Under the pieces are notes generated by a model. That model made no database searches, was not told the DNA's origin, and saw only the letters and a program-made list of their open reading frames with translations. DNA of 64,000 nt. It comes from Corylus avellana. Its lineage: Eukaryota > Streptophyta > Magnoliopsida > Fagales > Betulaceae. The stretch spans positions 46,602,238 through 46,666,237 of the forward strand of contig NC_081542.1 of NCBI RefSeq assembly GCF_901000735.1. The letters are read 5' to 3'. This document shows, one piece after another, positions 1 through 64,000 of this stretch. Each line of letters begins with the position of its first letter. The first letter of the stretch is position 1. The translations under genes and the position numbers were made by a program.

Positions 1-660
1 ATAATAAAAAATTAATATTGTTCCCTCTTTTCTTTGAGAATAGAAAAAGTAGATAAATAAATAATATTTTAAATAAAAAATGAAAGTTAATAGCTAAAAT
101 GTTAAGTTGATGTATGTGTTTTAAAAAAGTAATAAGCTAAAATAGAAAAAGGTGATCATTTAGCTAAAATTTAGCTAAACATTTGTTGAGGTGAATATGA
201 ATGTTCTAATATAAGGGGCCTTAATGTCATTTATTAAAGTTTAGTGTAAATACAAAAACAGTGATAATTTAGGAGGCTAAAATTGATTTTTTTTTTTAGA
301 TGCAACAAATTGCTTTTATATTTCCTATTTGTCGACGGTCTGGATCCTAGTAGAATCTCTCCAGATATTATTTATTTTATGATGAGTATTTATTATAGAG
401 AATATTACAACTCACCTAATATTATTAATGATTGATTTTCCCAATTCAATAGTTTTGAATTTGCATATCTATTGACTCTTGTACAAAGATGGACAAGAGA
501 TATGTAAAAAAAAATGAAAGCAAACATTTTTCTAAATTTTATGTATGGGACATTGCAAGTTGCAGCTGTGTTATATTTTAGGATTGAAAAGTAAAATTTA
601 TATAAAAAAAAAAAAGCTCCTTTATTTTTGCCCATGAAAAGGATAAAATTGTATAGTATT
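1..660. repeat. AT-rich intergenic repeat, inverted relative to 16130-17530 and 24545-24900
   Basis: No credible gene is visible. The reverse complement of this stretch matches about 16130-16383 joined to 17158-17530, so the MULE at 16384-17157 is absent here and this is an empty site. A part also matches about 49590-49760 in direct orientation. It contains poly-A/T runs and a MITE-like segment (about 60-235) related to the one at 17345-17620. Confidence 0.6.
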
Positions 661-2200
661 AATTAATATTAATAATTTAATTATCTTCCAAATGCTTGAC
701 TAGGTAGAGTCTATGAAATTATAGAGGTGAATTCATAAATACAACATCCTAAGTCCTAACCTCTGAACTTTATAGGACTTCCGAAAAACTATGTAGCTCA
801 GGAAACTACGATATTTTGGTTCCAAATATTACAGCTAAACTGAATCCAACTAAGGGCAAGATTCTTCAAAAAAAAAAAAAGAGACTATTGACCATAGAAT
901 TGGCTACAGCAGCCATTAGAGACTCTTGTTTGGTCATCTTGCATGCCTGTGAAACAGGGAGATCCCTTCCTCCCGTAGTGGGTGGGACATCAATATCATT
1001 GACCATGAGATAAGATTGCATGCTTTGTATTTTTCAATTATGTGTTCCTTTCTATTTTAGAGATATAAAATAATTTGGACGAGGGGGCGACCAAATTAAA
1101 TCAGCTGGTACTCTACCACTTCGGTCTCGATCTCATATTAGTATTCAAAGCATGAGAATAAGACTTTAGAAAAGTTTGTGAGAGTATTTGAATTCCGGTG
1201 GTTGCTGTTGCTTTCAAGTGTCAGTTTAGATATATGTGTTTCCTTTGCTTCTCTAGCCATTTGTGTGGTTTCTTAAGATGATTGAGTTACTTATTAATTA
1301 TTTGACCAATTTCTTATTCTTTATAATTCTTTATGCATTATTTTAGTATGTTTTAAATCTGTTGTTAGGCAGTTCACCCTAATTTTTATTTTTAGTGTCG
1401 TTCACTCCTTCCCTTTCGATCCGGAGTGAAAAAAGATCTTCCTTATAACCATTTTTTTTATTCAATTAAGAAAAAAATATTTGAATTCAGAAAAACATGC
1501 AGTTTTCCAGCATTTGTTTAAAACACTGAATATATTATATAAATATTAATAAAATTTTCTTGGCGTCTATTTTCTAGCGTATTAGAAGTGCCGAGTTTTG
1601 TGAAACGCCAGCGAATTTCTTGGCATTTGCATTAAACATTAGAAAATTCTCAAAATAATAATAATAATAATTTATTATTAAAACTCACGCAATAGCCATT
1701 AGATATGATGGCCTCTGAAGAGACCCAAGACTCGAATCTCTTGCGTCCCAACCCAACCCAACCCAAGAGGAAAACGGGCTCCAAGAGCGAGTAGTCAGAC
1801 GTTGAAGAGCTGGTCTGGGTATTGATAAATTGGTGTTAGTAGACCTATTTTTACCTACTTAAATCGGTTAATTAACCGACTTTATACCTGTATATATTAA
1901 TTTCGACAATTATGATTTATTCAGTAAAGTTGATTAATTGTCACTTGGTTAAGTCGAAAATCGGTTAGTTGTTAGTCAGTTAAGTTGGTTAATATGTATA
2001 GGCCAAATCTCTTTTTGGGCCAAATCTATTTTTATGAGCCAAGTCCCAAATGGGTTGTTTTTGGGCTCAAATGGTTTTTTTAGGGTTAAACAAGTGTTTA
2101 TTTGACATGTTTACAAGTATCCTTAACATAATTATTATCTTAGATGATTATAAATTGTCACTAATATGGATACAATTAAATGAGAACAGATTAATATTAG
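660..2200. other. Intergenic sequence, direct paralogue of 49740-52130
   Basis: No coding signal is supported. It is a diverged direct copy of 49740-52130, but lacks the roughly 1-kb hAT-like insertion present there at 49862-50875. It includes AAT microsatellites and an ACCCA/AACCC run near 1750. Confidence 0.55.
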
Positions 2201-2640
2201 CAAAACACTGCCCTACATCCCAATTTCAAACCACAATAGGCCATGAAAATTCAAACCCTAAATCAGGAAAATCAAACACTAAAAACCACGAAATCCTACG
2301 ATTGGAGTCAAGGGAAGAGATTACCTAACAAAACGTGTTTCCCTTTGCTTGGAAACAGAGGAAGCTCAGAGACCCAACTACAGAGCTAGCCGGAGTTGGG
2401 CTGAGGTCCACCGCTCCAGGCGCTGCCCACAGCACCACGATGGTATCTCAACCACCTTGCTCCCTCTCGCACCACTCACTGCGAGAAAACCCTCTAACTC
2501 TCTCGGTTCACTCTCTCTCTCTCTCTTTCGGTGACTCTGAAGTACAAGCACAAAATGAGCAGTGGGGAAATTTAAAAACTTTGAAATTTTTTGTTTTTAA
2601 TGTAGAGAGTTAGAAAGTCTGGGTGGACTTGCAACCACCA
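2200..2640. repeat. Conserved block resembling a 5' UTR/first exon, three copies plus mirror
   Basis: This is a relatively GC-rich block with a CT run, a G/C-rich core and an AGGGTTT motif on the minus strand. It recurs at about 52125-52560 (same orientation) and 13740-13990 (inverted), always next to the 3' end of a CRK kinase copy. Read on the minus strand it looks like a 5' UTR or first exon ending in a GTAATC donor-like site. No homologue is recognised, and short ORFs across it are not conserved in length. It may be a duplicated promoter/leader from an unknown gene. Confidence 0.4.
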
Positions 2641-2944
2641 CTCCAGAACAGCCTCTAGTGTAAAATATGAAGATGAAGTCCTCCTTTGGGGACAGTAGTC
2701 ATTTACTTTTTATGTGTGAATTTGTTTTCTATAATTTGGTTTATATGCTAATTTAATGTTGTTTCTCTTCGTATGCAAATATATTTACAGCAAAATCTAT
2801 TTCAAGAATAGAAGTAGGATATGGTTATAGAGGCACTATAATTCCTACCCTGTAGTATTTGCAGGAAAATGATGCATCCCCTGATAGGAAGGAAATTCTG
2901 TAATCAAAATGGAAAATTCATGTTTTTAAGTGGATGGATGGAAC

Positions 2945-3488
2945 ACCATACTCCAGTTAATCTCTTGACTGGATAGAAGCACCTGTTGAATATTGATCAG
3001 ATGCGAAAAATCCTACCCTGGCTGCAGTTGTTGAAGTTTAATCAGATAAGATAGATCTACCTAAAGAAAATGGAGGTGGTAATGGACGATGAAGATTTAT
3101 CGAGCTGCTTCCAAGCATGAGGACGACCATTGACCTTGTAGGTCTTTCATTGGGATCTTCCTGAACACATAATAATGCGATATGGATCAATCTCAGAGCC
3201 TGACTTCGAGGACAAGTGTCGACTAAGGTCTGATCTATCAACTCCAGTCCTTAGTCTTCATTCCATAGTCGCCATGCCTGTTTTATATTGTTTTTAATTA
3301 TATCAATGCAATAAACAAAAACTTCATATCTGAACTAAAGATACAAATGAAAATAAAAAGAGATTTACATGTGGGAGAAGGCTTTCTGCATGCTCTGGAT
3401 GATAGAAGCTCACATTCTTTTTCCCACTTATGATTTATAGCATTAAAACTCCAAAGCTGTAAACATCGGACTTTACCGAAAATAGCCC
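2945..3488 (-). pseudogene. CRK kinase 3' pseudogene (exon 7 and part of exon 6)
   Basis: The minus strand encodes the last kinase subdomains of a CRK: the [12 protein letters not shown] and ERPT region in exon 7, and the ISGKKN region in exon 6. It is closest to CRK5 at 52888-53450. Two nonsense changes are visible against the paralogues: CAA to TAA in the tail (3038-3040) and GAA to TAA after MetLeu in exon 6. Exon 6 is then cut at 3488/3489 by a Copia LTR, and the remaining upstream exons are not in this block. It cannot encode a kinase. Confidence 0.8.
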
Positions 3489-4670
3489 TGTAAGTTCTTG
3501 TTGGCTTAATTCGGTAAGCAAAATGGTGACCAAAAGTGCCAAGATTCATCATCCATTCAATTACCGTTCGGACGAGAAGAAGTGCCGTTCGGATGCTCGA
3601 AGAATTCTATTTTCCTCGAGAGCCTCGTCTGCAATCTCGTTTGCAATCCTGTCCGGACGAGCTCGATAAATAGGAATTCCCGAGAGCCTCGTCTGCAGTC
3701 TCGTCTGAACCCCGTCCGGACGAGTTCGATAAACAAGAATTCCCGAGAGCCTCGTCTGCAGTCTCGTCTGAATCCTGTCCGGACGACTTTTACTAAAAAT
3801 GTCATATCTTGAGTTTCAAGCCTCTGATTGGAGCAATCTTTGCGGCGTTGGAAAGCTAACTCAAGGATCTACAAAGTCATGTTTCACAAAGTTTAGCTAA
3901 TTCCAATGTTTACTGGGTCAAAACGGGCGATAAAGAGAAGACTACGAAGCTGGGCGGAATGGCTCGTGTGCAATCTCGTCCGGACGAGATTGCAGACGGC
4001 CATGTGTTAAAAACACTTTCTGGCTGTGTTTTGTTGTCCCGTCCGGACGGCACATGTTCCCGTCCGGACGCTGCGTACCTGTAACAGTTTTAAATGAATA
4101 TAAACTCTTTCCTAGGTCTAGGAATGATGGGGCTATTATAAATACACCTCTATAGAAAGAGAGAGGACGAATTTCTGCATCTAGAATTCGCTTTTGTGTG
4201 CTAAGAGGGTAGAGTCTGTTCTCTCTCTTAGAGTGATCGTTTGTGTTTACTTGTTGATTGTTGAAGCGAAGTCAATCGGAGTTCCGGTGAAGGGAGATCA
4301 CGTAGAAGGATTGTGCCAGCTGTCTCTGGAAAGGGCTACTGCGGTAGAAGGCAAGTGGGTCGCTTGTCTTATACAAGATCGTGTCAATTGCAAAGGTTTT
4401 GTAAGTGTGAACGTCTTGTAATCCTTTATTCTTTTACTGAGTTAGTTGATTTCCTGGGTTTGGCTGCCCCGAAGAGGTTTTACAATTAGAGAGTTCTCTA
4501 ATTGGTTTCCTCTTCGTAACCAAAATATCTGTGTTGTTTATTGTTTATTGTTACATATATTTTTGGTTGTTTATTAATTGTTAGGTCAGATCTATTTTCG
4601 CATAAATTGTGTGAAACACCTATACATTCAAAATAGGTGTCGTTTGGTGTCGTATTAGTTTTTTTTTTCA
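3489..4670 (+). repeat. 5' LTR of a large Copia element (1,182 bp)
   Basis: The left edge is where CRK exon 6 homology stops; the LTR begins TGTAAG at 3489. The right edge is the CA just before the tRNA primer-binding site. A TATAAATA box lies at 4137-4144. The LTR holds 63-64 bp tandem repeats at 3623-3790 and several copies of the self-complementary decamer CGTCCGGACG. The length and the following gag suggest a SIRE/Maximus-like Copia. The 3' LTR is not seen because the assembly gap at 6519 intervenes. Confidence 0.8.
3623..3792. repeat. 63-64 bp tandem repeat inside the LTR, about 2.7 copies
   Basis: Three consecutive units begin at 3623, 3687 and 3750. Each carries CTCGTCTGCA, a GTCCGGACGA palindrome and GAATTCCCGAGAG. 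Further GTCCGGAC palindromes occur downstream near 3985, 4045 and 4063. They may be LTR regulatory repeats; this is inference. Confidence 0.8.
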
Positions 4671-4672
4671 AT

Positions 4673-4684
4673 TGGTATCAGAGC
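4673..4684 (+). other. Primer-binding site, initiator Met-tRNA type
   Basis: TGGTATCAGAGC lies two bases after the LTR end. It is the usual plant Copia complement of the 3' end of initiator tRNA-Met. Confidence 0.9.
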
Positions 4685-4738
4685 GGGTTCACTCTGTTTG
4701 GATTAATTTCCTGAGTGTGATCCTAGACTCCTCATAAT

Positions 4739-6518
4739 ATGTCTCACACAGTTGCACCTAACTCACTTCCCGTCTTTGACAGATCCAATTATACGTTTTG
4801 AAAAATTCGTATGAAAGCATATCTCAAATCTGTTGATGTTTGGCATATTGTTGAATCTGAATGGACTAATCCTAATAAGGCAATTGCCGAATTTTCAAAG
4901 GATGAAAAGAGTGCTTCGTCTGCGAATGACAAAGCGTTAAATGCCATCTTCACATCTATCTCCATCGAAGAATTCTCAAGAATTTCTCGATGTGTAATAG
5001 CTAAAGAAGCATGGGAAACATTTGAAATTACTCACGAAGGAACTAAAATTGTGAAAGTTTCAAAAATTCAGATGTTAGTTTCTCAATTTGAAGAGATTAG
5101 GATGGAAGAGGAAGAGACATTTGATGATTTTTATTCTAAGCTTAGCACTATTAGAAATTCTACTATTAATCTTGGAAAGAAAATGAGTGATGCTAAGATA
5201 ATAAAGAAAATCTTAAGATCTCTACCTGCGAAGTTTATACCTCAGATTATTGCTATATAATAGAGCAAAGATCTAGAGTCAATGAGAGTAGAGGAACTTG
5301 TTGGTTCTCTTCAGACATTTGAACTCATGTTACCTAAGCCCAAAAGCTCAAAAAATCTTGCTCTTAAGATCAAGGCTGCTAAAGGTAAATCTGTAGTTCA
5401 TTTTGATGAGGATTCTGGAGACGATGAAGAAATAGCAATTATTGCTAGGAAGTTTAGAAAATTTTTCAAAAAGAATGGAAATTTTAGAAGTAGGGAATCA
5501 AAAAATTTTGTGAATCCTAGTAATGAGGTTAGAGATAATTATGAAGGCAAAAATGATGAAAATCATAAAGATAAATTATCTCGTGGTCGTAAGTGTCATG
5601 AATATGGTGGTATTGGTCATATTCGTGCTAATTGTGGAAATTTGATAAATTCAAAAGGCAAGGCCTTTAATGTGACTCAAAGTGATGAGTCAGACAATGA
5701 GGAAAAAGCTAAAAATTGTGCTAATTATGTAGCCTTTGGGATTTCTTATGATAGTGAACATGAGGCTAGTGAGTTTAACTCTCTAGATAGTGAACATGGC
5801 ATATGTAATAATGAATCAGAAGAGGAGGGTGATCTGCAAAATGCTTATAATGATCTGTATGTGGAATGCATTAAATTGAAGAAGTTAAATAAGCAACACT
5901 TGCAGAAACTCAAAGATGTTAATCTTGAAAATGATCGACTTTCTGTTGCTTTAACTGATTTACATGCTATTCATAATACTTTGATGTCTGAAAATCACAT
6001 GTTAATTGCTAAAGTGAAATCCTTAGAGAATGAGCTTAATGAATCAAGAAATCATCTGAAAACATTCTCTAGTGAAAAGCTAAATCACATGTTGCATAAT
6101 CAGAAACATTCATTTGATAGAACTGGATTGGGATTTGATAAATCTGTTGTTTCTTCTACTAATGCTGCTTCTCCTTCAAAGTTAATTTTTGTGAAACCAG
6201 TTTGTAAAGAAGAAAGCTTGACTAAGAAGAAGGAAATGTATCCTCCAGTTTCAAGAGGTGAGAAAGGTAAAGGAATTCTAACTGATTCCTATGTGTCTCG
6301 TTCTACACCGAGATGTGCTCATATGCCAAGGAACCAACCTTCTCAAAGGTTCATTCCTACATGTCATCACTGTGGTAAGATTGGACATATTCGCCCTAAT
6401 TGTTTTCAGTTGAATAATCATGAGTCAAAAAGAGACTATTTGCATTCTAGGGATAGTCATGAGGAATTATTCAACATGCTAAGGGGTGTTATCACCCAGT
6501 TAAATGACTTGGACAAGA
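4739..6518 (+). pseudogene. Copia gag (5' part of gag-pol), decayed and cut by the gap
   Basis: One frame runs from ATG 4739 to the gap. It reads as a Copia gag of the UBN2 type (a Trp/Ala-rich N-terminus, then a region ending with VEELVGSLQTFE), followed by an acidic coiled region and two CCHC zinc knuckles. Damage: a TGA at 4799-4801 where the family has a Trp; adjacent TAA TAG at 5258-5263 where the family has two Glu; and the second Cys of the first knuckle (about 5596-5637) is Tyr. The second knuckle (near 6361-6402, CHHCGKIGHIRPNC) is intact. Protease, integrase and RT are missing, presumably in the gap. It is not functional. Confidence 0.85.
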
Positions 6519-6618
6519 NNNNNNNNNNNNNNNNNNNNNNNNNNNNNNNNNNNNNNNNNNNNNNNNNNNNNNNNNNNNNNNNNNNNNNNNNNNNNNNNNN
6601 NNNNNNNNNNNNNNNNNN
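6519..6618. other. Assembly gap (100 N)
   Basis: Exactly 100 N, the conventional size for a gap of unknown length. It separates the Copia gag from the CRK1 promoter. The exact inverted repeat of 42192-49314 begins at its right edge. Confidence 0.99.
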
Positions 6619-6659
6619 ATAATATATATGGGGTATCAGGAGGAGTAAAATATAACTCA

Positions 6660-6945
6660 GTCAATGGGTGTAGTTTTGACCTTTTTTTTTTTTTTTTTTT
6701 TTATAATTTTTCTGAGAAGTAGTTTTGACCTTACTGCGGTGATAATTGACTAGCTGACATTAGGCGTCACAGCAATCGGACGCAAATTTCCACATTGCGT
6801 TTATGAGTGATAAAAGTATCTACCTAATAGGTAGCCCAAAGAACTCCAGCGAGGTTGTCTCCAATAACATTATTTTACTTGTTTTCTCATACATGAGAAG
6901 ATTGTTTTCTTGTATATATAGATTATCTGCTACAACCATATGTTA
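6660..6945 (+). promoter_or_regulatory. CRK1 promoter with W-boxes and TATA box
   Basis: Three W-box type TTGAC[C/T] motifs lie at 6676-6681, 6725-6730 and 6746-6751. A TATATATA box is at 6913-6920. Transcription would be expected to start about 30 bp downstream, near 6945. That is past the first in-frame ATG (6940) and favours ATG 6982 as the start codon. WRKY binding to W-boxes is established for many CRK promoters; its use here is inference. Confidence 0.5.
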
Positions 6946-6981
6946 ATGGACCAATTTTCTGTTAAAAGTCTAGGAGGGACA

Positions 6982-10113
<3,132 letters not shown>

Positions 10114-11340
10114 TGTTTCGTGGAAGGGGGCTATAATAAGCATGTTTGTATATAAATTTCACTCGCTATGATTCATCTGATGCCCCAAGATTAGATATCT
10201 TCAAGCAATCTCAGCTACGGTTCATCTAATGGCCCAAGACCATAAAACATAAATCTAGACACATATATAAGGAATTGAAAAGGAAGTCATTTTTTACTTA
10301 TAATTTGAAAATATTTGTAGGATTAATACCGGTCGGAAGTTCATCTCAGGCTGGTCAACTTGAGAGAAAAAATTACAGGGCAAATTAATTCTTACTTATT
10401 AATACAAGGCAAACGATGTCGAGGTGAAAAGGCCTAATCATAGTTGGCGGAATCACCATTTTCAGCCTCGTTGATATCATCTTAGGCTGGTTATTGCAAA
10501 TAAGTCGTCGCAGTTGTTCTGTCAATATATATTGGTTATCAACAATAACCTTATTGTTATTGCTGATAATGTTTGAGGTCGTCACTAATGACTTTTAACT
10601 ACGTCTAGTCATTGTTAATTAATAAGTCGTTGTAATTGCTCTGTCAATATATATTGGTTATCAACAACAACCTTAATGTTGTAGTTAATAATGTTTGATC
10701 AGGTCATTGCAAATAGCTTAATTAAGAACCTAAACCTAGATGTCATTGCTGATAATAAGTATCATCATCAAGAGACATATTTTATCAATTTCAAAGGCTA
10801 ATCTAGTCATGATGATAAATTGTAACGAGGGTGTAGCACCAAAATTAAACCTACGCGATAATGCAACCTTCAAATCAAAGCTTTTTTTTAAAAAAATATA
10901 TATTAAAAGTATGTATATAAATTTAGTTTCTAATTGATCATTCTACTTTTTATGGCAACTTTGACTAATAGAGAGGGGGTTTTGCTAATGAATGGTAGTT
11001 CAAGTAGGTTCAATGCAACAAGTGGTAGCTCGGGAGAGCTATTTGTACATGAGTGCCAATTTGAGGGAGTAAAGGTAATTAACCCTTTAAGTTAATGAGA
11101 ATGAAAATCTTAAAGCATCAAATACAAGTAATGTAACAATGTATATTAGTATAATAAATAAATAATTAAAGAAGACAAATGTAATCAAGGAGACGAAGCT
11201 ATTCAATATAAGGTACTTATATAACGTATATATTATCATACCGCTGCCGAATTCATAAAACGATTGTTAAAAGCTTATAATTAATTTTCACTGCCTACAA
11301 ATAGAAAATGAAACAAACGAAATGAAAAAATTGCTGTTTG
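10114..11340. other. Intergenic region downstream of CRK1
   Basis: No gene is supported. It holds the CRK1 3' UTR, the two-copy repeat at 10495-10705 and AT-rich sequence. The mirror copy is 44593-45819. Confidence 0.6.
10495..10705. repeat. Two-copy tandem repeat of about 120 bp
   Basis: Both copies share an AATAAGTCGT start and the core GTCAATATATATTGGTTATCAA, then a self-complementary AACAATAACC/TTATTGTT stretch and TAATGTTTGA. They are about 120 bp apart and slightly diverged. Each can form a local hairpin. Confidence 0.65.
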
Positions 11341-11404
11341 CAAATCCTTCACCTTCATCTCCTATACCCATGGCGACTGCCGACAGGCCGGGACAACAAT
11401 CTAG

Positions 11405-12120
11405 CTAGACCATTACCAGAAGTGCTAGCACTGCAATAGTTACTCCAATTGAAACTCTTCCATATGAAGAGGCTCTTCTAGAACCTGCAATAGTTTCCGA
11501 TGGAAAGACATTAATTATACGTATCATCCACATTATAGAAGAAAAACAACAGCTAAAGTATCCGCCGCGGAAGTCACCTTCACTTGCAGAGATGGAGATG
11601 TTGAAGTAAAACTGGTAGTCATGGTACCACATAAAACAACTGGGACCGTATGTTTCCCACCATCTTTTGTTTCCAATTGTTGTTCGAGACGTCACCAACT
11701 GAGCATCCAAGCACACGCCACAGTCACCCCTACTGATGTCTAGCCTGCACTGAGCCACACCATACCTCTGCCCACTTTGTCCGACATCCAGCACCGCTTT
11801 CTGGAACATACAAGGCTGATTAGGAGCCGTGGAAGCAAGACCACCCATGAAGGAAAGCCCTTTTGAAATCACATAAGGATCGTCGAAATCAGTGTCGTTG
11901 GTGATGCCCACTAAACCCTGTTCCATAATCCCAAAAAAGCTCTCGTTCGAATACCGTAGAAAACACCAAGCAAACCAGACCAAAACCTCTTTGCACTTCG
12001 GACACTCGCTCAAGGCTTCTGCAATGGCAGCCTTTGTGCAGTTGGCACAATTACTGGCAGACATGTCGCCTCTACATTGCACGAGACCATACACCTTGCT
12101 GGCTTTGGAGTAAGCAAAAT
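11405..12120 (-). pseudogene. DUF26 protein fragment (PDLP/CRRSP-like), 5' end lost at a chimeric junction
   Basis: The minus strand encodes two DUF26 domains with C-x8-C-x2-C spacing ([13 protein letters not shown] and CRLDISRGDCGVC), then a C-terminal membrane helix (VSIGVTIAVLALLVMV) and stop, with no kinase. This is the layout of plasmodesmata-located proteins, which act at the plasma membrane or plasmodesmata. A likely intron, opening GTGACTTCC and closing TTGCAG, precedes the helix exon. The signal peptide and first-domain start are missing: at about 12117-12120 homology jumps to antisense CRK kinase exon 5. The first ATG (12125-12127) comes from the CRK sequence, so the 240-residue ORF is chimeric. 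It is probably not secreted and probably dead. Confidence 0.7.
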
Positions 12121-12997
12121 CATCCATAGAGATATGAAAGTAAGCAATGTATTGTTAGATGATGACATGAATCCAAAGATATCAGATTTTGGCACTGCTA
12201 GGATTTTTGACTGCAATCAAATAGAAGCCAACACTAACAGAGTCGTGGGTACATAGTAAGTCATTCCTCTTGTGTAAATGTGTTGGGTGGTACATTCCTT
12301 TTGAACTTCTTTGTTTCGCAAATCCTGTTTGGATGTCACTTTTCCTCATAATGATAGTATATCACATCTAGAACAGTTCTGGTTTCATTTCTTCAACTGA
12401 TTGAAGCCATAAATCATAATATTTTCTCCAATAGTGGATACATGGCGCCAGGGTCTGCAATGGAAGGGCTATTTTCAGTAAAGTCCGATGTTTACAGCTT
12501 TAGAGTTTTAATGCTAGAAATCATAAGTGGGAAAAAGAATGTGGGCTTCTATCATCCAGAGCATGCAGAAAGCCTTCTCCCACATGTAAATCTTTTTTTA
12601 TTTTCATCTGTATGTTTAGTTCAGATATGAAGTTTTTGTTTACTGCATTGATATAATTAGAAACAATATAAAACAGGCATGGCGACTATGGAATGAAGAC
12701 AAAGGACTGGAGTTGATAGATCAGACCTTAGTCGACACTGGTCCTCGAAATCAGCCTCTGAGATTGATCCATATCGCATTATTATGTGTTCAGGAAGATC
12801 CCAATGAAAGACCTACAATGTCAATGGTCGTCCTCATGCTTGGAAGCAGCTCGATAAATCTTCATCGTCCATTACCACCTCCTTTTTCTTTAGCTAGATC
12901 TATCTTATCTGATCAAACTTCAACAACTGCGGCCAGGGTAGGATTTTTCGCATCTGATCAATATTCAACAGGTGCTTCTATCCAGTCAAAAGATTAA
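12118..12997 (+). pseudogene. CRK kinase C-terminal pseudogene (partial exon 5, exons 6-7)
   Basis: The plus strand keeps the end of exon 5 (IHRDMK and SDFGTAR, to 12255), exon 6 (12435-12585) and exon 7 (12677-12997), with sites like CRK2. Everything upstream is missing and replaced by the antisense PDLP-like fragment. Exon 6 reads MAPGSAMEG where the family has MAPEYAMEG, so the conserved Glu of the APE motif is lost. The fragment is open but has no receptor or N-lobe. The mirror copy is 42936-43815. Confidence 0.8.
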
Positions 12998-13367
12998 CTG
13001 GAGTATGGTGTTCCATCCATCCACTTAAAAACATGAATTTTCCATTTTGATTACAGAATTTCCTTCCTATAAGGGGATGCATCATTTTCCTGCAAATACT
13101 ACAGGGTAGGAATTATAGTGCTTCTATAACCATATTCTACTTCTATTCTTGAAATAGATTTTGCTGTAAATATATTTGCATACGAAGAGAAACAACATCA
13201 AATTAGCATAGAAACCAAATTATAGAAAACAGATTCACACATAAAAAGTAAATGACTACTGTCCCCAAAGGAGGACTTCATCTTCATATTTTACACTAGA
13301 GGCAGTTCTTGAGCGGTGGTTGCAAGTCCACCCAGACTCTTAACTCTCTACACTAAAAACCAAAAAA

Positions 13368-13712
13368 AGGAAAAATCCACTTTATCCCATAAGTTTAAGT
13401 GGTTTTTTATTTTGAACTCCGATGTTTAAAAATTGGCAATGTATTTCCCTAATGTTTCAAAAAATTTTAATTTAAACATTCCGTTACTAATTTCCGTTAA
13501 ATTTGACGGAACTTAAAAAAAAATAAAAAAATAAAAGCTCAAGTGTAATTACGTAATTTTATAGATTTCTGTCCAATTTGATGGAATTTAGTAACGAAAA
13601 GTTTAAATTGAAAATTTTTGAAACATTAGGGAAGTACATTGCCAATTTTTAAACTTTGAGGTTCAAATTGAAAAACACCTGAAACTTCTTAGGGTGATGT
13701 GAATTTTTTCCA
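13368..13712. mobile_element. Foldback/MITE-like element with ~150-bp inverted repeats
   Basis: The left half (GGAAAAATCCAC..., with GGCAATGTATTTCCCTAATG) and the right half read on the other strand (GGAAAAAATTCAC..., with GGCAATGTACTTCCCTAATG) match over nearly their whole length. It sits in the block next to the CRK tail and is absent from the paralogous place near 2590. No coding sequence. The target duplication is unclear because the flanks are A-rich. The mirror copy is 42221-42565. Confidence 0.6.
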
Positions 13713-13739
13713 AAAAGTAAAATATAAAAATTCAAAGTT

Positions 13740-13990
13740 TTTAAATTTCTCCACTGCTCATTATGTTTCAAAAAATATTTAAAGTTTTTTGTGGTGCTGT
13801 GGGCAGCGCCTGGAGCGGTGGACCTCAGCCCAACTACGGCTAGCTCTGTAGTTGGGTCTCTGAGCTTCCTCTGTTTCCAAGCAAAGGGAAACACGGTTTG
13901 GTAGGTAATCTCTTCCCTTGATTCCAATAGTAGGATTTCGTGGTTTTTAGTGTTTGAATTTTCATGGCCGATTGTGGTTTGAAATTGGGA
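13740..13990. repeat. Inverted copy of the 5'-UTR-like block at 2200-2640
   Basis: It contains the core GGACCTCAGCCCAACT and the AGGAAGCTC region in the opposite orientation to 2335-2420 and 52260-52345. It is again placed next to a CRK kinase tail. Homology ends at about 13990, where the LINE relic begins. Confidence 0.6.
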
Positions 13991-14866
13991 TTGCAAAAGT
14001 TATTGCTATTTGTCTTATTTCATAATGCTTTTTCACTTTCCCAAATAATCAGACTACTTTTCCTACTTTTCCATTCACGCCTAATTCTTTTTCCAAGAGT
14101 CCAAGATGGATTTCATCTCCACCGTCCATTTGTTTATCCTAATAATTTTTCAAAAGCAAAATATTCTTCATCTCCTTCCCGGGTTCTCCTCTGCCAAATG
14201 TTCAAGTTGAATAGAATTGGGAGGGGAGCTAGATATTTGGAGCTGAGTTGACTTGAGGCCTCGTTCAAACTCATGAGATGAACCAGGTTGGGGTGAGTTT
14301 ACTATATGATGATCAATGGATTGAGTTGAAAGAAGATTAGAGAATATATTGACTTTGAGGGAAGATTTGTACTTGGCGGGAAATCTATCAGCTTGAGGTG
14401 TTTGGTAGAAAAACTGTTTGTGCCCAATCAAACCACAATCAGTTCAATAAACATCTAGCATTTCATACTTAAGGCTCACCCATGTAACTTCACTAACTGG
14501 TCTTGCAAAAGGGAAGCCAGGTTTTAGGGGCCTCGAAGAATCAATCTCCACCAGGATTCTGAAGTAGCTACGAAAGGTGGAGGAAGCACCATTGACATCA
14601 TCTACTTTCAAGAGATGACCCAAGCCTTTCCTAATGGCTACAGCATTTCTGGTAGTCATGTTGCACAGAGGAAGACCATGCACTTGTATCCAGAAGGGAA
14701 CATCTTTCGGGGAAAGTTCTCCTATAGTAGCAGTAGGAGACCATTTTTGAAGAGCAAGAAGAGAGCCATTGACATTCCGGGTTGTCCGGTCGAGTATCTT
14801 GGCAGGGCCGGCTCAAGCCCTAGGCGAGTTAGGCCCTCGCCTAGGGCCCCCAATTTAATAAGGCTC

Positions 14867-14898
<32 letters not shown>

Positions 14899-15975
14899 GA
14901 CAAAAAAAATTTTAAGGCCCAATTTTTTTTTTTTTCATCAAAACTTAAGGCCTTTAATCATGATAATTAAGTAATATAAAAAAGGCCTCAATTTAAAAAG
15001 GCCAAAAAAACAAAAACAAAAACAAAAATTCAAAAAAATTTAAGGCCCATTTTTTTTTTTTTTAATAAGACCAAAAAAAAAATCATCAAAATTTAAGGCT
15101 TCAATTTAATAAGGCCCCAATTAATAAGCCCATTATAAATTCTAGAAATAATTCAAGAAACAAATATAAAAACCGATTTATCATAAATGATGAGAATTTC
15201 GTCTCATCATTACAAATAAAATATTATTGATTTATTTCCTATTTTATTATCTAGGGATAGGCAACGGCCAAAAACATAGACTCCATAGAGTATAATGCTA
15301 GCTACTAGGGGCATTTTAAATATGACTCTTTGTTCGTCTGCCTCTCCACTTTCTAATCATAGAAAGTGTTCCAATTGACATATTAAATTATATAAAAAGA
15401 CTTGATTATTTTTCATAGAATTTTATTGACAATACTTGTTACAGTTGCTTCTGCAGAAAGAAGGTTTTCAAAATTAAAATTGATAAAAATCCTACCCAAG
15501 ATCAACAATGTCACTAGAGAAATTAAATAGATTAACCATATTATCAATTGAAAAAAAAAAAGATGTTAAAAAATTTTGAATATAAAAACTTAATCAGTAA
15601 TTTTGCATTTCAAAAGGCGAGAAGAATGGTTTTTAAATAAAAATATAATATTAATATTATTATTATTATTATTATTATTTACTTAAAAAAAAAAGGGCCA
15701 AATTTCTAAGTTTCGCCTAAGGCTCCAAAATACATTGAGCCGGCCCTGTATCTTGGTGATATGCTCCTGTTTTGAAAATTTGAAAAGGAATAGGTTTGGT
15801 CCTAGCACAGCAAAGGAGAAGGGAACGGCAAAGGGCCAAGAAATGATATGCCCTACAAGAGGGAGATATGCAACGATGACTTGCTAAGGGGAAGAGTTTC
15901 TAACTGGGAGGAAGGGTCCTCCCAGGATAAAGCTTCTGTTTGGGCAATGAGAGAGTCCATAAGTCCATATCTATT
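13990..15975 (-). pseudogene. LINE-type relic with DUF4283 and zinc knuckle, split by a hAT
   Basis: The minus strand, skipping the hAT at 14803-15748, reads as the DUF4283-containing ORF1-like protein of plant LINEs. An N-terminal segment with MDSLIAQTEALSWED near 15960 is followed by a stop. Then come the PFWIQVHGLPL region (about 14680) and a CCHC knuckle near 14435. That knuckle has its first Cys as a stop codon (TGA) and its last Cys as Tyr. A Ser/Pro-rich tail runs to 14168. It is non-functional. Endonuclease and RT are not seen. Confidence 0.65.
14803..15748. mobile_element. hAT-family deletion derivative, 946 bp, inside the LINE relic
   Basis: Perfect 14-bp terminal inverted repeats (CAGGGCCGGCTCAA / TTGAGCCGGCCCTG) are bounded by a perfect 8-bp target duplication, TATCTTGG, at 14795-14802 and 15749-15756. 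This is diagnostic of hAT. The plus strand near 15445-15530 retains a decayed piece of the hAT C-terminal dimerisation region (ASAERRFSKLKLIK, then stops). The rest is A/T-rich GGCCC-containing sequence. It is non-autonomous. Confidence 0.92.
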
Positions 15976-16383
15976 TGTTAAGGATGCAAGAAGGAGAAAG
16001 CAGGAATGGAAGCAAGCTGAAAAGATTAAGGAAAGAAGAAGAAACAAAAGTTTCTAGAGAAGCTCAGAGAGTGAGTTTTTGATCTATTTTTGAGTCCGGT
16101 ATTGGTAGTTATTTAACCCTATTAATTAATACTATACAATTTTATCCTTTTTTTGGGCAAAAATAAATGAGCTTTTTTCTTTTAAGTTTTGTTTTTCAAT
16201 CCTAAAATATAAATTTAGAAAAATGTTTGCTTTCTTCTCTTTTTTTTTTCATGTCTCTTGTCCATCTTTGTACAAGAGTCAAGAGATATGCAAATTCACA
16301 ACTATTGGATTGCGAAAGTCAATCGTTAATAATATTAGGTGAGTTGTAATATTCTCTATAATAAATTTTCATTATAAAATAAA

Positions 16384-17157
16384 GGAATAATTTCATTTTA
16401 GACTCTTAAATTACTATACGATTCGATAAGTCTCCTCAAACTTTAGAATCTCTCAATTTGAACCCATCCGTTGGATTTAGCCGTTAACTTCTTACGTCAA
16501 AAAAAAAAATCAAAATATTCATGATTTTTGTTTTTTGTTTTTTCGTTTTTTTTTAAGTAAAAAAAAAAAAAAAAATCTTGGGTTGGGCCAAACCCACGTG
16601 GGTCTGGTTGTGACCCAGTCGTGGGTCTCCTAACCCACGCGGGTCTCTGGCCAAAACCCAGTGTGGGTCACGGCCAGACCCGCGTGGATCGACGGCTCTA
16701 GCTTCCCGTTTGAGACGTTGCCGTCTTTGGTGATCACGGACGACATGAACGACGAGCTTGATGACAAGCTGTCCTTTGTGAAATCCAGCTCGGTAGTCTT
16801 CGGGTTTGAGGCGAAAACACTAGGTTCCGAGAAAACGAGGGTCAAACTTTGTGGCTGATACGAGACGAATCTCGCCGGAGCAGGGCTCGGAGCCGGAGTA
16901 CAGTGGGTCTGGCCTGACCCACGCTCACAAGGCCGGAACCCTTTTTTTTTTTTTTTTTTTGGAATTAATGATAAATTTGAAATTTTATAAAAAGTCAGGG
17001 TATAAATATTATTGTCTCATTTTTAATGTTTAAAATTTGACGGGGGGTTCAAGTTGATTGCAATTTTAAGTTGAGGAGTTCAAATTGAGAGGTTTTAAAG
17101 TTTGGAAGAGTATATCAAATCGTATGATAATTCAGAGGTCTAAAGTAAAGTTACCCT
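16384..17157. mobile_element. Non-autonomous MULE with captured GC-rich sequence (774 bp)
   Basis: Long, roughly 80-110 bp, imperfect terminal inverted repeats: the left starts GGAATAATTT and the right, reversed, AGGGTAACTT. They are flanked by a 9-bp duplication TAAAATAAA (16375-16383) / TAAAACAAA (17158-17166), as expected for Mutator-like elements. The empty site is seen in reverse at about 360-385. The interior (16600-16930) is much more GC-rich than the surroundings and open on both strands for 65-71 codons, suggesting a captured gene fragment (Pack-MULE). The donor gene is not recognised. Confidence 0.75.
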
Positions 17158-17344
17158 TAAAACAAATAATATATGGAGAGATCGTACCAAGATTCAGACC
17201 GTTGACAAATAGGAAATATAAAGGCAATTTGTTGCGTCTAGAAAACATTATGGAAAATATATATACATTTTAGCCTCCTGAATTATCATTGTTTTGTATT
17301 TACACTATAAACTTTAAAAAATGACATTAAGGCCTCTCCTATCA

Positions 17345-17620
17345 GAGCATTTACATCCGCCTCAACAAATGTTTAGCTAAACTTTAGCTAAATGATCACC
17401 TCTTTCTATTTTAGCATTTTACTTTTTCAAAGCATTTACATCCGACTTAACATTTTAGTTATCAACTTTTATCTTTTTTATTTAAAATATTATTTATTTA
17501 TCTACTTTTCCTATTCTCAAATAAGAGAGATAACAATATTAATTTTTCTATTATTATTAACAAATATGCATTGTTGAGCGACAGTACTCAACAAAGTTGT
17601 TGAGTTGGATGTAGTGTTTT
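17345..17620. mobile_element. MITE-like repeat
   Basis: The ends are inverted versions of each other (GCATTTACATCCGCCTCAAC at the left, GTTGAGTTGGATGTAGTG at the right), with AT-rich filler and no ORF. Related copies lie at about 24712-24970, in reverse near 60-235, and as fragments near 49425-49530. No clean target duplication was identified. Confidence 0.4.
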
Positions 17621-18254
17621 TAACGATATAGTTCAATAAAATAGTCAAAATATTATTTTATTGAATCAAATGTGAGGCATGCATGTCAAATTCGACATTT
17701 TTGTATTTTTCTCTTCAGAATACCATTAAATTAAACTATAAAATAAAATAAAAATAAACCCATCGAAAATGGGTAGCCCTTTTCATATCAGCTCTTTTTT
17801 CTTTCTTTTTTTCAAATGATTATGTTTTATATATTTTTTAATTTATTTATTAATAACTTTAAAAATATTTAAAAAAATGGAAAAAAATATTTAATTTCAC
17901 AGTGATAATATATGAGGTATCAATATTTTGGGAGGAGTAAAATATAACTTAGACAATGGGAGTAGTTTTGACCTTTCAACGGCGATAATTAACTAGCTGA
18001 CATTAGCCGTCACAACAATCGGACTCAAATTTCCACATCGTATTTATGAGTGATAACAGTATCTACCTAATACGTGGCCGAAATAAATAATCGATTATGG
18101 AAGTTGAACAAGAACTCCAGCAAGGTTATCTCCAATAACATTATTTTACTTGTTTTCTCATACATGAGAAGATTGTTTTCTTGTATATATATAGATTATC
18201 TGCTACAACCATATGTTAATGGACCAATTTTCTGTTAAAAGTCTAGGAGGGACA
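17620..18254 (+). promoter_or_regulatory. CRK2 upstream region
   Basis: Intergenic DNA up to CRK2. A W-box TTGACC is at 17968-17973 and a TATATATA box near 18184-18192. As in CRK1, the TATA position makes the upstream ATG 18213 unlikely to be transcribed, which favours ATG 18255. Confidence 0.45.
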
Positions 18255-21448
<3,194 letters not shown>

Positions 21449-21742
21449 TCAAGAGATTAACTGGAGTATATATGCTGTTCCATCCATCCACTTAAAAACT
21501 TGAATTTTCCATTTTGATTACAGAATTTCCTTCCTATCAGGGGATGCATCATTTCCCTGCAAATACTACAGGGTATAGAAGTGTAGTACTTCTATAACCA
21601 TATCCTACTTCTATACTTGTAATTAGTTTTTCTGTAAATATATTTGCATACGAATTGAGGAACTACATGCATTAAATTAGCACATATACCAAATTATACA
21701 AAGCAAATTCAAACATAGCGGAAATGGCTATTGTCCCCAAAT

Positions 21743-22240
21743 TGTTAAAGTAATGATTAAGTGATTAAGTTTACCTCTTTCTATTAACTTAAGTTGTTGG
21801 GATAACTAGTAATTTAATATAGTATCAGAACCAAACGTCCTCAAATTAAACTTTGATTTCGTCATTTACCTCCCATTTTCAATTAAATATTTCACGTATT
21901 TGGTCTCACCTATTAAAATAGAGTTTGGACCCACACATGAAAGAAAGTGTTAAATTGTTGATTAAATTTTTAAATTTACTTATTCCTATTAGTTTAAGCG
22001 TTTAGGATAAATGGTAATTTAACATGGTATCAAAACCAAAGGTCTTGGGATCGAATCGAACCTTGACTCCGTCAAATTACCTCAATTTAAATTAAATATT
22101 CCATGTGTTGGCCTCACCTATTAAAAAAAAAAAAAAATTGAGTCAACACATAAGGGAGAGTTTTAATGTAATAATTAAGCGATTAAATTTATCTTATTCT
22201 ATCCGCTTAAGCTTTTGGGCAATTGGTAATTTAACATCGT
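21743..22240 (+). mobile_element. TRIM retroelement tandem array (three terminal repeats, two internal regions)
   Basis: Three diverged terminal repeats of about 76 bp (21743-21819, 21948-22024, 22161-22236), each of the form TGTTAA...TAATTTAACA, alternate with internal regions. The first two repeats are followed by degenerate Met-tRNA primer sites (TAGTATCAGAACC at 21820; TGGTATCAAAACC at 22025). Each next repeat is preceded by a purine-rich tract. With no coding sequence and under 0.3 kb per unit, this is the TRIM layout. A decayed fragment continues to about 22290. Confidence 0.75.
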
Positions 22241-22289
22241 ATCATAACTAAATGTTTTGTTAAATTTAACATGGTAATTTAATAAAAAG

Positions 22290-22719
22290 GAGTGCCGGGT
22301 CTTATGATATGAGTTTTGAACAGAAATGTAAAATGGCAAGCTTTAACCGGCGTTGAAGAATATAATTAGAGGCTTTTTATTCAGGAGGGTAAGCTAGTGG
22401 GCTGACTTTTAGGTATGTGTTGGTGCCATTTTTGAAGCCTCTACGAAGTCATGTTGAATGGAAACATTCAACCTTTTCTTATTGAGTCTCTCATGATCAA
22501 AGCTGATCAGTTCAATATTAACTGGCCGGTCGTGGGAATTAGGTGAAGCATGTAGCCCAGATAATTAAGTCTGCAAGTTGAACTAGTACACCAATTAAGG
22601 TTGTCCAATAACATTATTTTGTTTTCTCATACACGAGAAGATTATTTTATTGTATAGATTATCTGCTATAAGCATATGTTCATGGACCAATCTTCTAATA
22701 TTGAAGTCTGGGAGGGATA
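22290..22719 (+). promoter_or_regulatory. Upstream region of the third CRK
   Basis: Non-coding. A TATA-like TTGTATAGATTATCTGC lies near 22650, in the same position relative to the gene as in CRK1/CRK2. A diverged reverse copy without its gene lies at about 58470-58760. Confidence 0.4.
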
Positions 22720-23335
22720 ATGGTTTTCATCCAAAAAGCCTTCCTTTTTCTATTATTTGTAGGGTGTGCGCTTATCAGCTCCATTAATTCGCAGCAAACC
22801 TACAGTTTCCCAGTGAATCTAAACTATTGTCAAGATCAATCCAACGAAACCACCAAGGCCTCTTTCGAATCAAACCGCACGGTCCTGTTGAGTTCTTTAT
22901 CCTCTAAAGCTTCCGAAAACAACAGCTTCTACAACGATACCTCTAATGGCGTCTACGGCCTCTTCCTCTGCCGAGGTGATGCTAGCATTGGTACCTGCCA
23001 ACGCTGTGTCATCTACGCGGTTGAATATATCAAACTTCTGTGTCCATCTTCTAAAACTGTCATCATCTGGTTCGATGATTGCATGTTAAGGTACTCCGAT
23101 ACTAATTTCTTTGGAGTGCAACAGATATTTCCAGGGGCGTTCATGTGGAATATCAAGAATACCACTTCACCTGGAACTAATTTTGGAGCAATAGCTCTAA
23201 TGAATGAACTAATAGCAGATGCTTTAGGAACAGAGACGTTGTACAAGACAGGTAAACGGCCTGTGGGTGATGGGTCTGAGGTTAGATATGGGTTGGTGCA
23301 GTGTACTAGAGATATTAATTCTACTTCATGCGGCA
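22720..23335 (+). pseudogene. CRK4 first exon, truncated in the second DUF26 domain
   Basis: Open from ATG 22720: signal peptide (VFIQKAFLFLLFVGC), first DUF26 with CRGDASIGTCQRC, and the start of the second (CTRDINSTSCG). At 23335/23336 homology to other CRKs stops and an unrelated AT-rich segment follows, adding 22 foreign codons before a stop at 23401-23403. CRK intron-1 sequence resumes at about 23765 and runs to the gap. So the end of exon 1 and the start of intron 1 were replaced. Without hinge, helix and kinase it is at best a secreted DUF26 fragment. The partial copy in block C is at 35096-35485. Confidence 0.8.
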
Positions 23336-23762
23336 GCAACCCCAAAGTCGTTGCTATTGAGGGGTCATTAGCGGCGATTTTTAAAAGTTGTCTTAAACTT
23401 TAAAAAATTTCAGTTTAGATTTAAAAATAAAATAAAATAAAATTACCCATCAATTAGAATTTTTTGTTAAATCCCACTAAAATTTCCAAAATAACCTTGT
23501 TTATATATATATATATATATATTCAAGCATTGATATTTTTGCAAACTCGGTTAAATCTTGATCAATGCCTGAATCCTGCAGTTTTCTTTTCTTTTTTCCA
23601 AAAAAAAAAAAAAAATTGGTATTTTGAAAATTTTGTGACCCCTCAATTAGGATTATCCGTATTATCTTAACGGAGGGGTGAAATTTAAAAAATTAAAATT
23701 AAAAGATGAATACATTAAATTGAGAGATTTCAAAATGAGGTTAAGTGAAATTTCACCCAAAG
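23336..23762. other. Unidentified insertion interrupting CRK4
   Basis: AT-rich, non-coding, with a TA microsatellite at 23505-23521 and poly-A/T. It replaces CRK exon 1 end and adjacent intron. No convincing terminal repeats or target duplication were found. Confidence 0.5.
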
Positions 23763-23764
23763 TA

Positions 23765-23965
23765 ATTGGGACAAAGAAGCTAAGTAAACATTCACTGAAG
23801 TTGGCAAACTTGAATGTTAGAAGTTTTCCCTTACGTTTGATTTAGAATTTGCATTTGTCCTGAAAATTTAGTGGTATTCCCATTCACTGCTTGGAACCTT
23901 CATGAAATACTTGATCCGATCCATCATCTCTACTGGGTCTGGGTGATTACAATGACCCTTGCAAA
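23765..23965 (+). pseudogene. CRK intron-1 remnant before the gap
   Basis: Matches CRK1 intron 1 (about 7990-8120) and CRK5 intron 1 (about 54970-55170, reversed). Non-coding. Confidence 0.65.
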
Positions 23966-24065
23966 NNNNNNNNNNNNNNNNNNNNNNNNNNNNNNNNNNN
24001 NNNNNNNNNNNNNNNNNNNNNNNNNNNNNNNNNNNNNNNNNNNNNNNNNNNNNNNNNNNNNNNNN
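23966..24065. other. Assembly gap (100 N)
   Basis: Exactly 100 N. CRK4 intron sequence lies to the left and the inside of a MULE copy to the right, so the two sides are unlikely to be true neighbours. Confidence 0.99.
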
Positions 24066-24536
24066 TAGCTTCCCGTTTGAGACGTTGCCGTCTTTGGTGA
24101 TCGCAGACGACATGAATGACGAGTTTGATGACACGCTGTCCTTTGTGAAATCCAGCTCGGTAGTCTTCGGGTTCGAGGCGAAAACACTAGGTTCCGAGAA
24201 GACGGGGGTCAAACTCTGTGGTTGATACGAGATGAATCTCGCTGGCGCAGGGATCGGAGCCGGAGTACAATGGGTCTGGCCTGACCCACGCTCACAAGGC
24301 CGGAACCCTTTTTTTATTTTTTTTTAAATTAAGGATAAATTTGAAAATTTATAAAAAGTCAGGGCATAAATATCACTGTCTCATTTTTAATGTTTAAAAT
24401 TTGACGTAGAGGTTCAAATTGATTGCAATTTTAAGTTGACGAATTCAAATTGAGAGGTTTTGAAGTTTGGAGGAGTATATCAAATCGTGTAATAATTCAG
24501 AGATCTAAAGTAAAGTTACCCTTAAAACAAATAATA
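24066..24536. mobile_element. 3' part of the MULE, second copy
   Basis: Matches 16697-17157, including the GC-rich captured core and the right terminal repeat ending GTTACCCT, followed by TAAAACAAA. The left part is lost in the gap. Confidence 0.7.
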
Positions 24537-24544
24537 TATGGAGA

Positions 24545-25607
24545 GTTGGTACTAAGATCCAGACCGTTGACAAATAGGAAATATAAAGGCAATTTGTTGC
24601 GTCTAGAAAACATTATCGAAAATATATATATATTTTAGGCTCCTGAATTATCATTGTTTTGCATTTACACTCTAAACTTTAAAAAATGACATTAAGGCCC
24701 CTCATATTAGAGCATTTACATCCACCTCAATAAATATTTAGCTAAACTTTAGCTAAATGATCTCCTCTTTCTATTTTAGCATTTTACTTTTTCAAAGCAC
24801 CTACATCCAACTTAACATTTTAATTATCAACTTTCATTTTTTTATTTAAAATATTACTTATTTATCTACTTTTCCTAGAGAGATAACAATATTAATTTTT
24901 CTATTATTATTAACAAATATGCATTGTTGAGCAACCGTGCTCAACAAAGCTGTTGAGTTGGATGTAGTGTTTTTAACGATATAATTCAACAAAATAGTTA
25001 AAATGTTATTTTATTGAATCAAATGTGAGGCCTGCATGTCAACTTCGACATATTTGTATTTTTCTCTTCAGAATACCCTAAAATTAAATTAAAAAATAAA
25101 ATAAAAATGAACCCATCGAAAATGGGTAGCCCTTTTCATATCAGCTCTTTTTTCTTTTCTTTTTTCAAATGATTATGTTTTATATATTTTTTAATTTATT
25201 TATTAATAACTTTAAAAATATTTAAAAAAAATGGAAAAAATATTTAATTTCACAGTGATAATATATGAGGTATCAATATTTTGGGAGGAGTAAAATATAA
25301 CTTAGACAATGGGAGTAGTTTTGACCTTTCAACGGCGATAATTAACTAGCCGACGTTAGCCGTCACAACAATCGGACTCAAATTTCCACATCGTATTTAT
25401 GAGTGATAACAGTATCTACCTAATAAGTGGCCGAAATAAATAATCAGTTATGGAAATTGAACAAGAACTCCAGCAAGGTTATCTCCGATAACATTATTTT
25501 ACTTGTTTTCTCATACATGAGAAGATTGTTTTCTTGTATATATATAGATTATCTGCTACAACCATATGTTAATGGACCAATTTTCTGTTAAAAGTCTAGG
25601 AGGGACA
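24545..25607. other. Upstream region of CRK3
   Basis: Collinear with 17170-18254: MITE-like copy at about 24712-24970, W-box TTGACC near 25321 and TATATATA near 25537. No gene. Confidence 0.5.
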
Positions 25608-27784
25608 ATGTTTTTTTTCATCCAAAAAGCAAAAGCTGTCCTTTTTCTATTATTTGCAGGCTGTGCGCTTATGAGCTCCATTAATTCCAAGCCAACCTAC
25701 AATTACCACTTTTGTGAAGATCAATCTAACAATTCCTCCGACGCTTCTTTCGAATCAAACCTCACAGACCTGTTGGGTTCTTTACCCTCTAAAGCTTGCC
25801 AAAACATCAGCTTCTACAACGATACCTCTAATGGCATCTACGGCCTCTTCCTCTGTCGAGGTGATGTTAACAGTAGTACCTGCCAAAGTTGTGTCAGCTA
25901 TGCGGCTCAAGATATCACAAGTCGGTGTCCATCAAATACAACTGCCATCATCTGGTTCGATGAATGCATGTTAAGGTACTCCAATACTGATTTCTTTGGA
26001 GTGGAAGATTTATCGCCAATGGTGTTCATGTGGAATGTCGAGAATCTAACCTCACCACAACAAACTGATTTTGGAGGACGAGCTCTAATGAACGGACTAA
26101 TAGATGATGCTTTAGGAACAGAGATGTTGTACATGTACAAGGCATGTAACTCGTCTGGGCAGGTTAGATATGGGATGGTTCAGTGTACTAGAGATATCAA
26201 TTCTACTTCATGCGGCAATTGTTTCCAACAGTTGATTACTGAAGCCAATCGGCGTTGCCAAAAGAAGATAGGGTGGCGCGTTTTGGCCCCAAGTTGCAAT
26301 ATAAGGTATGAGAACTACCCATTCATTCAGCAACCACCTGTGCCGCCACCTGCACCGCCGCTGCCCCATCCTGTGGCTGCAGCACCACAGCCACTGCCTG
26401 ATAATGGTAAGACTAGTTCAACTTTTCCGGCCTCTGCATAATTTGGACTTACAAAAATATGCAAGTGCATCTAGGCCAATTTATAGATCAGTCATTGAGT
26501 TTATAGAAGAAACAATTATGTTAATACCTAGTTTTGATCATAAAGTACAAGTATATTAGACAATCAAATTTTTTGATAGGGACCGTAGTAGATCTGAGAA
26601 AATCAGTTGACAGGGGCTGACTGGAAAAATAAACAGATGATGATATAAAAACAGTTAAGGATAATGGCATTCTTCAGAACTGAGGGTAGTAATTGGGACA
26701 AAGAAGCTAAGTTAAAAATTCACTATTTGTGCAGGCCATATCCCTATATTTATTGATTTATATATCTTAGTTTCAAGATATTGTAAGCAAACCTACAGTT
26801 GTATTGTATGATGAGACAGGAGGAGGAAACAATACAACAAAGATCGTATGCATTACCGTATCATCAATTGCAGTAGTTGCGGCCCTCTTGGGTTTCTGGT
26901 ATTATTCATCCTTTTGCAGGAGGAGAAGAAGAGAAGGTAGATTACATACTACTCAAGGGGAAACAAGCCAACTAATTCTATTTGATTTGTACTTAATTAT
27001 AGACTGCCACTAATTTTAAATCTATTTAATTTGATACTCAGAAGAGGAAATAAGCCAAGCAATTATGTTAGGAAACAGGGACTGTTCACAGTCAATAGAC
27101 TTCAGGGACGGATGTATCCATGCCAGGAATCAGGACAACAGTGGAGAAATGCATTACTTCAATTTAAGGACCATGCAGGCTGCTACAAATAATTTTTCTG
27201 ATGCAAATAAGCTTGGAGAAGGTGGTTTCGGCCCAGTTTACAAGGTTAAAATTAAGACTAACTAGATTTTTTTTTTTTTTTTTTGTAGACATGCATTTTT
27301 GGAAATTATTGTATAATTTGAATTTGAAAAATAGCAATAGTTGATGAGGATCAATCAATGGCATCTAAAGATTGCTGTGACAATTTAGTCTTAGAAGTAG
27401 AAACTAACTACAAGTGAACCGTAATGTTGTGACAGAGATAGCATTATATATATATGCGTGTGTACCATTACCATGTGATAAATTTTCTATGGTTGAGAAA
27501 GTTTAAATTGCTTCCAGGGGAAGCTGATTGATGGAAAGGAAATAGCAGTTAAAAGGCTTTCAATGAAATCTAAACAAGGTCTTGAAGAGTTCAAGAATGA
27601 AGTTTTGTTAATTGTCAAACTTCAACACAAACATCTAGTAAGGCTCTTGGGATGCTGCTTGGAAGGAGGCGAAAAGCTTCTAGTCTATGAGTACATGGCC
27701 AACACTAGTCTGGATGCCTTCCTGTTTGGTTTGCTCTCTCTCTCTCTCTCGTCCCCAATACCAAGGCACAAATCTCCTATCTGA

Positions 27785-28352
<568 letters not shown>

Positions 28353-28397
28353 TGGTATCAGAGCCTTTTAGGCTAACGCCTTTTTGATCCCTCTGAA

Positions 28398-31300
28398 ATG
28401 GCCTCATCCTCATTCACATTTGTTCCACCAAATGTCACTCCACTAGCCTCCAAACTAGATGGACCCAATTACACAAATTGGACTACCCAATTTTTACCGG
28501 CTCTTCGTACCCATGATCTCTTGGGTATTGTTGATGGCTCAGAGCCTTGTCCTCCGCAATTCATTCTTGATGCGGAAGGAAAGCCCACTTCTTCCATAAG
28601 TCCAGAATATTCTGTCTGGCAGAAGAAAGATCAATTTGTTTTGGCTTGGATAAATGCCACGCTAACTGACAAGGTTCTTTCCACTGTTTACGGATTGGAT
28701 ACCTCACATCAGGTTTGGAATCATTTAGCAACACGTTTTGCTCCTAAATCTAAGTCCCATATCTCTCATTTGAAGAGACAATTGCAAACCATGCAGCAAG
28801 GGACCAAAGGGTGTTCCGATTATCTTTTGGCTGCCAAAAGTTTGGCAGATCAGTTGGCTGCTGCTAGCAAGCCTGTCGATGATGAGGACTTGATTTCCTA
28901 TATTGTGGGAGGTCTCAACTCTTCATACCAGAATTTTATCACTACCTTCAACTTTGTTACTCGTGAGCAATCAATTTCGTTTGCTGATTTTCAAGAAGAG
29001 CTGCTGAATTTTGATCATATGCTTGACATCCATCAGCAAAGTGTCCCTCCTGCAGCCAATCAGATCGCCTTCTTTGCTCAGAAGCCACGGACTCCTCATT
29101 ATAGCAAGAAGACAAAGTTCTCACCACAATATCGTGGTCCACCAAGACAACATATGCCCAGACAACAATTCTCCAAATCAGCCTCTGCTGTAACTTCATC
29201 AAAACATATGCTTGGTAAACCTTCCTCAAGTCATTCCTCACTTTTTTCTGCTAATAGACCTCCATGTCAGATTTGTGGAAAAACAAGTCACCAAGCTTTG
29301 GATTGCTACCATCGTATGGACTTCACTTTTCAAGGACGACATCCACCTTCTCAACTAGCTGCAATGGCTGCCCATACTCATGTTGCTATTGACGAAGAAC
29401 AACCTTGGTACTTGGACAGTGGTGCTAACAATCATGTGACTGGTGATATTGAGAATCTGAGTTTACAGCAGCCTTATACGGGAAATGAAAATGTTACTGT
29501 TGGCAATGGAAATGGGTTGCAGATATCTAATACGGGTTCCTCTCTTCTCATTACTCCCCATACAAAATTGTCTCTTAAAAATATTTTACATTGCCCAAAT
29601 GCTTCCACCAATCTTCTTTCAATTCAGAAATTTTGCAAAGATAACAATTGCTACTTTAAACTTACCTCTTCCTATTTTGTTATAAAGGACATGCTGACCA
29701 AGGAGGTGCTTCTGCAAGGGCCGAGTAGAGCTGGGCTATACCCCATCTTTCTACAAAAATTTCGGAAAAATAAGGCTTCTAGTCAAGCTGCCACTGCTGT
29801 CTCTTTTACTGCTTTATTAGGAGTTTCTGTGCCTCTTCATATCTGGCATCTACGACTGGGACATCCCACATCTGCTGCCATTCAACATCTGCTACGACAC
29901 TCTTTGCTTCAAGTTTCAGGTTCCACAAAAAGTCATTCTTTGTGTGAACCCTGCCAAGTTTCCAAGAGCAAGAAATTGCCCTTCTCAGCTTCTACTCATC
30001 GATCCACTTCTCCACTAGAATTAATTCACTCAGATGTGTGGACTTCTCCCATAGTTTCTGTAGGAGGTTGCAAATACTATGTTTTGTTTGTTGATGATCA
30101 TTCCCGGTTTGCCTGGATGTATCCTCTAAGACAAAAGTCTGATGTATTGCTTTGTTTTATGAAATTTAAGAGTCTTGTTGAAAATTTGTTCTCTTGCAAA
30201 ATTAAACAAATTCAAACAGACAACGGTGGTGAATATATTTCACATGCCTTCACTAAATTTCTTGAAACACATGGTATACTACATCGTCTTACATGTCCGT
30301 ATACATCCGAACAAAACGGTATTGTTGAACGTAAACATAGGCATATCACTGAGACCGGCTTGTCTTTGTTAGCTCAATCTCATCTTTCAAATAAGTATTG
30401 GGTTGATGCTTTCTTAACAGCCATTTACTTGATCAACCGTATGCCTACACCCGTTCTTCATAATAACTCCCCTTATTTCACATTGTTCCAACGTCATCCA
30501 GATTATACCTCTCTTAGGTCCTTTGGTTGTGCTTGCTTCCCATTACTTAGACCATATAATTCTCACAAATTGTCTTTTCGCAGCAAAAAATGCATCTTCT
30601 TGGGTTATAGCACAAATCAAAAAGGATATAGGTGTTTGGATCCAACTTCTCATCGTGTTTACATTTCTAGGCACGTTGTTTTTGATGAAACTAAATTTCC
30701 AGCACAAGATGGGGTCTCAGCTTCCACTCCCCAAACAGCAGCTCTCCCAATCAGCAGCCCATGCCTACCAGGTATTTCTGTTCCTTTAGTTTCTTCTTTT
30801 GATTTAAATACTCCTGCTACTGATTGGGTTCCTCAAATCTCTTCATTGTCTCTATCTCCTGCGGAGGATACTTCACCTCTTTCTTTTGATAATGTGTCAC
30901 CCTCATCCCCACATATCTCATCTACTACCCCTGATGAAGTATTACCTGATAGTTCACTTTCTCAGTCTCCATATGATCATGCTAATTCTTCCACTTCTAG
31001 CCCACCCATTCCTCTGCCTGCTTCTGCTACCCGCATGATCACACGGTCCCAAACAAATTCTTTGAAGCCTAAACAGTTCCCTGACTACAAGCTTTTCTTT
31101 TCCACAAAACATCCACTCACTGCCTTGTCTTCCGTTGTTCTCCCTTCAGAACCTCACACTTACAAACAAGCAGTAGGGAATCCGAATTGGGAATTTGCAA
31201 TGCAAGCTGAGTTTGAGGCTCTTATTGCCAACAAGACCTGGACTTTGTGCCCAAGACCTGCACATAATCGCATCATTCGTAACAAATGGGTTTACAAACT

Positions 31301-32750
31301 TAAGCAGAAATCTGATGGCTCGATTGACAGGTACAAAGCACGACTTGTTGCAAAGGGCTTTGATCAAGTTGATGGCCTTGATTTTACAGAAACTTTTAGT
31401 CCTGTCATTAAGCCTGCAACCGTGCGTCTCATACTTGCTGTAGCTGTGCACTATAATTGGCCCATTCACCAATTAGATGTTTCCAATGCATTTCTACATG
31501 GGCACTTGGAAGAAGAAGTCTTTATGGAACAACCTCAAGGGTTTGAGGATCCTACTCATCCAGAATTTGTTTGTAAACTTCATAAGTCTCTTTATGGTCT
31601 CAAACAAGCTCCTCGAGCTTGGTTCCTTCGCTTGTCTCAAGCATTGTTGGAGCTTGGATTTGTAGGTTCGAGTGTGGACACCTCTTTGTTCTTTTTTCAT
31701 CGTGACTCAGTAAGTGTTTTTCTGTTAGTATACGTTGATGATATCATCGTAACTAGTAATACTCCTACTGCTATTGGTGCTATTATTTCTCAACTCAAAT
31801 GTGAGTTTGCATTAAAAGACCTTGGTGATCTTTCATTTTTCTTGGGGATTCAGGCTAATCGTGACTCCCATGGTCTCCATCTTCATCAAGGAAAATATGT
31901 CACTGATTTGCTTATTCGTGTTAACATGGCTGGAGCCAAACCTGCATCTACCCCTTGTGTTTCAGGCAGTAAACTTTCCAAGTTTCAGGGTGATCCTCTT
32001 TCTGATCCCAAAGAATACCGTCACATTGTTGGTGCTCTTCAATATTGTACATTGACTCGCCCAGATATTGCATATAGTGTTAATCAATTATGCCAGTTTC
32101 TTCATTCACCAACTTCAGTGCATTTGACAGCTGCCAAACGTGTACTTCGGTATCTTAAGGGCACCTTGCATTATGGTTTGTATTATACACAGGGTTCTTT
32201 GAAATTGAATGGCTTTTGTGATTCTGATTGGGCTGGAAGCCCTGATGACAGAAAATCCACGACAGGTTATGCAATATACTTAGGTCCGTGCTTGATTTCT
32301 TGGGCTGCTAAGAAGCAACCTACTGTTGCTCGGTCAAGCACAGAAGCTGAGTATCGTTCTATGGCTCTTACCGTGGCTGAGTTATATTGGATTCGTATGC
32401 TACTCAAAGAAATTCGACTATTCCTATTCTCGGCTCCTTGCTTATGGGTCGACAATATTGGGGCTCTATCTCTCTCCTCCAATCCTGTTTTTCATGCTCG
32501 CACTAAACACATCGAAGTGGATTATCACTTTATTCGAGAGAAAGTGTTTAACAAGGATTTGGTTGCTCGGTATATATCAACTGCAGATCAGCCCTCAGAT
32601 ATTTTTACTAAAGGTCTCACATCAGCTCGTTTCCTCCTATTAAGAGACAAGCTCATGGTTCGTTCCCTCCCCATTAGCTTGAGGGGGGATGTTAACCATA
32701 CTCATTCACTCACTTCTGCCGTTGAAGATAAGAAAGGTATTGAAGGTTAA
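28398..32750 (+). CDS. Copia gag-pol polyprotein, 1,450 aa, intact
   Basis: One open frame, as in many Copia elements. Order and key residues: gag with a UBN2-like region (about 15-220); CCHC knuckle Cys290-Cys293-His298-Cys303; aspartic protease DSG at 340-342; pre-integrase zinc region with HLRLGHP and CEPC; integrase DDE at Asp546, Asp608, Glu644 (35 residues between the last two); reverse transcriptase from about 927 with YVDD at 1112-1115; RNase H with CDSDWAG and SSTEAEY (about 1270-1320) and a TKHIEVDYHF region. All catalytic residues are present. The last 20 codons and stop lie inside the 3' LTR (from 32690), so the polyprotein C-terminus is encoded by LTR sequence. Replication occurs in cytoplasmic particles followed by nuclear integration (family knowledge). 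Confidence 0.96.
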   Translation: MASSSFTFVPPNVTPLASKLDGPNYTNWTTQFLPALRTHDLLGIVDGSEPCPPQFILDAEGKPTSSISPEYSVWQKKDQFVLAWINATLTDKVLSTVYGLDTSHQVWNHLATRFAPKSKSHISHLKRQLQTMQQGTKGCSDYLLAAKSLADQLAAASKPVDDEDLISYIVGGLNSSYQNFITTFNFVTREQSISFADFQEELLNFDHMLDIHQQSVPPAANQIAFFAQKPRTPHYSKKTKFSPQYRGPPRQHMPRQQFSKSASAVTSSKHMLGKPSSSHSSLFSANRPPCQICGKTSHQALDCYHRMDFTFQGRHPPSQLAAMAAHTHVAIDEEQPWYLDSGANNHVTGDIENLSLQQPYTGNENVTVGNGNGLQISNTGSSLLITPHTKLSLKNILHCPNASTNLLSIQKFCKDNNCYFKLTSSYFVIKDMLTKEVLLQGPSRAGLYPIFLQKFRKNKASSQAATAVSFTALLGVSVPLHIWHLRLGHPTSAAIQHLLRHSLLQVSGSTKSHSLCEPCQVSKSKKLPFSASTHRSTSPLELIHSDVWTSPIVSVGGCKYYVLFVDDHSRFAWMYPLRQKSDVLLCFMKFKSLVENLFSCKIKQIQTDNGGEYISHAFTKFLETHGILHRLTCPYTSEQNGIVERKHRHITETGLSLLAQSHLSNKYWVDAFLTAIYLINRMPTPVLHNNSPYFTLFQRHPDYTSLRSFGCACFPLLRPYNSHKLSFRSKKCIFLGYSTNQKGYRCLDPTSHRVYISRHVVFDETKFPAQDGVSASTPQTAALPISSPCLPGISVPLVSSFDLNTPATDWVPQISSLSLSPAEDTSPLSFDNVSPSSPHISSTTPDEVLPDSSLSQSPYDHANSSTSSPPIPLPASATRMITRSQTNSLKPKQFPDYKLFFSTKHPLTALSSVVLPSEPHTYKQAVGNPNWEFAMQAEFEALIANKTWTLCPRPAHNRIIRNKWVYKLKQKSDGSIDRYKARLVAKGFDQVDGLDFTETFSPVIKPATVRLILAVAVHYNWPIHQLDVSNAFLHGHLEEEVFMEQPQGFEDPTHPEFVCKLHKSLYGLKQAPRAWFLRLSQALLELGFVGSSVDTSLFFFHRDSVSVFLLVYVDDIIVTSNTPTAIGAIISQLKCEFALKDLGDLSFFLGIQANRDSHGLHLHQGKYVTDLLIRVNMAGAKPASTPCVSGSKLSKFQGDPLSDPKEYRHIVGALQYCTLTRPDIAYSVNQLCQFLHSPTSVHLTAAKRVLRYLKGTLHYGLYYTQGSLKLNGFCDSDWAGSPDDRKSTTGYAIYLGPCLISWAAKKQPTVARSSTEAEYRSMALTVAELYWIRMLLKEIRLFLFSAPCLWVDNIGALSLSSNPVFHARTKHIEVDYHFIREKVFNKDLVARYISTADQPSDIFTKGLTSARFLLLRDKLMVRSLPISLRGDVNHTHSLTSAVEDKKGIEG

Positions 32751-33035
32751 ATGTTGTGTGACTTTTGAGTTACATAACAGTAGCTGGATTAAATGAGTTT
32801 GTAACATAAGACATTTGAAAATCATAACAGTAGCTGGATTAAAGAGTGGGTAACTGAAGGAAGTTGTTTATGATGTTTAAAGTTTAAATTGTAACAGTTA
32901 GTACAACCACTTTATTGTATAGGCTTTTCAATTCAAATGTAACTGATGTTATGTGTAATTGTGTATAAATACTCAAGGAATACAAGTGATCTGGTATCAT
33001 AAAAAATACCAGAGTTTCAAATTTGTTTTCTAACT
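32690..33035 (+). repeat. Copia 3' LTR (346 bp)
   Basis: Appears identical to 28007-28352 by direct comparison, implying recent insertion or conversion. It overlaps the end of the gag-pol ORF by 61 bp. Confidence 0.93.
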
Positions 33036-34118
33036 GGATTTTCGATGGCAATCAAGTAGAAGCGAACACTAACAGAGTCGTGGGTACATAGTAAGTCATT
33101 CCTCTAGTGTAAATCTTTACAGGGGTGTTTTTGCACTTTTTTGTTTTGCAAATCCTGTTTGGATGTCACTTTTGCTCTTAATGTTAGTATATTACATCAG
33201 GAAAAGTTCTGGTTTCATTCTCTTCAACTGATTGAAGGCATAATCATAATATTTTCTCCAATAGTGGATACATGGCGCCAGAGTATGCAATGGAGGGGCA
33301 ATTTTCAGTAAAGTCCGACGTTTACAGCTTTGGAGTTTTAATGCTAGAAATCATAAGTGGGAAAAAGAATATGGGCTTCTATCATCCAGAGCATGGAGAA
33401 AGCCTTCTCTCAATTGTAAGTCTCTTCTTTTCATCTGTATATTGAGTTCAGAATCTTCAAATATGAAGTTTTTATTTACTGCGTTGAACATATAAGTAAA
33501 AAGATTATGAAACAGGCATGGCGACTATGGAATGAAGGCAAAGGACTGGAGTTGATAGATCAGACCTTAGTCGACACTTGTCCTCGAAGTCAGGCTCTGA
33601 GATTGATCCATATCGCATTGTTGTGTGTTCAGGAAGATCCCAGTGAAAGACCTACAATGTCAATGGTCGTCCTCATGTTTGGAAGCAGCTCGATAAACCT
33701 TCCTCGGCCATTAGCACCTCCATTCTCTGTACGTAGACCTATCTTTTCTGATCAATCTACAACAAGTGGAACCATGATAAGATTTTCGGCATCTGATCAA
33801 TCTTCAACAAGTGCTTCTACCTAGTCAAGAGATTAACTGGAGTATATATGCTGTTCCATCCATCCACTTAAAAACTTGAATTTTCCATTTTGATTACAGA
33901 ATTTCCTTCCTATCAGGGGATGCATCATTTCCCTGCAAATACTACAGGGTATAGAAGTGTAGTACTTCTATAACCATATCCTACTTCTATACTTGTAATT
34001 ATTTTTTCTGTAAATATATTTGCATACGAATTGAGGAACTACATGCATTAAATTAGCACATATACCAAATTATACAAAGCAAATTCAAACATAGCGGAAA
34101 TGGCTATTGTCCCCAAAT

Positions 34119-34616
34119 TGTTAAAGTAATGATTAAGTGATTAAGTTTACCTCTTTCTATTAACTTAAGTTGTTGGGATAACTAGTAATTTAATATAGTA
34201 TCAGAACCAAACGTCCTCAAATTAAACTTTGATTTCGTCATTTACCTCCCATTTTCAATTAAATATTTCACGTATTTGGTCTCACCTATTAAAATAGAGT
34301 TTGGACCCACACATGAAAGAAAGTGTTAAATTGTTGATTAAATTTTTAAATTTACTTATTCCTATTAGTTTAAGCGTTTAGGATAAATGGTGATTTAACA
34401 TGGTATCAAAACCAAAGGTCTTGAGATCGAATCGAACCTTGACTCCGTCAAATTACCTCAATTTAAATTAAATATTCCATGTGTTGGCCTCACCTATTAA
34501 AAAAAAAAAAAAATTGAGCCAACACATAAGGGAGAGTTTTAAAGTAATAATTAAGCGATTAAATTTATCTTATTCTATCCGCTTAAGCTTTTGGGCAATT
34601 GGTAATTTAACATCGT
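34119..34616 (+). mobile_element. TRIM tandem array, second copy
   Basis: Collinear with 21743-22240: three TRIM terminal repeats and two internal segments with a few SNPs. No coding sequence. Confidence 0.7.
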
Positions 34617-35095
34617 ATCAGAACTAAATGTTTTGTTAAATTTATCATGGTAATTTAATAAAAAGGAGTGCCGGGTCTTATGATATGAGTTTTGAACAGA
34701 AATGTAAAATGGCAAGCTCTAGCCGGCGTTGAAGAATATAATTAGAGGCTTTTTATTCAGGAGGGTAAGCTAGTGGGCTGACTTTTAGGTATGTGTTGGT
34801 GCCATTTTTGAAGCCTCTACGAAGTCATGTTGAATGGAAACATTCAACCTTTTCTTATTGAGTCTCTCATGATCAAAGCTGATCAGTTCAATATTAACTG
34901 GCCGGTCGTGGGAATTAGGTGAAGCATGTAGCCCAGATAATTAAGTCTGCAAGTTGAACTAGTACACCAATTAAGGTTGTCCAATAACATTATTTTGTTT
35001 TCTCATACACGAGAAGATTATTTTATTGTATAGATTATCTGCTATAAGCATATGTTCATGGACCAATCTTCTAATATTGAAGTCTGGGAGGGATG

Positions 35096-35485
35096 ATGGT
35101 TTTCATCCAAAAAGCCTTCCTTTTTCTATTATTTGTAGGGTGTGCGCTTATCAGCTCCATTAATTCGCAGCAAACCTACAGTTTCCCAGTGAATCTAAAC
35201 TATTGTCAAGATCAATCCAACGAAACCACCAAGGCCTCTTTCGAATCAAACCGCACGGTCCTGTTGAGTTCTTTATCCTCTAAAGCTTCCGAAAACAACA
35301 GCTTCTACAACGATACCTCTAATGGCGTCTACGGCCTCTTCCTCTGCCGAGGTGATGCTAGCATTGGTACCTGCCAACGCTGTGTCATCTACGCGGTTGA
35401 ATATATCAAACTTCTGTGTCCATCTTCTAAAACTGTCATCATCTGGTTCGATGATTGCATGTTAAGGTACTCCGATACTAATTTC
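35096..35485 (+). pseudogene. CRK4 first exon, second copy, truncated by the gap
   Basis: Matches 22720-23109: signal peptide and first DUF26 (CRGDASIGTCQRC). One SNP creates an extra in-frame ATG at 35093. The remainder is in the gap, so it is unknown whether this copy shares the 23336 insertion. Confidence 0.7.
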
Positions 35486-35585
35486 NNNNNNNNNNNNNNN
35501 NNNNNNNNNNNNNNNNNNNNNNNNNNNNNNNNNNNNNNNNNNNNNNNNNNNNNNNNNNNNNNNNNNNNNNNNNNNNNNNNNNNNN
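35486..35585. other. Assembly gap (100 N)
   Basis: Exactly 100 N. Sequence jumps from CRK exon 1 to CRK intron 5, so exons 2-5 of any joined gene are absent. Confidence 0.99.
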
Positions 35586-36408
35586 AAGTATTCCATTGTA
35601 TTTGGGGAGAGTTGATGTTTACTTTGTACCAAAGAAACATCAAAGTTCTAACTAAGATTTAACTCATTCTTAAAATCTAGGGAAACGATCAATTTTGCAG
35701 ACAAATATGGAAAGCTCCATTAATTACCATATCCAAATTAAACTAATATTATTGATGTTGACATGCAGCGGATATATGGCTCCAGAATATGCTATGCATG
35801 GACAATTCTCTGTAAAGTCTGATATATTTAGTTTTGGTGTTTTAGTGTTGGAAATATTGAGTGGACAGAAGAACAATTGCTTCCGAAATGGAGAGAATGT
35901 AGAGGATCTTCTAAGCTATGTAAGTACAATCATACTTGGGAACATTTACCTTGTCCTATAACTGTGGCAACAATAAATTCACACATTGAAATTATCATAA
36001 TTATAATAAAACTTTCTGTTTGATATTGTGTTTGCCCATCTAAATCATATATTGCAGGCATGGAAAAACTGGAGAGAGGGGACTGCTTCAAATATTGTGG
36101 ATCCAACAATAAGTTCAGGCTCGACAACTGAAATTATGAGATGCATCCACATTGCGTTACTATGTGTTCAAGAAAATGTAGCTAATAGACCAACCATGGC
36201 TTCAGTGGTTCTCATGCTTAATAGCTACTCCATCACTCTTGTAGTACCCTCGGAACCTGCATTTTTTATGCATAGTAACATTGACTTGGAAACAACATCT
36301 CAATGGGAGCAAAGCATACAGGTTTTGGAGTCAGATGAAAGATCTAAAAGCAACTCTGTCCAAGCCTCAGTAAATGAGGCTTCAATTACTGAGCTCTACC
36401 CGCGCTAG
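35586..36408 (+). CDS. CRK kinase 3' end (exons 6-7), partial
   Basis: Intron 5 sequence, then exon 6 (35769-35919, [27 protein letters not shown]) and exon 7 (36058-36408, [27 protein letters not shown], ending [10 protein letters not shown]). Both are open with good GT-AG sites, so the gene may be functional. Its tail is of the CRK1 type rather than the CRK2 type. The 5' exons are beyond the gap; joining it to 35096-35485 is not supported by sequence. Confidence 0.75.
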
Positions 36409-38231
36409 TGCTTTGTAGAAGAGTAAGAGTGTATATTTTGAAATGTTAAACTACTTTGGGACATGATTCTGTAGTCTGTACCATGTAGTATATTAAATTC
36501 GTTGTTCCTGTTTGTATGCAGCTACAACTATTTCTTTGAGCATAATATTGTCCTTTATAATCAAATGGAACATTTTTCTGCCCATTTCGGTAGTAGTAGT
36601 TGTGTTAGAAAATTAATTAAGAGAAATACTAGGAGTATTAACTCTTTTATTAACGGAAATTTATTAAACTGATATACAGCTCATTTATTCGAGAAAAACA
36701 AAATAATTAATTAAAAGAAATGTAACGAGTACCAATGAATAAGCTACATATCAATTTAGTACGCCTATATTAGTAAAAGAGTTAATACTCCTAGTATTTC
36801 TTATTAATTAAATCATTAAATTAATTATTTATATCTATTTAAATTTTTAAAATTACAAACTAATGATTTAATATTGTATCCAAACAAAATCCAGCCCCTA
36901 TTTCACTGCACCCCTCCCTTCAACGCTGACTCCAGGTCTACCTCCGGCCACCAACATTGCCCCTCATGCTCGTGCATCCGAACGTTTTCTTTCTCTCTCT
37001 TTATTGGAAAAGGAAAATTTTCTCTGATTTTCTGGGAGAAGTTGCAGGGAAAGTGGAGGTTTAGTTGGTGGATATAAAGGGGACAAAGCTTTGTCCCCTT
37101 TATATCCACACATTCTTAAGAATGTGTGGTTAACGGGACAAGTAAGTAACGCTTTCCTTTTTCCTTTTTTCTTTTTTCTTTTTTCTTTTTTCTTTTCTCT
37201 TTTTCTTTTTCTTTTTTTCTCTTGCTCTTTTTTCTTTTCAATGCGGCTGACTTTATTATCTTTAGCTTTAGGTGGGGCCTGGCTGGCAGGACTAATTTTC
37301 GTCCTAATAGGGTTGATTAGTATTAATTATCTAGTGGGATAATACTATGAACTATTTATTCATGAAGAGTTTGAAATGGCGTGCATGAGATATAAATGTG
37401 AACATATTTGTTTGTTTGGTAGCAAAACTTACAGATTACAATCACCGTACTGGCAGCCTTGCTTCAAACCACACCCCTCATGTCATCCAAATTTTGGTAG
37501 CAAAACCATTTATGACGATTTAGCTCTCCCGTCTACTAGGCTAATTTGGCTATTGAGTTTTTCTTTCTGCGAAAAAAATGTAAAATTAGTCTTTGTGGTT
37601 TTAGGTTTTGACAAATAACTCATCAATGTTTAAAACTTGATTAAACAAGACTCCATAGGATAAGCAAGAATAAAAAAATAAAAACAAATGGGCCATGTTG
37701 GTAAAAAAGTTGACAGAATCTGTTAATGAGGCATATCAGTACTAATAATCACATTGTGACATATGTCACATCAATACTATTTTTTTTCATTTTTATATTA
37801 TTTGTTTATATATATTTTTTATTATAAGTTATGTGACATGATTTTATTGGTTCGGACGTAGTACACCAAAAGAAACCGTCACGTTTTGACGGAATTTGAC
37901 AGCATGGCATATATATATATATATATATATTGTGCATACCTCATGGATCTCTGAGTACATTTGGTTAACACAAATAACTTATTGCAAATCAAGTAAACCA
38001 TAAGAATTAATTGCATTTTTTCCTTTATATTATGATGATCAAAACTGCGAATTTATGAATTATCTTCATGAAAATATATAAAGAAGCCTTCTAACAATGT
38101 GATCACAATCCAAATATATATGTGGTTGTTTAGATCTAAAGCCATTTTACTCAACACAAGTGTAGGTGTTCAACCAGAAGATGAAGTGATTGAGACTACT
38201 TTAATTAGTTTCAAGGTAATAGATGCGAAGA
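36409..38231. other. Intergenic region between the CRK tail and TBL
   Basis: No gene supported. It holds the CRK 3' UTR, two overlapping perfect palindromes (37068-37129), a CT-rich run with short poly-T (37150-37240) and a TA microsatellite near 37910-37930. From 37408 onward it matches block E in inverted orientation (to 64000). Confidence 0.6.
37068..37129. repeat. Two overlapping perfect palindromes (42 bp and 24 bp)
   Basis: 37068-37109 is a 42-bp perfect palindrome centred on AGCT at 37088/37089 (each arm carries GTGGATATAAAGGGGACAAAG). 37106-37129 is a 24-bp perfect palindrome centred at 37117/37118 (CCACACATTCTT per arm). They share the bases CCAC. No spacer in either. Confidence 0.95.
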
Positions 38232-39936
38232 TGTTAAAGTTTTGATTAAATAATTAAATTTACCTCTTCCTATTATTTTAAGCTTTTAGGATAAGTGGTA
38301 ATTTAACATATCAGAGCCAAATGTCCTAAGATTGAACATTGACTTCGTCAATTCACCCCCGTTTAAATTAAATATTTCACATGTTTGACCCCACCTATTA
38401 AATGGGAGTTTGAACCCACACATGAAGGGAAGTGTTAATCTCTGGCTCTCTCCCCTGCGCCCTCAGTCTCTCTCTCTCTCTCTCTGTGCAGAAACAAAGA
38501 TGGGGTTTGGAACTCAGAGGTGTTGTTCCATCCTTGTTACCTTCTTGGTGATTTACACAGTACCTCTTTGTTTAGCAAAGAATAGAAGAAGCAATGTGAA
38601 GTGGAGAAAACGTCACTGCAACTTGTATGAAGGAACTTGGGTGAAGGATGATTCTTACCCTCTCTATGACTCTCTCACATGCCCTCACATCCGCAAGGAG
38701 TTTGACTGCCAAAAGTACGGCCGCCCTGATAAACTCTACCTCAAGTATAGATGGCAGCCAAATGAATGTGATTTGCCCAGATTTGATGGTCAAGATTTTC
38801 TACAGAGGCTTAGGGGGAAGAAGATCATGTTTATTGGGGACTCCGTTACTCTCAACCAGTGGCAATCTCTACTATGCTTGCTTCATGCAGATGTGCCTGA
38901 TTCCAAAGTCATAGAGCAGATAAATGTGTCAATTTCTACCACCATCTTCCTGGACTATGGAGTGTCAGTTATTCTGTTTAATTCTCACTACTTGGTAGAC
39001 ATCGAAGAAGAACAAGTTGGTCGAGTTCTAAAGCTTGATTCTCTGAAAAATGGCGCCCAGTGGAAAGAGATGGATGTTCTGGTTTTCAACACTTGGCTTT
39101 GGTGGGACCGTAGAGGACCTAAGCAACCATGGGACTATGTTGAAGATGAGAATAAGGTTGTCCAGGACATGGATAGGATGGTTGCTTTTCGCAAAGGTTT
39201 GACAACCTGGGCCAACTGGGTTGATGCAGATGTGGATCCGACAAAAACTAGAGTCATTTTTCAAGGAATTTCTCCTTCTCATTACAATGGGGCTGATTGG
39301 GGCGAGCCAGAAGTGACAAACTGCTCAAAGGAGAGAGAGCCAATAAGCGGGTCAACATTCCCAGGTGGTTTGCCACAAGCAGCATTGGTAGTGAAAGATG
39401 TGTTAAGCAGATTAAGGAAACCTGTTCATCTGCTTGATATAACAAATCTCTCACAACTAAGAAAAGATGCACATCCTTCCTCTTACAATGGATTCAAGGG
39501 CATGGACTGCACTCATTGGTGTGTTGCTGGGGTTCCAGACACCTGGAATCAACTTTTGTATCTGCTGCTCTGATAGCTAATTGAATTTCTTGAATACACA
39601 AACACAAAGAAAGAGCTAATTAGCCATGAAAGCAAAAGTTCTCAAATAGGAAATTTCCTTGATTTTTAACATATTCATTGATTTGATTGTTATTGAAAAC
39701 AATCATAGGGCTAGATGACAATGTAGTAGTTGGGATGGAACATATGAAACTTCTTTTCAAATCCAAAAAAAAAAATCATCTTCCATTTAAATTAAATATT
39801 TTACGTATTGAGCACCACCTATTAAAAGTGAGTTTGAATCCACACGTGAAGAGGAATATTAAAGTTATCATGATTAAATAATTAAATTTACATCTTTATA
39901 TCATGTTAAACTTTTTAGATAAATGGTAATTTAACA
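38232..39936 (+). mobile_element. TRIM element carrying a TBL gene (retrogene capture candidate)
   Basis: A 77-bp TRIM terminal repeat (38232-38308) is followed by a primer-site remnant TATCAGAGCC (38309-38318), internal sequence, a purine tract and a TGTTAA repeat start (38433). Then come the intronless TBL gene, an 11-A tract (39765-39775), TRIM internal sequence from about 39782, a purine tract and an 80-bp terminal repeat (39857-39936). A possible target duplication is AAAGC: it follows the 3' repeat here (39937-39941) and precedes the 5' repeat in the block E copy, but the other two flanks differ. Confidence 0.6.
38500..39573 (+). CDS. TRICHOME BIREFRINGENCE-LIKE protein, intronless, 357 aa
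   Basis: PMR5N/PC-esterase protein, a family of Golgi polysaccharide O-acetyltransferases acting on xylan, mannan or pectin (family knowledge; the substrate is not predictable). Residues 1-26 form a signal peptide or anchor. The PMR5N Cys-rich domain ([30 protein letters not shown]) follows. The GDS motif is at 113-115 and the DCTHWC motif gives the catalytic Asp336/His339, so the triad is complete. Length is near the family norm. The frame is open without introns, whereas TBL genes generally have several introns, suggesting a processed copy. ATG 38500 is preferred over 38410, because 38410 lies in TRIM sequence and 38500 starts the signal peptide. A CT-repeat leader precedes it. Confidence 0.88.
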
Positions 39937-41356
39937 AAAGCTTTTCTTAAGTTTCCGAGTAGATACCTAAAAGCTTAACTAAATTCCGGTCGGCCATGAA
40001 GCCTGGCCACTAGTAAAACCTTTTTCTTGAATTCTTGGTTACTTTCTCTATAGATAGCCTTTTCATGACTACGTACAATCAAAATATTGTGTGTAGAGTC
40101 ATACGTGTGGAAGGATCTCCTTGTTTCACAGGCATGCACGATGACAATTGACAAAACAAGTCTTCAATGGCAAAAGTCTTTTAATATATGAATTCATGCC
40201 AAATATATACAAGCCTTGATCACTTCCTTTTCCGTATGGTTGCCCTTTTCTTTTTTCTTATTTTTATTTTTATTTTTATTTTTTATGGCATATTGTATTC
40301 ATAATATATCTTATTTGAGTGCATCTCCTTGTATTTTACTTCATTGAATCATATAGTTTCTTGGACTTGTAGATCTAATCAAGCGTGCACATTTAGATTG
40401 GAAAAGGCGCTACAAGATCATAAGAGGCATTGGTCGAGGGATTCTCTATCTTCATGAAGATTCTCGACTTCGTATTATTCATCGTGATCTTAAGGCTAGC
40501 AACATTCTTTCAGATATAGAAATAAATCCAAAAATTTCAGATTTTGGCATGGCAAAACTATTTTTATTGAATCAAACTCAAGGAAATACAAGTAGAATTG
40601 TTGGAACCCAATAAGTATCGTAGTAAGGAAGAGCTGATGTTTACTTTCTACCTATTATTTTAACTCATTTCGAAAAACAAAGGGAAAATAGCAATTTTCA
40701 AGCTAAGTATGGAAAGCTCTATTACCATATCCAAATTAAACTAATATTATTGATGTTGACATGCAGTGGATGTATGGCTCAAGAGTATGTAATGTATGGA
40801 AAATTCTCTGCAAAGTCTGATGTCTTCACTTTTGGTGTATTAATATTGGAAATAATGAGTGGATAGAAGAACAATTGCTTCCGAAATGAAGAGAATGTGA
40901 AGGATCTTCTAAGCTATGTAAATACAATCATACTTGGAAACATTTCCCTTTACCTATTTATGTGAGGCAACAAATTAACACATAGGGAATATCATATTTA
41001 TAATAGAACTTTATATCTAATACTGTGTTTAATTTGCCCATCAAAATCATATATTATAGGCGTGGAAAAACTGGACAGAGGGGACCGCTAAAAATATTGT
41101 GGATCCAACAATAAGGCTAGGCTCAGAAATTGAAATTATGAGATGCATCCATATTGGGTTACTATGTATTCAAGAAAATGTAGCTGATCGACGAACCATG
41201 GATTCAGTGGTTCTCAATCTTAATAGCTACTCCATCACTCTTCCAGTATCCTCGCAGCCTGCACTTTTTATATACAGTAACATTGACTCAGAGACATCTC
41301 AATGGGAGCAGAGCACACTGATTAGAGAGTCAAATGAAATATGTAAAGGCTACTGA
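39937..41356 (+). pseudogene. CRK kinase pseudogene with an internally inverted exon 4
   Basis: The 5' half of exon 4 lies on the minus strand (39937 to about 40090). Its 3' half (about 40140-40236, IYEFMPN) and the later exons are on plus. Exon 5 is 40373-40610 ([15 protein letters not shown]), but its donor GT is now AT (AATAAGT). Exon 6 is 40767-40917 with an in-frame TAG after MSG. Exon 7 is 41060-41356 with a premature TGA. No extracellular exon is present. It cannot encode a kinase. The block E copy is 59850-61352. Confidence 0.85.
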
Positions 41357-41654
41357 TCTGCCCAAGTCTTAGCAATTGAGGCTACAATTAATTTTGAAAT
41401 GTTAAACTTCTTTGGTCCATGATTCTGTAGAAAAAAATCTCTTTCATCACGTTGTCCTTTAATCCAATTGAAAATTTTCAGCCCGTTTGGTCGTAGTAGT
41501 CTTATATAATGAATGTGAGATTACTACTAATTCAATTGAAAATATGAAACGGGTATTAGATAGGTTAATTAGTAGTAGCTTTAACCCACTTGCAACAATA
41601 TAGCTATCTTTAAATGAAATGTTTTGTCTATGATTCTTTATTGATAATAAAAAT
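41357..41654. other. Intergenic sequence downstream of the CRK pseudogene
   Basis: Non-coding, matching 59565-59850 in reverse. Confidence 0.5.
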
Positions 41655-41682
41655 NNNNNNNNNNNNNNNNNNNNNNNNNNNN
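41655..41682. other. Small sequence gap (28 N)
   Basis: 28 N of apparently estimated size, at a place where the block E copy has a long homopolymer (about 59552-59575). A poly-A read failure is likely. Confidence 0.95.
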
Positions 41683-42091
41683 AAAAAACATCACCATGAT
41701 AAGTTTGCATCATTTGTTATGTGAGAGTATGTTCAAACCCTATTTGTTTGTATTCGGACATGTCCAAGTCCTATTCACTCGGACTGCCTGAGCACCGGTC
41801 TGGACAAATGGAGTCGAGACAGGATCTTACATGGAGCTGCCCGATTGAACAAGTCTCCTTAAAACAAAAAACAAAAAATCTAAATGGTAAAGATGACAAA
41901 AAGTAGGAACAACACGACATTGACCAAGCCATATTTAAGGTTCGGTTTGGAAAAAGATACTTCCGGCAGTTCCTTAGTTTAGTCTCAACTAATCCGACCC
42001 ACCATCATAAATTGAGAAAAGATCAGTTGAATTCTCCGCAGATAAACCAAAAATTAATTCACTAACTAATATATAATCATAACTATATATG
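41683..42091. other. Non-coding segment before the gap
   Basis: Matches 59131-59545 reversed, at lower identity than the TBL region. No gene supported. Confidence 0.5.
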
Positions 42092-42191
42092 NNNNNNNNN
42101 NNNNNNNNNNNNNNNNNNNNNNNNNNNNNNNNNNNNNNNNNNNNNNNNNNNNNNNNNNNNNNNNNNNNNNNNNNNNNNNNNNNNNNNNNNN
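42092..42191. other. Assembly gap (100 N)
   Basis: Exactly 100 N. The exact inverted repeat of 6619-13741 begins immediately after it. Confidence 0.99.
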
Positions 42192-42220
42192 AAAACTTTG
42201 AATTTTTATATTTTACTTTT

Positions 42221-42565
42221 TGGAAAAAATTCACATCACCCTAAGAAGTTTCAGGTGTTTTTCAATTTGAACCTCAAAGTTTAAAAATTGGCAATGTACT
42301 TCCCTAATGTTTCAAAAATTTTCAATTTAAACTTTTCGTTACTAAATTCCATCAAATTGGACAGAAATCTATAAAATTACGTAATTACACTTGAGCTTTT
42401 ATTTTTTTATTTTTTTTTAAGTTCCGTCAAATTTAACGGAAATTAGTAACGGAATGTTTAAATTAAAATTTTTTGAAACATTAGGGAAATACATTGCCAA
42501 TTTTTAAACATCGGAGTTCAAAATAAAAAACCACTTAAACTTATGGGATAAAGTGGATTTTTCCT
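42221..42565. mobile_element. Foldback/MITE-like element, mirror copy
   Basis: Exact reverse copy of 13368-13712. Confidence 0.6.
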
Positions 42566-42935
42566 TTTTTTGGTTTTTAGTGTAGAGAGTTAAGAGTCTG
42601 GGTGGACTTGCAACCACCGCTCAAGAACTGCCTCTAGTGTAAAATATGAAGATGAAGTCCTCCTTTGGGGACAGTAGTCATTTACTTTTTATGTGTGAAT
42701 CTGTTTTCTATAATTTGGTTTCTATGCTAATTTGATGTTGTTTCTCTTCGTATGCAAATATATTTACAGCAAAATCTATTTCAAGAATAGAAGTAGAATA
42801 TGGTTATAGAAGCACTATAATTCCTACCCTGTAGTATTTGCAGGAAAATGATGCATCCCCTTATAGGAAGGAAATTCTGTAATCAAAATGGAAAATTCAT
42901 GTTTTTAAGTGGATGGATGGAACACCATACTCCAG

Positions 42936-43815
42936 TTAATCTTTTGACTGGATAGAAGCACCTGTTGAATATTGATCAGATGCGAAAAATCCTACCCTGG
43001 CCGCAGTTGTTGAAGTTTGATCAGATAAGATAGATCTAGCTAAAGAAAAAGGAGGTGGTAATGGACGATGAAGATTTATCGAGCTGCTTCCAAGCATGAG
43101 GACGACCATTGACATTGTAGGTCTTTCATTGGGATCTTCCTGAACACATAATAATGCGATATGGATCAATCTCAGAGGCTGATTTCGAGGACCAGTGTCG
43201 ACTAAGGTCTGATCTATCAACTCCAGTCCTTTGTCTTCATTCCATAGTCGCCATGCCTGTTTTATATTGTTTCTAATTATATCAATGCAGTAAACAAAAA
43301 CTTCATATCTGAACTAAACATACAGATGAAAATAAAAAAAGATTTACATGTGGGAGAAGGCTTTCTGCATGCTCTGGATGATAGAAGCCCACATTCTTTT
43401 TCCCACTTATGATTTCTAGCATTAAAACTCTAAAGCTGTAAACATCGGACTTTACTGAAAATAGCCCTTCCATTGCAGACCCTGGCGCCATGTATCCACT
43501 ATTGGAGAAAATATTATGATTTATGGCTTCAATCAGTTGAAGAAATGAAACCAGAACTGTTCTAGATGTGATATACTATCATTATGAGGAAAAGTGACAT
43601 CCAAACAGGATTTGCGAAACAAAGAAGTTCAAAAGGAATGTACCACCCAACACATTTACACAAGAGGAATGACTTACTATGTACCCACGACTCTGTTAGT
43701 GTTGGCTTCTATTTGATTGCAGTCAAAAATCCTAGCAGTGCCAAAATCTGATATCTTTGGATTCATGTCATCATCTAACAATACATTGCTTACTTTCATA
43801 TCTCTATGGATGATT
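42936..43815 (-). pseudogene. CRK kinase C-terminal pseudogene, mirror copy
   Basis: Exact reverse copy of 12118-12997: partial exon 5, exon 6 with the APG-for-APE change, and exon 7. Confidence 0.8.
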
Positions 43816-44528
43816 TTGCTTACTCCAAAGCCAGCAAGGTGTATGGTCTCGTGCAATGTAGAGGCGACATGTCTGCCAGTAATTGTGCCAACTGCACAAA
43901 GGCTGCCATTGCAGAAGCCTTGAGCGAGTGTCCGAAGTGCAAAGAGGTTTTGGTCTGGTTTGCTTGGTGTTTTCTACGGTATTCGAACGAGAGCTTTTTT
44001 GGGATTATGGAACAGGGTTTAGTGGGCATCACCAACGACACTGATTTCGACGATCCTTATGTGATTTCAAAAGGGCTTTCCTTCATGGGTGGTCTTGCTT
44101 CCACGGCTCCTAATCAGCCTTGTATGTTCCAGAAAGCGGTGCTGGATGTCGGACAAAGTGGGCAGAGGTATGGTGTGGCTCAGTGCAGGCTAGACATCAG
44201 TAGGGGTGACTGTGGCGTGTGCTTGGATGCTCAGTTGGTGACGTCTCGAACAACAATTGGAAACAAAAGATGGTGGGAAACATACGGTCCCAGTTGTTTT
44301 ATGTGGTACCATGACTACCAGTTTTACTTCAACATCTCCATCTCTGCAAGTGAAGGTGACTTCCGCGGCGGATACTTTAGCTGTTGTTTTTCTTCTATAA
44401 TGTGGATGATACGTATAATTAATGTCTTTCCATCGGAAACTATTGCAGGTTCTAGAAGAGCCTCTTCATATGGAAGAGTTTCAATTGGAGTAACTATTGC
44501 AGTGCTAGCACTTCTGGTAATGGTCTAG
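43813..44528 (+). pseudogene. PDLP/CRRSP-like DUF26 fragment, mirror copy
   Basis: Exact reverse copy of 11405-12120. Two DUF26 domains and a C-terminal helix, no signal peptide. Read-through from the adjoining antisense CRK sequence supplies the ATG at 43806. Confidence 0.7.
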
Positions 44529-45819
44529 CTAGATTGTTGTCCCGGCCTGTCGGCAGTCGCCATGGGTATAGGAGATGAAGGTGAAGGATTTGCAAACAGC
44601 AATTTTTTCATTTCGTTTGTTTCATTTTCTATTTGTAGGCAGTGAAAATTAATTATAAGCTTTTAACAATCGTTTTATGAATTCGGCAGCGGTATGATAA
44701 TATATACGTTATATAAGTACCTTATATTGAATAGCTTCGTCTCCTTGATTACATTTGTCTTCTTTAATTATTTATTTATTATACTAATATACATTGTTAC
44801 ATTACTTGTATTTGATGCTTTAAGATTTTCATTCTCATTAACTTAAAGGGTTAATTACCTTTACTCCCTCAAATTGGCACTCATGTACAAATAGCTCTCC
44901 CGAGCTACCACTTGTTGCATTGAACCTACTTGAACTACCATTCATTAGCAAAACCCCCTCTCTATTAGTCAAAGTTGCCATAAAAAGTAGAATGATCAAT
45001 TAGAAACTAAATTTATATACATACTTTTAATATATATTTTTTTAAAAAAAAGCTTTGATTTGAAGGTTGCATTATCGCGTAGGTTTAATTTTGGTGCTAC
45101 ACCCTCGTTACAATTTATCATCATGACTAGATTAGCCTTTGAAATTGATAAAATATGTCTCTTGATGATGATACTTATTATCAGCAATGACATCTAGGTT
45201 TAGGTTCTTAATTAAGCTATTTGCAATGACCTGATCAAACATTATTAACTACAACATTAAGGTTGTTGTTGATAACCAATATATATTGACAGAGCAATTA
45301 CAACGACTTATTAATTAACAATGACTAGACGTAGTTAAAAGTCATTAGTGACGACCTCAAACATTATCAGCAATAACAATAAGGTTATTGTTGATAACCA
45401 ATATATATTGACAGAACAACTGCGACGACTTATTTGCAATAACCAGCCTAAGATGATATCAACGAGGCTGAAAATGGTGATTCCGCCAACTATGATTAGG
45501 CCTTTTCACCTCGACATCGTTTGCCTTGTATTAATAAGTAAGAATTAATTTGCCCTGTAATTTTTTCTCTCAAGTTGACCAGCCTGAGATGAACTTCCGA
45601 CCGGTATTAATCCTACAAATATTTTCAAATTATAAGTAAAAAATGACTTCCTTTTCAATTCCTTATATATGTGTCTAGATTTATGTTTTATGGTCTTGGG
45701 CCATTAGATGAACCGTAGCTGAGATTGCTTGAAGATATCTAATCTTGGGGCATCAGATGAATCATAGCGAGTGAAATTTATATACAAACATGCTTATTAT
45801 AGCCCCCTTCCACGAAACA
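44529..45819. other. Intergenic, mirror of 10114-11404
   Basis: Includes the two-copy repeat at 45228-45438. No gene. Confidence 0.55.
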
Positions 45820-48951
<3,132 letters not shown>

Positions 48952-48987
48952 TGTCCCTCCTAGACTTTTAACAGAAAATTGGTCCAT

Positions 48988-49314
48988 TAACATATGGTTG
49001 TAGCAGATAATCTATATATACAAGAAAACAATCTTCTCATGTATGAGAAAACAAGTAAAATAATGTTATTGGAGACAACCTCGCTGGAGTTCTTTGGGCT
49101 ACCTATTAGGTAGATACTTTTATCACTCATAAACGCAATGTGGAAATTTGCGTCCGATTGCTGTGACGCCTAATGTCAGCTAGTCAATTATCACCGCAGT
49201 AAGGTCAAAACTACTTCTCAGAAAAATTATAAAAAAAAAAAAAAAAAAAAAGGTCAAAACTACACCCATTGACTGAGTTATATTTTACTCCTCCTGATAC
49301 CCCATATATATTAT
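48988..49314 (-). promoter_or_regulatory. CRK1 promoter, mirror copy
   Basis: Contains the reverse of the three W-boxes and the TATATATA box (49013-49020). Unlike block A, sequence continues upstream past 49314 without a gap. Confidence 0.5.
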
Positions 49315-49861
49315 CACTGTTTTCTTAATTTTTCAAATGGTAATTTTTTAATAAATTTAACATTTAAGGGTATTCGAAGAGAAAAATACAAAAAATTCTA
49401 ATTTGACATGCTCGGAAGGGCTCACATCCGACTCAATAAAATAATATTTTGATTATTTTGTTTAGCTATATGGTTAAAAACACTTTACATCCGGCTCAAC
49501 AAAGTAATTAAACATTTGTTGAGTAGCTATGGTGCCCAATAAAAGTGCCTGAATATTTCAAAAAAAAAAAAAAAAAAAAAAGATGGACAAGTCACCAGAG
49601 ATATGTAAAAAATGAAAGCAAACATTTTTCTTTATTTTATGGGACATTGCAACTGTGTTATATTTTAGGATTGAAAATTAAAATTTATATTAAAAAAAGC
49701 TCCTTTACTTTTGCCCAAAAAAAGGATAAAATTGTATAGTATTAATTAATATTAATAATTTAATTATCTTCCATAGAATTGGCAGCAGCCATTAGAGAAT
49801 CTTGTTTTGTCAACTTGCATGCGTGTGAAACAGGGAGACCCCTTCCTCCTTTAGTGGCCAG
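49315..49861. other. Intergenic region upstream of the CRK1 copy
   Basis: Non-coding AT-rich DNA with MITE-like fragments (49425-49530) and a 21-A run near 49560. From about 49590 it becomes a direct relative of 490-960. Confidence 0.5.
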
Positions 49862-50875
49862 CAGTGGTGGAATTAAGATATTTTTTTTTGTAGGGGCAGA
49901 AAGTGTGATTAATAATTAATTAATATAATATAATGTTATATTTTAATATTGTTTATTTGATCAAGTAACACTATAGTAAGACTATACCTCTATTTTATCA
50001 TCAAATGTGATGTATTATATCAAAAATTATTAGTGATAAAATGTATGTACTTTTGAAAATAAAATAACGACATGAATCTTACTTATAGCATTACTCTGAT
50101 TTACCCAAAAACCAACATATATAAATATTTATTTAAAACACAATATTGTATTTCAATTAATTACTTCTAATATTTAATTATCTATCAATAATATGCAATT
50201 TTTTTTTTTTTTAAAAGATATTGTCTTTCACACTAACATCTAATATCTTTTCTAGAGCAAAAGCATACTAATAAGAAAAGAAGATTAGTTGAAGGGGTTG
50301 AAATGCAACCTTTGTGGGTTGAAAAAAAGTAAAAAAATAAAAACAAAAACAAAAGTAAGAAAAGAAAAGAAAAGAAAAGAAAAGGAAAGTGGGTCTTGGA
50401 GAGATGAGACACTTCGAGAGAGTGAAATTTAGTGGTTATGGACTTATGGCTTTGTGACTGACTCGCCAGCTAGCTCCCTTGAGACCCCACTCCTATCAGC
50501 ATCTTCTCTTTATTTTCCATTTCTCACATTTAAACAAAAGTCTTTCACCTTTCTTCAAATTCATGTCCAAAAAAAGTATTGAGAGAGTGAATCACATGCA
50601 AGTCTGAGAATAATCAATTGAAGAAGAGAGAAGCCAACCAAAAGAAGAAGCAGGAGAAGAAAAGTAAATCTGAATCAGAATTCTTATTCAAGATCTGTTA
50701 TATATATTTCTTTTCTTTTTATTTTATCTAAGCAAATGAAGAAGAAGAATAAGAAAAAAGAAAATAGTAGGGCTGAAAGAGGAAGAGGGCTTAAAAAACC
50801 TAAAAAATTTGGAGTGTAAACTTTTTTTTTCAAGATTTTTGCAGGGGCGGTGGCTTTTGCGTGTATCCGCCACTG
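49862..50875. mobile_element. hAT-like non-autonomous insertion (about 1.0 kb), candidate
   Basis: Ends CAGTGGTGGA / TCCGCCACTG form a 10-bp inverted pair with one mismatch. The segment is missing from the direct paralogue near 978. Flanks give an imperfect 8-bp duplication (AGTGGCCA / ACTGGCCG). The interior is AT-rich with an AAAAG run and no transposase. Confidence 0.45.
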
Positions 50876-52125
50876 GACTGGCCGGGACATCATTGACCAT
50901 GGGATTGCATGCTTTGTATTTTTGAATTATGCATGTGTTCCTTTTTATTTTAGAGATATTATGGAAATCCTGTCAAATATATTTTGACTCGTCTAATTTG
51001 TATTCTGCATGGATAAAACAATTTGGACGGGGGGCAGCCAAATCAGCTTGTCCTCTACCCCACTTCGGTCTCCATCTCATATTAGCATTCAGAGCATGAG
51101 AATAAGACTTTAGAAATGTTTGTAAGAGAATATTTAAATTCCGGCGAGTGTGAATTTAGATATGTGTTTCCTTTGCTTCTCTTGCGGTTTTGCGTGTGGG
51201 TCTTTGAGATGATTAAGTTACTTGTTTGAACTATTCTTTTTTATCTTTTATAATTATTTTTGTATTATTTTAGTTTGTTTTAAATCTATTGTTAGGAAGC
51301 TCACCTTATTTTTATTTTTAGAATCGTCCACTCTTTCTTCCCTTCGGATTTAGAGTAATAAAAGATCTTACCCTGTAACTATTTTTTTTATTCAATTAGA
51401 AAAAGAAAATATTTGAATTCAAAAAAACATGCAGTTTTGAGTTTTCCAGCGTTTTTTTAAAACACTGAATATATTATATAAATATTAATAAAATTTTCTT
51501 GGTGTTTATTTTCTAGCGTATTAGAACTTTGAAGTGCCGAGTTTTGTGAAACGCCAACAAATTTCTTGGCATTTGCATTAAACATTAGAAAATTCTGAAA
51601 ATAATAATAATAATTTATTATTAAAACTCACTCAAAAGCCATTAGATTTGATGGCCTCTTCAGAAGGGATCCAAGATTCGAATTCCTCGCGTCCCAACCC
51701 AACCCAACCCAACCCAAGAAGAAAATGGGCTCCAAGAGCGAGTAGTCAGAGGCTAAAGAGCTGGTCCAGGTGCTAATTAGGGCCGGGTATCGGTAAATTT
51801 GTGTTAGTAAACCTATTTTCACCTACCGAACCGACAAAATCGGTTAATTAATGTCGACAATTTTGATTAATTTGATAAAGTTGATTAATTGTCACTCGGT
51901 TAAGTCGAAAGTTAGTTAAGTTGGTTAACTTTTATGGGCCAAATCTATTTTTATTAGCTGAGTCCCAAATAGATTGTTTTTTTTTTTTTTTCTTTTTTTG
52001 GCTCAAATGGTTTTTTTTTTAGGGTTAAACATAATTATAAATTGTCCTTAACATAATTATTATCTTAGATGATTATAAATTGTCACTAATATGGATACAA
52101 TTAAATGAGAACAGATTAATATTAG
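50876..52125. other. Intergenic, direct paralogue of 980-2200
   Basis: Same order as block A with SNPs and small indels. No gene supported. Confidence 0.5.
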
Positions 52126-52560
52126 CAAAACACTGCCCTACATCCCAATTTCAAACCACAATAGGCCATGAAAATTCAAACCCTAAATCAGGAAAATCAA
52201 ACACTAAAAACCACGAAATCCTACGATTGGAGTCAAGGGAAGAGATTACCTAACAAAACGTGTTTCCCTTTGCTTGGAAACAGAGGAAGCTCAGAGACCC
52301 AACTACAGAGCTAGCCGGAGTTGGGCTGAGGTCCACCGCTCCAGGCGCTGCCCACAGCACCACGATGGTATCTCAACCACCTTGCTCCCTGTCGCACCAC
52401 TCACTGCCAGAAAACCCTCTAACTCTCTCGGTTTCTCTCGGTTCACTCTCTCTCTCTTTCGGTGACTCTGAAGTACAAGCACAAAATGAGCAGTGGGGAA
52501 ATTTAAAAACTTTGCAATTTTTTGTTTTTAATGTAGAGAGTTAGAGAGTCTGGGTGGACT
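52125..52560. repeat. 5'-UTR-like block, third copy
   Basis: Close copy of 2200-2640, including the CT run and GGACC/CAGCCC core. It lies tail-side of CRK5. Confidence 0.5.
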
Positions 52561-52887
52561 TGCAACCACCACTCCAGAACAGCCTCTAGTGTAAAATATG
52601 AAGATGAAGTCCTCCTTTAGGGACAGTAGTCATTTACTTTTTGTGTGTGAATTTGTTTTCTATAATTTGGTTTATATGCTAATTTCATGTTGTTTCTCTT
52701 CGTGTGCAAATATATTCACAGCAAAATCTATTTCAAGAATAGAAGTAGGATATGGTTATAGAAGCACTATAATTCCTACCCTGTAGTATTTGCAGGAAAA
52801 TGATGCATCCCCTGATAGGAAGGAAATTCTGTAATCAAAATGGAAAATTCATGTTTTTAAGTGGATGGATGGAACACCATACTCCAG

Positions 52888-56494
<3,607 letters not shown>

Positions 56495-57850
56495 TATCCC
56501 TCCCAGGCTTCAACAGAAAATGTGTCCATGAACATATTCCTAATTATGGCAGATAATCCATACAAGAAAATAATCTTCTCATGTATCAGAAAACAAGTGA
56601 AATAATAATGTTATTGGAGGCAACCTTGGACTACTTGTTCAACTTAGGAAGATAACTTTTCCGTTTGTCTCACTCATAATGATATTATGGAAACCTGTAC
56701 GACGCCATTGGATTGGGAAATTCAGAATGCGTCCGATGGTTGTGGGCGGCCGGCCGCTGATGTTAGCTAGTCAATTGTCATCGTGGAAACAGTCAAAACT
56801 ATTCCCTTTGTCTAAAGTTACACCGGCAAGTTTGGATTTTGGATTTCAAAGTACTGGATTTTGAATGTCTAGATTTCAAATCCGTCAATTTTAAAATTCT
56901 TTATATATATGTTAAAAAAATAAAAACAAAAACCAGGGTTTCTTACGCTTTTCCTCGGACATCTTCCATGTAATTTCCCACAAGCCGATGACCCAAAAAA
57001 AATAAAATAAAAATAAAAATAAAAACAAAGAAACAAAAGAAGAAGAAGAGAAGCCAATGAGAGGTAAATGGGAAGCAGAAGAGAAAAAGAAAAGATCAGA
57101 GCTCTCGAGAACAAGAGTGAGATAAAAGAAAAACATTGTGGCCAAATGAAACTCAATAAAAGAAAAAACTTAGTGACCAAATGAACTCATTTAACAACCA
57201 CGGTTAAATATCCTATCAAAAGCCAAAATCAATAACTTGGAAAGTAGAGGTATACATGCGGATGTATATGCAGTTATCTACTAATTAAGGATATTATTTT
57301 TAGATATCCGCGTCCGCATCATTTGATTCATCTTTTACTAATTACATCCATGAGGTTATTGCTATTATTATTGCTATACGTATATTAAGTAATAGGCCTT
57401 TCCGGACTATTTTAATTTCTTGGGCCTTTTTTGGGTCTCAATTAGGGGTATATTTTAAATGATTTTAAAAATAATTTGAGCAGATTTTTAGTGTTTTAGG
57501 CTTGTTTTAATTTTTTTTTAAGCCGTAATGTTTTGAAAATATACATTATTTTTGCCTTTTTCCCCAAGTGTTATACGAGAAAGCAACACGTACATGAAGT
57601 GAATCAGAGAATAAGAGATGAGAGGCGAGAGGAAGAAGATGTTGGCTTTGGGCTCTGATGGCGTCCCAATGAACTGATAAAGTGAATGAGTGAAAAAAAA
57701 AAAAAAAATGTAAACATCAGTATTGGCCTGAATCATTCCAACCCAAAAAAGCAAATTTGGTATTTGTAAATCACAATGTAAACCAAATATTTTGACTCTT
57801 CTAATTAATAATACATGTGGATAATTCTCACGCTTCCTTTCCACAAACAT
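56495..57850. other. CRK5 upstream region and intergenic DNA
   Basis: Proximal part resembles the other CRK promoters. Further on are A-rich and AAAAT/GAAGAA simple repeats. Short ORFs here are low-complexity and not supported. Confidence 0.45.
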
Positions 57851-58470
57851 TTAGGGTCTTTTTAGTATTACGTTTAAAAAATAGAGTTTTTAAGTAAAAA
57901 AATGCTTTTGAGTAAAAGCTTTTATTTTTAAGCTTTTACCAAAAGTGTGTTTTGGCCATTTTTAGGCTTTTTGACCTTCAAAGTCGCTTTGATTTTTTAT
58001 TTTGATTTTTTTTTTGATTTTTTTTTTAATTTTTTTTTCAAACGAGCTTTTGGGGTGTTAAATGCACTTTTGGGTCCACAAACGCAATTCCAAGCAAGCC
58101 TTTAATAATTAAGATTGCACGCTTGGGGAGGGCAAATCCGCTTTAGGCATCGTGGCTTCTCCTCTACCACGTACTTCTGTCCCGATCAAGCGCTGCGTGT
58201 ATTACTTCATCAGATTATTATTCAAAGCAGGAGAAACCCCTATCCGGCTGTCCCCATGAGTTATTATAGTCTTATAGAAATATTTAAAGCATGCAAAGGG
58301 GGTCATTTGTTTGTTTTTTTTTTTTTTTTTGTTTTGTTTTGTTTTATTCAAATATTGAAACAGAAAAGAAAAAATTACAACATAAAAAGGGTGCACAACT
58401 CAAACGCAAAATAACCATAAATAAGATAAATAAATGACTCGACTCATCAAGAGAACAAGAGCAGTTAGAC
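57850..58470. other. AT-rich intergenic sequence
   Basis: Poly-T and TTTTG runs. A possible MITE-like segment at 57855-58100 has no proven ends. No gene. Confidence 0.35.
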
Positions 58471-58770
58471 TGGGGGTCATTTCTTTAGTTATCTTCCAAT
58501 AGGCACATGCTTCACCCAATTCCCCGACCAGCTAATATAGCACTGATAAACTTTCATGAAAGAGTCACATATTTAAAACCTACAAATAATTTTTAAGGTA
58601 AAGTAGAGAAGGTAATCAGAAAAGGTTTGAATGTTTCCATTCAACATTAGATTTTTGAAGATCATGGACTTTAGAGGCTAACTAGCTCACCCTTCTCAAT
58701 AAAAAAGCCTATACAATAATCTTAAAGGCCTAAACATTTTCACTGAACACAAGGCATTAATGGTTTTCTC
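58470..58770 (-). pseudogene. Remnant of a CRK4-type promoter without its gene
   Basis: Minus-strand similarity to 22370-22560 (for example TTAGGTGAAGCATGT-like and the ATTCAACCTTTTC-like stretch), diverged. No DUF26 exon follows on the minus strand. Confidence 0.4.
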
Positions 58771-59130
58771 AAGATTACATTTGTCGTTCCTCTCTGCCAT
58801 TTTCAATTCATGCTCACTGCTGAAGCAGTCGCGCAGCCATCCTTCCTTAATCATTCCTGTTTAAACAACAGGAATAATAATTTATAATTATCATCCGTTC
58901 TATAACTCGACAGCGGCTTAATCTCTTTACAATTTACGTAAAGATCTTGCAACCATGACCTATAATTATAATAAAAAGATCTTTACACTAAAATCTATAA
59001 TCAAATTGATCCACTGGTTGCCCGATTCATGCTATATATGAATACTAATATATATGTTCTTAAATATATATAATATATATTTGGCCCATCTTACTAGTGC
59101 ATTTGTACTTATCAGATGTTTCTTTCTAAT
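58771..59130. other. Intergenic sequence
   Basis: No feature supported. Confidence 0.4.
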
Positions 59131-59849
59131 CATATATAGTTATGATTATATATTAGTTTGTGAATTAATTTTTGGTTTATCTGCGGAGAATTCATCTGAT
59201 CTTTTCTCAAGTTATGATGGTGGGTCGGATTAGTTGAGACTAAATTAAGGAACTGCCGGAAGTATCTTATTCCAAACCAAACCTTAAATATGGCTTGGTC
59301 AATATCGTGTTATTCCTACTTTTTGTCATCTTTACAATTTAGATTTTTTGTTTTTGTTTTTGTTTTTTGTTTTAAGGAGATCTGTTCAATCGGGCAGCTC
59401 CCTGTAAGATCCTGTCTCGACTCCATTTGTCCGGACCGGTGCTTAGGCAGTCTAAGTGAATAGGACTTGCACATGTCCGAATACGAACAAATGGGGTTTA
59501 AACATGCTCTCACATAACAAATGATGCAAACTTATCACCCCATTTGGTGATTTTTTTTTTTTTTTTTTTTTTTTTCTATTATCAATAAAGAATCATAGAC
59601 AAAACATTTCATTTAAAGATAGGTATATTGTTGCAAGTGGGTTAAAGCTACTACTAATTAACCTAGCTAATACCCGTTTCATATTTTCAATTGATCTAAT
59701 TAGTAGTAATCTCACATTCATTATATAAGACTACTACGACCAAAACGGGCTGAAAATTTTCAATTGGATTAAAGGACAACGTGATCAAAGAGATTTTTTT
59801 CTACAGAATCATGGACCAAAGAAGTTTAACATTTCAAAATTCATTGTAG

Positions 59850-61352
59850 CTTCAACGAAGCACTAGCACGGGTAGACCTCAATAATTGAAGCCTCAATTG
59901 CTAAGACTTGGGCAGATCAGTTGCCTTTAGATATTTCATTTGACTCTGTAATCAGTGTGCTTTGCTCCCATTGAGATGTTGTCTTTGAGTCGATGTTACT
60001 GTGTATAAAAAGTGCAGGCTGCGAGGGTACTGGAAGATCAGTGAGGAGTAGCTATTAAGATTGAGAACCACTGAATCCATGGTTGGTCTATCAGCTACAT
60101 TTTCTTGAATACATAGTAACCCAATATGGAATTATGGATGCTCTCATAATTTCAATTTATGAGCCTAGCCTTATTGTTGGATCCACAATATTTGTAACGG
60201 TGATCTGTCCAGTTTTTCCATGCCTATAATATATGATTTTGATGGGCAAATTAAACACAACATTAGACATAAAGTTCTATTATAAATATGATATTCCCTA
60301 TGTGTTAATTTGCTGCGTCACAGAAATAGGTAAAGGGAAATGTTTCCAAGTATGATTGTACTTACATAGCTTAGAAGATCCTCCACATTCTCTCCATTTC
60401 GGAAGCAATTGTTCTTTTGTCCACTCATTATTTCCAATATTAAATACCAAAACTGAAGACATTAGACTTTGTAGAGAATTTTCCATACATTGCATACTCT
60501 TGAGCCATATATCCACTGCATGTCAACATTAATAATATTAGTTTAATTTGGATATGGTAATAGAGCTTTCCATACTTAGCTTCAAAATTGCTACTTTCCC
60601 TCTGTTTTTCGAAATGAGTTAAATAATAGGTAGAAAGTAAACATCAGCTCTTCCTTACTACGATACTTACTGGGTTCCAACAATTCTACTTGTATTTCCT
60701 TGAGTTTGATTCAATAAAAATAGGTTTTTCATGCTAAAATCTGAAATTTTTAGATTCATTTCTACATCTAAAAGAATGTTGCTAGCCTGAAGATCACGAT
60801 GAATAATACGAAGTCGAGAATCTTTACGAAGGTAGAGAATCCCTCAAGCAATGCCTCTTATGATCTTGTAGTGCCTTCCCCAATCTAAATGTGCATGCTT
60901 GATTGGATGTACAAGTCCAAGAAACTATATGATTCAATGAAGTAAATTAAATACAAGGAGGTGCACTCAAATAAGATATATTATGAATACAATATGCGAT
61001 AAAAAATTAAAAAATTAAAATTAAAATTAAAAAAAGGAAAAAGAAAAGGGCAACCATATTGAAAAGGAAGTGATCAAGGATTGCATATATTTGGCATGAA
61101 TTCATATATTAAAAGACTTTCGCCATTGAAGACTTGTTTTGTCAATTGTCATCGTGCATGCCTGTGAAACAAGGAGATCCTTCCACACGTATGACCCCAC
61201 ACTATTTTGATTGTACGTAGTCATGAAAATGCTGTCTCTAGAGAAAGTAACCATGACTTTAAGAAAAAGGTTTTATTAGTGGCCAGGTTTCATGGCCGAC
61301 CGGAATTTAGTGAAGCTTTTAGGTACCTACTCGGAAACTTATGAGAAACTTC
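59850..61352 (-). pseudogene. CRK kinase pseudogene, block E copy
   Basis: Reverse relative of 39937-41356 with extra damage. Exon 7 is about 60225-59865 with frameshifts. Exon 6 is about 60520-60370. Exon 5 is about 60905-60670, with CGA to TGA before GILYL, HRDLQ for HRDLK and SDFS for SDFG. The 3' half of exon 4 lies near 61125-61040, and its 5' half is inverted at about 61230-61350. It has no catalytic capacity. Confidence 0.8.
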
Positions 61353-61714
61353 TGTTAAATTATTATTTATTCAAAAAGCTTAACATGATAGCAAGATGTA
61401 AATTTAATTATTTAATCATGATAATTTTAATACTCCCCCTCACGTATGGGTTCAAACTCACTTTTAATAGGTGGTAGCCCATACGTAGAATATTTAATTT
61501 AAATGGAGGATTTTTTTTTTTTTGGACTTGAAAAGAAGTTTCATAAGTTCCATCCCAACTACTACATTGTCATCTAGCCCTATGATTGTTTTCAATAACA
61601 ATCAAATCAATGAATATGTTAAAAATCAAGGAAATTTCCTATTTGAGAACTTTTGCTTTCATGGCTAATTAGCTCTTTCTTTGTGTTTGTGTATTCAAGA
61701 AATTCAATTAGCTA

Positions 61715-62785
61715 TCAGAGCAGCAGATACAAAAGTTGATTCCAGGTGTCTGGAACCCCAGCAACACACCAATGAGTGCAGTCCATGCCCTTGAATCCAT
61801 TGTAAGAGGAAGGATGTGCATCTTTTCTTAGTTGTGAGAGATTTGTTATATCAAGCAGATGAACAGGTTTCCTTAATCTGCTTAACACATCTTTCACTAC
61901 CAATGCTGCTTGTGGCAAACCACCTGGGAATGTTGACCCGCTTATTGGCTCTCTCTCCTTTGAGCAGTTTGTCACTTCTGGCTCGCCCCAATCAGCCCCA
62001 TTGTAATGAGAAGGAGAAATTCCTTGAAAAATGACTCTAGTTTTTGTCGGATCCACATCTGCATCAACCCAGTTGGCCCAGGTTGTCAAACCTTTGCGAA
62101 AAGCAACCATCCTATCCATGTCCTGGACAACCTTATTCTCATCTTCAACATAGTCCCATGGTTGCTTAGGTCCTCTACGGTCCCACCAAAGCCAAGTGTT
62201 GAAAACCAGAACATCCATCTCTTTCCACTGGGCGCCATTTTTCAGAGAATCAAGCTTTAGAACTCGACCAACTTGTTCTTCTTCGATGTCTACCAAGTAG
62301 TGAGAATTAAACAGAATAACTGACACTCCATAGTCCAGGAAGATGGTGGTAGAAATTGACACATTTATCTGCTCTATGACTTTGGAATCAGGCACATCTG
62401 CATGAAGCAAGCATAGTAGAGATTGCCACTGGTTGAGAGTAACGGAGTCCCCAATAAACATGATCTTCTTCCCCCTAAGCCTCTGTAGAAAATCTTGACC
62501 ATCAAATCTGGGCAAATCACATTCATTTGGCTGCCATCTATACTTGAGGTAGAGTTTATCAGGGCGGCCGTACTTTTGGCAGTCAAACTCCTTGCGGATG
62601 TGAGGGCATGTGAGAGAGTCATAGAGAGGGTAAGAATCATCCTTCACCCAAGTTCCTTCATACAAGTTGCAGTGACGTTTTCTCCACTTCACATTGCTTC
62701 TTCTATTCTTTGCTAAACAAAGAGGTGTATAAATCACCAAGAAGGCAACAAGGATGGAACAACACCTCTGAGTTCCAAACCCCAT
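61715..62785 (-). CDS. TRICHOME BIREFRINGENCE-LIKE protein, second copy, 356 aa
   Basis: Same protein as 38500-39573 apart from one substitution and one missing residue in the signal peptide ([11 protein letters not shown] versus [12 protein letters not shown]). GDS and DCTHWC motifs are present, with no introns. ATG 62785 is used; the frame is also open from 62890, but that part is GA repeat and TRIM-derived. The coding nucleotides appear identical to the other copy from the residue after the indel to the stop. Predicted Golgi polysaccharide O-acetyltransferase. Confidence 0.88.
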
Positions 62786-62796
62786 CTTTGTTTCTG

Positions 62797-62799
<3 letters not shown>

Positions 62800-62854
<55 letters not shown>

Positions 62855-63020
62855 GCAGGGGGAGAGCCAGAGACTAACATTTCCCCTCACGTGTGGGTTT
62901 AAATTCTCTTTTAATAGGTGAGGTCAAAGAGAGAGAGAGGGTGCAGGGGGAGAGCCAGAGACTAACATTTCCCCTCACGTGTGGGTTTAAATTCTCTTTT
63001 AATAGGTGAGGTCAAACATA
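62800..63020. repeat. (GA)n tract and ~84-bp tandem duplication in the TBL leader
   Basis: About 20 GA units at 62808-62850 are followed by two copies of a unit containing GGGTGCAGGGGGAGAGCC and the TRIM purine tract/CCCCTCACGTGTGGG segment. Block D has one copy and a short CT run. Confidence 0.75.
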
Positions 63021-63181
63021 TAGAATATTTAATTTAAATGAGAGGGGGGAGGAGGGGTGAATTGACGGAATCAATGTTCGTTCTCAGGACTTTTGGCTCT
63101 GATATGTTAAATTACTACTTATCCCAAAAGCTTAAGATAATAGGAAGAGGTAAATTTAATCATTTAATCATAACTTTAACA

Positions 63182-63507
63182 GCTTTGCATCTATTACCTT
63201 GAAACTAATTAAAGAAGTCTCATTCACTTCATCTTCTAGTTGAACACCTACACTTGTGTTGAGTAAAATGGCTTTAGATCTAAACAACCATTCACATATA
63301 TTTGGATTGTGAAAGACATTATAGAATCATAATTCACATTGTTAGAAGGCTTCTTTATATATTTTCATGAAGATAATTCGTAAATTCGCAGTTTTGATCA
63401 TCATAATATATGAAGGAAAAAATGCAATTAATTCTCATGGTTTACTTGATTTGCAATAAGTTATTTGTGGTAACCAAATGTACTCAAAGATCCATAAGGT
63501 ATATATG

Positions 63508-63559
<52 letters not shown>

Positions 63560-64000
63560 ATGCCGTCAAATTCCATCAAAACGTGACAGTTTCTTTTGGT
63601 GTACTATGTCCGAGCCAATAAAATCATGTCACGTAACTTATAATAAAAAAATGAAAAAAATTAGTATTGATGTGACATATGTCACAATGTGATTATTAGT
63701 ATTGATATGCCACATTACCGGATTCTGTCAACTTTTTTACCAACATAGCCCATTTGTTTTTATTTTTTTATTCTTGCATATCCTATGGAGTCTTGTTTAA
63801 TCAAGTTTCAAACCTCGATGAGTTATTTGTCCAAACCTCAAATCATAAAGACTAATTTTACATTTTTTTCCCTAAAAGAAAAACTCAATAACCAAATTAG
63901 CCTATTATAGGGGAGAGCTAAATCGTCATAAATGGTACTGTGGTTTGAAGCAAGGCTGCTAGTTGATTGTAATCTGTAAGTTTTGCTACCAAACAAACAA
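63182..64000. other. Intergenic region upstream of TBL copy 2
   Basis: Inverted relative of 37408-38231 with SNPs. TA microsatellite at 63510-63556. No gene. Confidence 0.5.

Follow-up and report, generated by a model that had tools for sequence, protein, structure and literature searches.

An intron-free TBL38-type gene between TRIM sequences in Corylus avellana: a candidate case of mRNA capture by a miniature LTR retroelement

A TBL38-type gene without introns lies between two pieces of TRIM sequence in the genome of Corylus avellana. We describe the anatomy of this composite, its relatives, its duplicate, and the explanations that compete for its origin. The analysis covers one stretch of DNA, here called the window: 64,000 nucleotides of contig NC_081542.1 (positions 46,602,238 to 46,666,237, forward strand). 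Our preferred reading, to which we give a probability of about 0.6, is that of one composite miniature LTR retroelement: a TRIM would have captured a TBL38 mRNA and integrated once; the resulting locus was later duplicated, and its gene core was probably converted.

Anatomy of the composite

Read in one orientation, the composite runs LTR, internal region, TBL, A11, internal region, LTR, over a total of 1705 bp (Table 1). Its outer LTR ends fall at exactly 38232 and 39936, which agrees to the base with the bounds given in a preliminary description of this DNA. That description had named, upstream of the gene, an LTR, a primer-site remnant and internal sequence and, downstream, internal sequence and an LTR; all of these were located. 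The intronless TBL coding sequence with a 3' A-tract that it placed between them is present as one open frame (38500-39573) followed by A11 (39765-39775). Both TRIM pieces are on the sense strand of the TBL gene.

The downstream TRIM piece matches the upstream one at 86% over 66 nt of the LTR and at 80% over 80 nt of the internal piece. The 5' LTR has the form TGTT...AACA; the 3' LTR begins with TA and ends with AACA in both copies of the composite. By inspection, PBS- and PPT-like sequences adjoin the LTRs, as expected of a TRIM. We take TATCAGAGCC in the internal region to be a PBS remnant, and GAAGGGAAG (38424-38432) is presumably the PPT. The remnant looks degraded, being without the leading TGG that unit 2 of a nearby array has.

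In both copies, the A-tract directly abuts TRIM internal sequence. Runs of at least 11 A occur 13 times on the + strand of the whole 64,000-nt window and runs of at least 11 T occur 12 times, so that an A-run at the 3' border of the TBL part is unlikely by chance but not extraordinary. With no introns and a 3' A-tract, the TBL part bears the hallmarks of a processed retrogene, and the frame, uninterrupted between two outer LTRs, bears that of a TRIM-captured gene.

A profile built from four copies in the window matches 13 TRIM pieces there, composites and seeds included, and no ORF of at least 170 aa overlaps these pieces, the TBL frames excepted. Besides the composites, the family forms two tandem arrays that sit in blocks 99.4% identical to each other.

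Table 1. Positions in the window of the composite (copy 1), its duplicate (copy 2) and the related TRIM arrays
Feature	Position	Strand
Tandem TRIM array, same family as composite, LTR-int-LTR-int-LTR	21743..22259	+
Duplicate tandem TRIM array, same family, three LTRs and two internal regions	34119-34635	
Candidate target-site duplication, upstream: GAAGA; AAAGC in copy 2	38227..38231	.
TRIM 5' LTR, 77 bp, TGTT...AACA; TRIM/SMART-like	38232..38308	+
TRIM internal region, putative PBS remnant to putative PPT	38309..38432	+
TGTTAA, the initial 6 bp of another LTR; TRIM stops, TBL part starts	38433..38438	+
TBL 5' leader, CT-rich, 61 nt; start defined by the TRIM border alone	38439..38499	+
TBL38-type CDS, 357 codons + stop, no intron, PMR5N + PC-Esterase	38500..39573	+
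1180-bp tract with no differences from copy 2, interpreted as gene conversion	38562..39741	+
TBL 3' UTR	39574..39764	+
A11 tract, closing the TBL part like a poly(A) tail; A13 in copy 2	39765..39775	+
3' half of TRIM internal region	39776..39856	+
TRIM 3' LTR, 80 bp, 3-bp insertion, begins TA	39857..39936	+
Candidate target-site duplication, downstream: AAAGC; GAAGT in copy 2	39937..39941	.
Segmental duplicate of 37408-42091, inverted, includes flanks outside the composite, reaches the window's end	59131..64000	-
Second TRIM-TBL-TRIM composite (copy 2); LTRs 63105-63181 and 61353-61432	61353..63181	-
TBL CDS of copy 2, 356 codons + stop, one codon fewer	61715..62785	-

The TBL gene and its relatives

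The 357-codon frame contains PMR5N (9.1e-23) and PC-Esterase (3.4e-89) domains, with nearly the whole of both profiles covered, and its protein matches the ESKIMO1 structure 6CCI at 5.5e-66. The catalytic motifs earlier described as intact are indeed so, with GDS at residues 113-115 and DxxH at 336-339; these motifs and the two domains are common to the present protein, to TBL38-type TBL proteins and to ESKIMO1. In an alignment of 14 sequences, for which we chose 13 relatives from the best 120 of 2715 protein matches, the protein aligns to TBL38 proteins without large internal loss and is 81% identical to TBL38 of Morella rubra, 77% to that of Carya, and 74 and 73% to those of Quercus. By family, the enzyme would be a cell-wall polysaccharide O-acetyltransferase, and it is presumably used.

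No parent TBL emerged from the protein search: among the best 120 of the 2715 matches, no cluster other than the window's own (P0001, 11 members) exceeds 80% identity, Morella standing at 81% in the alignment. Since no cluster among the listed matches is closer than Morella, the parent lies inside the 90% cluster P0001, has been lost, or is absent from the database. The leader ends in CTCTCTGTGCAG before AAACAAAG-ATG; this end also resembles a 3' splice site, which is odd for a spliced mRNA.

Whereas TBL genes usually have several exons, the present copy is an uninterrupted frame. In rose, Table 1 of the published account gives introns in 48 of 50 TBLs and lists none for RcTBL15 (154 aa) and RcTBL27 (351 aa), although its text states 1 to 6. 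In potato, the excerpted account gives most of 72 TBLs 3-6 exons, with StTBL39 as the single-exon member, for which its authors suggest retrotransposition. Full-length intron-free TBLs are uncommon in rose and potato, but not unique. RcTBL27 could be a relative that argues against capture.

A duplicate with an identical gene core

Self-comparison of the window revealed a second TRIM-TBL-TRIM arrangement, which the preliminary description had missed. The shared block extends past the composite by 824 bp on its upstream side and by 2155 bp on its downstream side, and at one end it stops at the limit of the window. Because homology runs past both outer LTRs, copy 2 is a DNA duplicate, and there is accordingly no sign that the loaded element transposed again. 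The junctions are common to both copies, so the composite predates the duplication. The further TRIM-TBL-TRIM copies envisaged earlier are thus represented by one in the window, but it occupies the same site as copy 1 and has no separate target duplication.

Renewed transposition of the loaded element was considered as the source of the copies and is ruled out for both, the flanks outside the LTRs being common to the two. Copy 2 also has a short tandem duplication, with a unit of ~86-88 bp, across its 5' TRIM-TBL junction (62842-63015).

Divergence between the copies is unevenly distributed. Over flanks and TRIM parts together, the 3252 aligned sites include 208 differences (6.4%), a count that leaves out the leader and CDS start (38438-38561), where 7 of 121 sites differ, and the stretch 39742-39774, with two substitutions. 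The TRIM parts alone differ more (23/206 and 20/161), and 34 of these 43 differences are transitions, which is what methylation of the DNA would lead one to expect. Within the gene core (38562-39741), there are 0 differences in 1180 sites; the next longest identical run is 74.

All silent sites from codon 22 onward are identical between the copies. Because the core takes in silent sites and 3' UTR, protein selection alone cannot explain its identity. Purifying selection as the sole cause is ruled out, with 168 bp of 3' UTR identical along with the silent sites. Gene conversion is the simplest reading; an assembly effect, in which both copies were given a shared consensus, is possible but less likely.

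One insertion or two

The 5-mers just outside the LTRs are GAAGA and AAAGC in copy 1, and AAAGC and GAAGT in copy 2. If either copy's base is taken at each position, both sides fit one ancestral 5-mer. Among flank 5-mer pairs, 1125 of 273760 fit equally well (0.4%, a rate and not a strict probability, since the pairs overlap), and among lengths 3-10, length 5 alone fits at the LTR ends. Neither copy has a perfect target duplication; 3 of 5 bases match in each, and the test rests on one site.

Within each copy, the outer LTRs differ at 12 of 77 sites, and each 5' LTR is 9/77 from its nearest array LTR, closer than to its supposed 3' partner. Eight substituted columns are fixed for different states in the 5' and 3' LTRs; the array LTRs mostly have the 5' state in five of them and the 3' state in one, with two undecided, and at the 3-bp insertion, too, most of them agree with the 5' LTRs. 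The 3' LTR therefore looks more diverged and is possibly older.

In an unconstrained tree of the nine LTRs, the outer LTRs did not come together, and even the 5' LTRs of the two copies stayed apart. With the LTRs of copies 1 and 2 paired, 15 topologies were compared. The top-ranked one unites the outer LTRs, without significance; so do two others among the best five, but not those ranked second and third. None of the 15 falls outside the AU 95% set and none is rejected, in a test that used 7 of the 9 LTRs, those of the second array being dropped as near-duplicates. As for an empty site in the window, none appeared: the joined 400-bp flanks matched at length only the two filled loci, the other matches being 83 bp or shorter and many of them simple repeats.

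Scaffold and neighborhood

Two stretches of 7123 bp (6619-13741 and 42192-49314) are 100% identical and inverted, and each adjoins a 100-N gap. They are probably two overlapping contig ends left unmerged. The scaffold is therefore imperfect, and the distance and order of the two composite copies are uncertain.

By eye, the region 6940-56494 contains repeated ectodomain frames and kinase pieces, several of them broken, that resemble a cluster of cysteine-rich (DUF26-like) receptor kinases. A Copia-type element lies at 28007-33035; its single open frame encodes 1450 aa, its two 346-bp LTRs are identical, and it has the primer site TGGTATCAGAGCC and the target duplication GGATT; the duplicate block 16699-23109 shows its empty site near 20660, so this insertion is recent. 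Upstream of copy 1, at 37068-37109, is a perfect 42-bp palindrome of two 21-nt arms with no spacer.

Origin of the composite

We infer a cDNA origin and a single integration, which may have come about as follows. With proteins from an autonomous element, minus-strand synthesis on TRIM RNA would have broken off in the internal region and continued on a spliced TBL38 mRNA, which it entered at the poly(A) end. Once this mRNA had been copied as far as the 5' end, synthesis would have returned to TRIM RNA at a point just within U3, following TGTTAA. Because of these two strand jumps, the 3' half of the internal region would come to stand on both sides of the gene. One integration next to receptor-kinase genes, with a 5-bp target duplication, would have followed; later, the locus and its flanks were duplicated as DNA, and the TBL core of the two copies would have been homogenised by gene conversion.

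Template switching between LTR elements and mRNA has been described, in the excerpted text of an earlier study (PMC5408686). A two-jump capture would explain why the parts have this orientation, why the A-tract meets TRIM sequence, why introns are absent and why the internal 3' half occurs twice. The preliminary description had proposed capture by template switching, and this stands in part: the sense orientation, the order of parts and the ancestral 5-mer fit agree with it, but the outer LTRs did not come out clearly as sisters, and the protein and window searches yielded neither a parent nor an empty site.

In the main rival, two TRIMs of one family inserted separately on either side of a TBL retrogene, or of a native gene from which the introns disappeared, and each lost the end facing the gene by deletion. 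The family is locally frequent, with two tandem arrays (mutual duplicates) besides the two composites in 64 kb, and a small grass LTR element is reported, in the part of the source available, to prefer genes as targets (PMC3281118). The lack of an intact target duplication, the closeness of the 5' LTRs to array LTRs rather than to the 3' LTRs, and the more diverged look of the 3' LTR also favor independent insertions. Yet two truncations would have to end at the gene borders, both insertions would have to point the same way, and the 5-mers would have to fit by chance (0.4%); the best paired-copy LTR tree also groups the outer LTRs, if not significantly; we regard this history as somewhat unlikely. 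Same-family arrays lie in the window, at scaffold distances of ~3.6 and 16 kb from copy 1, and for this reason a LINE-type insertion of TBL cDNA into an existing tandem TRIM array is a further rival. The excerpted survey (PMC4717578) records tandem TRIMs in 35 of 43 plant genomes, and such an insertion would explain why internal sequence is repeated and why a target duplication lies on the outside. It would also have to remove most of the middle LTR and the start of the second internal region, a target deletion that we estimate at ~115 bp, and no direct repeat is visible by eye around the TBL part; we hold it very unlikely.

The scaffold raises another alternative, in which the two loci represent divergent haplotypes or chimeric contigs, with a collapsed consensus as the source of the identical core. 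The inverted 7123-bp stretch, with its resemblance to an unmerged contig overlap, points that way, as does the position of copy 1 on a short piece, with 28 N inside, between the 100-N gaps 35486-35585 and 42092-42191. However, each composite has its own diverged flanks between N gaps, no N gap in the window comes closer to copy 2 than ~17 kb, and haplotype status would alter the copy number, not the anatomy. Even as a partial explanation, an assembly effect seems highly improbable.

Frame preservation and possible function

The TBL frame is intact in both copies, and the catalytic motifs are kept. At sites invariant in the other 13 aligned sequences, it has three changes (S117T, Y203D and Y287F); by comparison, each of the 13 relatives has 1-9 such changes. 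In a substitution-only simulation of neutral evolution (2000 trials each), the frame survived in proportions of 0.227, 0.058 and 0.026 at 3, 6 and 8% per lineage. Such low survival makes selection on the frame likely but not proven, and the frame looks constrained, as judged from its sequence. A TATTAAA motif within TRIM internal sequence begins 43 nt before the TBL part and has a putative role, and a TRIM ATG (38422), in frame with the TBL start in copy 1, is a putative start.

A bolder reading is that a TRIM of less than 300 bp captured a complete acetyltransferase mRNA, and that the resulting TRIM-promoted retrogene replaced the intron-bearing TBL38 of the lineage and was kept by selection and conversion. 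We consider it unlikely. TRIMs are non-coding, and the published survey, as excerpted, has them as gene carriers via exon fragments only (PMC4717578). Capture of a whole open enzyme gene by a TRIM, as in our preferred reading, would show that the smallest LTR elements can give rise to retrogenes and provide both ends of a new gene, and that duplicates of such genes can remain alike even as the TE sequence around them erodes.

Comparison with known systems

Bs1 of maize is reportedly a larger element than the present composite. The two are alike in the proposed copying of mRNA into an LTR element by template switching; Bs1, in the excerpted account, carries parts of three genes, whereas the carrier here is miniature and non-coding (PMC5408686). 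In build, and going by its description, the grass element SMART (FRetro129) is like the present TRIM: it has 292 bp, 85-bp LTRs, a 122-bp internal region and TGT...ACA ends, against a 77-bp LTR and a 124-bp internal region here. Homologues of FRetro129 are given for grasses only in the text available (PMC3281118).

The closest parallels are the gene-carrying TRIMs of Gao et al. 2016, whose survey, in the part available, reports 30 TRIM elements with exon-only gene fragments and one earlier Arabidopsis TRIM case (PMC4717578). These elements (GmaRetroS15 and others) measure 1172-1449 bp, have 5-bp TSDs and mostly occur in several copies; in the present case, the target duplication has decayed, and there is no sign of another round of transposition. 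Among the titles and abstract openings listed from an open-licence library, none concerns a TRIM with a complete gene. Host exons without introns, placed between the LTRs of a miniature element, are common to the published elements and ours. In that survey, as far as it is excerpted, the cargo consists of fragments, whereas the 1705 bp of the present composite include an entire open frame, together with UTR and A-tract; TRIM capture of exon fragments is already published, and that of a complete open gene would be new.
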